Below, one piece after another: positions 1 to 64,000 of a stretch of DNA of 64,000 bases. The DNA is from Chalciporus piperatus (Eukaryota; Basidiomycota; Agaricomycetes; Boletales; Boletaceae): assembly GCA_038093975.1 (NCBI GenBank), contig JBBPTG010000100.1:1-64000 (forward strand), given 5' to 3'. The position numbers were made by a program, and so were the translations under genes. Each line of letters opens with the position of its first letter. Within the stretch, counting starts at the first letter, position 1. Below the pieces are notes generated by a model. The model was given only the letters and a program-made list of their open reading frames with translations, ran no database searches and was not told where the DNA came from.

Positions 1-1000
1 GTACACATTTTTGTGGACTTTAGCTATAATCCATCCTATGAATGATTATAAAATGTCACTAATTAGAATGACTCTATTAGATGACTGAGTAGTACTGGAG
101 TGATTGGGTGAGCTGAGGGCTGGGTAACTGGATAACTGGTATGACTGGTGTGACTGAAGTGACTGGATTACTGGACCACAGGATGACTGGATTACTGGAG
201 TGACTGGATTACTGAGGTGACTGGATTACTGGAGTGACTTGTGTGACTTGTGTGACTTGTGTGACTTGTGTGACTTGTGTGACTGGAGTGACTGGATTAC
301 TGGACCACTGAGTGACTAGATTACTGGAATACTGGAATACTGGATGGCTGGAGTAATGAGACAACTGGATTGCTGGATGACTAGGGCACTGGGCTACTAG
401 GCTGCTGAGATGACTACATGACTGGGAAACTGAGCTACTAGGCTACTGAGATGTCTGGATGACTGGAACACTGGGCTACTGAGCTACTGAGACTACTGAA
501 GTGACTGGATGATTGGATGACTGGGCTGCTGGGTTACTGGAACTACTGGATGACTGGATGACTGGGATGCTGGGTTACTGGAACTACTGGATGACTGAAT
601 GACTGAATGACTGGGCTACTGAGACTACTGAAGTAACTGGATGACTTGATGACTGGGCTGCTGGGTTACTGGAACTACCGGATAACTGGAACACTTGGCC
701 ACTGGACTAATGAGACCACTGAAATGACTGGATGACTGGATGACTGAGCTACTGGGACTACTGAAATGACTGGATGACTGGATGACTGGGCTGCTGGATG
801 ACTGAGACTACTGAGACTACTGGATGACTGAATGACTGAGCTACTGAAGCTACTGAAATGACTGGATGACTGGGCCACTAGGCCACTGGGTTACTAAGAC
901 TACTGAAACTACTTGATGACTGGGTGACTAGGTTACTGAAACTACTGAAACTACTGAAACTACTTGTTACTGGGCCACTGGACTACTGATTTAACTGATC
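1..1000. repeat. ACTGG-type minisatellite
   Basis: The first kilobase is a degenerate tandem array built from short units such as TGACTGGATGACTGG, GGATTACTGGA and GGCTACTGAG. A nearly perfect stretch of TGTGACT units lies at about 236-285. Unit length drifts between 5 and about 17 bases, and no convincing long reading frame with normal composition is present; open frames here are only serine-rich repeat translations. The array stops just upstream of the gene beginning at 1075. Nothing else was seen in it. Confidence 0.9.
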
Positions 1001-1074
1001 CAGTCATTCCAGTAACTTCAGACTTTTTGCAGTGTTGCTGATGCACAGAGCCGGAATCAAGCGAAGACGAGAGA

Positions 1075-2302
1075 ATGGCAACTTCAAGTGAATCATCATC
1101 GGCCGGCGCAGACACCAGGATGTCTGCAGATTCTCCGAGGGATTCACAACCAATCATAGCCAATATCTCTGACAGTGAAGGTGGTGATTCTTCTTCAGGT
1201 ATGTCAAGGAAAATGTTGGGAGGGATTCAGATGACATTCTCTAGACAGAAGATAGCACGGCCGCAGGAATGCCAAGAACAGAGTTCACATTCCGCATGTC
1301 ACCTTTGAGGCAACAGGATTCATCGGCTGCTGGTAAGAGCTTCAATGGATGTTCTTTGGCAAGTTGGCCTGATCGCCTGAACAGCCGAGGTCAATGAATC
1401 CGTTTCAGAGACCTTTGGTCGTATCAGAGAACATGCGCTGCAAGATTTGCCAGCAGACGGCCCCAGAGATGGCTTCCCTTTGAGCTGGTTTTTGGAGGTC
1501 CCCAGAATGCCTTTGTGGAATCACATCGTATCGGCCGAGAGAACCGTTCGAATCCTTCTGGGTAATGGCTCAGAGGAGGATATCAGGACAGTCCGTGCCG
1601 ACGCAGCAAGGGTGGCCGAATGGTTTCAACAGAGGTCAGCCGAATCAGGGGCAACGTATCAAACCAGGGGCCAGAGGATGTGGGCCGAAATGGCCCAGAA
1701 CTCATCGATTATCAACGCGGCTTTCATGACGCATTTTCTTACCTTGTCGGGCCGTGATCCAGCCGAGGCCGATGAGCAGGATATTCCATCGGCTGACATC
1801 CCAGCTATCATGTCGTCGAATGATCGGAGGGAAAACAAAAATAGACTTCTGGACGAGCTGGACCTGCGTAAGTACCTCGTGGCATCCTATGAGGGCAGAA
1901 GAATTCATTGGATTGCAGCCCATGACTGGCAAGGTAGAAATCCTGAGGACATGGCGACAGGAAATACACCATTCACAGGGATGTTTGATCACTGTGAGTG
2001 GTTTTCATGATTATGGCATGGAATACATTGATGATAACGTCGTCGGCCGCAATCCAGTGGAGCAAGCAATCAACTGGGCCAACAGACAATTGGCCCAAGG
2101 GCTGCGCAGAGAACACCAGCTGCCGGAGGGATCAGCCGCCAAAGAACAGGCCAGAAATGATGATGCCACACTGATGGCCCTATCTTGGATCATGTTTGAA
2201 CGCTTAGAATTTCTGGCCTACACTCGTAGGCAACACATATTCCATATGATTTCTTTGCTACGTCAGATGGACATGTTGGAGAGGCTGAGGAATGTAATGT
2301 AG
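1075..2302 (+). CDS. Hypothetical protein, four-exon model
   Basis: I do not recognise this protein. A consistent model has exons 1075-1198, 1249-1332, 1385-1993 and 2058-2302. All introns are GT..AG and in phase 1, and together they encode 353 residues. The first 70 residues are Ser/Thr/Asp-rich and look disordered. The rest is charged and helical, with several Trp residues and patches such as FEVNESVSETFGRIREHAL-like acidic/hydrophobic stretches, and it ends in an amphipathic LRQMDMLERLRNVM. No signal peptide or membrane segment is apparent. Its coding sequence contains several TCGGCC/GGCCGA hexamers, the same core as the repeat array directly downstream. It lies between a minisatellite and a dead retroelement, so a transposon-derived origin is possible. 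Confidence 0.55.
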
Positions 2303-2309
2303 TGTAGGC

Positions 2310-2890
2310 CATATAATATTGACACTGATCACATTGGCTTATCCCTACCGATGGACTAACTTTACATCGGCCCACCCCTAACTAGTGACAATAGGAATAT
2401 CGGCCCATTCCTAAGCATTGAGGGTCTACCCATTGGCCCATCCCTACCAATGGACAAACTTTGCATCGGCCCATTCCTACGCATCAACAAACCATACATC
2501 GGCCAATCCCTACCTACTGAGGCGGGTGGCATCGGCCCATCCCTACCCATTGACACTCAATCTATCGGGCCATGCCTGCTGTAGGAAACATGATTCAGTG
2601 GCCAATGCCCACCCCTAAACATTTCCTGCATCAGCCGCTCCCTACACATCATGATGGAGGGTTTACACATCGGCCTATCCCTATTCTCTATGGGCCGAAC
2701 TCTGATGCAGGCAGGACTGGGTGATTAGCACCAGTCGGCCAGGTCCTACCTCATGGAACCTTTGTGTTGGCCTTTCCCACTGCCAGGGCACAATGATACA
2801 TTGGCTGATCCCTACTCTACGTGTACATTCTATTACTAGCCGATCCCTAACCTAGGTGACCATACACCAGCGGCCAATCATTAGCCGGCC
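2310..2890. repeat. Degenerate TCGGCC..TCCCTAC repeat array
   Basis: About fifteen diverged copies of a motif with consensus CATCGGCCCATCCCTAC lie roughly 25-40 bases apart, for example near 2364, 2399, 2433, 2465, 2498, 2529, 2564, 2667, 2733, 2800 and 2838. All are in the same orientation. One minus frame through it reads as a repeated GRDGPM-like peptide, which I take to be a by-product of the repeat. The array fills the space between the gene ending at 2302 and the retroelement that follows. Confidence 0.85.
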
Positions 2891-2945
2891 AGTAGAGCAC
2901 GGCCTAATTGGTGATCAGCTGGCCCTGGATCAGGGTACAAATGGA

Positions 2946-3404
2946 CTACGCTATGTGACGGCCGTCGCCTTTCCAGTTCAGGGAGAGGCGCCAGGTGAGA
3001 ACACGGTCTCGGAAAACAAACCCAATACCCCAGGATGAGGAGGCGTCCACGAAGATTGGGTCGGGGAGAGTGGCTGGCGGCAGGAAGATGGAGCGGCCAC
3101 ACAGTGCGCAGGAGAGGCTTGAGCGCCACCAAGATAAGTCAGCGAGAACGGCGCTCGGGACCTTGCGACGTGCAAAAGGGGAAACATGGCGAAACGATGC
3201 AGCGAACCTGTACAGTGCCGGAAGACGAGAACGAGCCCCGTCGAGAACGACGGAGCAGTGGTTAAGCGTCCCGATCAAAATCTCACAATCACAATGAGAC
3301 ACAATCGAGGCGGAACACCATGCGTCAAGGCGGAGGAGATACTTGGATTTCTTGGTGCTGGGAAGGGACACAGTCTTGTCGGCGAGGTTCCAGATGAAGC
3401 CCAA
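2946..3404 (-). pseudogene. RNase H-like segment of the retroelement
   Basis: This frame carries SFPYLGFIWNLADKTVSLP-type connection residues, then SAVLADLSWWRSSLSC, followed by DPIFVDASSSWGIGFVF, the first RNase H strand with its catalytic Asp. It then reads LTWRLSLNWKGDGRHIA and stops at TAG where W is expected. No continuation of the domain is readable below about 2946, where the TCGGCC repeats begin. The element is therefore truncated inside or just after RNase H. Confidence 0.6.
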
Positions 3405-5032
3405 GTAGGGAAACGAAGTTGAGAAGTCGATAAACTTCTTCTCGGCCCAAGGCCAGCCAAGATAGGATGCGGTCTCCCATATAAGCGAAGCGTCATAACG
3501 AAACTGGGGGAGAGAGAAGTTAGAGCGAGCGCTCGGAAAAAAGGGATGGAGAGAAAAGAACCGACAGTGCGAGAGCCAGTGACGGGATCGATTACGGGAT
3601 AACGGAAGAATATAAAGTCGTCGGCCCAGTTGATCATGTCCTCGACAGACTTGAAGCGGTAAATGCAGGTGATGCCGTCTGCGCAGTGCCCGAAGATGCC
3701 CGAAGAGCTAGAGCATCCGAAGCAGCAACAATGGTCGGCATGAACCTTGCCGTTCCAATGTACACAAACATGCAGACGATCCTGCGGAGCCACAGGCATG
3801 CGACGATGCGCAGCATCGACATCGAAGACGGCAGCTTCAGATCCTTCAGGTGCACGGGCGACGAGGAGAAAACAGTCAGAGAAGGACCCCCAATCACACG
3901 GAAACGAGGAAGAACTGATTTCGGAGTTGATGGAGTGAAGAAGAGGATGGTCACGAGGAAAGGAATGATCTTGGATAAGGCGAGGTTTTGCGGTGACAGA
4001 ATGAAACACGACACCGAGAGGAGATGTGCGAAAAGGGCCGAAGGAGGCCTCGAAGACAGAAGGTTCGAAAGGAGCGGAGTACCGACCAGCGTCGATCTCC
4101 TTCTGGATTTGTGCAGTAATGAAATCGGAGTTTTCGAGAGAGGACTTATGATTTGCAGGCATGAAAGTAGTGGAAATGGTAGACGAAACACCTAGACGGA
4201 AGCCATGACGGAGACCATGGGGAATATCGGAGAAGCGAGACCAGACGGCATCTCCGCAAGCACGGAGTAACTCCTCCCATCTCTCGGGAATGAGGGGAGT
4301 CACGATTGGGAAGACATCAGGCGGAAGTGTGCCCCTGCGCATTGTGCTCAGAGGAACCGCACACGGTGCAGAGGTGGCGATGTTTGCACTCGACACCGCC
4401 GGAGGAACAACCGCGAACACCGTTCCAGTTGTAGCAATAAGAACGGCCCTGGGCATCGACCCAGACCCCCTTAGGGTTGCGGGAGACCCACCCATTGGAA
4501 GGGGAAGGACATTCCTTCGTGAGGTGACCACGGAGGCACACGAAGCATTTACCATGCCGCTCGGCGTTGTAAGGAAAGGGGGCACGGAACGATGTGGCAC
4601 CATGAGATGAGGATGCGGAGGAGACACTGGCAGAGGTGAGGAGGGAAGAGGAAGAGGAAGAAGCCACTGGTCCACTAGAGGACGACGAACTGGAAGAGGA
4701 CGGAAAGGGCGAGCGTGAGGCGAGCGGACGAAAGGAACTGTTACCACGGGCCAGAAGGGACTCCAAGGCGTTAAGACGCGAGGTAGTAGCCTCGAGGCGA
4801 GCATCGCGCGAAGCGTCCTTGGAAGAACCCAGTTGGCGAGAGCAGAAAGCGAAGAGGCTCTCGTGGAAATCAGCAGGGTTGTATAGCGAGGAATTTTGCC
4901 AGTAGACCTTACGAAGCTGGATGCAGTAAAGCTTCCAGGTCTCGAAATGGATAGAGAAATCATGCGAAGAAGTAATGCGAGAAAAATGAAGTTCGAAGGC
5001 AGCAGCGATAGCCTCAGAATTGGGGTTCGCAA
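3275..5032 (-). pseudogene. Reverse transcriptase of DIRS/Ngaro-like element
   Basis: The convincing part starts near 4330 (TLPPDVFPIVTPLIPERW) and includes TAQIQKEIDAGRYSAPFEPS, KPRLIQDHSFPRDHPLLHSI, RT motif A (FDVDAAHRRMPV), CCCFGCSSSSGIFGHC and the catalytic NWADDFIFFRYP. The N-terminal portion of the open frame (5032 to about 4330) is an antisense-like shadow of the gag frame. Downstream of FRYPVIDPVTGSRT a GT donor suggests a short intron leading to the next frame, YDASLIWETASYLGWPW, near 3500, and on to the RNase H part. The element copy is non-functional because of the stop in the RNase H region and the missing 3-prime end. Confidence 0.65.
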
Positions 5033-5558
5033 GGTGAGAGCGTATAAGGCGAGGAAAGATGGCAGCGGCCTGCCGGTATTCTTCGCGAGTCATAAGAATT
5101 TCGTCAGAATCCTTGACAGTAGGAAGTACGCCAGTGAAATGAGCAAATGCGCGAGAGGATGCCGTGGCTAGGCAGTGAATAGGGATGTGATCAGTCCAGC
5201 CTTCTCGCAAGGCCTTGACGACGTAAGGATGGTCGATCAGATCGCTTGGATCAATACGACGCGAAAGACCTGCTGAAGGGGGAGCGGACAAGGGAGGGGG
5301 ACGAGGACGAGGGAGGAGACTGAGTAAGCTGGAAGCATCAGGGACAGTTCCCCGAGAAGGCGAAGCTGAGGAAAAAAGAGGTATAAGCATGAGAATAAGC
5401 AAAGACGAAAAACGATGTGGTAAGCGCAAGGAAGGCGATAAGCAAGAAGAAGAAAAATACGCATGGGAGACGTTGAGAAGTCGAATGAGAAGTAAGGCAA
5501 TAAGCAAGAGGAAGAGAATACGTGTGGATCGATAAGCAAGAGGGAAGATGATAAGCAA
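4317..5558 (-). CDS. Gag-like protein with zinc knuckles
   Basis: The usable part of this frame begins near 5370 (ASPSRGTVPDASS) and runs to 4317. It contains a helical capsid-like region (LIDHPYVVKALREGW, REEYRQAAAIFPRLIRSHL) followed by a long serine tract. A cysteine/histidine cluster then follows: CFVCLRGHLTKEC, a further CYNWNGVRGC...CKHRHLC, and a terminal CTVCGSSEHNAQGH. These are probably nucleic-acid-binding knuckles of a retroelement gag. The reverse transcriptase frame overlaps its 3-prime end in another phase, so expression would need a frameshift or splice. Confidence 0.6.
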   Translation of the reverse strand: MLIIFPLAYRSTRILFLLLIALLLIRLLNVSHAYFSSSCLSPSLRLPHRFSSLLILMLIPLFSSASPSRGTVPDASSLLSLLPRPRPPPLSAPPSAGLSRRIDPSDLIDHPYVVKALREGWTDHIPIHCLATASSRAFAHFTGVLPTVKDSDEILMTREEYRQAAAIFPRLIRSHLANPNSEAIAAAFELHFSRITSSHDFSIHFETWKLYCIQLRKVYWQNSSLYNPADFHESLFAFCSRQLGSSKDASRDARLEATTSRLNALESLLARGNSSFRPLASRSPFPSSSSSSSSSGPVASSSSSSLLTSASVSSASSSHGATSFRAPFPYNAERHGKCFVCLRGHLTKECPSPSNGWVSRNPKGVWVDAQGRSYCYNWNGVRGCSSGGVECKHRHLCTVCGSSEHNAQGHTSA

Positions 5559-6463
5559 GCGGGACGTTGAATAGCCCAGAGAGAAGGAAAAAACGAGGCA
5601 GGGAGGTGTGAAGAGGATGACTGACCAGCAGTGCTCAAAGTAAAGGCAGGAGGGGCGGCACGAGATTGACGATCTAACAGCGAGAGGACAATCGCCTCCA
5701 GGTCATCCCGAGACATGGATTGGGGAGAGACGGCATGGGGCGAGAGTCCTAAACCCGACAATGAAGGGGCTGCGCCTGGGATACCAAGCCCCGACAAGGA
5801 GGTGGAGCTAGGAACGCCAAGACCAGAAGTGGAGGCAGGCATTGTGGAAGTAGAGGCAGGAAACGAGGGAGGAGCGGGATTCAAAGTGATCGATGGGGGT
5901 CCCGAAGGTCCTGGAGATTTAGCCTTACCTTTGCCTTTGTCGACAGGAGCACGCTTTGGGGTTTTCGGAGCTGCAGGTGGGGCGACGGCTGGCACGGCGG
6001 GTGGAGCGAGAGCTGCGGAAGATGGCGTGAGGGTGCTAGAGGAACCCGGAGTAGGGATATGTTGAATAATCGATTGCTGGGGATCCTTCAAGGGAGAAGT
6101 CGACACGGGACCTTTCGAGCGAGTCTTGGGACCGACAGCTGGCGCAGTGGCGGCCGCAGCTACCTGGCGGGACCTCTTAGAAGGCGGTGCGACCGAAGGG
6201 CCCATGGTGGCAGTACTTGGAGGCATGGGAGACGAAAGATTACGAGCACGGCGATTTCCAACTTGAGGGGATTGAAGGAGCGACCCAGATGATTCCATGA
6301 GGACGACCTCAACGGCGGCGGGATCGAGAGACCCAGAGTGGGCTTCGTCCCCATCTTCGGAGAGTGAGTCAAGATCAGCGTCTTCGGGCTCACCAGAGGG
6401 TGCCGGAGGGGCGGCCTGTCCAGGACGAGTAGGAGGAGTGCGAGTGAAGAAAGCAGCGGGCAT
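5237..6463 (-). CDS. Retroelement N-terminal ORF (Pro/Ser/Ala-rich)
   Basis: This long minus frame starts MPAAFFTRTPPTRPGQ and is dominated by Pro, Ser, Ala and Thr up to about residue 280, typical of the disordered N-terminus of gag-like proteins. Around residues 255-280 a short ordered stretch, SRDDLEAIVLSLLDRQ, appears. After LSTAG near 5630 a GT donor is present, and the remaining translation (leucine/phenylalanine-rich, poor composition) is probably intron. An AG acceptor near 5370 would join it to the zinc-knuckle frame. It belongs to the element described above and is not a host gene. Confidence 0.55.
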   Translation of the reverse strand: MPAAFFTRTPPTRPGQAAPPAPSGEPEDADLDSLSEDGDEAHSGSLDPAAVEVVLMESSGSLLQSPQVGNRRARNLSSPMPPSTATMGPSVAPPSKRSRQVAAAATAPAVGPKTRSKGPVSTSPLKDPQQSIIQHIPTPGSSSTLTPSSAALAPPAVPAVAPPAAPKTPKRAPVDKGKGKAKSPGPSGPPSITLNPAPPSFPASTSTMPASTSGLGVPSSTSLSGLGIPGAAPSLSGLGLSPHAVSPQSMSRDDLEAIVLSLLDRQSRAAPPAFTLSTAGQSSSSHLPASFFPSLWAIQRPACLSSSLLLIDPHVFSSSCLLPYFSFDFSTSPMRIFLLLAYRLPCAYHIVFRLCLFSCLYLFFPQLRLLGELSLMLPAYSVSSLVLVPLPCPLPLQQVFRVVLIQAI

Positions 6464-7272
6464 GGCGGGATGCGTTGCGCGATGATATGGGGATGATGGT
6501 GGATGGAGGAGAGGATGGAAGACGCGTAAGACCAGGAGAGGTTGGATATATGGGGAAGCGGAGGGTCCGAAGTCCGATCCGTGGCACGAGTCCCGGCTCT
6601 TACCGGTTCGTTCCTCACCCCCAGAGCCTCATACTTTGTTGGCCGAGTCTGCGCGGGACCAATCATTGAGCGAGAAACAAAGAGGCCCGTTAATGGAAAG
6701 TCAGTGCAACCGGGATGGAAATGGTAATCCTCCCAACATATGTTGACTTCAGACAGGGACTCATTGTTGTGTGACAGGGCTTACCGGGAGTGCACGAGTG
6801 GTTCGTGTGAGCCTCGCGCGAGGCACAACGGTGCTCATCGGGGACCCTGCGATATGGCAGTTGAGGCAGGACAAAGGTCCTAGAGGCCACATTTGGAGCA
6901 TGGGGGTGGGGGGAATGAGTGGCCGGGTCTGGTTGACGAGTTTTGCTTGTGGTCGGTATATAGTCTCGAAGACTGTCGGAGTTTGAATAAAGTGCTGCCA
7001 AGGGTGTTACGGAAGAACGTCGCGTCCTTTGAATCACGTGTGACTGGCATAGTGCCGCTCCAGGGGCGATCCGGAGCAATTGAGAAGACATTTCACTCGT
7101 TCAGTCGCACATAGTGTTGCTGCCAGGTGAGATCCAACCCGTCCCATCACTGTTGCGCCATCGAACCACTCACTGTCTCACCCAGCATTCCCGCCTGATT
7201 CTTTGTCTTCATCGCTGTTCCCTCCCAACCCGACACCGACACCGATGGTCTCAGTTACCTCGAGCGCCATAA
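6464..7272. other. Intergenic region with 5-prime retroelement remnants
   Basis: No gene is recognised. The part next to 6463 is probably the leader or terminal region of the minus-strand retroelement. At about 7088-7111 there is a 24-base motif (CATTTCACT..TTCAGTCGCACA) that recurs with one mismatch at about 11903-11926, next to the other duplicated block. No TATA-like promoter for copy A is evident. Confidence 0.5.
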
Positions 7273-7640
7273 ATGAATCCCAACGACCCGCCAGATCAAA
7301 CAGAGGTTCTAAGAAACGAAAGGGATCAGTCCTGGAGACGACCACTGCAAAGCGCTGCAGAGTTGGTGTCAGCTAGCCCTATTCCCATCGTCTTGCCCCC
7401 CTCTACGGGACTCGAGCTTTTCAAGGATGCTGTTGCTGTAAGCTGTTCTAAACCGCTGACTGAACTTGTTTCATTCAAGTGTTGCAGCGCGAACCAGTCG
7501 CCATTGAAGTTGCCAAGCGTGACGACGCCTTGACCCAGGGGCTGGTTGAGGAAGTCGACAAGCAAAAGCCAAACCCAGACCCCGAGGTAGAGGCTGGCGT
7601 CGACGTCGAAGCGCGCATCTGTCGCTACGGCTGTCTCTAG
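7273..7640 (+). pseudogene. Copy A, ICRYGCL precursor lacking its signal exon
   Basis: Homology to copy C begins at 7361, exactly at exon 2, so the signal-peptide exon is missing. From there the reading is VSASPIPIVLPPSTGLELF, then a GTAAGC..CAG intron (7438-7487), then REPVAIEVAKRDDALTQGLV..., ending EARICRYGCL and TAG (7638-7640). An ATG at 7273 keeps the frame open (105 residues) but gives a hydrophilic N-terminus, so secretion would be lost. The second dibasic site of copy C (DKRE) is DKQK here. Despite this truncation the C-terminal ten residues are unchanged. I call it a 5-prime-truncated copy; a fused or re-promoted gene cannot be excluded. Confidence 0.7.
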
Positions 7641-9126
7641 AATATCAGTGTCCCAGCGGACGTCGTCTCTAGCCATAGCGGGGTCATCGGCCGCATGGTT
7701 TCTCGAGTCAACTGCTCCGTTCACCTCAGCTGAGGCTTTAAGCATCGTCCACTCGTTAAAGACTCCCGGTTTCTGGTTTTGTTTTCCGTCTTTGGTTAGT
7801 TCAAATTTCCAGACGGTATTCGTTCGTTTTTATATCACCGGTCTCATGTTTCGCGCTCTTTTATATCAGATAACCATCCCCTCTCCTTTTCTCTCGAAGA
7901 TCTCTCGTTTTTTTAGTGTGCGAGGCTGGTAGACCAGACAGTTTTCATTCTCTCGAGTCTCGTAGTCTCAGATCCCTGTAGCCTTGCCTCTTACATATCG
8001 GTATCGGTATTTTCCTGTATACTGCGTCTGCTAGTTATCGTTGTATCCATTTGGTCCTTATGCTTTACATGGCGTGTGTCTGAGCTTTTGTCCTCTCCAA
8101 CGGGTTTGAAAGACTCGGCCCGCAGAAATGGATTTCCCTGTGACAAGTCAACGAAGAGCGTATATTCACGAGGTTAGAGACAGGGGGGGAACCGCTTTTT
8201 TGTGTCCTGAGTAGAATGCACGGGCGCGCACGGAATGGTTCTGAAACAGTACACGCGTGTGTTCTAGTAACGCTCGCGCCTGCGACTCGTTACTCGATGG
8301 TTTGAAAGAAAGACCCCAAAACGAGGATCTCTTGTACTAGTACAGGTGACTGGCTGTTGCATTGCGTCTATACATAGGTGCAAACGCGGAGTCCATGGTG
8401 TACAAACGAAAGGCAACGTACATCCACATACCGAAGCGCATCCATCCAAACGAAGCCTTCCTCTTCTCTTCCCTGGGCAGCCTGGGGTACTAAGCCACAC
8501 CCACAGTTCCTGAGGCGTCCCGTGGCGGCTTGATAAACTTGATGGATGGCGTTGACGTCGCAGAGATACTCCCGGAGCTCCCGATGACTGCCCACGAGGC
8601 CTGAGAGGCAAGGGGAAAGATGTCGCCTTCAGAGAAAAGTCAGATTTGATATCTCTAGAACTAAGAACATTGCTTGACGACCTTGATCCCGAAAAGGAAG
8701 GTGCTGTAGTTCGATGTGTGTCTTGCTCGACCTCAATTTAGCAACTACCTTCAGTCCTAGGATCAGCTGGGCCATGGCAAAGGGATAACCAAGATAGGTC
8801 AATCATGCATCATGTATTATACTGGGGTTTATCGGGTGGCAAATGGGTTCCGGATGGTGGGACGAGTCCACGTTTACGACGTCAATGAACAAGCTAACAT
8901 CCAAATATGGTTTGTGCTTTCAACCACTTCACCCGAAAGGTAGGCTGAAAGGGAGAAGTTATGCCATACATCTCCACGAAAGTGTTTTAGTGGATATAAA
9001 GACGATTAGGTTGACCCTGGTGAGTCACTCGAACAACTCCACTCTTATTGTACTTTCCGAGTCTTCTGAGTAAAGCTCCCATACTCGCTCCGACTTTCGA
9101 AACAATAAGCTCATCCTAACATCGAC
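7641..9126. other. Spacer inside direct repeat 1
   Basis: This non-coding stretch of about 1.5 kb is conserved almost base for base with 18487-19981. It contains no convincing ORF. The 3-prime untranslated region of copy A and the promoter of copy B must lie here. Open frames such as 8264-8611 (minus) are not conserved as proteins between the two repeats. Confidence 0.6.
8995..9000 (+). promoter_or_regulatory. TATA box of copy B
   Basis: TATAAA in the context GTGGATATAAAGACGATTAGG lies about 130 bases upstream of the ATG at 9127. The same context precedes copy D at 19862-19867, and a similar TATATAAAG precedes copy C at 17902. Confidence 0.65.
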
Positions 9127-9465
9127 ATGTACGCTGCAAAGTTCACCGTTTTCTACGTCATCGCTGCTTTGGCCGCTTTGGGTGAGCCCCATCGAGCGTA
9201 GAGTTGCATGGGCGATTCACTGATGCGGGTGTTTTTAGTGTCAGCGTCCCCTATCCCTGTTGCTGAGCCTGGGGCTCTGGCATTGCCAGTCGCGAACATT
9301 GACGTCGTTGCTGTTAGTAGCTTTAACTATTTCTCAGTGGCAACTCGACTGACTTTGGACTTCCAGCGGGAGCCCCTCCCCGTTGCAGAGGCCGTCGTTG
9401 AGCGTGAGCCTACCCCCGAAGATGAAGACGTCGAGGCCAGGATTTGCCGCTACGGCTGCCTCTAA
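9127..9465 (+). CDS. Copy B, secreted ICRYGCL peptide precursor
   Basis: Three exons, 9127-9181, 9239-9312 and 9367-9465, encode 75 residues. Residues 1-22 are a signal peptide (MYAAKFTVFYVIAALAALVSAS). The pro-region is Pro/Ala/Glu/Val-rich with R-E-P at the exon 2/3 junction and a second E-R-E-P. The C-terminus reads EDVEARICRYGCL, with Cys70 and Cys74. The intron positions (phase 1 after the signal region, phase 0 before REP) match copy C, so A/C and B/D are related genes. Cleavage after the Arg of EAR would release a heptapeptide with a possible C-R-Y-G-C disulphide ring; that is inference. There is no CaaX box because the last Cys is at position -2. The ATG was chosen because it gives the only signal peptide and agrees with copy D. 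Confidence 0.8.
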
Positions 9466-10658
9466 AGGGCTGGCGATCCTCCCCGCTTCCCCCCTCCGGT
9501 CCTCGCTTCGTTTTTTTTCCTGGAGTCTGAGACTTCGTTAAACATACCCGCGACGACTCAAGACGTCGCTTTCTGACTCGCACCTTAATCCGACGCTCAT
9601 CCCGGATCTTATTTTTTTACATTCGAGTCTCTTCACTTTCCGTCACGTTTGGGTGGGGAGTTCCGTGGCCTGTATCCATGATTGCTAAGACAAGTTGGTG
9701 TATTTAGTCCTCCTTGGTGTCAGAAATTATATGTTGGTATCCCCATATCATGCGTGATAGTCGCGTGAGATGTGAGCGAACTCGAACTCGAAGTTTGAGT
9801 TCAACTTGGTAAAAAAGAAATCGTACCTCGGATTTCCTCGCAGGCTTTGGTGTTCAACGCAAACTCCAAGGTGACGCCCTCGGTTCCACTGACATCAAGA
9901 AGTTAACACTTTGGATGTGGTTTGCTGTCTGGCTGCCAGTTGGCAGGTTTTACTGACTGAGTACTAGGAATAGTGCAGTTTTTTACATAAGACGTTTTGG
10001 GCAGGTCAACCAATCAGAGCTCGTAAGAGGTTGCAGAGAGAATAACTTAGAAGTTACAACGCGGCTGCAGCTTTAGAGATAGGCTGGGCCTCCTCTAGTC
10101 TCCCCTAGGCAGTCCCAAGAGTCGGATGAAGACAGTCGTCCTCGCCTTTGCATGTCAAACGAAAACGCAAAAAGACTGGCTCCCCCAATAATGAACGCCG
10201 TTCAGGAAGATCGCTCTGAGTCCTACCTCGATCATCAAGCCGATGATGTATGGACTGAAGATGAGTCGTTCACGTTTCGCTCTCGCGTGTTCCTGAGATG
10301 AGTGCTGCATGGATTGTATCGAATATAATATTTCTTCACGAATGTCTTGCCAGTCCTCCTCGCCTTTGCAGTTACGTTGCTCTGTCAAACGAAACCCAAA
10401 AAGACGCTCCCCCGCAATTCTGTCAAACATCATTGACAGAACCTTCTCCCTGTATCTGTATAACGCTGATGGATCTTCAAGAAGTTCGATTCATGAATGC
10501 CAAGCTTTGGCGACAATATCATCCGAAGCGAACAAGACAATGTATTTAAGGTGCGCGTTTGCTCAATGTTTTTGTAACGATTCTTCTGAATCTTTCTTCC
10601 TCTGAATCAAAACCATCTCCACACTCGTTTAACCACAGTCACTCCTTCGATATTCATC
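9466..10658. other. Intergenic region with duplicated promoter of gene E
   Basis: Up to about 9898 this is the tail of direct repeat 1. From about 10140 to 10430 there is a local imperfect duplication. The motif CCTCGCCTTTGCA..GTCAAACGAAA..CAAAAAGAC..CTCCCCC appears at about 10140-10190 and again at about 10355-10415. A TATTTAAG element near 10541 precedes gene E by about 115 bases. No ORF of its own is supported. Confidence 0.55.
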
Positions 10659-11785
10659 ATGCGTCTTATCGTTCTTACTTCTCTCGCCCTCGCCCTCATG
10701 GCATCCTCTATGCCTATCTCCCTTCCCGTCGACACCAAGGCACCTACGTCCGTCGCCCCAGCTAGAAGTGCAACTGGTTTAGCTGGAGGTGCAGCTGGTG
10801 CAGCTGGAGCTGGAGGTTCGTTGCCCCAGAGTCGCTCTCTTGCAGGAAGCGGCCCAATCCAAGTGTCCGGTCTGGCTGGTGCAGTCTCTGGCGCCACCTC
10901 ACAGACTGAGGCACTCACCGGAACGCCAATCACTGGTACCAACACTGGATCGGCTTCTGGTCTCATCCACGGTGCCTCCAACGCTGGGGGCACGTCTGGC
11001 AAAGGAAACCTCGTCGACGCAGGCAACGTTGCTGGTGCAGTTCCCGGAATCGTTCCCGCAGTTCCTGGTGTCTCCGGCTCTGCTACGGGCACTGTCAACG
11101 GGGCTGTCACTTACCTCCAGAGCGCTGCTAATGGTGGTCCATCTGGTGCTGGAAACGGCGATGCTGGAGGTGCGGTGGCCGGTGCTCTTGGTCCCCTCTC
11201 TGGCGCAACCAGTGCGACTGGTGGATCTAATCAAGCAGTCAAGCGGGGCGCCGTTGGAGCAGTGTTGGATCTCCTTTTCGGTACCCCGCCTGAAGTTGCA
11301 GTGACCGGTGGCTATGATCAAGGTGCATACTCAAGCAGTGCGACTGGTGGATTTGGTCCATCTGGTGCTGTGAACGGTGGTGCTGGAGGTGCGGTGACCG
11401 GTGGACTTGGTCCCCTCTCTGCCGCAAGCGGATCTAGTGCTCAAGCAGTCAAGCGGGGCTTCGGCCTTTCGGGAGTGTTGCAGTCCATTTTCGGAGGCAC
11501 TGATTCAGGTGCAGGAACCAGTGCCTATGGTCAAGTTGGAGGGACCGGTGGATATGATCAAGGTGCATACCCCGAGTATGCAGCTTCATAAAGCATTCTC
11601 AAGCACAAAAGTAAGCATACATCGCTGCACTCGCTCATGAACACTGTTTTGATTGGCCATCAACAGCTGCTCTTGTAATGCAACTTCTACACCCAACGTA
11701 GTAGAACATTGCTATCTATTCGTTGTCGTGCAGAATATAATTCCTGTTGTATCAATTCGGAGTTGTGTGAAGTGCATCCCTGGGT
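10210..11785 (+). repeat. Inverted duplication arm 1 (gene E and promoter)
   Basis: This segment is repeated in inverted orientation at about 20945-22412. Shared stretches include the upstream region (GATGAGTCGTTCACGTTTCGC, and TTCATGAATGTCAAGCTTTGG-like sequence), the TATTTAAGGTGCGCG element, the ORF start, and the 3-prime region with CGTTGTCGTGCAGAAT. The arms differ by indels inside the ORF (see E and E-prime). Confidence 0.8.
10659..11591 (+). CDS. Gene E, secreted Gly/Ala/Ser-rich protein with KR sites
   Basis: This single-exon ORF encodes 310 residues and starts with a clear signal peptide (MRLIVLTSLALALMASS, cleavage near residue 18-20). The body is low-complexity Gly/Ala/Ser/Thr-rich with imperfect repeats such as ANGGPSGAGNGDAGGAV and LGPLSGATSA, which recur downstream. 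Two dibasic sites lie at residues 195-196 and 265-266 in the context QAVKRG. They are followed by hydrophobic, helix-capable stretches GAVGAVLDLLFGT and GFGLSGVLQSIFGG, and then by GGYDQGAY repeats. This resembles Kex2-processed repeat proteins of fungi, but I cannot name the family. Its paralogue E-prime lies inverted at 21154-21915, and a third fragment is at about 23394-23620. A TATTTAAG element lies about 115 bases upstream. Confidence 0.8.
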   Translation: MRLIVLTSLALALMASSMPISLPVDTKAPTSVAPARSATGLAGGAAGAAGAGGSLPQSRSLAGSGPIQVSGLAGAVSGATSQTEALTGTPITGTNTGSASGLIHGASNAGGTSGKGNLVDAGNVAGAVPGIVPAVPGVSGSATGTVNGAVTYLQSAANGGPSGAGNGDAGGAVAGALGPLSGATSATGGSNQAVKRGAVGAVLDLLFGTPPEVAVTGGYDQGAYSSSATGGFGPSGAVNGGAGGAVTGGLGPLSAASGSSAQAVKRGFGLSGVLQSIFGGTDSGAGTSAYGQVGGTGGYDQGAYPEYAAS

Positions 11786-12352
11786 TGTTCTATATGTTTG
11801 ACAGAATCTAAGCCGAGGATTGTCGCTCCATGCAATGCGGTGATGAGTCAGTACTTCAGTGCGCGGACATTTCAGGCTTTGGGGTAGTTTGAAATTTTCG
11901 GAGACATTTCACTCCTTCAGTCGCACAAGCTGCGCACACGAGGTCTGGTGCATGATTGGAGCACCATCTAGGCAGCACGATTGCTGTATTGAGATGGCAC
12001 GATTGGCCGTTGAGTCGGCGTTGACGCTCTCATGCTTTCACCGCCTTGGGATGCTGTAATAATCGTGACTCGTGTGACTGTTGATAAGAGTCTGACCGGC
12101 AGCGAGCCTTGCTGGCCGTGAAATTGATAAGAGGAAGACATGAAATGGCGCAGTACTGAAACTGTTTGTCAACCTGTTTCTGTCGACGAGGGACGCTGTC
12201 GTGTGCTGGCAGTGGAGATAACGGAAGTTCCGGAGAGACTTCCTAAAAAGGATATCGTCCTTGCCACCGCAGCCAAATAAAGCCAATTAGAGCCGGGGGA
12301 AGGTTAAGTAGTACGTTGTCTCGTCAGCACCTCTCTTTCTTATCCGTCCGCC
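11592..12352. other. Intergenic region between E and the protease gene
   Basis: The first 190 bases are the 3-prime part of the inverted-repeat arm. A 24-base motif at about 11903-11926 matches 7088-7111 with one mismatch. No ORF of convincing composition is present. The promoter of the protease gene presumably lies near 12250-12340; no canonical TATA is obvious. Confidence 0.5.
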
Positions 12353-13951
12353 ATGTCTCACTTCACCACTGTTGCTCTCGTGGCGGCGTCGCTCGCGTCC
12401 TCTGCGCTGGCCTCTCCCCTCTCCACCTCTCCTTACAACACACAGCGCCGTCCTTACCTCGGTGTCGCGCCTCTCGTACACACCGAGCACGTCCACGGCA
12501 CTCTCAACAACTCGTACATTGTCGTGTTGAAGGATGACATTCCCCCTTCATTGATGCAGAACCACATCAACTTCTTGCAATCTGCTCACGAGTCAGACTC
12601 TTTCCTCGGCGACGGTGTTGCTTCCGGTCTCCGTCATATCTATGACTCACACATCAAGGGGTACTCTGGTGAATTTACTGAGGGTGTTTTGGAACAAATA
12701 CGGGGGATGCCCGAGGTCGACTTTGTCGAGCGGGATCAAATTGTCCGCACGACGGACATTGGAGAACCCGTAGGCACTCAGAGGGGCGCACCTTGGGTAC
12801 GTCGACATTCCCACGTTCATCCCAGTCGACTCAACCTGACATGATCATAGGGTCTCGCTCGTATTAGCCACAGGAACAGACTCACATTTGGTACCTTTGC
12901 CAGCTACGTGTATAACCGTGAGGGTGGTGAGGGTGTCGACGTCTACATCGTTGATACCGGTATCAATATCCACCACCACGAGTTCGAGGGTCGTGCCGTC
13001 TGGGGAAAGACCATCCCTGCCAACGACGAGGATGAGGATGGTAACGGCCACGGTTCGCACTGTGCCGGTACCATTGGTTCCCACAAGTATGGTGTTGCCA
13101 AGAAGGCCAACCTCATCGCCGTCAAGGTTCTCGGATCCAATGGAAGTGGTTCAATGTCCGATGTCGTTGCCGGTGTTGCATGGGCTTCGGAACAGGCTCA
13201 ACTCAATGCCGCCGCCGCTCGCGCTGAGGTCGCCGCCACTGGCAAAACCGCGCGCAAGGGATCCGTCGCCAACATGAGTCTTGGAGGTGGCAAGTCGCCG
13301 TCATTGGACAGAATGGTTAACCTCGCTGTCACCGCCGGTCTCCACTTCGCTGTTGCAGCCGGTATGTGAATCCTTGACGTCCCTTCATCATTTTCCTCAC
13401 GAAACACAGGCAACGACAACAAGGATGCTTGTGACTATTCGCCAGCAGCCGCTGAGAATGCCATCACCGTCGCTGCCTCTACTCTTGGTGACGAGCGCGC
13501 CTACTTCTCCAACTGGGGTACCTGTGTTAATGTGTTCGCTCCTGGTCTCAACATTCTTTCCACGTACACCGGTAGCCCCACTGCCATCGCTACCTTGTCG
13601 GGTACCTCTATGGCGTCGCCTCACGTTGCTGGTTTGGCGGCCTACCTCTTGTCGATCTACCCTTCGACGACATTCAACCCCACCGTCTCCGCTAGCTTCA
13701 TTCCCGAGGCACTCAATGTCGAGGAGAACTATGCCTCATTCTACGCCATTGCTCGTGCAGCGCTTCCCTACTGGATGTCCCAGTACCTCCCTGCACCCGA
13801 CTTCTTTGCCCCCTTCCCTAAACCCACTCCTTCCAGCTTGACTCCCGAGCAACTCCGGGCAGCTATCGTTTCCCTGGGCACTCGTGGTATTCTCTCAGAC
13901 GCTGGCAAGGGTTCCCCGAACATTCTTGTTTTCAACAATGCTACCGCCTAG
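12353..13951 (+). CDS. Subtilisin-like serine protease (S8A, cerevisin/proteinase K type)
   Basis: Exons 12353-12796, 12851-13361 and 13410-13951 encode 498 residues. A signal peptide (about residues 1-20) is followed by an inhibitor I9 propeptide ([20 protein letters not shown] to [10 protein letters not shown]). The catalytic domain then shows Asp in VDTGI, His in [14 protein letters not shown] and Ser in [13 protein letters not shown], with the oxyanion Asn in AAGNDN. The phrasing [12 protein letters not shown] and [20 protein letters not shown] is closest to vacuolar protease B/cerevisin. It lacks the P domain and membrane anchor of kexin, so it is not itself a Kex2 enzyme. A C-terminal extension of about 80 residues follows the Ser loop ([19 protein letters not shown]...). 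It sits between two blocks of secreted precursor genes, which makes a processing or activating role thinkable but unproven. Confidence 0.93.
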
Positions 13952-14242
13952 GAGCATGGATAGACTGGCCTTGATATCCAATGCCATCGCCCATGGAAGC
14001 TTAGTTGGGGATATCTAGTTGTTGCTTTGCGTACTCTGTATTATAGATGTTTGAATGCTTATAATCGTGCCCCGCGAAGTGATGCAACGCTCCGCAGCAA
14101 CCAGACGGCAAGGGTGATTCTATATAAACAACCCAGAGCCTAACAACTGAGACTGTCTTGTACGGATGGTATGAAATGTGATTTGATCGATGCACTATGC
14201 ACTATGATCCGACCTGCGGGCCCGTTCCTCCAATAAATATGC

Positions 14243-15117
14243 TTACACCCAATTCGCAACGATATAAGCCTCCTGCCTCAACGCTGCCACCGCCTCGGCA
14301 TCCGAATCCCTATCTGCCTGCCACGCCCTCACCTCAATCGCTCTCGCGATCTCATGCAACGCCGTCGCGCACCCCATATGCGCCGCCGGAAACGCGCCTA
14401 ACAGACCTCGATGCAGCAGCAGCGTGTCCAAGTACGCGCCGTTGGTCGTCGGAAAGGCTGATGCAGCGGGGTAAGGATATGGGTATGGTGAGAGGACGGG
14501 GGAGTTTGGGGCGATTGAAGCGAGAATGGATTGGAGGAAGTGGCATGCGGGGAGGGGGGAAGTGGGGGGTGGTTGTTGGGTTAGGGGAGTTTGGATGGGG
14601 TGGGAGTCGGCGGCGGCGGCGGGGTTGGGGTGTGGATGCTGTTGGTCGGAGGAGTTGGAGTTGGAGTTTGAGCTTGATGACTCCCATGCGTCGGACTGGT
14701 GTGCGCGGGGTGAGCGTTTGGGAGGAGGTGAGAGGATGATGGAAGGAGAGGGGCACTCACGTGGTATGCTGGATCCTCCGTGCTTACATCGCGCTCGTTT
14801 GCATTTTGCGATACATACGGGACATAAGTTGGTGCTCCCGTCTCGGGAACCTTTCTCCAGGGATAGTCAGTGGATGAGCTCGGGGGAAAGGATGACGTGG
14901 ATGACGACCGACCTTGAACTTGCCCTTTGTTAGCGACATGGCTTGCAACAGTTGGCAGAGATCGACTTCAGGTTGATAAGGCTGTGGTGGGTGGTGTCAG
15001 TGAAATCATCGCTGGAACACGGACACGTCACTGCTCACCTGAATCCCGTACGGATGATGACTTTGGTCAAAGTTCATAACCATGGGTCCGACAGGAGATG
15101 TCATCTCGATATCCATC
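14243..15117 (-). CDS. Hypothetical protein, spliced, minus strand
   Basis: I do not recognise this gene. A minus-strand model begins ATG at 15117 (MDIEMTSPVGPMVMNFDQSS) and has a donor at 15038. Further coding blocks read VDLCQLLQAMSLTKGKFK and VPETGAPTYVPYVSQNANERD. A last long exon (about 14684-14243) begins SDAWESSSSNSNSNSS. It continues through Pro-rich sequence to NGAYLDTLLLHRGLLGAF, ALHEIARAIEVRAWQADRDS and YIVANWV, ending in TAA at 14243. The Ser/Asn, Gln and Pro-rich middle suggests a nuclear or disordered regulatory protein. A competing frame around 14780-14840 has a Cys-rich stretch, so the exact splice pattern is uncertain. Confidence 0.5.
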
Positions 15118-16419
15118 GCGGTCGTAGCGTTCGTTTTTGAGTCTGAGGTGACGGAACAAAGAAAAAAGGTGGGAGTAAAGAGTATAAAATGCGAGATAAT
15201 CGGTCAACGGTCACAGTTCATCCATCCGAGACACCCTTTCCAGTATGTATATGTACCTGTAACCGCGCCTCGGAACGAACATGCGGTACCGGGGCATTTT
15301 GCCTCATGTTTCCTGGCACGAGGCGTTTTCGGGTTAGTTCCGTCGTTTTGGGGGGGAGAAAAATAGGCAACGTGTACAACGTGTTCGAGCCGATTGTCAG
15401 ACGAGTGGATATTCGATAAGCGGGTTGGGGATCGGAGTGATGGAGGTGTGGGCACGCGGTATGTGGCTTGCGCGAGAAAGGGCAATGGGATGACAGGTAT
15501 AATTCTGGATTGGAGGGATGGAATGGTGCTGTGTAATCTACGAAGCTTAGAGCCCTAGGCTTGGGCTTCGACGCATTGAGTCATGAAGCATCGTGCATGC
15601 CTTGCAACTATGTATGTCAAGCGAGTGCAGGTCAGCTTGGAGGCTGTGATGGACTGAACGTGTGTGTGTGCCAGTGGGACAGGGTCCTCGGAGACCTAAA
15701 TCTAGAAAAGAGAGTTTGCGATCAGCAATGATGTTGGAAGATAACCAAAACAGACGGAAAAAGAGGAGTCAGAGAGAAGATTCATTCCTGTCCCAAAGAC
15801 AGGAATGCGATCATTCAGAAGCGTCTGGGTAGACCTTCTGTCAAACATGCGTGGTAGATACACTGTTTTTCATCACTGAAGTAAGGGTTGCAAAGAAGGT
15901 CAGACCGGTCATGAATACTTACCGGGGACAGCGAGTTGGGATCATCGAGCCTGTCCATGTGAAGGCCCGAGTCTGTCATGACCCTTCCCACGAGCCTTCG
16001 TCGTCACTTTGCCTGTCCATGACCAGGCTGTAAGTGTTATCGTATCGTATCGCATATTCTTACACGTTATCACGGGCTATCAGTGATACTATTACACCTC
16101 GCAACCTGTAGCAACCACCATGACGAACTCCGGCGACTCCAAGTGGCGCGCCGCTCTGAAACCATGCCTCTGTGCGTGACCCATCCATTTTAGTGACAGA
16201 CTCTCGGCAACAAGCCTGGAGCTAGTATAGTCTTCTAAACTTGAACCCACTCCAGCTTTCACAGATCCACCCATCGGTCGAGCATAAAACAAGCCTGTTC
16301 TCAACGGTTAGTTCCCCCTTTCACATTCTTGCTAATGTCTGATCTAGGTTCCTGTTCCTGCCTGTTGTCTCTCACAGTTGCCTCGTGGGCTCATCACACA
16401 TAAGCGCACGTTTCTGTGA
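15118..16419. other. Intergenic region, no gene recognised
   Basis: The first part is probably the promoter of the minus-strand gene ending at 15117. The rest contains no ORF with convincing composition. CGTATCGTATCGCATA at about 16038 is a short local repeat. No transposon signature was seen. Confidence 0.4.
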
Positions 16420-17382
16420 ATGTCCGAGCCTGCCATGCATGATCATCCAAAGTATGTGAGAGATGCGCGAGAAGCGTGTTTACAGTGTGATGCCCAGCGT
16501 ACGTTACGCGAGGATTCTGTGTCAAACGCAGTTCTGCTCACGCCTGCGCTCAGTGGAACCTGAACGCGATGACCCTGGGGGCCCGAGCAACGGCAAAGGC
16601 AAAACTGGGACGAGAACTCAACCATCTTCGGGCTCCGGCGAGGATGAGGACGCGCAACTGGATTCCGAGCTGGTGTCTGCTTGGACGCAGCGATTACAGG
16701 TTCTGACTGTTGTGGTATGTCGATGACGGTGTCTCCGTTTGGCTGATAACATACCTCTTCATCAAGACGGCCTTTTTGGCGGCAATCGACGGACAGCTGT
16801 TCTCCTTAACTGGGCTCCAGACACAGATCGGCGTTCCTGTAAGCACGCCTGCCCGTGAGGTCGTATATTCGTGTCTTGCGGGAGCCCTAATCTTCCACAT
16901 ATGCGCAAGTGAGTGTTTCTTGTTTTATTGTTGTTCTGACGTTCAACAAGGCTTCAGCCATCCTCGGTTATATCGCATCTTTCGCCCTTATCCGCTATCG
17001 AATCGTCGACGCCTGTGAGGAGGATGGGAAGGTTGGCGGAATTCTTTGTTCCCCCCCAGGAAGTGCAACGACTCGACCAGCACAGCGTAGTTCGCGCAAG
17101 ATTGTTCTCGAGGCAATTCGCCCCGCGCACTGGATCGCCACTTTCCTGCCACGACTTCGCTTCCCTTCAATGTCACGATCCCTACGACCCTCGCCACCGC
17201 CATTGTCGCTGTTGACGCGATGCTACTATACTACTCTTTTTCTAGCTTCTGTAGGATTCATATTGGCTCTTACCGGGATACTTACATATGTATGGGCCGG
17301 TTTGAGAATGCCGGTCGGGATTTTCTCGTCGGTATGTCTTGGTGTCGGTGTTGGTGCGGGTGTTTGGGCCATTTCGATGTAG
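16420..17382 (+). CDS. Four-pass membrane protein of unknown function
   Basis: Exons 16420-16498, 16554-16714, 16767-16908 and 16958-17382 keep phase and encode 268 residues. The N-terminal 70 residues are hydrophilic and acidic (GEDEDAQLDSELV). The core WTQRLQVLTVV-TAFLAAIDGQL starts the first hydrophobic segment. A second segment lies at VYSCLAGALIFHICATILGY, after a linker reading LTGLQTQIGVPVSTPAREV. A basic, Pro/Ser-rich loop (SRKIVLEAIRPAHW to SRSLRPSPPP) separates these from two more membrane segments (TTLFLASVGFILALTGILTY and GIFSSVCLGVGVGAGVWAI). Small proteins with this W.QRLQ..T..TAFLA..DGQL pattern are common in Agaricomycetes; no function is known to me. It lies just upstream of the second precursor block. 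Confidence 0.75.
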
Positions 17383-18107
17383 ATATCACCGTTTCCTGTA
17401 TTTTACATACTCAGCATGAGAATGTTATCACTGACTTGTGGGTTCCCAAGGGTGCGTTCTCTCATAGTAGTGGGCGTTGCCCACTCATACGCTTTGTTCT
17501 AAAAGGGGTCATGACATGCCCTAATTTGGTATGTGTTGTGTTTGCCAACCTTTCCTTTTCACTGACTCCCTTTGACCTGCTCGGCTGGGTTCTTTCAGAT
17601 ATCCTTTTCGCAAGTATCATATCGGAGTGGTGGTTGTGCTCACGTCCTTGCAAATGATCAGGTACACACAGCTGCCGCCACGGTAAGATCACTGTCTGTC
17701 AGAACACAGGCGTTTCGGACAGGTAAAAATACTGCCCTGTTGATCCCGGGCCACACCATTTGAAGAGGAATTCCAAACTAGTCGTCAATGGTGATGATAA
17801 ATGTTCTGGAACCAGGTACGACATCGCTATGGTCGGTCAACGGGAGTGGCGAAACTTGGCAACGGGACGCCTTTATCCTGGCTCACTAGAATGAAAGAAA
17901 GTATATAAAGACCTCCACTCTCGCCTTTGTCTCCTCGTGATCATTGGAGTTATCCTCTCGGTGCCGCACCGAATAGTCCAATATCATCTTCTCGTGCTCT
18001 TCACTGATCACTCTTCATTTTTCCCTCCTGTTTCGAGCGTTCATTTCCGGGAAGCCACTATCCCTTATAAGCATAAAGCTTTTTTCGCCGTCACTCGTCC
18101 TTGAAAA
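17383..18107. other. Intergenic region, promoter of copy C
   Basis: No separate gene is supported. TATATAAAG at 17902-17910 lies about 200 bases upstream of the ATG of copy C, followed by a pyrimidine-rich leader (CTTCATTTTTCCCTCCTGTTTC). Nothing is recognised in 17383-17800. Confidence 0.5.
17902..17910 (+). promoter_or_regulatory. TATA box of copy C
   Basis: TATATAAAG is followed within 100 bases by a CT-rich leader and then the ATG at 18108. It resembles the TATAAAG elements of copies B and D in sequence but lies outside the duplicated block. Confidence 0.6.
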
Positions 18108-18486
18108 ATGTTGTCCAAGTCCAACACCGTTGCAATGTTCTTCGCTCTCTGGCTCGGTTTTAGTAGGTTTCTTTGATGCTGCCCGCCACTCGTGATCTAA
18201 CGTGCATTTATTTCTTAGTGAGCCTTTTGGTGTCAGCTAGCCCTATCCCCATCGTCTTGCCCCCCTCTACGGGACTCGAGCTTTTCGAGGATGTTGTTGC
18301 TGTAAGCTGTTCTAAACCGCTGACTGAACTTGTCTCATTCGATTGTTCCAGCGCGAACCCGTCGCCATTGACATTGCCAAGCGTGAGCTGGTTGAGGAAG
18401 TCGACAAACGCGAGCCAATCCCAGACCCCGAGGTAGAGGCTGACGTCGACGTCGAAGCGCGCATCTGTCGCTACGGCTGTCTCTAG
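18108..18486 (+). CDS. Copy C, secreted ICRYGCL peptide precursor
   Basis: Exons 18108-18162, 18219-18301 and 18352-18486 encode 90 residues. The signal sequence is MLSKSNTVAMFFALWLGF followed by MSLLVSAS. The pro-region carries dibasic sites K56-R57 and K65-R66 (AKRELVEEV, DKREP), typical Kex2 sites. Residues 67-83 are acidic and proline-rich (EPIPDPEVEADVDVEAR). The protein ends ICRYGCL with Cys85 and Cys89. This is the most complete member and the best model for processing: Kex2 cleavage, then possible trimming or cleavage at the final Arg. The layout is reminiscent of alpha-factor-like or RiPP precursors, but there is one core peptide rather than repeats. The start codon was chosen for the signal peptide and the splice phase. 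Confidence 0.82.
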
Positions 18487-19981
18487 AGTATCAGTGTCCC
18501 AGCGGACGTTGTCTCTAGCAATAGCGGGGTCATCGGCCGCATGGTGTCTCGAGTCAACTGCTCCGTTCATCTCAGCTGAGGCTTTAAGCATCGTCCACTC
18601 GTTAAAGACTCCCGGTTTCTGGTTTTGTTTTCCATCTTTGGTCAGTTTAAAATTCCAGACGGTATTCGTTCGTTTTTATACCCTCAATCTCATATTCCGC
18701 GTTCTCTTATATCAGATGACCACCCCCTCTCCTTTTCTCTCGAAGATCTCTCCTTTTTTTAGTGTGTCGAGGTTGGCAGACCGGACAGTGTTCATTCTCT
18801 CGAGTCTCGTAGTCTCAGATTCCTGTAGCCTTGCCTCTTACATATCGGTATCGGTATTTTCCTGTATACTGCGTCTGCTAGTTATCGTTGTATCCATTTG
18901 GTCCTTATGCTTTACATGGCGTGTGTCTGAGCTCTTGTGCTCTCCAACGGGTTTGAAAGCGGACCGTCGCCCATTCTCACGAAGGGGTACAATGTACTCG
19001 GCCCGCAGAAATGGATTTCCCTGTGACAAGTCAACGAAGAGCGTATATTCACGAGGTTAGCAACAGGGGGCGGAACGGTTTTGTTTCCTATCGCGAGTAG
19101 AACGCACGGGCGCGCACGGTATGTTTTTGGAATGGTACACGCGTGGGTTCTAGTAACGCTTGCGCCTGCGAACTCGTTGGATCTCTTGTTACTAGTACAA
19201 GTGACTGGCTGTCGCGTTGCGGCTATACATAGATGCAGACGCGGAGTCCATGGTGTACAAATGAAAGGCAACGTATATCCACATACCGGGACCCATCCAT
19301 CCAAACGAAGCCTTCCTCTTCTCTTCCCTGGGCAGCCTGGGGGACTAAGCCACAACCACAGTTCCTGAGGCGTCCTGTGGCAGCTTGATAGACTTAATGG
19401 ATGGCGTTGACGTCGCAGAGGTACTCCCGGAGCTCCCGATGACTGCCCACGAGGCCTGAGAGGCAAGGGGAAAGATGTTGCCCTCAGAGAAAAGTCAGAT
19501 TTGATATCTCTAGAACATTGCTTGACGACCTTGATCCCGAAAAGGAAGGTGCTGTAGTTCAGTGTGGGACTGTCTTGCTCGACCACTGGATTTAGCAACT
19601 ACCTTCAGTCCTATCAAGCTGGGCCATGGCAAAGGGATAACCAAAAAAGGGTCAACCGTGTATTATCCCGGGGTTTATAGGTGGTAAATGGGTTCCGGGA
19701 TGGTGAGACGAGTCCACGTTTACGACGTCGATGAACAAGCTAACATCTAAATATGGTTTGAACCGCAAGACCAAATCCGGTCGTTGCTTTCTATTTGACC
19801 CGAAAGGTAGGCTGAAAGGGAGAAGTTATGCCATACATTTCGACGAAAGTGTTTTAGTGGATATAAAGACGATTAGGTTGACCCTGGTGAGTCACTCGAA
19901 CAACTCCACTCTTATTGTTCTTTCCAACGCTTCTGAGTAAAGCTCCCATTCTCTCCTATCAAAGCTCATCCTAACATCGAC
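18487..19981. other. Spacer inside direct repeat 2
   Basis: Conserved with 7641-9126 as DNA. No protein is conserved between the two copies in any frame that I could follow, so the open frames here are not called. The 3-prime region of C and the promoter of D are in this stretch. Confidence 0.6.
19862..19867 (+). promoter_or_regulatory. TATA box of copy D
   Basis: TATAAA in the same context as upstream of copy B (GTGGATATAAAGACGATTAGG), about 120 bases before the ATG at 19982. Confidence 0.65.
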
Positions 19982-20319
19982 ATGTACGCTGCAAAGTTCA
20001 CCGTTTTCTACGTCATCGCTGCTTTGGCCGCTTTGGGTGAGTCCCATCGAGCGTAGAGTTGCATGGGCGAATCACTGATGGGGTGTTTTCAGTTTCAGCG
20101 TCCCCTATCCCTGTTGCTGAGCCTGTGGCTCTGGCATTGCCAGTCGCGAGCATTGACGTCGTTGCTGTTCGTAGCTTTAAATATTTCTCGGTGGCAACTC
20201 GACTGACTTTGGACTTCCAGCGGGAGCCCCTCCCCGTTGCAGAGGCCGTCGTTGAGCGCGAGCCTACCCCCGAAGACGAAGACGTCGAGGCCAGGATCTG
20301 CCGCTATGGCTGCCTCTAA
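19982..20319 (+). CDS. Copy D, secreted ICRYGCL peptide precursor
   Basis: Exons 19982-20036, 20093-20166 and 20221-20319 encode 75 residues, nearly identical to copy B. The signal peptide is the same (MYAAKFTVFYVIAALAAL), followed by VSASPIPVAEPVALALPVAS, then REPLPVAEAVVEREPTPEDE and EARICRYGCL. Differences from B include G-to-V and N-to-S in the pro-region. The second intron begins GTTCGT rather than GTTAGT, which may weaken splicing; an alternative GTAGCT donor two codons later would change frame. Expression should therefore be checked. Confidence 0.77.
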
Positions 20320-21153
20320 AGGGCCGGCGATCCTCCCCGCTTTCCCCCTCCGTTCCCCGCTTCTTCTTCACTTTTTCCCCTGGAGTCTGAGACTCCGTTA
20401 AACATACCTGCGACGACTTAAGACGTCGCTTTCTGACTCGCACCTTAATCCGACGCTCATCCCGGATCTAATTTTTTTGTATTCGAGTTTCTTCACTTTC
20501 TGTCACGTTTGGGTTGGGTGTTCCGTGGCCTGTATCATGATTGCTAGACAAGTTGGTGTATTTTTAGTCTTCCAGAAATTATATGTTGGTATCCATATAT
20601 CATGTGTGGCAGTCGAGTGAGATGTGAGCGAACTCGAACTCGAAGTTTCAGTCCAACTGGTAAAAATCGTACCTCGGATTTCCTCGCAGGCTTTTGGTGT
20701 TCAACGCAAACTTCCTCCTCCTCCGAGGCGACGCCCTCGCTTCCACTGACATCAACCGAACTATCCGAGGTGTTACACGTAACACCACTGATCGATCGGT
20801 TAAGCGTCATAGGCGCGTAACGTTGAAGAGCATTGTGGGACGATTTGTGACCTTGAAGCAATACGCTCAAAGTATTGGCTCATTATCACATTGCATGGAG
20901 CGACAGCACACAATAAGAGTCTGTCAAACACATCGAACCAACTGCACTTCACACTAGTTCAAATTGAGGTGTCGCTTTCACGCATGTTATCAGTGTCACA
21001 ACAGGGATGAGATTCTGCACGACAACGAATATGTAGCAATTTTGTACTATGTAGGGTATAGATGTTGCGTTACAAGAGCGGCTGGTGATGTCCAGTCAAA
21101 ACAGTGTTCATAAGTGCAACGATTATATGCTTACTTTTGTGCTTGAGAGTGCC
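20320..21153. other. Intergenic region, junction of direct and inverted repeats
   Basis: The direct-repeat similarity ends near 20754 and the inverted arm begins near 20945. Between them lies about 190 bases of unique sequence with no ORF of note. The segment next to 21153 is the 3-prime region of E-prime. Confidence 0.5.
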
Positions 21154-22412
21154 TTATGCTTGAGCACTAGATCCACCAGTCGCACTGGTTGCGCCAGAGA
21201 GGGGACCAAGAGCACCGGCCACCGCACCTCCAGCACCACCGTTACCAGCACCAGATGGACCACCGTTAGCAGCGCTCTGGAGGTAAGTGACAGCCCCGTT
21301 GACAGTGCCCGCAGCAGATCCGGAGGCTCCAGGAACTCCAGGAACAGTGCTGGGAACTTTACCAGCAACGTTGCCTGCGTCGACGAGGTTTCCTTTGCCA
21401 GACGTGCCCCCAGCGTTGGAGGCACCGTGGATGAGACCAGAAGCCGATCCGGTGTTGGTACCAGTGATTGGCGTTCCGGTGAGTGCCTCAGTCTGTGAGG
21501 TGGCGCCAGAGACTGCACCAGCCAGACCAGACACTTGGATTGGGCCGCTTCCTGCAATGGTGCGACGCTGCTTGACGGATCCAGAGGCTGAACCAGAGGC
21601 GGAACCAGTCATGCCAGCATCACTACCACCGAAGCTACCGCTGGCAGTTCCTGATCCAATGAGATCGATTGTGCCATCAGCAGAACCAGAAACGACAACA
21701 GAGCCGGTCGCTCCCTTGCCAGGGAGAGCAACGGCGGGATCAGCAGGGGCGGTGACAGATCCACCAGCAGCGCCCAAGGCAGCATTTCCGGTAGAACCGC
21801 CCGATGTCAAGGCTGGGACAACGGACGTAGGTGCCTTGGTGTCGACGGGAAGGGAGATAGGCATGGAGGATGCCATGAGGGCGAGGGCGAGAGAGGTAAG
21901 AACGATAAGACGCATGATGAATGTCGAAGGAGTGACTGTGGTTAAACGAGTGTGGAAATGGTTTTGATTCAGAGGAAGAAAGATTCAGAAGAAATTCAAG
22001 AATCGTTAGAAAAGCATCGAGTAAACGCGCACCTTAAATACATTTTTTTGTTCGCTTCGGATGATATTGTCGCCAAAGCTTGACATTCATGAATCGAACT
22101 TCTTGAAGATCCATCAGCGTTGTGCACATACAGGGAGAAGGTTCTGTCAAGGATGTTTGACAGAATGGCGTGCATTATCGGGGGAGCCGGTCTTTTTGTG
22201 TTTCGTTTGACAGAGCAATTGACGTAGGCGAGGAGGACTGGCGAGACATGAGATGTGACCTGCGTGAAAATTACTTATAACTATTCGATACAATCCATGC
22301 AGCTGCCAGCACGCACCTGAACACGCGAGAGAGCGAAACGTGAACGACTCATCTTCAGTCTTCTTCAGTCCATGCATCATCGGCTTCACGATCGAGGTAG
22401 GACTCAGAGTCT
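20945..22412 (-). repeat. Inverted duplication arm 2 (gene E-prime and promoter)
   Basis: Reverse-complement match to about 10210-11785, including promoter, ORF start and 3-prime region. The ORF interior differs by one insertion and one deletion relative to arm 1. Confidence 0.8.
21154..21915 (-). CDS. Gene E-prime, secreted Gly/Ala/Ser-rich protein
   Basis: A 253-residue single-exon ORF on the minus strand with the same signal peptide as gene E (MRLIVLTSLALALMASS) and the same start PISLPVDTKAPTSV. It has about 70 extra residues after that (SGGSTGNAALGAAGGSVTAP to GSASGSVKQRR), including a basic KQRR stretch. It then follows E through the repeats to GATSATGGSSAQA. There TAA appears, and the DNA goes straight to the 3-prime flank of E. 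The deletion therefore removed both KR sites and the two hydrophobic segments. Whether the shortened protein is functional is unknown. Confidence 0.78.
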   Translation of the reverse strand: MRLIVLTSLALALMASSMPISLPVDTKAPTSVVPALTSGGSTGNAALGAAGGSVTAPADPAVALPGKGATGSVVVSGSADGTIDLIGSGTASGSFGGSDAGMTGSASGSASGSVKQRRTIAGSGPIQVSGLAGAVSGATSQTEALTGTPITGTNTGSASGLIHGASNAGGTSGKGNLVDAGNVAGKVPSTVPGVPGASGSAAGTVNGAVTYLQSAANGGPSGAGNGGAGGAVAGALGPLSGATSATGGSSAQA

Positions 22413-23393
22413 GACCTTCCATGCAGCTCTACCAACTCGAGACCTGATCATAAAACAGTCGTCGTGATAGGCTTACGAAGGTACTCCTCTGAAAACGACG
22501 TCCAACCATGAACGTTGATATGTCGGTCCTGACGCATAGACGGTAACGACTGTCTTCTGGCTTGGGGAGGCTCTGAGTCTTCATCCGGACTCTTTGACAC
22601 TGACAGCTACTGACAGCCTCTGACAGCCTTTGTCAAGCCTTCGACTTCTCTACTACTTAAGTACTATAGTAGCCAAATATGGTCTAACGGTCCCATGGAT
22701 GCTTCTCTTATCTAGAAGACCATGGATGCATCTTAAACCCTCCATAGAGGGACAGCCGTGTGGTATTTCCGATCGTTTAACCACCCCACGAACTGGGGTC
22801 AATCTCACATGAATCCTCTAGCACGGCTCACCTCTGATATCTTCCTACGCGAGTACCAGTGGGAAAGACCCTTCGAGGAGCGGCGGGACAGGGATGCCAG
22901 AAAGACCACGCTATCCGTCCTACTCGATGAGGACTCGGAGCGTCCTCCCGTTTCTCCTCCCTGCGCATGCGATTGTGTTGCAGGGCTGAAGAGGCATCGA
23001 AATCGATTCTGGATCCTTGGGTAGGTGTTCGAAAGGTACGATCAGATCATGGACTCGTGGTTGACGTTTGTACGTTAGAATATCATTGTCGAGTCCATAT
23101 CCTCTTCAGCTGCACCCGGGGATCCTGTGTGCACAGGGCACGAGAATCGCAACGACTCTGTTGCCGCTCCGTTACCTGAGCTCACCATCGTCTTCGGGAT
23201 TATTCCTGGGCAGGTTATCCCCTCATTCAACCCCCCAACTCGCAAATCCAAGAAAACGACCGAACTTACCTCTGGGAAACAGTTATGTGCTTTTGTGACA
23301 CATTAACCTGGAACTTCTACTCACAACACTTGCCGAGGGCCCAACGAATCGTTGCATCCATTACGCTCGATGGTTCAAATTTCGGCCATAGAG

Positions 23394-23620
23394 TTCCTGA
23401 ATCCTGGCGTCTCTGCCGCTGCCAATGGTGGCCCATCTGGTGCTGGAAACAGTGGTGCTGGGGGTGCAACGACCGGTGCTCTTGGTCCCCTCTACGGTTC
23501 AGGTAGCGCGATTGGTGGGTCCGGGAACGGTACCGGGAACTGCGCCAGCAAAGCTCCAGAACCGGAACCGGTCAAGCTAATACCACTACCAAGCCACCGC
23601 TGGCAGTGCCTGGTACAGTG
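23394..23620 (+). pseudogene. Gene E-family remnant
   Basis: The frame from about 23394 reads PGVSAAANGGPSGAGNSGAG, continues GATTGALGPLYGSGSAIGG, and so matches the ANGGPSGAGNGDAGG...ALGPLSGATSATGG repeats of E and E-prime. No start codon with signal peptide is attached, and the match decays into unrelated sequence near 23620. It appears to be a third, dead copy of the family. Confidence 0.7.
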
Positions 23621-24103
23621 AAATCGGTGGGGGAACTGCTAACATTGTCCAAAGCACCGCTTACTGGAGCCGTCAAACGAATTGAGAGTATTTGCGACCG
23701 AGCCTCGAAAGACGCGGCTGACCCTCCAACGAGTGGAGTACGATCACACTCTATGAGCCATCATCCACGGTCTGATGAAGAGTGTTAGATGCGGTCATAC
23801 GGTGGACATGATTAAGGAACATACAGATTCAAGGGGACGTGGCTTGGACGCCGGGCATGTTGGAGCGTCGAGCGGTATTTGATCATGGAGTCTGGACCTC
23901 ACGCGCACGATTCCTAGTTGTGCCTGCCGGTGATAACTCGCAGTCATGCTTCCTTCTTACTTGAATTCCGATCTTCACCGCGCCGCACGGTGGTTATGTA
24001 GCATCCGCGTGTTTGAGCAGCCAAGCTATAGAGGGCCCCCTCGCTCTTAGCCAGGCTTGTCTTACATAGGGTACATACACCCCGATCGGACACAAATGGA
24101 ACC

Positions 24104-24123
24104 AAAAAAAAAAAAAAAAAAAA
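24104..24123 (+). repeat. Poly(A) tract
   Basis: Twenty consecutive A residues. It could be the tail of a retroposed sequence or simple expansion; no target-site duplication was identified. Confidence 0.8.
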
Positions 24124-24929
24124 GCTATAGAAGTTTGGACATTATCTCGCATTTCAATATGTTCAAAAGAAACCGGAGAGAGTGGAAACCCGTCGGGGCC
24201 CGCCGAGTGACATTCCCGTTCTGTGATGGTTCGACTTCCATCGCGTCTCATTCCTGAACGGAGGCTGAGGGTGATCATTGTCATTGTCGAGCCTGTCCCG
24301 TCTCGGATGAGCCAAGCGCTGTGCGCTGAAAGTCCGCAACCGAGGAGGCTGGGCTTGGCTGGCAGTTGCTTGACGTGTAATACTTACTACGCTCGTTCTA
24401 GATGACGTCAAAGCGGATAGCAGCGATGCAAGTGGGTCAAAGCAGACAAGGATATAGTATCGATGAAAATGCTAGTATTTCAGTCAGAGAGGGACTCTAT
24501 ATTACACTGGTGCTGTTGGGAGTGTTTGTCAAGTCTTAGCGGTGCAATGAGTTCGGGGATGGGGTGCCGATGGGCGTGGTGACCGGGGTCTTTGCTAGGG
24601 GTCTGATTTTTTGGCGCAAGTCGCACGGATTGTTGCACCCCGTCCTTTCCCTACAGCCTCAGGCTACAGGACACACTCTCCACTTTTCCTCGCCCAGATC
24701 GCCATCCACAGCGACGGGTTGGTTCTTTCATAGACAGAAAAAAAAAACAGCCCATTCAACTTTGTTCTTCGCCTGCTGGCAGGTCACGCTTGACGACCAC
24801 CACACGCACGAACCGATTGTTGTTTTTCTAACTATCTGTCCATCGAAATTCGTCAGTCTTTTTTACACTACCACCCTCTGCTACTCACACACTCGTCTTG
24901 CTCCTCGTTTTTTCCGATCGACCCAAAGA

Positions 24930-27900
24930 ATGAGCAAAGCTTCGACTGCATCAGCAAAGACTCCGACGCAGCTCCCATCGCAATCAGCTTGGGCAAGGGG
25001 CCCCCCGCCGAACAGCAACTCTTCAGCACCCTCGCCGCGTTCTCAGTCTCCAGCTCTGTCCCATGCGCCGTCCCCGATAGCTGCTTCCCACTCCCGCCGT
25101 CCAAGTGCGTTAGGCCAGGGCGTGCCAATAAAAGAAGGCGTCAGTGTCCCGCGGAGTAACGTGGGCTCTGTCAGGCAAGGTACGTCATCCGTACTCGTTT
25201 TCTCGTTATTTATTTCCTTATCGCCCACTCCAGGTTCAGCCGTGACATTCGGTTCTATAGATGATGTCTCCGCTCCCTTGTCCTCTTCACCTGCAGCCAC
25301 ACCCGTGGTCAAAACCGAAAGCGTAAAGTCATTCGGATCAGTACCTGCTACTCCAACAACTCATGTCAATGGTAAACCCATCGCTTCGGTTCCGCCCACC
25401 GGGTCTTCGAAGCTTTCTGCTCGGCCCTCTTCCACCACCACCTCGTCTTCCTCAAACGTGACGTCGTCTTCAAGCACGCCCGCCATGACCGGATCAACCA
25501 CACCCGCCAGTGCTAAACCGGGACTTGGCAGAGCCGACATCGCCAAGCTGTTCCAGGGCTCTTCGTCTACACCTTCACAACCGGCATCGGACACTTCCTC
25601 TCCTTCAACTCGACCGTCCAATTTGCCTCCCCATCATCAGCCTTCGTCTGGACAACATCACCCACCGCCACCAGCGCAACTTTCCCAGTTAGGTGCACAT
25701 CAATTCACTCCATTTGTACCCGGGATGCGACCACAGCAGGGCGCTGGCGGCCCACGCTCACCGGCCTTCCCTCGTGCCGTGCCTAATGGCACTGGCGCTC
25801 CCCCTCGACCGATGGCGGGCCCTGGCGGACCCGGTGGCCCTCCAATTCCTGCTAGTCCGCGACTTGCTCCTCACCCCCCACATCCCCATCAACCTCCCCC
25901 CACGGGCGTTCCTCCACAACAAGTTCCTATGCAACCTATGCCCTGGGGGTCATACTATGTAGGTTTTTCCCCTCAAGGATCTCTTACGCGCGCCTGTCCC
26001 TAAACTCACCTGTCGTGTTCAGTATCCTGTAGATGCCTATGGGCAACCCGCCTCTCCTTGGTTTTACATGCACCAACCACCACATCCCCCGCATACACCC
26101 CACCCACCCCCACCCTCCGCCCAAGGGCCACCCCATCCTGGTATGCCCCTGTCACCTCGAAATCCACCTCCGACTCTACCCCCTGGCACCCCAACCATGA
26201 CACACGCTGTTCCTCACCCCCCGCACACACCCCAACCGCCCGCTCCACATACACATCAACCCTCGGCTAATATCAACGTTTCGTCTCCCCCTCCCACCCC
26301 CTCTACCGCAACCGCTGTCCGTACCCTCAACACCAATGCCTCTACGTTTGTTCCAACGACACGGACGCCGAAGGTGATCGTGATTAAAAACGAGGATGGT
26401 ACAGAGGTTAACTTGGAGGCGTTGAAGAAGCATAGTCCGCAACCGCCGACTGTGCCTATTCCACCGCCATCACCTGTTGCGACGAGTCGACGGACTGCGT
26501 CTGTCAGGATTGAGAGTGAGGAGTCGAAACGGAAGAGGGAGGAGCAGGCGCGGTTAGAGCAGGAGAAGAAGGAAGGTGAGGAGCAGGCGAAGAAGGAGGC
26601 AGAGGAAAGAAAACGAAAAGAAGCAGAGGAGGCTAAGCAGAAAGTGGAGGAGGAAGCGAAACGAAAAGAGGAGCACGAAAAAGAGCAAGAGAGGGACCGG
26701 TTACGGAAGGAAGAGGAAGAAAAGGAGCGGATACGGCTAGAGGAGGAACGGAAACGTCAGGAGGAAGAGGAAGCTAGGTTAGAGGATGAGCGGATGCAGG
26801 CGGAGAAGGTAAAGGAAAAGGAGGAGCAGGAGCGCGTTGAGCGGGAAGCAGAGGAACGACGGCGACAAGAAGAGCTGCAGCGTGAGGAGGCTCAGTTGGA
26901 GGCCGAGGCCGAGGAAGTTCAGGAGGCTACCCAGCCTCCCTCGGACGACTCCAAGGAACCTGAGGAAGGAGAGGTGGTTGAGAATGGTGAAATGGTGGAG
27001 ACGCCGATCAATGGCGATTCCGTCGGCAAACCTCCAAGAGCCCAAAAGGAGGCCCTGCGGATAGACACCTCTTCTATGCCACCTCCTCTGGATATTCCGA
27101 GACGACGCCCCGGTCCTCTTGACATCAACGCAGCCAAGCGGGACCTCTCTGCTCCCCCTCTTTCTGCTCTTGCGACTGCACGAAACATCGAAAGACTTCA
27201 GGATGTCGAGTACCCTGAAGGTGTCCGAAGCCCCAGGGAAGACCTCAACAAGGATGCCAAGGACGGAAAGTTCAGGTATTTCATTAGTTTGCTCCTCTTT
27301 GTGCACTTTTTCACCGTCTTGTTAGATACGACCGCGACTTCCTCATGCAGTTCATGCAGCTTTGCAAGGAGAAGCCTCTGAACCTCCCTCCGCTCGATAT
27401 CCTTGGTATCGAACCCGTCGACCAGAGTTCAATGAATATGACTCGTGGTGGTTCTGGGCGTCATCGTCAGCCTTCAAACGCAATGACACCAACTGCTCGT
27501 CAAAGCTCAGTCGGCCTTGGGATTTCTGCCGGCTTTGGTGCTAAGCCGGGTGCTGTGCCCGGTCCTTTCTCTATGGGCCAGTTCTCCACGCCTACGAGCA
27601 AGCTTTCCAGCGAGGAACGCTACCTCATCGCGACGGGCGTGCGTTCTGCTTCAGGCAGCACACCCAATGCCGCGGCACTACAGTTCAACCGTCCTGCTAT
27701 GACACGCACCGCTTCTCAAGGTGGCCAGGGTGGGCATCCTATGAGCGGCAACCGTACACGCAGCAAGCGTGGTGACAGGCGGACGGACGGGAACAAGATT
27801 GGTCACCAGGGCGATGGTTCTGGCTTTGCTCCTGGTGCTCCTATGTTTGGTGCTGCCTTTGAGCCGGTCGCTCCTCTCGAGGTATCTGCCAACCGTTGGA

Positions 27901-29808
27901 CTGCGGGTACAGTTCGTAAGCCAGGTGCCACTGAAATCGACTCCCCCGAACTTGTGGATCGCAAAGTCCGGTCTCTCCTCAACAAGCTCACGATGGAGAA
28001 GTTCGACCCTATTTCTGATCAGATCATCTCTTGGGCGAACAAGAGCGTCAACGAGAAGGACGGTCGGACGCTCATTCAAGTCATCAGGCTCGTGTTCGAG
28101 AAGGCGACGGACGAAGCTGCATGGAGTGAGATGTATGCTCGGCTTTGTCGGAAGATGATGGAGACGATCAGTCCCGAGGTTCAAGACGATGGTATCAGGG
28201 CCACGGATGGCAAGCCTATCGCTGGTGGTCAACTTTTCAGAAAGTATCTTCTCAATCGGTGTCAGGAGGACTTTGAGCGTGGTTGGGTTGCCAAAGAAAC
28301 GGCGGCAGCCGCTGCTGCTGCTAAAGCTTCCGATGACCAAGCCGTGCGGGCTGCCAATGAGAACAAGGGCGAAGAGAGCGAGCTCTACTCGGACGAATAC
28401 TATGTGGCACAGAAGGCGAAGCGTCAGGGTCTTGGTCTCATCAAGTTCATCGGAGAATTGTTCAAGCTCCAGATGCTCACGGAACGTATCATGCACGAGT
28501 GTGTCAAGAAGCTGCTCGGTAACGTTGACAATCCTGAAGAGGAAGAGATCGAGAGTTTGTGTCAGCTGCTCAAGACCGTCGGTCAGCTGCTTGACGTTCC
28601 CAAGGCCAAGGCCCACATGGACGTTTACTTTACGCGGATGAAGGAACTTTGCAAGAGCCTCAACGTCAGCCCTCGTATGCAATACATGCTTCAGGTGGGG
28701 ATTGGTTTTTTTCAGTTGTTGTTTGGATGTTGACTCATTTACGCTCGTTGCCAGGATGTGATCGAACTTCGTGATCGGAAATGGGTGGGTCGTGGTGCTA
28801 TTAGCGTGCCTTCTACGATCTCTGCTATTCATGAAGCTGTGAGTGCAGGTTATTATTGCGACGGAATGTGGCTAAATTTGGGTCCAGGTTGCAAAGGAGA
28901 GAGCGTTTGCCGAAGCTCAGACGAGCCAGCGTCAGATAAGCATGTCCAGAGGTGGTTCAAGACGTGGCGGTGATCGTGCCGCAGAGTCTGGACCTGACGG
29001 ATGGACGATGGCTGGTGGATCGGTCCCAAGGCCACCTCCCAAGGCGGGTGACTTGTCGCAGTTTGGGAAGATCAGCAAGGCCTCGCCTATGGTCATGGGA
29101 CCTGGGAGCGTCTTTGTTTCCAAGAGGGACAATCAACGCGAGTCGTTGTCTCGGACGAACTCGACATCGAACAAGTTCTCCATGCTCAGTCAAAACCCCG
29201 AACTCGCGGTCGACACGACTGCTAAATCTAGCCGACCTCCCAGCCGGAAACCTTCTGTCGATCTTGGGCAGGCTGGCGTGCTGGAGCCTATGCAACGGAG
29301 GAAGTTGCAGCTGTTGCCCCGATCGAAGCCTAATGCCAGCGAAGACACGCCTCCACCTGCTTCTGAAGAGGAGTCCGAGTCAGCTCCTCAGATGACCGAG
29401 GCAGATGCCACGAAGAAGATTGACGAGGACGTCAAGGAGTTCTTCGCTGTTCGCAGCTTGGAGGAAGCAGACGTCTACCTCACGAATCTCACGGAGGAGC
29501 ACCGGTTCCGCCTCGTCGACAAGCTGGTTGGTTCGGCTCTTGAGAGCAAAGAAGCTGATGCTGTTCTTGTTTCCGAATACTTCGCCCAAGCTGCGTCCAA
29601 GGGTCAATGCTCCGCGGAGGTGTTTGAAGCAGGCTTTATGCCCATGGCGGAGTCGTTGGACGACATTGCGATTGACGCTCCCAACGCATTCAAGTTTATG
29701 GCGATGATGCTCAAGGGTGCAGGCTTCGACAAGGACGAGGAAAGACTGGGTCGGATTGCTGGTAAATTGATGGATAGCACCAAGCTTCTCAAGCTTGTAT
29801 CGTCATGA
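24930..29808 (+). CDS. Translation initiation factor eIF4G
   Basis: Six exons (24930-25179, 25234-25958, 26023-27275, 27326-28694, 28755-28838, 28888-29808) encode 1533 residues, all in phase. The N-terminal third is Ser/Pro/Gln/His-rich and disordered. A charged coiled-coil of Glu/Lys/Arg repeats lies around 26515-26900. The MIF4G HEAT domain begins near RKVRSLLNKLTMEKFDPISD and includes VRLVFEKATDEAAWSEMYA-type sequence, GGQLFRKYLLNRCQEDFERG and GLIKFIGELFKLQMLTERI. An Arg/Gly stretch (SRGGSRRGGD) follows, then an MA3 domain (DEDVKEFFAVRSLEEADVYL to the C-terminal KLMDSTKLLKLVSS). The protein scaffolds eIF4E, eIF4A and poly(A)-binding protein in the cytosol. Length and domain order fit fungal eIF4G. 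A long intronic ORF extension upstream of 24930 has no support. Confidence 0.95.
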
Positions 29809-30379
29809 TGGACTTTTATTTTCTTCCTCGCACGCACCACGCATCACCCTCGCATTTGCATGTCTTTTTTTCCCCTCTTTTCTTTTTACTCTTTCTATTG
29901 GGTCACATGGTTTGGAACTCCCATCCCGCCTCGACTTTTTTCTTCTTCTTTCGATTCTATACAGATTTTGCACTGTTTCGTTATTTCTGACGCTGTTCGC
30001 TTGTTCTGGATGTCCTGCCACTAATATCTGTACATCGCATGGTTTCTACTTTTGTTTGTTTTCCTACATCTACAGCATAGGCTACAGCAGACAGTACATC
30101 AGGTACATTGCGAGCAATACACTCAGATGACGAACTGAATCGGATCTTGAGCCATGTGTGGAGTTGCCTGGATTGACTGAGGAGGACAAGTCGAGCTACT
30201 TGGTTTCGCACGTCATGATGTCACTGGGGCAACACTAGGGAGTCCTTTACACTATTACCAAGTCGAGCCACCTCCCTCAGGCTTGCCCCAGCCTCATCCG
30301 CCTCAATCCACGCTCGTTCTTCAAGACAGCGAACTTAGACTCCTCCCAGCTAGACCACACCTGGTCTAGTTCACCCACA
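29809..30379. other. Intergenic region, eIF4G 3-prime and TRK 5-prime flanks
   Basis: T-rich sequence at 29815-29960 is probably the 3-prime untranslated region of the eIF4G gene. No gene is supported here. Confidence 0.5.
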
Positions 30380-33300
30380 ATGGCAGCACCAAGCCACCGC
30401 TCTTCTGCCAAACGTGGCTTTTGGGTGACCATACGGAAACACCTCAATTTCTTTCGCGTCCATCTTTTATTCTTGTACGTCAAAGAAACATCCCATCGTC
30501 TGTCGTGACCCCCGTTTGATTGACCAGTACCATCCAACAAACAGTACGTTCACTCCCTTGATATTCTCTGGCATCCTCTACGCCTCAAATGGAAAGTACC
30601 CGATTTCGTACATTGATGCGCTCTTTCACTGCGTTAGCGCGGTCACCGTGTGCGGTCTCGGGACTACGAACTTGAGCCCGTGGACGCCGTGGCAGCAAGT
30701 CATCCTGTTTATCCAGATGTTTGTGGGAAGTCCGGTGAGTTGAGCCTCCAATGGACGACGACTGCCCATGGATGATTTGATCGACAGGTCGTGATATCTT
30801 GGTTTATGGTCTATATCCGGAGGTGCGCGTCATTCAAATCACGAGTTATCATCATTTGTTCCCCTTGCGCCTCACCCCTTGCCTCACCCTTCATGTTCCC
30901 ACTCCCCTCCGAGTCCTTCCCTTTTCGATCTTCATTCCCGTGTTTGATGAGTGATCCATCGATCTGATGTCATCTCTCCTGCATACAGGTATTTCTTTGC
31001 GAAAAAGTTTGATCATATGTTGCGTGCGGAAGCTGCGCGTAGGGATACGCCCAAAGCGTCAACGCCGAGGTCTCCTGATTTGGCGAGTACGACTGGGAGA
31101 CATGGTCTTGGTTGGCGTGTGACGTCACTCCTTCGTCGACGAGGTGGGCTCAGTCCGGTTATGGAAGAGAATTCAAGCGAAGACGGGACGGGGACGGGGA
31201 CTAGTGTGCACAAGGAGAATCATACGAAGTTGAGGCCGGAGATGATTCGGAGGATGGATTCACCGCCGAAACGGGTTAATCCGAGTGGATGGATAAGTGA
31301 GGGGATCGTGACGCCGTTGAGGAAGCTTTCGACGAGGATTGGGACGGGCGGGGGACAAGAGGATGGACAGTCGTCGTCCGTTCCACGAGATCATCAGGCG
31401 AACCCGGTTAGCAGTCCCATCGAGGAGAAGGACGCGTCTAGAGACGTTGAAGATGCTCAGATACCAGCGAGTGGCGGCGAAGGGAGACCCCCGTAAGTTG
31501 TCGTTATCTGTGTTGGCCCACTTATTCACGTTTATGGTTCAAGGACGTCGCGGAGACCGACCGACCCGCAAACGTCTGGAGATGCTCAGTCAGAGCCTTG
31601 TCAGTTTGATTGCTTGTTCGTCCGTGAATCGTGGATTGATTTATACGCATTTTAGCTGGTTTGGGCATCGTCAATCCCGACACACCTCAGAGTGGTCTAC
31701 CTCAGGCCCCCTCTGGAATGCCTCGCGCGACAACCGTAGAATTCGCTCCTACCGTAACCCGACATCACATACCACTCTCAGCGGTTCCCAGCAGAAACGG
31801 AAACGGCACTCCGGAGTCCCTGCGTGATGAATCCCAGAGGAAGCCAATTTCGCGAAATAATTCGTATTCTCGAAGATATCCCTCTATGAGAGGACCGCAG
31901 GTATCCCTGTCTCGGAATTCCACTCAACACGCATCCCAACCGGTAGTCGACCAGGTTGAACTCGGGCATCTACCACCATCCAATAGCGGTTTCGGTGGAT
32001 TTCCAATGCCGCATCAGGTGGTGGGCATGCTTTTCGGGAATTTGTTCCCGGGACCAGCCAATCGCGTCCGGAGGACTGTTACAATTCCAGAGACGACGGC
32101 CCTTACAGGTGGAGAGTTGGGTCGCACAGCCTCCATCTCCGGCGCTGGGCAGAGGACTGCGGCTGCAAACATCCCTGAAGGTCACAGACCGGTCCCTTAC
32201 ATATCCTTTGATGCCATCGTTGGACGCAACTCCGCTTTTCAAATGCTCAACAACGAACAGTTGGAAGAGTTGGGTGGGATAGAGTATCGGGCATTGAATG
32301 CTTTACTGTGGTTGATTATATTGGTGAGTACTGTGATCGTGAAGGATGAGATGATTTCCACTGCCCTGAACATATTCAGTACCACTTCGGGATCCAAATC
32401 GTCTCTTTCGTCGTTATAGCCCCCTACATGGCAATGCCGAGGTGGGCTGGCAATTTCGTTCCCCCAGCACTCACTCGATCTGTGGCAACTCCATGGTGAG
32501 TGCGGACTCGTCTCTTTGACTGGCGCTGATTAGACAGCGTCGATGCCTTAGGTTTTCCCTCTTTCAGGTCGTTTCGGCCTATACCAACACCGGGTTTTCC
32601 CTCGTGGATCAGGCTATGCTTCCATTTCAAGTCGCCTATCCAATGATATTTTTCATGATCATTTGCATCTTGGCTGGTAACACAGCTTTCGTAAGCTCTT
32701 CCTTGAATCAAGTACAAAGATGAATGCTCACGTCGCCCCGCTCTCGCAAGCCTATCTTGTGAGTTGCGACTTTCCTTCGTGAAATAGTATGTTGATCTTG
32801 TAACGCACAGTTTGCGTCTCATGATGTGAGTATTCACGTTGCCATTTACTTGTATCTTATTAATGGTGAACTAGTTGGATCATTTCGAAGATGGTACCTG
32901 CACGTTCCCGGCTTTACGTGACCCTCCGATTCCTCCTTGATCATCCCCGACGATGTTTCGTGTATCTTTTCCCATCACACCAAACATGGTTTCTCCTATT
33001 TGTCCTGGTACTGCTAAAGTGCGTGCCCCCCAACGTTCTGTGAAGGCCCGCCGACTAATTGACATGCAGCTCGATTGATTTCTTCTGTTTCATGGTGCTA
33101 GACATTGGGAATCCAACAATTGAAGCGATTCCAGTCGGGACTAGAATTGCAGCAGGATTACTCCAAGTTGCAGATGTTCGCGCCTCTGGCTTCACAGTAG
33201 TCCCCGTGGCTTCGCTATCTCCCGCCGTCCAGTACGTCCGTCTCGGATGATGTAACTAGAGCGTCTAACCATATTTCTTCCTCAGAGTCATGTTTGTGAT

Positions 33301-34315
33301 CATGATGTACATCAGCGTATGTGGGTACATTTTCAGTTTGTCGTCGCGTTTAGTGGATGTTGACAGCGTTTCTGTAGACCCGATAGCGATGAGGTGAGCT
33401 GCCAACCCGAACGATGGACCAAAGAATATTGAGATCAGTTCAGTGTACGCTCGACGAACGTTTACGAGGAGCAGTCACTAGGAATATTTCGAGACGATGA
33501 CCAACTGTCCGCAGCAGAGCAGGCATTCCAAACTGGTGGCTCTCGAATGGCTATGTGGGGTCGCTATATAGCGATGCACGCTCGCTATCAGCTTTCGTTT
33601 GGTGTGCCACCATTGAATCTAATCGGAATATCACTTTGACCCATCGTTGCAGATATGTGGTGGCTTGCCTTGGCCCTTTTCCTTATCTGCATCGTAGAGG
33701 TATGCCGTGGAATTGTTGCCTCGTGCACCGTCGTGTCTGAATTTTCTGTTTAGAGAGACAACTTGATCAACACAGAGATCCAGGGGTGGTTCAATATATT
33801 CACGATCGGTATGCGGACGAACCTCTTCCCGAGTCCAGTGACCGAGCTAATGCATTATCAGTCTTTGAGATAGTCTCGGCCTATGGGTCTGTTGGCCTCA
33901 GTCTTGGTATCCCGAATGTACGCTTTCTCCTTTGCAAGATTCCCTTTACTCGGCTCACCCACGGACACAATAGCAAAACTACTCACTCTCTGGCGCGTTC
34001 CGACCACTTTCGAAACTCATCATCTGTCTCGTTATGATACGTGGCCGCCATCGAGGTCTTCCTGTCGCGATCGACAGAGCCATCGTTCTCCCATACGAAT
34101 TTGAAACAGTGGACGATGATCTAAATTCGGACGTAGGAGAAGATGACGAACAGCGGTCGACGCAGGACGCTACTGGCACTGGTAATGTATCACGTCCCAT
34201 CGACTCGGATGGTGTTGCCGCGACAGGCGATGGCTGTCGTGGACAAACGAATGTGCAGAAGGATATGGAAGCTCAAACGAGAGGCGAGCACGAAGGACAG
34301 GTCAGTGATCGCTAA
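30380..34315 (+). CDS. TRK-type potassium transporter
   Basis: A multi-exon gene starting MAAPSHRSSAKRGFWVTIRK. Exon 1 is 30380-30474 and exon 2 starts at 30545; the join gives HLLFFTFTPLIFSGILYAS. The pore/selectivity region ISYIDALFHCVSAVTVCGLG follows. A long hydrophilic, Ser/Arg-rich cytoplasmic loop (about 30990-32280) is typical of fungal TRK proteins. The membrane core resumes with GGIEYRALNALLWLIILYHF, AYTNTGFSLVDQAMLPF, then RTRIAAGLLQVADVRASGFT-like and ASLSPAVQVMFVIMMYI sequence, and EIVSAYGSVGLSLGIPN. The end is basic (RGRHRGLPVAIDRAI) with an acidic tail. It mediates high-affinity K+ uptake at the plasma membrane. Intron count is about twelve; the internal boundaries were judged mainly by protein continuity. 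The span is firm. Confidence 0.92.
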
Positions 34316-34526
34316 GTAAAGGTGGGCAAAGGACCCCCCAAATGCTGTTAATAGTTTCGGTGGTGTATTGTGCATACTATCAGACGATACCAGCTGCGCT
34401 ACTGAAACTCGGATTTTATATATCATACTGCTGTAATACTTCTACCTACTGCATCCGGATTCCGAGAAGTTGGACTTTTGCTTAGTGTACATACTACACT
34501 TGTCCAACATTTCTCACTCAGCCACC

Positions 34527-35094
34527 ATGTTCCGTTCACTGGTCCAAACCTCTCGCAGTTTGAGGCATCCTGCTTTTCGACGATTCCTCTCACAAGATGT
34601 TCGCGCAAAACTCCACGCTGCCGTCAAGGAGTCGCCGGTCGTGTTGTTCATGAAGGGTAACCCACAGATGCCTCAATGTGGGTTCTCCCGTGCAGCTGTC
34701 CAAATCCTCGACATCCAGGGTGTCCCTCCCGAAAAATTGAAGACCTACGATGTTCTCGAGGATTCGGAGCTTAGAAGCGGTATCAAGGAGTTTTCGTAAG
34801 TCTGCACACCATATAATCAATCACAGTCGTCGAAGGCTTTCTCATTCCTCGACTCGTACTAGTGATTGGCCCACTATCCCCCAGGTATACGTCAATGGCG
34901 AGTTTGTCGGAGGGTGTGATATACTCCTTGGAAGTGAGTTACCTCTTCTTACCTCCCAGCGTTTCGAAGGTCCTTGGTATACTAAATCATCCTCGACCGT
35001 GACAGTGCACCAGTCTGGGGAGTTGGAGTCGTTGCTCGAGAAACATAGCATCATTCCCCCAACCACCGAGCCATCGTCGGAGCCTGCTTCATGA
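34527..35094 (+). CDS. Monothiol glutaredoxin, mitochondrial Grx5 type
   Basis: Exon 1 is 34527-34795. A second exon near 34862-34931 and a third from about 35006 complete a protein of about 150 residues. The N-terminus ([20 protein letters not shown]) is basic and amphipathic, a mitochondrial presequence. The active site is CGFS in [14 protein letters not shown], preceded by [10 protein letters not shown]. The GSH-binding features are present: [19 protein letters not shown] and the following [16 protein letters not shown]. Grx5 proteins pass on Fe-S clusters in the mitochondrial matrix. The splice joins were chosen because they restore SDWPTIPQ and ILLGMHQSG exactly. Confidence 0.94.
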
Positions 35095-35252
35095 TTTAGT
35101 GTACTTCTCGCGTACTACAGTAGCATCGTCGTATAGACCTTCCGAATTACAATGGTACATCTGCTCGACTCGGCAGTTTACGCAAATGGGCCCGGTGCAT
35201 GAGCCAAGCACGAGCTAATTGGGTATACTCGCACTGCCCACGAAGCCAAAGT

Positions 35253-36551
35253 ATGTTCCCTCCATCTCAGCCACCACCAAGATTCGGTAGCGAGCGTATC
35301 CAATCCGCGGATGGTGCCGTTCAGCAAACCGACGTCGATGCAGCTCTCGCAAGACTCTCGGCAGTCAAAAAGGGCTATCTCCAGGATCCATTTATCGTGC
35401 ATCTCGTTCCTCGCGCTCAATTCCAACCAGCCCGTCCCCCTTTGATCAACGTCGGGACCTACGTTCGTTCAGAGTCCATAGATGCATTAGTAGATCAATG
35501 GTTGGAGTTATGTGAGAAGCAAAACACCTCATGTCAGATCGTAAGCCTAGGAGCGGGGAGTGATACGAGATTCTGGCGGTTAAACGTGAGTGGGCTTCGC
35601 TTCCCCTGGCTTTTGCTTTGAACATGGGCACCCATGATGGACTGCCAGTAGACAGGACCTCGCTCGCATGTCTTGAAGACGTATTTTGAGCTTGATTTCC
35701 AAGCTGTCACCATGAAGAAGGCGATGGCTCTTCGCAAGAGCAAGGACCTGAGTGCAGTTCTTGGTTCACCCGAGAGTATCACTACCAGTGCGTTAATTTG
35801 CTGTTGTCTATGTGGACGATCGACTCAAAAGTCCAAAGGCAAGGGTGGAACTGCACTTCACTCGAACAAGTATCACCTACTCCCCTGTGATTTGCGCGAC
35901 CCGCCATCTAGTTCGCTAGCACAACTCTTCGATGGAAAGTTGTCACCATCAGTGCCTACCCTTTTACTCTTTGAATGCATATCGGTATACATGCCCCCCG
36001 ACTCGTCCGCTGCCCTTGTCCAATGGTTCGTGGATCACTTTGTTTCCAGCGACACGGATGGGAGCGTTCTCGGAGCGATTGTATATGAGATGTTTGGTCT
36101 TCAGGATGCGTTTGGCCAAGTCATGATGAACAACTTGCGGGTATGCACGCGTTCGTTGTCAGTGTTCTAACTGGCTCGTCTAACTTCTTTTTAGTCGAGG
36201 AACGTATCCTTGCCTGGTGCTACCCCGTACCCCACAGTCGATTTACTCCCTCAGCGCTTCAATCAACATGAATTCACGTTTACTCACGCATTGACGCTGC
36301 GCGAGGTGAGAGAGAAATATATCACTCGCTCAGAACTCGAAAGGTTGCTGGTTTTATTCGTCGCGTTTGCGCTTTGTCTGATATTTATGTATAGGATATC
36401 TGGTCTCGAGATGTTGGATGAAGTCGAAGAACTGAATCTCGTGCTCGAGCACTATGCCATCACTTGGGGTGCTAAGACTTTTATGCCTGCGGAGAAGTCC
36501 CGTCTCTGGGAAGAGTGGGGCCTCAGATCACCGCCACCGTCTGATGATTGA
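35253..36551 (+). CDS. PPM1: Leucine carboxyl methyltransferase 1 (Ppm1)
   Basis: The protein begins MFPPSQPPPRFGSERIQSAD. It contains the SAM-binding features SAVKKGYLQDPFIVHLVPRA-like sequence, INVGTYVRSESIDALVDQWL and the GxGxD motif SLGAGSDTRFWRL. It continues through VLKTYFELDFQAVTMKKA, LFECISVYMPPDSSAALVQW and AIVYEMFGLQDAFGQVMMNN to the C-terminal YAITWGAKTFMPAEKSRLWE. At least four short introns are needed (for example after RFWRLN and after MNNLR). The enzyme methylates the C-terminal Leu of the PP2A catalytic subunit. An in-frame upstream ATG at 35199 exists but adds atypical sequence. Length (about 350 residues) fits the family. Confidence 0.92.
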
Positions 36552-36686
36552 CGCTGTTAGCCACCTTATTGTGCATTGTGTCGTACGTAAGATGCTGAAC
36601 ACAACCCCTGTTTCACTCTCGTTCATCATGATTCAGACCCTTCATCTCCAACTCTCCCTCGAACACACTCTATTTCCTCGTAGCGT

Positions 36687-38294
36687 ATGAAACTGACATC
36701 CCCGCTCGGGGCGTCACCCCAATATGGCCTGCACTACTCCAATCGTATGTCATTGGAGATATGGTTGCAGATCGTGGAGTATCTTCCTCGCCAAAGCATC
36801 AAAGCATGTCTTCAAGTATGCCGAACCTCGCATGATGCTGCAGTTGGCATTCTCTTTTCCACCACCCAACTTTACTTCTGCCCATTACACTTTCCAGCGG
36901 GCTGGAAAAGCGACGAGGAACATCAACACTTGGGATCTCGTCTGATACGCAACTCTGCTGATATCATCTTCTCGATTGTTAACGATCCCTCCTTTGCGTA
37001 CCTGATCAAACACCTCATCGTCTATTCTCGGGGTAAAGGTGACAATGACGATCGTCTCCTCTTTGAAACACGTGAGTGCACTGTGCTCTTCATAGAGACA
37101 ATGTTAATTCACTTTCAGGATGCCTGGCAAATGCCTTGGTTTATCTTCCCCGCCTCGAATCTTTCGAGTGGCGTCGTCCATCCCTGATGGGTTGTTGTCG
37201 AACCTGATCAAGTCGTGTTCACAACTCCGCCACATCCGCTTCCCATTGTAAGTCACTAAAGAGGAGTTCTCGCACATTGCCTGAAATCCTCTGTAGCTCT
37301 CACTCGCAACCTGTTCCTACTGCAGACCTCTGGTCCCTGAAAAATCTAGACAGCATAGCTGATTTTAGCGTTCGGAAGACCCATCTTGCGCCAAGCATGC
37401 TCAGTGGCGTGGGCATCCACCATTATCAACTACCCCATATCCTGTCTCCCTCCTGCATCCCGCAGAGTGCTATCGCTCATCTCCATGACCTGACGCTCAA
37501 TGATCCACCATACTTGAACGGATTTCTTGCCCAAGCACAGTCCCTTGGGTCTTTATCACTTTTTAACGTGAAACCAAGATTCCGCGGAACACTTTCGGAG
37601 GCAACAGGACATCTACCATTACTCTCTTCTTTCACGTTGACTACAGCTCCTCCTACCACGCAAATCACTGAAATTATTGAATTTCTTTCCGATCGACCAT
37701 CAATGAAACGACTCTGTCTTAGAATTCATCAACTTGAAAATTGGCACAGTTTTCGTCAGGTCGGGTCCGTCATAGAGGCAATGGGAGGCCTGGAAGCCCT
37801 TGCAATCGATGTCCGCAGATTCACACTGACCATGAAGAAGCTGAAATGAACTCATTTCTTGATCGACTGCCATCATCCCTTCAGCTCCTTGATTTGAAAG
37901 TCCCGGATTACGGCTTTGAAGCATTGGTGAGCCTCTCGATCCTCGTATATAGCCATCGTCGTTTACGTACTGTTTTCAGATTCAACACGTGTCAAACCTC
38001 CCGCTCCTCACCTTCTTAACAGTTGCTACCAACTCGCATTACTGTGAATCACTGATAGAGCAGATGACACACATTCTCGCTCTACACCTCCCAAACCTTA
38101 TGCAATTGGTTTTTGACGACAACATCGTCGATGTGGAACGTGATCCTAATTTCGCGATAGCCCGACCACGTCCTTGGTCGGCCTTGAAGAGGCTGACAGT
38201 TTCTTCAATCAGTGACTTAGATCCAAGTGTTCGCTGGTTGATGAAGGTCAGCCCTCCAGTGACTGTTGGAGTGGAAGACAGTATATACACATAG
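36687..38294 (+). pseudogene. F-box/LRR-like gene with two frame breaks
   Basis: The start encodes an F-box: MSLEIWLQIVEYLPRQSIKA followed by CLQVCRTSHDAAVGILFS. A GT..AG intron at about 37073-37120 leads to CLANALVYLPRLESFEWRRP. There the frame must shift by one base near 37180 to continue as PDGLLSNLIKSCSQLRHIRF. After another intron comes a long Leu-rich stretch (HLHDLTLNDPPYLNGFLAQA, HLPLLSSFTLTTAPPTTQI). A second frame change is required near 37830 to reach EEAEMNSFLDRLPSSLQLLD and, after an intron, NLPLLTFLTVATNSHYC, ending TAG near 38294. No splice sites explain either break. The F-box would bind Skp1 in an SCF ligase. Either it is a recently disabled copy of this large basidiomycete family or the sequence has errors. 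Confidence 0.65.
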
Positions 38295-38559
38295 AACTAG
38301 TTGTACCTCGTTTTGCACCACTTCGAGTCATCTATTGTTTTGAACTTTGGTTGGAACCTGTCTTAGCAGACTTTGGTGGAATCGACCTGTGCTCCTCACT
38401 GCCTGAGGCCGCTTTTGAGAACTTGAACGGCGCAGTTGTCCTTGTCTGCTTGAACACTAAACTACTATGTTATCATGATTCTGCGTGTTCAGTGATGTCT
38501 CGGCCTAGATTTTGGACCAGCTCATACTAATTCATTCCGACGCCCGCTTTGTCGTACTA

Positions 38560-39560
38560 CGCGCAGAATAAGTACATGAAGGCACGCCCGACACCGACGT
38601 CTTTTGCTCTTTTGCCCCAAGGGCAATGACTTTCAGGACATCAAATGCGCGGCGGATGCCACCATCAACGAAAACCCCAAAATCGAGGTTGGGCCAAGCC
38701 GTGTCTTCAGTGCCCCGACGTCGATCAAGTTTTCAATGCCAGAGCACGCAGTGTCAAGTTGCCAGACCACCTTGATTTGAAGGGACGATACCCGCGAGGC
38801 CATAACCGAAGAAACTAAACCTACTGTTCGTGATGTTCTTGAACCATGGGATATCTTTCCATGACAAGGAAGGGTCGATGAATGACCAAATTATAACTCT
38901 GGTTAGGCTGAATCTATGCCAAGGGAAGGCGAAGAGCTTTACTGAAATGGCGCGGGCAACGCCCTCGTCCTTCTTTACGCCGGATTGGTTTTCTTGCACT
39001 TTTGCAATACCAGACTCATCTACGAACTTCATACACATGTCCTTCTCGCGGCGGCCAAGCTGGGGCGCTACTTCCTGGTGATTTTCCGATTCCGATTAAC
39101 GTACAGCTGGAGGAACCGAACCTGCCTAGGAACAGCCGGATCTACGGTCTCGCCGGAGGAAAAAAAGATGATCTGGCGTAAATGGAATATAAGCGTAAAA
39201 CGAGAACAATAAACAGTAACTGCTATGCTGATCACCATTTGGACAATACCATGTTTGCCTGCAAGACGTAGATTGGGTTGACCGTCCGGGTGTCCAAGTT
39301 TGCCTAGTGCGGTAGCAGACTGCAGCGGCCCTAAGAGATCCTGCAGGAATGTCCTTGGCATGGGTACATACGATACACACGGAAAGCGATAATTTTTGAC
39401 CCAAAATTGTGGTGGACGAATCAACCGGTCACATCCCGGAGAATGCGTGGCCAGAAGATCCTTTAACGACGGTGAAGCTCTATCCGTTTCAGAAGCAGAT
39501 GAACAATGGGCCCAAGCCTTGGGGGCAGAGAGAATAGCTTTGGCAACGGCTTAACCGAAG
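38560..39560 (-). pseudogene. Decayed cytochrome b2-like copy
   Basis: Read from 39560 down, fragments in changing frames match the intact gene at 43634-45933: AVAKAILSAPKAWAH (near 39530), WPRILRDVTG (near 39440), SATALGKLGHPDGQPNLRLA (near 39300), QVRFLQLYVNRNRKITRK (near 39110), FIDPSLSWKDIPWFKNIT (near 38870), YGLAGIVPSNQGG (near 38790), GVFVDGGIRRAFDVLKVIALG (split across frames near 38670, written here only in part as FVDGGIRRAFDV), and VGVGRAFMYLFCA (near 38590). The active-site His of SNHGG is Gln (SNQGG). Stops and frameshifts are numerous. It is an old, inverted, dead relative of the neighbouring gene. Confidence 0.85.
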
Positions 39561-41673
39561 AATGAGTATGCTGGCTGAGAATAGGACAAGGTGGCGCGCC
39601 TCGAAGTCATGCAGGTTTATGTTTTTCATCAAGTGGTGGACGAGCGGCCATTAATTCTTGGCATCTAGTCTTGTCCGCAGTCGCGACCAAGTTCTTCGCT
39701 TCTAACGGTCTCAGGACCAACGGCATTAAGACTGAGAAGGCGCAGCAAGAATAATCTCCTTGGCGAGGTGCGTTGTGATTGCATCAGGCGGCTGGATTGG
39801 CTTATAGGCTCCCCTGGGTCGTAAAGACAAGGTTGAGGTATCATTGCAATTGGATGACTACGTGCGATGCATCTTTTCCTGTATATTCCTGTATGATCTT
39901 GCTGCCATCGAGACGAAAATGAGCTCATTGCATCATGTTTTCCTTGCGCATGGCCTACCTGGATGAATTCTGTAGCATCATAGACCTTCTCTAAAGAACA
40001 GATGTTCTAACGACGGCCGCATTATTCTTGCCTTCGGAACGTACCGTGAACGATAACTCAACAACTTGAGCACTGGCATGCTTGGCGACCGTTGGGGTAG
40101 AGATAATGGCCCATTGAGCGATGAATTACAAAGGTATCGTGGGGATACAGAGTGGGGATCGCTGGGAAGATGTTTGATTTTTTGCAGCCCCTTTTGAAAG
40201 GATCCCGGCGGAATGGTGGAGAACGCGAACTGCGCGTTCATAGTAGGAGATAGCCTTAACCGTTGGTTCCGCCAAGTACTTCCTCATCGCGACGTTGTCT
40301 CCGTTGGAGAGCCAAGCTGTAGCTCGGGGATAGACCGGGAACTGACATGCGTCGTTGTGTCGCCAGATCGCTCCCTGTTAGAATTACATCGACACGTCTT
40401 AGTCCCGGTACCACAATACTCCAAGACTGACCAGCTGGGAACAACATCGGGTTGTTTAATACTAGGTGCTAGGAAAAACGCAGAACCCACCTGTTTGGCA
40501 TTTGCCTGAGGGTAGCCCGATGCCTTGAGCAGACTGTGCGTGTTTCCCCTCTAACTCCACAAGGCGGTCTTATGGAAGTAAACGTTGTGTACCCTGTCGG
40601 AAGAAGAGCCCCCGCTCACACAAACGCATGTATCGACTGAACACAATTCCCTTGGGCGAGATAGCCATTGGTTGCGACACAAGCTGGTCCGTAGATGATT
40701 TCCTGTTCAGTAAGAAAACAAATACCAGTAAACAAACTCCACCTCCCGTACAATACGGACTCCGAGAACCTAATGTGTTTTAAGCTGGGGATCATATGGA
40801 CATAAGCTTGGTCCTCATGAACTTGCATCAAATCTTGTTGCCTACGCCATGCTGGGAGTGGCAAACTTGAAGTCTTTCTCCCCAATCTGGGGGCGGCAGA
40901 GGTTCGAAGTGAACTTCCGTGTATCGTCAGGGCAAGATCTCTCAAGATCGAATTTTCCTCCATTGGGAAAATTATGTATACAGTGCCCTCCTTTCTTGGC
41001 AATTTTTTTCATGTCCGGGAGGGTCAATAAGTATCTTCGGCTCGTTGGCTACTAATTCCGCTCAAGTGCCGAACATCGATGATTATCGGTCCGATTCGGT
41101 CGTCAGAGCCTGCTGCTCCAGATTCTGAAACTGGTACCGAAAACAAAACACAAAAAATTCCAGGTTATTGACCCAACGCACTAGCACTGCGGATTCATGT
41201 GGTCGAATCAGAACGACCATGTGTTGTTGGCATTTCGTCCACTTCGCCGTCATTGCTGTGTAAGTGAACCGTTGTTTTGTCATTAGCTTAATCGAACCCT
41301 GAAGTCCAAATTGGGTGGCAACGGTAATCCTAGAACGAAACACCTATGGGAGTTACCAGGAATGATATGGTTTCTCTTGCATGACCTCCGTTATGCTCTT
41401 CCTTCCTTCATCCGTCTGTCGCCGCGGCGTACGATCCGACTACTAACGCGTGGGGCCCACTGCAGCGTCGCGACTGTTCACACTCAAACGGACATGCCTG
41501 GGCGCACGCAAGCGCTCTACGTAACCGGGACATGACCCTTTCAATGTGGTCAACTTGATCATCCGATTGGGACCTCCCTGAAGCTTATAAAGCGCATCGA
41601 TTTTACTGTCAACCCCATCCCACCTTCCTGTTAATCCTCCTTGTCTATACAGTCAACTTCTACTCTCATCACA
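39561..41673. other. Gene debris of unknown origin
   Basis: Several minus-strand stretches look like fragments of proteins but break frame repeatedly. Near 40100 STPTVAKHASAQVVELSFTV is followed by RSEGKNNAAVVRTSVL. Near 40280 NVAMRKYLAEPTVKAISYYE can be read. Near 40830 there is WRRQQDLMQVHEDQAYVHMI. I cannot name the parent gene. From about 41580 a TATAAAG-like sequence (CTTATAAAGCG) marks the promoter of the next gene. Confidence 0.45.
41586..41591 (+). promoter_or_regulatory. TATA box of the isocitrate lyase/PEP mutase-family gene
   Basis: TATAAA in AGCTTATAAAGCGC lies about 88 bases before the ATG at 41674, and a CT-rich leader follows. Confidence 0.55.
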
Positions 41674-43028
41674 ATGCCTGGTCTCGACTTCTACAGGATC
41701 TTTGAATCTAGGGAGACAGCTGTTACTCAGACTGTCCCAGAGACGCCTGTCAGGGAATCCAACCGTGCGGTTTTCACCCCGACACCTTCCCCCGACGTCC
41801 CCTTGAAGGCTAATGTCTACTACAACCCACGACTTGACCCCAAGAACTTCTTGGAGGGTCCTTTGTCATGGGATCCGGCCACCCGCCTCCGTCAGATGCT
41901 CGCTCGCCCTGGGATCGTCGTTCGTAGACATTCTTCTATGGAGAGCTTGTCTAATTTTTGTGTCTAGGTTGCCCCTGGTATCTGTGACGGTATCAGCGCC
42001 CGCTGTGCACTCGAGGCCGGTTTTGACTGCATGTACCAAAGTGGTGCTGCTACCACGGCTTCTCGTCTTGGTCAACCGGATCTCGCGTTTGCAACTTTGA
42101 ACGACTTTGTCCAAAGTGCGCAAATGGTCTGCAGCTTGAGCCCAACGACTCCCGTCATTGCCGATGCTGACACTGGGTATGTGATATTAAATTGTCTGCA
42201 TGCAAGCGTACTTAGTAGTGGCATCGTTTAGTTTCGGTGGCACCGGCATGGTTGCCCGTACTGTGTACCAATATGTCCGTGCTGGTGTTGCTGCTATGCA
42301 CATCGAGGATCAAGTACAGACCAAGCGTTGCGGTCACTTGATGGGCAAGCAAGTCGTTTCTAGAGAGGAATTCGTTACTCGTATTCGTGCTGCCGTCATT
42401 GCTCGCGATTCTATCCCCGGTGGCTCCAACTTCGTGAGTATTCGACGATCGAGTAGCCTTCCCGGCCAATGGCTCACTGTAATCACTAGGTTATTATTGG
42501 TCGCACGGATTCTGCTCAGGTTCTTGGCATGTCGGAAGCCATTACTCGTTTGAAGCTCGCCGCTGATGCTGGCGCTGACGTTTGCTTCATCGAGGGCGTT
42601 AAGACTGCTGAACTCCTCGCATCAACTGTCAAGGCCTTGGCACCCAAGCCTGTTCTTGTTAACGTCATCTCTGGTGGTCTCACACCCTCCTTTACTTGCA
42701 AAGAGGCCGAGGCGCTCGGAGCTAAGATTATCAGTGAGTATGCAGGTGGTTATGCATAAGGATGGCGCCTGAATCTTATGTGTCCAGTCTTCTCTTTGGT
42801 CTCCTGTGTTGCCGCCGTGCACGCTATCCGTGCGGCTATGCAGTCACTCAAGAAGACCGGTACCGACTTCACATCTGCACAAGGAATGGACCCGAAAGCC
42901 TTCTTCGAAGTCATGGGTAAGTCACTGCGCTGGTAAACGAGTCACCGGATTGATAACTTGCTCCAGGTCTCAACGAAGTCACAAGTTTAGATGCGCGCGC
43001 AGGTGGAAGTGCCTTCGAAGTCGTTTAA
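41674..43028 (+). CDS. Isocitrate lyase/PEP mutase-family enzyme (OAH-like)
   Basis: About six exons give a protein of roughly 330 residues starting MPGLDFYRIFESRETAVTQT. The fold signature is clear: VAPGICDGISARCALEAGF, SGAATTASRLGQPDL, the metal-binding VIADADTGFGG, HIEDQVQTKRCGHLMGK containing the family KRCGH motif, IIGRTDSAQVLGMSEAI, and FIEGVKTAELL. Introns follow RPGIV, ADADTG, GGSNF, AKII and EVMG; the join at AKII-IFSLVSCVAAVHA restores sense. Architecture and the YQSGAATTASRLG phrase resemble fungal oxaloacetate acetylhydrolase (oxaloacetate to oxalate plus acetate). Related 2-methylisocitrate or dimethylmalate lyases cannot be excluded from the motifs alone. It lies in tandem with the lactate dehydrogenase gene. 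Confidence 0.85.
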
Positions 43029-43633
43029 AATCTCTTATCAATTTCTCATTCAAATGGTTTCCCTTCCAACTCAGTGCTCCTGTCCCCACTCTCCTTTAGT
43101 TCACACTCTCTTTCAGTTCCCGCTTAATCATACCGTGTAAGAAATAGTCGCATCGCATTGGGTTATCCAGTAGTCGTTGTTCCCTAGATTTTTCTTTAAT
43201 CTCTGCAATGAATGAAGGCACGCAATCAACCTTGGCCTTTACTTCGTATCACTTGGGAGAGAGGTGTCTTCTATACTACCAAAATGTCGGTAAGTAGAAC
43301 GCGAGTGGTTCGAATTCAGTACCTGCCCCCACTAAGATCGTCGGGGAGGGCGCAAATCTTTTCCTATTCTAGAGTTACTCTTTATGGTCCTCGAGTGCGT
43401 GAGTTTCAAAAGACGGAACTCCGATGGTCCTTGTCAACGCCGGCCCTGCCCGGTCCCAGTCTCTTCGCCATAAGGCAACTCGGCAAGACGCCGTTAGTGT
43501 GCGCTGCCCCGTCGGGGTTTGGTTTGCGGCATCGGCGTCCGGAGCTCCAAGTTCTCGGGGTGCGGGACGGGGAACCCGCGTGTACATAACGCCAGACATC
43601 GTGTCTTCACTTTGTTTCACAACCTCCTCAACC
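43029..43633. other. Intergenic region upstream of cytochrome b2
   Basis: No gene is supported. An open frame at 43212-43589 has odd composition and no continuation. If the cytochrome b2 protein needs a mitochondrial presequence, an unseen upstream exon would have to be here; I see no convincing one. Confidence 0.4.
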
Positions 43634-45933
43634 ATGGCCAACCAAAAGCCGCTCACAGGCAAAGAAGTCGCATTGCACAACAGCCGCGAGAGCTGCTGGA
43701 TCATTGTCCACGGTACGCTCTTTTGGCTAGAATAGGCTTAGCCAAAGCCGCTATCATTGGACTTCGTAACAGAAGCTGAGTTGCTTTTGTTCCTTTAGGC
43801 AATGTGTACGACGTCACGGACTTTTTGGATGGTGAGCGGTATGAGTTGCGTTTGCTCGCTTGTTTTACTGATACCTTGTCCTAGACCATCCTGGTATGTG
43901 GGAGTCCAAGCACTGGGACATTCTTCTAACGACATGTCGTTAGGTGGAAGCAAAATCATTTTGAAATACGCGGGAAAGGATGCTACGTACGTCGTGTTAA
44001 TCATTCGGCTACGAGTGCAACAGTTGACTGTTAGTGCAGGAAAGAATATGACCCCATTCACCCACCAGATGCTATCACGACTAACCTGAAACCCGAAAAA
44101 CAGTTAGTGGACCGAAAGGATTCGGAGGCACACATTCACTTACACGCATTAGCCTAGGTCCCGTTGATCTTAACACGGTGGACAAGGTCGTGGAAGTGGT
44201 CACTGATGAGGAGCGTGCACGTCAAGCCCGCATGGCAGCGCGTCCACAACTCTCTGAAATTCTCAACCTTCACGACTTCGAGGTTTGTTTTCAAGTTTGA
44301 GCAAGTTACACCATTTCTAAATCTTCCAAGGCCATTGCTAGAACGGTCATGCCAGAGAAAGCATGGGCATATTACTCCTCAGCTGCTGATGACGAGATCA
44401 CCAACCGCGAAAACCACTCAGCCTTCCACCGGTAAGCTGGCAAACATATGGTTACTTCGAATCCTGTCCAACCATTTCCCTAGTATATGGTTCCGACCTC
44501 GTATTCTCCGGGATGTCACCAAAGTCGACTGGTCAACATCGATTCTGGGGCACAGAACGAGCATGCCGCTGTACATCGTACGCATGGTTTTTCGGTCGAA
44601 ACGCGAACCGGTTTTGACTCTGCTTGATACCTAGACTGCTACCGCACTCGGAAAACTTGGTCATCCCGACGGTGAACTTAACCTGACCCGTGCAGCTGCG
44701 AAACACGGCGTCATCCAGATGGTAAGACGGTATCTGCAACGTTTTTGTTGAGTTCATCTTGATTGCTTGAACAGATACCCACCCTTGCATCATGTTCATT
44801 TGATGAAATCGTGGATGCTGCAGCCCCTGGTCAAGTCCAGTTCCTCCAGCTGTACGTGAACAAGGACCGGGAAGTCACGAAACGAATTGTGCAGCACGCC
44901 GAGAAGCGCGGCATTAAAGGTCTATTCATCACTGTTGATGCACCTCAGCTTGGTCGTCGTGAGAAGGATATGAGACAAAAGTTCGAGGCCGAGGATCCCT
45001 CAGAGGTGACGCAAGCTGGGCAAGGGGGCGTTGACCGCTCCCAAGGTGCAGCAAGAGCTATCAGCGTAAGTCCTTACGACCGCTGCAAAATCGCGGGCTT
45101 ATACTGCTTGAATAGTCTTTTATTGACCCCGGCCTGAACTGGGCAGACATGAAGTTCTTCAAGAGTATCACCAAGAGTAAGTCATGGAGAACCTTGTTGT
45201 CCGTGTGCATTCCTTGATCTCCGGTTATACAGTGCCATTGATCTTGAAGGGTGTTCAGTGCTGGGAAGACGCGCTGGAGGCTTACGACACTGGACTAGCT
45301 GGAGTTGTCCTTTCCAACCACGGTGGTCGTCAACTGGACTTTGCTCGTTCCGGAATTGAGGTCCTCGTCGAAGTTGTCGCTAACCTCAAAGAAAAGCGTG
45401 GCTTGACTTTCCCCAACGAGAAATTCCAATTGTTCATTGATGGAGGTGTCCGTCGCGCAACTGATGTTATCAAGGCCATTGCCCTGGGAGCTACAGCAGG
45501 TATGCTAACGTGTGCTTGGTGGAGTGTCTGAAACTTACAGTGCCGTTTCCCAAGTCGGTGTTGGCCGTCCATTCCTCTACGCGTTCTCGTCATACGGGCA
45601 ACAGGGTGTCGAGACGGCTTTGCAAATACTTCACGTACGTTCGCTACTTGCTGTTCCATTACTCCCCCTTACTCACCGATCTGCCAGGACGAGTTTGAGA
45701 TGAACATGCGTCTACTGGGCGCACGTAATATCAAAGAGATCGTTCCCGAGATGGTCGACGCTTCCAATATCCACCTGCACACGGTTCCCGTGCCGAACGA
45801 CAGTTTATACGATACCAATTGTGCGTGTTGCTGTATTTTATCGGTGGCAGACTATTTCTGACACGGTCTTCCATTATTTGCAGATGAGCGCCTCCAGGGT
45901 GCGCGAATGAAGGAAATCAAGAGCAAGCTCTAG
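43634..45933 (+). CDS. L-lactate dehydrogenase (cytochrome b2), FMN-dependent
   Basis: Start MANQKPLTGKEVALHNSRES. About fourteen exons give the two-domain protein. The cytochrome b5 domain includes CWIIVHGNVYDVTDFLD and the haem-ligand HPGG split by introns. The FMN domain follows: SEILNLHDFEAIARTVM, AWAYYSSAADDEITNRENHS, RPRILRDVTKVDWSTSILG, TATALGKLGHPDGELNLTRA, VQFLQLYVNKDREVTKRIVQ, FITVDAPQLGRREKDMRQKF, FIDPGLNWADMKFFKSITK, the catalytic SNHGGRQLDF, FIDGGVRRATDVIKAIALGA and VGVGRPFLYAFSSYGQQGVE. It ends MKEIKSKL. It oxidises L-lactate to pyruvate, passing electrons to cytochrome c. No N-terminal mitochondrial presequence is visible from this start. Confidence 0.92.
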
Positions 45934-46774
45934 TCATCTTTTGGAAATCACCATTGCTACCCCCAGAATCTTATACCACTTATGTCTGGTTGTACCAATG
46001 TCCCACTCACACTTATCTGCCATATGGATGCATATGAACTTTGGTTGACTATATGAGTCACCACACGTCCTCGGTTGGTCCAGACAGCTTGAACTATGCC
46101 GAAATGAAGTCATATCCGCGAGGTGTATGTGTTTCCTCCCCCTCATAAGGATGATCTCAAACAACGCTTTCATTGACATCGGCACCGCGTAATCCAAAGT
46201 AATCATCAATTCGCCTTAAAGGTATCACATGTGTGGGATTGCCGTATTGTGCCTTTTCGGTCATCCACCGGATCAAAGTTACGGGGAGTCGACGAGAACG
46301 GATTAGCGTCGAAGCCACGATGGCGAAGTAAACTCTTCTTTCCGTCCGGGGGGTGAAAACTCATAACGCGGTAAAGATTTGGAGGTCGGGTCAACGACGC
46401 AAAATAGTTTATGTCAAGTAACGCGGCAGAGTTAGATTTCGGATAGGAAAGCAAGCCCGCAAGTCGTTACATCGTTACGCTCTTGCGAGGGCTCACTGGT
46501 CCACATGACTTTTATGTTTAGCCATGATCAGAACTTGTCTTGTCGGAAATGCGCTGAGCAGCACCGTGACCTGATATGGTCTTTACTAACGAATGCATGG
46601 TCTGCACGATGTGCGATGAGTGGTAGGTAACTGATTAATGACCTCAACGAGGAAGGTGGACACTGAGATAAAGTTTGGTTCGTTCCGCATCAGAGAAGTT
46701 CCTCGTGTACGTTGAAGTAACTGATGGCAGGTTGGGGTTATCAATTCCTTGCGATAAGCCAACAACATATGGGC
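45934..46774. other. Intergenic region, nothing recognised
   Basis: This is the 3-prime flank of two converging genes. No ORF with convincing composition, repeat or RNA gene was seen. Confidence 0.45.
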
Positions 46775-47581
46775 TTACCGTAACACCTTTCCAGTACCCC
46801 GACAAGTTCCAGTGCCTCCCTCGCCCCACCTCACAATCCACCGACCGACAACCTCACCCTTGTCATTGAAGGTCTCTGCCACCGTCTCTTCTTCTCCTGG
46901 TGCACCGGCCTTTCCAGCTGCGACTAGGTCTTCCTCGGGGGGAGGCAACTGTATCGATAGAGGAAGTTCCCATTTTGCAAACGGACGGTTGGTGTCGACC
47001 AAGAAGTCGGAATCGTACACGCGAGTGGTGAGCTTCTTCAGTGTCAGAGAGAGGGTCGTCATTTCGATCCCCTCGATGCCACCGTTCTCGGCGGGAGAGA
47101 TTCGACGCAGTTCAGTGACGTACGGTGCGCCGCACCAGCCGACCAAGGCGGTGGATATACTGCTGGTCGACACAGCAGTGGCCATCAGAAAGACACGCGC
47201 AGACATGGGAAGTGACGATTCGACGATAAATAGGAAGGGAGTCATGGTGAACGTCAAGCCGAGGGAGGCTAGCGAGAATATTTTGAGACGACGGAAAGTC
47301 CGGGCCAAGGGGCCATGATATGTTATGAGTTGGTTGTCCTCTGAAGTTGGAGTGTCTAGTGAGCTGGCCTGATTTTTTTGCGAGGCTGACTGGGAGAGCG
47401 GTCGTGAAGGAAGAGTAGCACTGGCGAGTCGTATCGACGCCAGATGCCGTTTTGCCGTGCAGCGTGCCAAAGCAGAATATTGTCTGTATTGGACTTCGGC
47501 GGTACCGAGGGTGAACTTTCGTAGAACTGCTCTGCGACATAGGCTCTGGCTGAACATGATCGGTATGCGAGCTGGCGACAT
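46775..47581 (-). CDS. Mitochondrial TMEM70/TMEM186/TMEM223-like protein
   Basis: A 268-residue minus-strand ORF. The N-terminus (MSPARIPIMFSQSLCRRAVL) is basic and rich in Arg/Ser, a likely mitochondrial presequence. After a Ser-rich linker the conserved core reads ITYHGPLARTFRRLKIFSLA. It is followed by two hydrophobic segments, LGLTFTMTPFLFIVESSL and ARVFLMATAVSTSSISTALV, and then a matrix-facing domain (GIEGIEMTTLSLTLKKLTTR, RVYDSDFLVD). The arrangement YHGPLART plus a hairpin of two membrane helices matches the TMEM70-type family, whose animal members help assemble respiratory complexes. The stop at 46775 follows a possible GT donor (GGAAAGGTGTTACGG), so a further exon could exist. Confidence 0.75.
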   Translation of the reverse strand: MSPARIPIMFSQSLCRRAVLRKFTLGTAEVQYRQYSALARCTAKRHLASIRLASATLPSRPLSQSASQKNQASSLDTPTSEDNQLITYHGPLARTFRRLKIFSLASLGLTFTMTPFLFIVESSLPMSARVFLMATAVSTSSISTALVGWCGAPYVTELRRISPAENGGIEGIEMTTLSLTLKKLTTRVYDSDFLVDTNRPFAKWELPLSIQLPPPEEDLVAAGKAGAPGEEETVAETFNDKGEVVGRWIVRWGEGGTGTCRGTGKVLR

Positions 47582-47648
47582 GGTGAAGAGGTCAGCGGGG
47601 ATCTAAGGGCGGATTTCCTGTTCAACAAACACGGCCATCACGCCGGCT

Positions 47649-48431
47649 ATGGACGCGCCTGTCTACTACTCAAAGGCAGAGTTCATCGAAACGGTACGAA
47701 CGCGACCACCTGTGTTCATAACCGTTGTATAGACGCGCGAAAAGGATACAGGTAACAAGGTCTCGCGACGAGCTACCATTGCGGGACCTCAAAACATCAT
47801 CCTCGGAGGAAAAACAATCATATCCAGTGGTGCAATCATCCGAGGCGACCTCAGAAGAACGGGACCAGGACATGCAGTGGTCATATCGCTGGGAAGGTAC
47901 TGTCTGGTGGGAGATGGGTGTATAATGAGGTTTGCTAACGTCCAACTCAAATTCACATGACACTGACGAGTTAGCTCCTCAGGCCACCATATAAGACGTA
48001 CCGCGGAAACTTCAACTATTATCCAATGAAGATCGGGGATCACGTTCATATTGGGGCCAACTCTGTCATAGAAGCAGCAACTATCGGCAATCATGTTGTC
48101 ATTGGAAAGAACTGCATCATCGTGAGGACTTGCGGGTTCGCTGATCAGATGGATTCTCACTCACTCTTCTGTTTCTCAGGGCAAGTTCACAATAATCAAG
48201 GATTGTGCCCAGGTTGCAGATAACACCGTCATTCCGCCAAATACTGTAATACCTGCCCTGGCATTATTTGCGGGGTCGCCAGGTTTGCATCATCTTCGAG
48301 CCTATGAGAGTTCGACTCGACTGAATGAATCCACAGGTCGTTTTGTCGAAGACCTCCCAGAGTCTACACAGGAGCTGATCGACGCACAGACGAAACAGTA
48401 CTACGCGCGCTTCCAGCCATCGGACCGATAG
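47649..48431 (+). CDS. Dynactin subunit p25 (DCTN5-like)
   Basis: Start MDAPVYYSKAEFIET, then a series of left-handed beta-helix hexapeptide repeats: GNKVSRRATIAGPQNIILGG, KTIISSGAIIRGDLRR, ISLGRYCLVGDGCIMRPPYK, MKIGDHVHIGANSVIEAATI, GNHVVIGKNCIIGKFTIIKD, VADNTVIPPNTVIPALALFA and GSPGRFVEDLPESTQELIDA. It ends FQPSDR and TAG. Four introns are needed, for example joining CIMR to PPYKTYRGNF. p25 sits at the pointed end of dynactin and helps dynein bind endosomal cargo. Length of about 190 residues fits. Confidence 0.93.
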
Positions 48432-48821
48432 ACGTTCCTTTCCTTCATATTCCCCCATACCCTTAATGTAAAGCCGCTGTATTACAATCTGTGCATTCTG
48501 TCATTTGACCCAGTAGAACATCCGACTTCGCCAAGGCCACCATTCCCTTGCCAGTCTTGTCCCTGACTAAATATTGGAGGGTCAAGCTTCAGGATTGAAG
48601 GAAGTACCGGACGAAGGAAAGGTTTGATTCGCTTTCAACAGACAAGTGAGTAAAACTACAGTATGCCTTTGTTCATGGAGGACATGGTGGAAATACACAA
48701 ATACACACTAACTTGTGAATAGGGTAATCTAAGGCCAATGGGGCATACAATAACATAAGTCCATAAGATAAACGTTCCGCATACGCTTTCAAACTCCCAA
48801 GGGCCATGGTGCTTATTCTCT
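48432..48821. other. Intergenic region, nothing recognised
   Basis: 3-prime flanks of two converging genes. No feature seen. Confidence 0.4.
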
Positions 48822-50369
48822 CTACATGAGTAGGCGTCGTAACGGTGAAATCTCCAGTTTAAAATGTTTCATTATTGGCAGATGCCTTGGCTGGGCGAAA
48901 AGTTCCTGAAGCGACGCCACAGTGGAGAAGAAGTCGGTTCTACGTCCTGGCGTTAGGACGTTCTCCAAAGTTGTCTGAGCCTGCGTAACCAAGTAATCAG
49001 TACGAGCATCCCGGCGGACAGACGAAATACTGACTAGTTGCTCCGTAATCCGGTCGAGGGAGGTAGACAAGAGACGGATATTCTCCATTGTCGCTCCTAG
49101 AGCCGCAATATACGCTCGCAAACCATCCTCTATTGTAGCAGTCGGACGCCGAGCATAGGATCTGCGCAGTATATGGGGCCTCTCCCGGATGCTGTGGGCA
49201 TCTTCTTGACTAGGAAGCAACGGCGCCAGTGTCTGATGCAGTGCTTGGATATGCAGCAACAGGTTTTCCGTTTGTCTGCGTGCAGCTGAATATTCAAGGA
49301 GTAGGTTTGACGTGGTGCGGTAATATATCGCATGGGAATGTACGTCTTGAAACTCCTTGAACGTCTTGGAATCGTATAGAACCGCAGGATCTGATTTGAC
49401 GTCATCTAACTCGTCTAGAGCGAGGGAGAACTATGGTGATACGATTAACGCGGGTCTTCCATAGGAACGAAAGCCATACACTTTTGCCAATGAAGCTACT
49501 CGGTGTGAAGTCTAGCAGAGGAGTCTCGAGCAAATCTGTGAGGTTCCTCGAAACGTCGATTTCTTGCATCAGATACGGACGTTTGGAGATGTGGTGTCGT
49601 GGTATGAGCATGGGGGCACTAAGATGTGGTTTTAGATGCGAGTCATATCATACATACGACGCTCAACCGAGCTGCTTACAATGTGAGGTGTGTTTCACGG
49701 AAGGTACGGAGAGGTAAGCTGAGACTGGCACTCAAGGAAGAGAGTGCTTTCGCGTGTTGTATTTGCTCCGATAGAAAGTGCAAAACGGCTGCTTGTGGTT
49801 CTTGTGGTTCCCGTGGTTCGCACGACAACTGGCAACGTAAATATCTCGTTGTAGAGGGAGGCGATAGATACGATTTTGATATCCAGGGTGAATTCGGTGG
49901 TCGAGAAGCACATGATGCCTAGAACAAATGGTTCAGTACTTTGACAGGATGAGCGGATATATATATTCACCAAATCAAAAAGTCGCAAAAACATCATGCA
50001 GAACATGAGAGCGACAATGAGGTTTTTCACGGGATCAGAGGCCTGATAAACCAGGTCCTCGAATTCAAGCTGGAGCCTGCGGGAGCGTGATTTGGGGAGA
50101 GCACATTGTCGTGCTTCCCGGTTCTGAGAGAATCGACGAAGGGGCCGAGGATGGCGACGATTAGTGAATGCGTGTAGTGTAGGGGACCGGGGTTGAGAGA
50201 TATCGAAGTCCATCGTTGATTTCAGGGATGGCGAGCACTGGGATGAGGGATTGGTGGGAGACGCAGACCATGTCGAGCAAGGAGAGCTACGATCCGATAA
50301 AGACGACGTCGAAGGCGTAGCGAGCGGTCCGCGGTGAGATATTGACCTGATAGGTGTTCGTGAAGTCAT
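48822..50369 (-). CDS. Unknown membrane protein with C-terminal helical region
   Basis: The N-terminal exon starts MTSRTPIRSISHRGPLATPS and is Ser/Pro/Arg-rich for about 100 residues. It then reads RRLQLEFEDLVYQASDPVKN followed by one strong hydrophobic segment, LIVALMFCMMFLRLFDLV. Further coding blocks on the same strand lie near 49900-49700, 49610-49400 and 49400-49130. The last, from about 49260, reads LAPLLPSQEDAHSIRERPHI, IEDGLRAYIAALGATMENIR and LLSTSLDRITEQLVSISSVR, a helical, possibly coiled-coil stretch, ending at 48822. I do not recognise the family, and the internal splice sites are uncertain. A single-pass or hairpin membrane protein with a helical tail is all that can be said. 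Confidence 0.5.
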
Positions 50370-51122
50370 GCCGGCGAGATCAGGTGAGGGGGGGGATCTG
50401 CAGAGAAGATAATATACAACCTTGGGACTGAGCCAGCCAGTCCTTTTTGTGAGAGATCGTCCTGGTCACAGCATGCTTGCAATGGCCTGCGTATTTATGA
50501 CCTCCCAACTCGCGCGCCCATATTTACATGACAAAAGAGAAGTCAAAGTGCCGTGCCCGGATGTCGCGGTGGCAGAGCGAAGTACGTGAACATAGTGACA
50601 CGAAGCTCGCGCGCCAGTGTGCTTATTGTGAAACCATGGGGATGTGACTCGAAAGATCAGCGAGCACTGCGACGGACTCGCCGAACAGACTAAAGTCGCG
50701 TGGTCCATTCTCGGGCAAGACAATAAGCGTTTGATAAGCGTGCAACTATTCATTACTGAATTCCTAATCAAGACAATTAACCCCCTGAACCAGTCTTCGA
50801 GAATATCTCACACAACAGGCATTCGATCGTGATTGACCACATACTTGGTAACTTCCGACAACATTCAGAAAATAATCCGCTCGAACAGCAGCTAAAAAAT
50901 CTTCTCCGAAGAGGAGACAAGAACTCATTTGTGCCCAGGAGAAACACATCTTCGCGACGGGGCCAACAGCATTGCGAGAGCAGACAAAGTGTGGGAGATA
51001 GTATGCAAGCCTGCATGTTGATTTCCGTATGCTCATGAGTAGTACATTAGACAGCGTATGACATTTGTGATCATGATATCGAATGATAAATGGTATACAT
51101 ACCCCTCGACGCGAGACTACTT
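50370..51122. other. Intergenic region, nothing recognised
   Basis: Promoter side of the minus-strand membrane-protein gene and the 3-prime flank of the hydrolase gene. No ORF, repeat or RNA gene is supported. Confidence 0.4.
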
Positions 51123-54100
51123 TTACTCTTCCGCCTCCTTTCGCCGCTGACGAAGTGACGCGAACACAGATTTACTCTTTCTAATCCCTCCAGTTTTCGG
51201 GGTAGACTTAGCAGCCTCAGGGTCGGAGACAGCCTCCTCTTTCCCTGGCGCCGTCGTGAGGAAATTCATGATGACGGCCCACAAGTTGTTGCCGCTGATA
51301 TGGGTTTCGTCTTGGAGCGCCGATAGGTCGGCAATACGAACCAGCCTGCGAGCCTCGGGTGTATCACGCCTCGAAATGATGCTACTCGGAGGGGGTCTCT
51401 CATCTGCCAAAGCCCAACCCCAGGCCTCGATCGGCGACTCTATCGCATCCTTGGACGCCTGGGCAGTCCCTTTCCCTTTCCCCTTGGCCTTGGCCTTGCC
51501 ATTGTTAACGTCCTTTAGGTGAGTTAGGGTCTTGGTTATGTCCTTCTTGGCAAGGTCTACATTTCGGTTCCGCTCCTTCTCAATCGCCAATATCTCTTTC
51601 GCGTATTTTTTGTCGAACGACGATTTTCCTTTGAGGTAACGACGCACAGCCCTCTCCGAGAGAACCCCAATAATTGCAGGAGGCACTTGCATAGCGTCGA
51701 GTTGTTCGGCAGGTTCCAGTGGTCTAATCATCCCCTGGGTAGAGATTCTTTCGCGAATCATGCCTCCCTTCCACGACGGAAGACCCTGGGAAGAATGAAA
51801 ACAAACAAACACAAAATGTCAGCGTGGTGTGTCACACGGTATAGCATCACTCAAGGATGAACTGTGACGCGTGGGACAAACCTACCTGCTCGTCGTAATA
51901 AACGCTCGGTTCCCCAGCATAACGCACTCGACTTGTGTCCGGCATTGACATGCTCCGTCGCAATTTAGCGGGACCTCCCACGTCTTGGCTGGCCTGGGAG
52001 GGCAACGCGCTACTTCTGCCTTGTGCAAGTGTCTTTTCAGAAGAAGACCTGGCCATCGATGCTTGTAGTGACTTCATTCGGAAGGAGAACGTAGGCCTAG
52101 TGAATGAGGAAAGTGCCCTTGCCCTAGGCGACCCCGGTATTGATACTGATGAGACGGCAGCAATCGGTGGGCCCCCTAGCGCGGAACTGGTAAGATCGGT
52201 CGTAGAGGCTGAGCGAGGGAATTGGGGAGTGGACAGAAAATCCCCACTCATCGGGGTGCTGGGCAAGCTTTTGGGAGAAAAAGTAATGAGATCCGATGAA
52301 CTTGATGGTTTCATAGGGTTCGGCATGCCAGTGACGTGTTTCGTGAAGGTGGCAAGGGCACGATAGCAGTACTTCCCGGGCGTCGAGAAAGGGAAGAGAA
52401 CCGGCAAGACGTGCGCAGTATCTATTCCGGAAGAAATCAGGTCGTGCCTAACCGTTAGTTTGTAGGGCTCATACCATCATAAACTTGAAGGTGAACGTGG
52501 GTTGGGCAGTGACGCTCTTCGATGCCAACCAACGGTGGATACAGTGCACGGGCCTCATCCTTCAGGGGAAATCGCGAGGGATCAGCCGCCTTGTGCGCTC
52601 TTAGAATTCAAGTCAGCTGTTACCCCCCTGAAAGTAACATTTCGCTCACGAATAAATGATCTCGTCCCTGAGGACTTCTTTGTCACTCGCAATGATCAAC
52701 AAAGGCGGCAATCCACCCAAATAAGACAGGGCTGGGCTGACTAGGGGATGACCGAGAAGACTATTCTGAGCGTATAATTGAAGTTGAGATTCTATCCTGA
52801 GATGTTCCCCTGACTTGGTCTCAAGAGATATGGTCTGGTGTTCCTTTTCGCCGACCGATGGTAGCGAAACAGTAGTCCCGACATCTATGGGCATATCGCT
52901 TGACACCGATTTCCCATCGTCACCACTGAGCCTTGAGCCCGCTAGTGCGTCACGGGTAACGTTCTGTTGAGAAGCCGCCTCACGGGGGTCGTGTCCTTTG
53001 ATGGCGACGCGGACGATTTCGCGGATTCGCCGTCGAAGCCCTCTGTGTACTTTCTGTGTCATCTCATCTGATGGCGGGGGCCATAAAACGCTGGGCTTGT
53101 GAAGTGATAGTCCGTATACGGGAAGAACATCCTACAGTAAACCAGTGAGTTTAGTGCGGCATGACTACATAGCAATATAGATATTACCGTGGCAGTATTG
53201 GTGTGAATGCTCGGGAAAGAATGTGTGAGATCACACCACGGTGAGATCAGCACAGCTCCGGCAGGCAGTGGTTGGCCAGTGTCGCGCAACACCTGGAGTA
53301 AAGAGAGCGTAAGCCCACCTCCGGCGGAATCTCCCGCGACTACGATATGAGCCGGCTTCACGGGTTGGTGAGGTGCCTCAGGAGGAGGCTTAATCAAATA
53401 CAAGTCTAGGAAATATCTCCGACGTAAGTCCTTGCTGTCATGCGGCTGCGATCACACGTACAGGCTGCGACCAAGTCCTGAAGAGCACAGGGAAATGGAT
53501 ACTGCGGAGCAAGACGGTAGTTGACAGCTAATTGGGGTTAGTGATCATCAGCGTGGCCTCATTCCACAGAATACCTACCGAGCACACGGCCTTTGATCTT
53601 TCTGGCATATCGTTGAATATAGTATCTGGTCATTCAAACGAATTAGCCTGCGTCGGTAAGCAGAAGTCGACAAAGATGTACCTCTCTTGATCGATACTTC
53701 CAAAATAGTAGCCTCCTCCATGGACGTGTAATACACATGGCATCTCGTCCATGTCTTCGTCGTAGCCGTTGCTTGGTATCGAGCTCGAAGAAGGTAAATC
53801 ACCAGCTCCATCTTGTGTCGGTAACGGATCGTTGTTGGCTCCTTTCTTTTGTTCGAAAGCTTTTCGCCGCTTCTCAGATTCTTGCCAATCTTTTCTGGCA
53901 GTCATCCACTCTCCTGTAACGCTGGAGAACCGTGAACCCCGGCCAACATGATTTGTTGACGAGCTTACCCACTGACACCACGTACTTGCCACCATTTTGT
54001 ACCACCAACAAGACGTGCTGTGTGCTCTTCGCCTCCAAGAGCCTGGATGACCAAGCCCGCCGCTTCGTCGCAGCAGGAGATGGGCACAATGACCTGTACT

Positions 54101-54464
54101 GAATGCACCCAGGGTGGAGATGGGGTTCTGGAATTAGAAAATGCTTGAAGTTCCTCGACCGAGTAGCTGTAAACCGTTGAGGGCATGTCTTAGTAGTAGC
54201 AGACGGTGAACCACTTACTGTGTTGCAACATCGAGGAATCTCTGAAGGTGCTCGAAATTAAGAATGTTTTCAAGGCTGGCATACAGCGAGACGTGCCTTG
54301 ACTATATTGAAGGCTGCATCGTAGAGAAGCTCATCTTGTCGAAGCTGTGTGGTTCCATCCTCTGCACTCTCTTTCTTCACACGATCGAAGTAATGTTTGA
54401 GGACAGTCTCGAAAACGACTGGGCCAAACTTCAGGCCAGCTGTGCGAGTGAGGGCATTGGGCAT
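51123..54464 (-). CDS. HSL-type alpha/beta hydrolase (lipase/esterase) with long tail
   Basis: A multi-exon minus-strand gene beginning about 54464 ([20 protein letters not shown]). The oxyanion motif is in [40 protein letters not shown] follows, then the nucleophile elbow [20 protein letters not shown] and [15 protein letters not shown] hydrophilic insertion of about 110 residues (53080-52790) precedes [20 protein letters not shown], where the acid lies, and [10 protein letters not shown]. The catalytic His is in [15 protein letters not shown], across an intron. After the fold ends near 52330 there is an unusual tail of over 350 residues. It is Ser/Pro-rich first, then basic and helical ([29 protein letters not shown]). 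This is the hormone-sensitive-lipase class; the substrate is unknown, and steryl ester or acylglycerol is possible. Confidence 0.85.
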
Positions 54465-54961
54465 CTGTATAGAGCAGTGGACGCGGAATTATGGTGCCCG
54501 GATGAGACTCGCGAAATAGGATTGCGCGAAAGGCTGGGACCGCGGTGGCAAAGGTTTTCTTGAGAGTTGCATATACACGATCCGAACGTGTAAGTATGGA
54601 ACACTCTGATAGAAAGCAGGGCTAAGTATGGACGTCCTGGCGCGCCGTGGAGACAAGGATGGATGACACCGGCAGGTTACCATCTTCCGGGAACTTGCCG
54701 AACGTGACAAACTACACCAAAATGCCAAGTGCACTATTATTACACCTATCTTACAGCTTGAAGCACTCTCAATTACCAGCGTGTGTCGTGATGGTGCCGA
54801 GTTCGAACATTGATATTGTCGGTCGAGTAGAACGAGTATAAACGATGGGCGAGAAAAGCCAATCGCAGCTACTAATACCTTTCGGATCCGGATACATGGG
54901 AGTCACCGGCCGTGACTCATAACCTGATACCGCAACTGGCACCGCTTTTGCAGACCTTCTT
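54465..54961. other. Divergent promoter region between hydrolase and PARG-like genes
   Basis: About 500 bases between two divergently transcribed genes. No ORF of note; an upstream 5-prime exon of the hydrolase is possible. Confidence 0.4.
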
Positions 54962-55972
54962 ATGTCTCGCAGACATTCGCCAGGTCACGCAAGAGGTGCC
55001 AAAGGTGCAAGTATGCAGATGAGAATGGCAACAAGCGACGCTGCACCCCAACCCCAGGCTTTGCGTCGCAATCATCTGAAAGATATTGCAGACACCACTC
55101 TCCAAGCCATTGAAGCAGGTTCAATTACCTTCGCTGACGTACCCCTTGACTTGGCTGCTAAAGCCAGGTTTTCCAACCACAATACACACTACTACCCACC
55201 CAATGACAGCCTCCTATCCGGGGCTCGAAACATGCCCCGAGCACCTCGATCCGTACCAGATATCTCTATCTTGGAGATCTCAACTCTCGATGGTGCTCGT
55301 CGTCTATACGACAGTTTACCTCGCTCGACCAGCGCTGGCAGAATAGCAGTGCTCAATTTTGCCTCTGCCACTCGCCCCGGCGGCGGCTTTCTTTCCGGCG
55401 CGCCTGCACAGGAAGAGTCCATCGCACGATCCTCCACTTTGTATCATTCCCTTATGACAGATGCCGCCCAGGAATTTTACAAACTCCATGGACGTGATCG
55501 CAAAGGAGGGTTCTATTATCATGCAATGATATACAGCCCCTCCGTTGTCATATTTCGGAACGATGCAGGTGATTGGGTGGCGCCCTTTGAAGTTGATGTT
55601 CTCTCGAGCGCCGCGGTCAATGCGGGTGACGTGCGTCATAAGAACGGGAACTCGGTCGTTCCCGAGGTCGAGAAGACGATAGAAGCAGTCATGAAGGAGA
55701 GGATGGCAAGGATACTTGCTCTGATGGAACAACAAGGGGCGAAGAATCTCGTACTAGGAAGCTTTGGGACAGGGGTGTTCCAAAACAGTGTAACAATGGT
55801 GGCGAAAATCTGGGCGGATCTCTTGACAGGCCAGGGAGCTCGATACGGGTCCTCTTTTGATCGCATTGTGTTCGCAATCCTTGGGACGAGCACATTTACG
55901 ACGTTCAAGCGCGCGTTTCAGGATCCGAGTAGCAGCAATGTGGAGGACTCAAACGCGCCAATGGACGATTGA
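54962..55972 (+). CDS. PARG-like macrodomain protein (microbial type, DUF2263/TIGR02452)
   Basis: An intronless 336-residue ORF. The signature is RIAVLNFASATRPGGGFLSG followed directly by APAQEESIARSSTLYHSL, the GGG..QEE poly(ADP-ribose) glycohydrolase motif with its two catalytic Glu residues. The family also has an N-terminal helical part (LKDIADTTLQAIEAGSITFA), YSPSVVIFRNDAGDW, DVLSSAAVNAGDVRHKNG, MKERMARILALMEQQGAKNL, VLGSFGTGVFQNSVTMVAKI and FDRIVFAILGTS. These proteins remove ADP-ribose from proteins. No signal peptide is seen. A second Met (residue 18) could be an alternative start. The absence of introns is unlike most neighbours but is common in this fungal family. Confidence 0.9.
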   Translation: MSRRHSPGHARGAKGASMQMRMATSDAAPQPQALRRNHLKDIADTTLQAIEAGSITFADVPLDLAAKARFSNHNTHYYPPNDSLLSGARNMPRAPRSVPDISILEISTLDGARRLYDSLPRSTSAGRIAVLNFASATRPGGGFLSGAPAQEESIARSSTLYHSLMTDAAQEFYKLHGRDRKGGFYYHAMIYSPSVVIFRNDAGDWVAPFEVDVLSSAAVNAGDVRHKNGNSVVPEVEKTIEAVMKERMARILALMEQQGAKNLVLGSFGTGVFQNSVTMVAKIWADLLTGQGARYGSSFDRIVFAILGTSTFTTFKRAFQDPSSSNVEDSNAPMDD

Positions 55973-56514
55973 CATGGTTAATCCTTGAAACGGTCCTGCC
56001 AATGTACTTAGCTACTGTATGATCCATAGTGTAGGCTGTAAATCAGACGCTCATCTGGAATGCTCGAAGTACTTGCTTTGTTGCTGCTCTAACCCGCTAG
56101 GTGTAAACTGAATCATGATCCCCAGTGAAAAACGGTTATGTCGAGTTGTGTTCTGATATGTTATGTTATGAATTTGTCATTATTTGTCTGTTGAGATCTG
56201 CGCGTGTATGATTGAGGTCGTTTACCATCAATACACGCCAATGCATCGCCAACGCCATCGTTTAAACATTTACCAATAACACACGCCAACGCATCGCCAA
56301 CGCATCGCCAACTCTCAACGGCGCGAATGTGCCATCAGACCAGTAGCATTGCCAGCGCAATGCGACGTAATGGCAATGGCAATGCTACTGGCACAATGGC
56401 CCAGCTATACCAATATGGGTTTCTTCGCCTCGTGTACAAGGCATGTACTCTCCTACTTATATCGTGCTTTCCCCAACCAAGCTTTCCCTACGCTCTCTCG
56501 TCCTCGCTCCTGCC
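55973..56514. other. Intergenic region and subterminal repeats of the CACTA-like element
   Basis: From about 56230 to 56330 the unit CGCATCGCCAA is repeated several times (ATGCATCGCCAACGCCATCG, ACGCATCGCCAACGCATCGC). A 14-base inverted repeat follows at 56341-56390. No gene is supported. Confidence 0.5.
56341..56390. repeat. Perfect 14-bp inverted repeat (hairpin)
   Basis: CAGTAGCATTGCCA (56341-56354) is the exact reverse complement of TGGCAATGCTACTG (56377-56390), with a 22-base loop that itself contains GCGCAATGCG. GTGCC and GGCAC flank the two arms. It lies just before the transposase start codon. Confidence 0.85.
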
Positions 56515-59500
56515 ATGGAACGTCTCAATTGTGTTTGTCTGCAGTACAACTTTGGTCAACCACACCCTGTTTCGACTGCTACATGGTATCGACATCTTAA
56601 AGAAGCCAAATCAGAGGAAGAGCGTCAGCGGATGCAAGAAGCCGTGAAACCAAAGCGTGCGCCAGCTCGCAGACGCACCACAGCTGAGAAAAGGCCTCTC
56701 GAAGGGAGTGATCCCGAACAGGCTTCGGGATCTAACAAACGAGGGCGCTCAGAGGTAAATTCTATACCTGGTACCTATCAGTTTTCTATCGCTAAATGGC
56801 TTGAACTATAGACACGCTCGCCTTCACCACCTCCATACCCTCCCGGCAGTCCTCCCCAGACCCCACCACCTCTCGACCCTCTTGGCAGTCCTCCCCAGAC
56901 CCCACCGCCTCTTGACCCTCCCGGCAGTCCTCCTCAGACCCCACCGCCTCTTGATCCTCCCGTCAGTCCTCCTCAGACCCCACCACCTCCGGATCCTCCC
57001 CAAACTCCCCCCCAAACTCCCCCCCCTCCGGACTCACCTCGGCAGGTGCACGAAGATGCTCAAATTCGCTATGACCGCAGACCCCGTCCAGACGTTGACC
57101 TAGACGAGCTCACCCGTCTAGCGCGGTTCAAGCCAATGACCAACACTATGTCTTTTATTAACGAGCTTCGACAAGCTTCCTTGTCAGACGAGGTTGCACG
57201 TCTTGATGAGCAAGCATTAGACAGGCTCCGTACACCACCTGCTATTCCCCTGGTCATCGAAAACCCTGGTATACGACACAGCATCTCAACGTATCTCGCA
57301 CTTGAACATGCCTCTCAGGCAGCATATGAAGCTGTTGCTCGTTCGGTCGCGCGGAACTTTGGACAGGCACCTGGTGCTCAAGATGTTCTTAGCTTTCACC
57401 AAGTCGAGACACTCATCCGTATCCACACCGGCGTTGAGCCAATCCTTCACGACATGTGTCCCAACACATGTCATGCATTCACTGGGCCGTTTAGCGACTT
57501 GGACAGATGCTCCATTTGTCGTACTTCTCGCTGGAATCAACAAAAACTTCAAGGCTCCAGAGGACGTGTTAAGGTTCCCGCCCAACAATTCACGACCATC
57601 CCGCTCGGTCCCCAGTTGCAAGCGCGTTCCCGCAGTCCTCAGAGCGCTCGTGAAATGCAGTATCTTTGGCAACGCGCCCAGTCAGTTCTAGACCGGCTTC
57701 GACAATTCCCTGGTGATGGAATCCCCATTGTCGATGATATCGTCATGGGATGGGATTTTCTGGGTGCGGTCCTTGATGGAGACATCACCGAGAAGGACCT
57801 CGTGCTCATGATATCTCTAGACGGTGCTCAGCTGTACGACAGCAAGGAATCAGACTGCTGGATGTATATTTGGATACTCGTTAACCTCCCTCCCGACAAA
57901 CACTATCTGAAACTCAATGTTTTACCCGGCGGTTTCATACCCGGCCCAAAGAAGCCGAAGAACGTCGACTCGTTTCTCTTTCCCGGGTTTCATCATCTCG
58001 CAGCTCTTCAGCATGAAGGCCTATCTATGTGGGACCCCCTCACGGACTCCCGATATATCTCCCAACTCTACCTGTTGTTCACGACGGCAGACGGTCCCGG
58101 TCTCGTATATTTTGATGGCATGGTCGGCCATAGTGGAAAAAATGGCTGCCGGCTTTACTGCGGTCTCTTGGGACGCCGTAAAGACGGTGGTACCCACTAC
58201 TATCCGGCTCTCCTCTCCCCTCGCGACCATGTCGTCCCTGGTTGCGACCACCCAGATATCAACGTCATGGAAGTACCTCCAGGGGGAGCTGTCGAGTACG
58301 CTGAAAATCTCAAAAAAATCACCGCCGTTCTAAATCAGACGGACTGGAACCGCACGAAGACGGATACAGGACTTACAAAGCCCCCGCTTATACTTGGCCT
58401 CAATCCCCAACATTCCCTCGGCGTTCCGTTGTGCATGACCACGGATGTTATGCATCTCGCTGGAAATTTGTCCGATATCCTTCTCTCACTGTGGCGTGGT
58501 TCACTTGATGTTGGGCCTAACGATAACAAGGCTACCTGGGACTGGGCCGTACTCAAGGACAACAACAACTGGACGAATCACGGCAAGCAAGTCGAGCAAG
58601 CCGGCAAATGCCTTCCGGGTTCCTTTGACCGCAAACCCCGCAACATCGCTGAAAAGCTCAACACGCAGTACAAAACATGGGAATTTCATCTTTATACTTT
58701 CGGTCTCGCACCTATCCTTCTCTACGGCCTTCTTCCCCTCAAGTATTGGAGGAACTTTTGCTCCCTCGTCCGAGGTTTTCAGATTATGTGCCAACACTCG
58801 ATTACGCTACAGCAACTACAGGACGCGCACGCTCTTCTTTCTTTGTGGGAACGCGAGTTCGAACTTATCTACTACCAGCTCAAACATGATCGCATCCACT
58901 TCGTTCGTCCGGCCATTCATCAAGTCGTCCATCTCGTTCCCGAATGTATTCTCAAAGGTCCACCTATCTGTTATGCTCAATGGACGATGGAAAGGACTAT
59001 CGGTAATCTCGGACAAGAAATTCGCCAACCCTCTCGCCCTTATGCAAATCTCGCACGGGAGGGCGTACGGCGTTGTCAAGTCAACGCGCTGATCTCTATT
59101 CTTCCTGAGTTGAACGAGCCTCCAAAGCCCCTCCCTCGTGGCGCAGTTGACCTCGGAAATGGTTACGCGCTCCTTCGTAAACGCTCTCGCTATGCGAGTC
59201 TTCCAGATCCCCCCCTTGTCCCTCTCATCTCTGCACTTCTTTCCGACGACCAAGACATGCCGAGAATCACTAAATGGGCCAGATTACAACTTCCGAACGG
59301 TCAGAAAGCACGTTCTGTTTGGAGGGAGAGTCTCATGGACCCAGACCGGCTTCGAGTCTCTCGCAATGTCAAGGTGATTTTCATCTGTTCGTTTAATATG
59401 ATCTACTAACAACCCTTCTTCCAGTTACGATATGGGGGTGGTATCCGTTGTGGAGAAGTCCAATATTTCACGCAGATCGCCGTCAAGACATTTGGAGATG

Positions 59501-59814
59501 GATGGACCTTCCGCACAGTCGCTATTGTCAAACTCTATTCCCCCCCGGATGAGAAACTGCTCGAGCTTTCGTTTCAAGTCGTCATCGCGTCCGCGTTACT
59601 CGAAGAACTCGCCGTCGTCGAGTTCAAGGATATTCTCAGTGTTGTTGCTATGATACGAACACAGCTTACTTTGCCAGACACGGAGTTGGAGGTGGAACGG
59701 TTCTGCATGCTGGAGCGGCCGGGTTTAGATATTTCTGACCTTGGAGTGCCTTATGATATTGGTGTTGATGATGATGAGGATCAGGACGACGTCAATGGGG
59801 ACGACGTAGAATAA
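56515..59814 (+). CDS. CACTA-like (Tnp2/Plavaka-type) transposase
   Basis: Exons 56515-56754, 56812-59373 and 59425-59814 give 1063 residues, all in phase, without internal stops. The N-terminus has a short DNA-binding-like region (MERLNCVCLQYNFGQPHPVS) and a basic KPKRAPARRRTTAEKR stretch. A proline repeat follows (PGSPPQTPPPLDP units). The core carries a Cys motif (CPNTCHAFTGPFSDLDRCSIC), then LVLMISLDGAQLYDSKESDC, WMYIWILVNLPPDKHYLKLN, VLPGGFIPGPKKPKNVDSFL, TTDVMHLAGNLSDILLSLWR and CYAQWTMERTIGNLGQEIRQ, resembling the Tnp2 (transposase_21) and DUF4218 parts of plant CACTA transposases. The C-terminus is acidic (DDDEDQDDVNGDD). It would cut and paste the element and may still be active. Confidence 0.88.
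56830..57040 (+). repeat. Proline-repeat minisatellite inside the transposase gene
   Basis: Four to five tandem copies of a roughly 39-base unit encode PGSPPQTPPPLDP. Later copies degenerate to PQTPPQTPPP. The repeat stays in frame, so it is probably tolerated as a flexible linker. Confidence 0.85.
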
Positions 59815-59832
59815 GATTTTGATATGTACGAT

Positions 59833-60682
59833 CTACGCGACACGGAAACGTTTCATGTATCTCTCCTTAAGTTCTTCATGCAATTTACGACGCTTGGCAC
59901 TTTCAACAGGGATGTGGGACATCGGAAACACGCACACTAAGTATTTTGAAGGGGGAAGTAAAGCCTGGGTCTCAGGGTCTCGGGAACGGACATGGAGCAG
60001 ACTGCATGGCAGCACTGCAGCTCTCTCCGCTGAGTTGTCCGGTGAGCTATATGATGCTGTTATCATAATGTGTCAGGCACCCAAGCGAGCACTTACGCGG
60101 ACGATCCACATTGAGATTTTGCATCCTCGGGTTTGATTATATTGTCGCAAGCCACGACGACTTCTCCAATTTCTCCCGTCTGTGTTGCGCTGGTATAAAC
60201 GATCCTGCATGTAAATATACCATCACGAACAGCAAAAAAATGCCTACACTGTGTGTTTTTCAACATCATTCTTTCGGATGTGGAAGACTATTTTCTAGAC
60301 TCCAGATGAATGGATAGTCAAAGAATAGAGAAGGCTTTGAGTTACTCACCTTTTTGCCTGGTGTCTGCACGTTGATGGCAAGGACATATTTGTCCCATTG
60401 AGGAACAATATCCTCAATGACAAGAACAGCCACATCCCCGGTCATATGAACAACCGGAGGCTTTACGAGAGTCGGCAAAGTAGACAGATCGAGGGACATG
60501 TCGAGACTTGTCGAGATCTCGGTTCCAATCCCGATCATTACAGTAGTCACGGCATTTCCCAGCGGAGTCGATAAGAACTGTAATAGCCTCCTGACCATAT
60601 TGGGGACATGTCTCGACGCGTCTTGGATCTCTCTCTCGCCAAACTCACTCATTAACACGTTTTCACTGTGTATAGTGTACAT
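59833..60682 (-). CDS. Transposon-associated hypothetical protein
   Basis: A minus-strand model starts MYTIHSENVLMSEFGEREIQ and reads through MVRRLLQFLSTPLGNAVTTV to VIEDIVPQWDKYVLAINVQT. An intron follows GKK (donor GTGAGT, acceptor near 60240). The next exon reads CRHFFAVRDGIFTCRIVYTS and ATQTGEIGEVVVACDNIIKP. A last exon (LLHVRSRDPETQALLPPSKY to KLHEELKERYMKRFRVA) ends at 59833. The second splice has more than one possible solution. No domain is recognised. Its position directly behind the transposase and its converging orientation suggest it belongs to the same element. Confidence 0.5.
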
Positions 60683-60684
60683 AA

Positions 60685-62673
60685 ATGGACTTTACATTCC
60701 CTTCCCTTGTTTCCGGAAATCCTTTCCATAATTCCAGTGGTATTGGACTTGTTGGGAATGGTAGTGGTCTAGACTGTGATATCTATTCAGATCGCGCCAT
60801 CTCCTCGTTCCAATCACCTAATCAAATGTCTCAGGTAAGTTTGTGTTCAAGGTACTCTCCTGATCTCGTTGATCTGTTGCAGGCCGCATATATGCAGGAA
60901 ATCGGACTTCTTCGACAAAACTACCTCGAGCTCAAGATGGAGTTGGCCAAGACTGTAAGCGAGCGCGATGCAATTCGGTACAGATTTTATGTTTTTATCA
61001 TTCTGTCTAATACTATTCAAATTTAGGACTGCATTCGACAAGCTGTCTACGTCGCTCGGATCGTCCGCACCACCTGATACCCCCGAATCCGACGACAAGC
61101 GTGCGAAATACCCGAACATCCGATTTTGGACCCAGATCTCGTTCGTAGAGTGGACAAAGTCGGCTGAAGGACAGGCTAATTGGAACTGGAAGTTTGCCTG
61201 TTTTGAAGACCACAACGGAAACCCTGTGGATGCAGGTACAATCACTGCTATACGCGCGCAGCTGAAAAGCACGTGGAAGGATCTTGTCGACAAGAGGCTT
61301 GCGCCGAGGACTTGGAGACAGGCGAGTGCAAGCGCGAAGGATCTCGTTCACACGATTATGTACAAGAAGCATCCGTTCCTCGCCCTGGCCGATAACGACT
61401 GGACAATCGACTATGTATGCGTGCTCGACTATCCTAGCTGGGTCCGACGCTACCTCGACAAGGATGGAAACTACATTGAGGACCGTAAAGAGTCGGTTAA
61501 GAGCGAAGAAATGACCAACGAGGATAATCTGGGTTCGACCACAACGGGTAAAAGAAAATCAAAGGGACAAGCAAAGCCCGAGGTTCCCTCAAAGAAAATA
61601 AAAGGTTCGGTATTTTGTATGAGTTCTCATGTACTAAACTCCGAGCTGTCATATATTTATAGTTTCTGACGAAACGGACGCCATGTCTGAGTCACCTCAA
61701 GTTGACTCGGAAGTCGCACCATCGACCGTCGACTCACCACCTCCCCACCCAGGTAGTATTACCCTTGATAGCAACAACGACAGTGCCACCCACAGATCTA
61801 CTCGATCCCCAAGCACCGAGAACGATGACCGCGAGCGTCTACCACTAGCACTGGCATCTCCGACCGTTCAAGTTAGTAACAACAACGCCGAGCGTCTTTC
61901 CTCCCCAGGCCCGACGGCTACTAGTCAAGCGTGCACTATCCCCGACCATTAATAACAACGGTGGCGAGCGTGCACAATCCCCAACCGCTTATGACGACAC
62001 CGAACTTGTACTATCCCCGACCGCTAACAACGACATCGACCATATGTCTTCAGCCACTCACGACAACGAAAGCAAGTCAAAGGGATTTTATATTGATCCT
62101 TTGTAAGTCACGTATCTTTCCTTGAATATATGCTAATGTCCGCTCGCATTCTAGAGCAGCTCTTGGAACAAAAACCTTAAAAATCAAACTCTCCCCTCTT
62201 CCTCCTGCGCCTACTCAATCCGAGTCATTGAGCAATGTTAAGAAGAACGAGGACGATGTAACGAAAACAAACGCGAGGAAGAGAGGTAAGGGTGTCGCTT
62301 CAGACGTCGAAAAGGTTAAGGGAAATTCGGGCGGCCGTAAAATGTGTTTGTCAAAGTATAAGACGGCGTTGTAAGTCTTTGTTTTCGCGATTCGTACTGG
62401 TTCTGCTAATATATTTTGTTATAGCAATCTCTGCGCATCCCGCTGGCTTCATCGGGTGAACCGTAACGGAACGAGGGACGAATTCCGAACGTATTGGGAC
62501 AGACTCGATGATACCCAGCGCAAGGTGTGCCTTTCCCTTTATACCACTTTTGATTCTATCTAACAAACACGCAGGCTTATGAGATGGAAGTACTGGAATT
62601 GGTGAGTATATTCCGCTTGCGACTTGTTTAACTAATCATATTGTAGGTCGGGAAAAATGCCTGGGATCAATAA
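60685..62673 (+). CDS. Transposon-associated hypothetical protein, multi-exon
   Basis: Starts MDFTFPSLVSGNPFHNSSGI. After introns it reads YMQEIGLLRQNYLELKMELA (short coiled coil). A folded region follows: YPNIRFWTQISFVEWTKSAE, WNWKFACFEDHNGNPVDAGT, LAPRTWRQASASAKDLVHTI and WTIDYVCVLDYPSWVRRYLD. It continues into a basic stretch (KRKSKGQAKPEVPSKKIK) and a long Ser/Thr/Asn/Asp-rich region with SPTANN-like repeats. One base out of frame near 61925 interrupts that region. The last exons read NLCASRWLHRVNRNGTRDEF and RTYWDRLDDTQRKAYEMEVL, and end VGKNAWDQ. The end vaguely resembles an HMG box, but not enough to claim it. Its ATG is two bases from the ATG of the minus-strand gene. Confidence 0.5.
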
Positions 62674-63320
62674 GCATCGTTCGCGTACGTGACACGCAGG
62701 AGACAACAACTCTGTCCACTGTTGATTATACGGTCGTCCGCCATCAATAAGGATAACATTGCTTCATCCCATAGTGCACTAGGGGCTCTTTGGTTGTTCG
62801 AGACGTCTTGGGGTCCGCTCACGTGCTAGCCCTCTGACTGTAGACACAACCCAGGTTCTTGTGATCACCTGTAACGTCACAATTCGCCTTTTGGCTTTTC
62901 AATTCTTTTGGGCCAGCCTTTAGTGCCCCGTCTCTGTTCCCCTCATACGTGGTATTTGATTTTCGAAGACCGAGTTGGGGTCGTGCCCAATTGCGAAGGA
63001 CGACAAGGGAAAAGCGCGTCGCCGCCCCCTTGGCTGAGTCATACGTAGGAAACGTAAGCCGGCAGCACCGCCGAGGTACAAAAAATAGAAAACAATAAAT
63101 AAAATCTTGTATTACGATAGCTTTCGCTGCTGCTCGAAGTTCGAAGTTCGAGAGTAGTATATGTGTAAAATCCAAACAGATCTTGGGAAAATTCCTCACA
63201 AGATCTGCAAAGATTCCAATAAGTGTCGCAGATATTATCTCCGCTCCAAGAAATACTTCCTTCGTCCTCGTGTCTGTCATCCCTAGAGAACCTTTGGAAG
63301 ATAGGGTTCAGTAAGGATAT
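62674..63320. other. Possible terminal repeat or leader of the following retroelement
   Basis: No host gene is recognised. An ORF at 62819-63280 on the minus strand has no family features. The region immediately precedes a Ty3-like gag and could hold its left LTR; a TGT start near 62840 is possible but no second LTR is in the window to compare. Confidence 0.35.
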
Positions 63321-64000
63321 ATGTCAGCAGAGATCTACGATCAGGAACCACAAGATCAAGGTTACAGAAGTCCCCCACGTCATTTTCCATCCTCATCCGA
63401 AAGTTCTCATCCCTCTACTTCCCGCCCCAAATCTCCGATGGCAGATCCGATTGATCCCACCGCTGCCCTCACTGCTGCTCTGAAGGCGCTCCTTTCAGAT
63501 AATTCGGACTCCGTGTCCAAAAGGTTGCCGACCCGGGAAAATGGGATGGTGACCGCACCAAGTTCCGTTTGTGGTGGGCGCAGGTTAACGCCTGGCAGTC
63601 TGTCCACACATGGAAAAACAACAAGGTTCGCTGCCTGGCAGTTCTCTCATGTCTCGAGGGAAAAGCGGCCGGGTTAGCGCAAATAACAATAGAGGAGATG
63701 ACACATCGAGAATTGAGGCCGGTTCTCCTCGTTTTGCCGACAGAAGAAGAAGCACGAGAAGAACGGGACAGCCCACGTGCTTCCTTGGGCGTAGCAGCAT
63801 GGCCGGATTGGCCTATGTTTACAGAAGTTATCAAGAACTACTTCCAGATCGATGTTCTCGCCCATGAGAGTTTCCGGAAGTTAGAAGCACTCAAACAGGC
63901 TGGAAAGCCTATTGATATCTCCTTACAAGAATTCACATTGTTGAAAGACGAGTCAGAGATCGCAGACGCACATGCGAAAGAAATTCTGAAAAAGGCAGTA
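63321..64000 (+). pseudogene. Partial Ty3/gypsy-like gag, cut by window end
   Basis: The frame starts MSAEIYDQEPQDQGYRSPPR and runs to ALLSDNSDSVSK. After an AAAA run at about 63520 the convincing continuation is one base out of phase: VADPGKWDGDRTKFRLWWAQ, VNAWQSVHTWKNNKVRCLAV, LSCLEGKAAGLAQITIEEM, then FQIDVLAHESFRKLEALKQA. It stays open to the window edge. W.G....F..WW and the LEGKA.G..Q pattern are typical of Ty3-type gag capsids. The one-base shift suggests a damaged copy, unless translation slips there. The rest of the element would lie beyond 64000. Confidence 0.65.

What the first reader, a model, noticed from the sequence alone, without database searches (positions are those of the whole stretch)
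7273..20319. Four gene copies with an invariant two-cysteine C-terminal peptide, ICRYGCL
Copies A (7273-7640), B (9127-9465), C (18108-18486) and D (19982-20319) all end EARICRYGCL immediately before the stop. B, C and D have signal peptides, acidic proline-rich pro-regions with basic sites, and introns at the same two positions. The layout (signal, pro-region, basic site, short Cys-bearing core at the very C-terminus) fits a precursor that is trimmed to a small, possibly disulphide-ringed peptide. I know of no described family ending this way, and it does not match CaaX pheromones, MSDIN peptides or borosins. A hormone-like or RiPP-like role is inference.
Basis: partly seen in the sequence, partly recalled or inferred. 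Interest (0 to 1): 0.9.

Follow-up and report, generated by a model that had tools for sequence, protein, structure and literature searches.

The report
Putative bolete secreted ring-peptide precursor genes
Four small fungal genes encode proteins ending in the same seven-residue peptide with two cysteines, and most relatives found in the bolete order end in nearly the same way, which suggests an undescribed secreted peptide signal.

Summary
Four copies at the stated coordinates end EARICRYGCL-stop (0.01 expected by chance). B, C and D have signal-like starts and two introns at matching positions; copy A lacks the signal exon and looks decayed. There are two types, long (A, C) and short (B, D); a 2.5-kb block was duplicated locally (87%). 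No further copy was found in the 35.5-Mb genome.

The family is unnamed, seen here in 14 genera of Boletales. Of 58 usable database relatives, 53 end [ILVM]C[RK][YFW][GS]C[LID] and 57 have Arg just before the core. Four Boletaceae proteins change the ring but keep both cysteines, which are the only two after the signal in 60 of 61 such proteins. The short-type pro-region is built of X-Ala/X-Pro dipeptides in register, as in alpha-factor. Kexin and DPP IV domains are encoded.

Best reading: a secreted precursor trimmed to a disulphide-ringed C-terminal peptide, probably a signal between cells. Processing, ring and function are inferred. Features tested exclude a CaaX pheromone, repeat-type KEP, UstYa-clustered RiPP, borosin and MSDIN peptide.

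The parts
7273..7640 (+). Copy A (long type): 5'-truncated, no signal exon; pieces 7273-7437 and 7488-7640; tail intact; probably decayed
9127..9465 (+). Copy B (short type), 75 aa; exons 9127-9181, 9239-9312, 9367-9465
18108..18486 (+). Copy C (long type), 90 aa; exons 18108-18162, 18219-18301, 18352-18486
19982..20319 (+). Copy D (short type), 75 aa; exons 19982-20036, 20093-20166, 20221-20319
7608..7637 (+). Conserved tail codons EARICRYGCL of copy A
9433..9462 (+). Conserved tail codons EARICRYGCL of copy B
18454..18483 (+). Conserved tail codons EARICRYGCL of copy C
20287..20316 (+). Conserved tail codons EARICRYGCL of copy D
7363..9898 (+). Duplicated block carrying A and B (86.8% identical to 18227-20755)
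18227..20755 (+). Duplicated block carrying most of C and all of D; judged parental because C is complete (inference)
12353..13951 (+). Subtilase gene, proteinase K type, with I9 propeptide and signal-like start, open through three exons read by eye, lying between B and C; possible but unproven partner

Best explanation
Each intact gene makes a small preproprotein. The signal peptide sends it into the secretory pathway (inferred from sequence). The acidic, Ala/Pro-rich pro-region is cut after single arginines by a kexin-like or other subtilase, and its X-Ala/X-Pro dipeptides are removed by a dipeptidyl aminopeptidase (inferred; domains of both enzyme kinds are encoded in the genome). Cleavage after the conserved Arg frees I-C-R-Y/F-G-C-L, which needs no carboxypeptidase step because it ends the protein. 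The two cysteines, the only ones in the secreted part, close a small ring that protects the peptide (inferred). The deep conservation of the tail in Boletales of different life styles fits a self-signal read by a conserved receptor better than a host-specific effector; the receptor is unknown.
For: Tail conserved: 53 of 58 database relatives match [ILVM]C[RK][YFW][GS]C[LID]-stop, 43 of 58 exactly ICR[YF]GCL, and 57 of 58 have Arg directly before the core. Among the 25 of 54 rows left at 80% identity, mean pairwise identity per column is 0.78 in the tail, 0.79 in EAR and 0.42 in the pro-region. Tail codons of C and D differ in 6 of 10 sense codons, all silently. Four Boletaceae rings vary in length (x5, x7, x9, x10) but keep both Cys. 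Exactly two Cys in the counted part in 60 of 61 proteins with such a tail, 57 of 58 database ones and 3 of 3 own. Short type: Ala/Pro at even positions after the VAR-like site 90 of 96 against odd 0 of 96 (24 of 25 rows), and after the signal 116 of 125 against 20 of 125 (25 of 25 rows); each is the top one of all 70 and 252 column choices. Kexin P-domain and DPP IV domain present. In Coprinopsis, two peptides from a KEP's non-repetitive C-terminus were found in culture fluid (PMC9769878, section 7), and on expression in Pichia several products appear to come from cuts after single Arg (same paper, passage).
Against: No transcript, peptide or bioassay data. E-x-R is not a classical dibasic Kex2 site. 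The core is preceded by acidic residues, not by X-A/X-P dipeptides, so dipeptide trimming would concern only the pro-region. The register is weaker in the long type: 33 of 55 even against 10 of 55 odd after the signal, 15 of 44 against 1 of 44 after VAR, with 428 and 239 of 5000 column shuffles reaching it. The junction around SPIP is about as conserved as the tail (7-residue window from position 19: 0.77), so conservation is not confined to the tail. Ring changes in Boletaceae and the divergent end of P0056 show that the seven residues are not fixed. No signal-peptide predictor was available.
Confidence: 0.55

Rival explanations
1. The tail is not cut at E-x-R; the active product is a longer acidic C-terminal piece or the whole small protein, for example a metal- or surface-binding secreted protein whose CxxxC end is its working part.
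For: No dibasic site next to the core in B and D. E66 is also conserved (0.84), as if the acidic stretch mattered.
Against: The stretch before EAR is poorly conserved (0.26-0.53 at positions 58-65) and variable in length, unlike a functional domain. Arg68 is invariant in the 25 non-redundant rows.
Confidence: 0.2
2. A small antimicrobial or host-directed effector peptide.
For: Small, secreted-looking, two-Cys, duplicated genes near another secreted-looking repeat protein and a possible transposon remnant. The Boletaceae rings have diversified.
Against: Near-invariance from Coniophora to Suillus is unlike arms-race evolution. Presence in Coniophora (a wood-decay fungus, recalled) argues against a role restricted to mycorrhiza.
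Confidence: 0.15
3. A RiPP whose ring is made by tailoring enzymes (UstYa-type or others) and not by a disulphide.
For: An aromatic residue (Y, F or W) is usual in the ring, and UstYa matches exist in the genome.
Against: The 5 UstYa matches lie on C42, C71 and C78, none on C100. Four Boletaceae proteins lack the CRYGC-type ring but keep both Cys. Of the 20 ORFs scanned (of 66 of at least 130 aa in the window), the only methyltransferase-type match was an LCM domain at 35673-36167, 15 kb from copy D.
Confidence: 0.06
4. A mating pheromone.
For: Alpha-factor-like dipeptides and a two-Cys core as in some ascomycete alpha pheromones; the same paper reports one alpha-like repeat precursor in a basidiomycete yeast, Trichosporon oleaginosus (PMC6339444 section 8).
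Against: That paper states that basidiomycete sexual pheromones are a-type only. The cysteines sit at -6 and -2, not the CaaX position. STE3 matches lie on C92, C236, C480 and C32, none on C100. No STE2 was found, though without a positive control. The peptide is near-invariant, whereas mating pheromones diverge between mating types (recalled).
Confidence: 0.04

Closest known systems
KEX2-processed repeat proteins (KEPs) of fungi
   Same: Secreted precursor with a pro-region and peptides released at basic sites; [quoted passage not shown]
   Different: No repeated cores; one core at the very C-terminus, after a single Arg.
Ascomycete alpha-type (two-Cys) sexual pheromones
   Same: Secretory route, X-Ala/X-Pro (STE13-type) dipeptides, short core with two cysteines (PMC6339444 section 8).
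   Different: Single core, three-residue ring in most members, no dipeptide spacer directly before the core, no STE2 found (no positive control), near-invariance over most of the order.
Cryptococcus Qsp1 quorum-sensing peptide, matured by the serine protease Pqp1
   Same: Basidiomycete secreted pro-peptide matured to a short peptide by a serine protease (PMC7537855, passages); here too a subtilase lies beside the genes.
   Different: No sequence relation was tested. Pqp1 is CNAG_00150 (PMC8092302 table passage), which groups in the pyrolisin subfamily (PMC5371821 passage), while the window protease is proteinase K-like.
CaaX (a-type) pheromones, MSDIN peptides, borosins, dikaritins
   Same: Small fungal ribosomal peptides.
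   Different: No CaaX, no MSDIN start, no fused methyltransferase, no UstYa match on the contig.

Membership tests
KEX2-processed repeat proteins (KEPs) | Signal sequence for secretion | tested here: inconclusive
   Hydrophobic N-terminus and A-x-A-like cleavage context by eye in B, C and D; no predictor available
KEX2-processed repeat proteins (KEPs) | Several repeats of the core between KEX2 sites | tested here: not met
   One core per protein in B, C, D and the relatives read
KEX2-processed repeat proteins (KEPs) | Dibasic KEX2 sites flank the core | tested here: not met
   Core follows a single Arg, mostly E-x-R; C has AKR and DKR only further upstream
Ascomycete alpha pheromone | STE13-type X-A/X-P dipeptides after the cleavage site | tested here: inconclusive
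   Strong register in the short-type pro-region, weaker in the long type, none directly before the core
Ascomycete alpha pheromone | Two conserved cysteines in the core | tested here: met
   61 of 65 rows (62 database, 3 own) end C-x(3-10)-C-x
Ascomycete alpha pheromone | Repeated cores in one precursor | tested here: not met
Ascomycete alpha pheromone | STE2 receptor in the genome | tested here: inconclusive
   No PF02116 match, but nothing rang in the controls
CaaX (a-type) pheromone | Cys at position -4 and no secretory signal | tested here: not met
   Cys at -6 and -2, signal-like start
Dikaritin RiPPs | UstYa enzyme beside the precursor | tested here: not met
   PF11807: 5 matches, on C42, C71 and C78 only
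Borosins | N-methyltransferase domain fused to the core | tested here: not met
   No Pfam match in the 75- and 90-aa proteins
MSDIN peptides | MSDIN-like leader | tested here: not met
   Leader absent in B, C and D
MSDIN peptides | Prolyl oligopeptidase B | not tested
   Not searched

The most novel reading that the evidence does not exclude
Boletales carry an alpha-factor-style peptide hormone system independent of mating: a secreted, protease- and dipeptidase-matured, disulphide-ringed heptapeptide kept almost unchanged from Coniophora to Suillus, with a switched ring in Boletaceae that implies a co-evolving receptor, and with the neighbouring subtilase as its maturation protease.
Probability: 0.3. 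Interest if true: 0.85.

Novelty: new variant of a known kind. Interest (0 to 1): 0.66.

Why it matters
Non-mating peptide hormones are, to my knowledge, scarcely known in mushrooms, and most fungal GPCRs are orphans (PMC13308352, abstract). A peptide kept almost unchanged across much of an order is a concrete ligand candidate: seven residues, synthesisable, with natural ring variants for testing receptor specificity.

Tried and rejected
Further members in the genome: a C-terminal C-x3-C-x pattern gave 47 matches (28 forward, 19 reverse) against 59 for the reversed control (33 and 26), so most are chance. Of the 30 held as loci, 18 (copy A among them) end in a true stop and were read 60 codons upstream; apart from copy A none had a precursor-like context. 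The other 12 end in TGG. 17 were not held as loci: 3 are copies B, C and D, and 14 were not read. The full short precursor found only the four copies. These searches read six frames without splicing, and counts are lower bounds by the tool's own statement.

Galerina P0062 (Agaricales) has the same layout and ends ICGSYQCI, but E = 0.08 and its own search found nothing else; kept as a weak lead. Searches listed 32 and 62 proteins, 63 distinct; only the 7994 candidates sharing most words were scored. I dropped five before the counts: P0063 (E = 8.1, chance); P0050, P0053 and P0055 (gene models that, read by eye, run into introns and show no tail); and P0056 (Suillus ampliporus, with the family's start but a different end, two Cys nine residues apart and four residues after). 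P0056 counts against strict conservation. Of the 58 kept, 43 carry an organism name (42 in genera I know as Boletales, 1 Galerina) and 15 have none. Only Coniophora, Chiua and Galerina were looked up.

A first dipeptide test used a faulty site pattern (11 of 25 short-type rows caught after VAR, some at the wrong site). It was redone (24 of 25; P0041 missed). The tree (32 rows) supports the short type as a clade (100/99) but does not show the long type as one clade: W_C joins Paxillus and Hydnomerulius (95/97), the Suillus and Rhizopogon long forms stand apart (99/98), deep forks are weak, and the program warns of long branches meeting. 'Long type' therefore rests on shared sequence such as SPIPIVLPPS, not on the tree.

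Literature: ICRYGCL, ICRFGCL, CRYGCL and CRFGCL were found in 0 papers. Six topic searches showed 14 of 14, 19 of 20, 12 of 46, 12 of 131, 10 of 49 and 12 of 718 papers; none of the listed titles or abstract starts describes this family.
Full report
What is there. The window is bases 1-64000 of contig C100 of a 35.5-Mb, 484-contig genome, evidently a basidiomycete of the order Boletales from its best relatives (inference). Four gene copies end EARICRYGCL immediately before the stop, at the coordinates given (4 matches without mismatch, 0.01 expected). Spliced, B and D are 75 aa and C is 90 aa; intron 1 (phase 1) and intron 2 (phase 0, at VVA|RE) are in matching places. Copy A keeps intron 2 and the tail but has a foreign 5' end: its similarity to C starts at 7363, within exon 2, so it lacks the signal peptide. 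An ORF that looks to me like a reverse transcriptase lies 2.2 kb upstream of A; Pfam gave no match for it.

History. A/C are one type (long), B/D another (short). The block 7363-9898 equals 18227-20755 at 86.8%, so C-D is most simply the parent and A-B the copy. In this comparison the A/C tail shows 0 of 33 differences, against 9 of 101 sites plus 18 gap columns in the pro-region of exon 3. B and D differ in 7 codons: 2 change the residue (both outside the tail) and 5 are silent (2 of them in the tail). Between C and D, 6 of 10 tail sense codons differ, all silently. That is what purifying selection on the tail would give.

Family. Protein searches (63 distinct proteins at E <= 10) leave 58 usable ones (the five dropped are told under Tried and rejected). 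Those with names fall in 14 genera (Melanogaster, Paxillus, Gyrodon, Hydnomerulius, Phlebopus, Rhizopogon, Suillus, Chiua, Astraeus, Imleria, Pisolithus, Boletus, Scleroderma, Coniophora) plus Galerina. Both types occur outside the window. So the long-short pair seems an old linked arrangement (inference). Database models P0017, P0053 and P0055 appear to run through introns at the same two places (by eye). The tree supports the short type as a clade but not the long type as one.

The tail. Last seven residues in the 58: ICRYGCL 33, ICRFGCL 10, VCRYGCL 3, ICRYGCD 2, and ten single forms. Variants in Boletaceae: ICGHGSSSTCL (Chiua), CRRQMGGMSNCL and CRRQMGGSNPNCL (Imleria), ICRRFESCY (Boletus reticuloceps); a fifth Boletaceae row, B. 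edulis P0053, shows no tail because its model runs on. In 61 of 65 rows (62 database and 3 own) the protein ends C-x(3-10)-C-x. In 60 of those 61 these are the only cysteines in the counted part; the exception is P0059, a model that seems to start in an intron. Arg directly precedes the core in 57 of 58 (Galerina is the exception). Mean column identity in 25 non-redundant rows: signal 0.48, SPIP 0.83, pro-region 0.42, EAR 0.79, tail 0.78; the best 7-residue window is 68-74 (0.82), and the window at 19-25 reaches 0.77.

The pro-region. In 24 of 25 short-type proteins the eight residues after the VAR/LAR-like site read X-[AP] up to four times: Ala/Pro at even places 90 of 96, at odd places 0 of 96, the best of all 70 column choices. 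After the signal the figures are 116 of 125 and 20 of 125, the best of 252. These rows are related, so this describes the family and is not a count of independent events. The long type shows it less. X-Ala/X-Pro after a Kex2 site is the STE13 signature of alpha pheromones (PMC6339444 section 8; PMC9769878 passages). Promelittin is another such case (recalled). A kexin P-domain (C2) and a DPP IV domain (C65) are in the genome.

Neighbourhood. Between B and C lies a subtilase gene (12353-13951; introns read by eye) with an I9 propeptide, closest to proteinase K among solved structures. It is the only PF05922 match and one of two PF00082 matches found in the genome, the other lying on C2 just before the kexin P-domain (unspliced search, lower bounds). 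It may be the ordinary vacuolar protease B (recalled similarity) and the adjacency may be chance; but in Cryptococcus a serine protease matures a secreted peptide (PMC7537855, passages), so a partnership is worth testing. No UstYa match is on C100. STE3 matches are on C92, C236, C480 and C32.

Mechanism. Shown: gene structures, conservation, silent-only tail changes, two-Cys rule, dipeptide register, presence of the enzyme domains. Inferred: secretion, cleavage after the Arg, ring closure, signalling. The constancy of a seven-residue tail behind a fast-changing pro-region is what a ligand with a conserved receptor would look like. The Boletaceae changes, which spare both cysteines, argue for a disulphide ring and against a crosslink that needs the aromatic residue.

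Status. No Pfam match in the members scanned (2, 6). No paper in the held library contains the tail strings, and none of the papers listed by six topic searches describes the family by title or abstract start (lists capped). As a kind (secreted peptide precursor with basic and dipeptide processing) it is known; as a family and architecture (single C-terminal ring core, monobasic, found through much of an order) I found no description. Hence: new variant of a known kind.

Noticed in passing
10659-11591 (+) and 21154-21915 (-): A secreted-looking Gly/Ala/Ser-rich protein with two AVKRG repeats (a KEP-like layout) beside the array, with a partial inverted copy (95% over 403 bases); bases 10827-11229 match only 4 places, all on this contig; no Pfam match.
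   Followed up: partly
12353-13951 (+): Proteinase K-type subtilase inside the peptide array; the only I9-propeptide match detected in the genome.
   Followed up: partly
3275-5032 (-): ORF that looks by eye like a reverse transcriptase of a retroelement, near the truncated copy A; no Pfam match; class not tested.
   Followed up: no
57046-59409 (+): ORF with a Transposase family tnp2 match.
   Followed up: no
93-997: Overlapping self-matches at about 70-73% identity, like a divergent tandem repeat.
   Followed up: no
P0062 (Galerina marginata, Agaricales): 59-aa protein with the same SPxP/VVAREP layout ending ICGSYQCI, without Arg before the core; a possible distant member outside Boletales.
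   Followed up: partly
   Followed up: no
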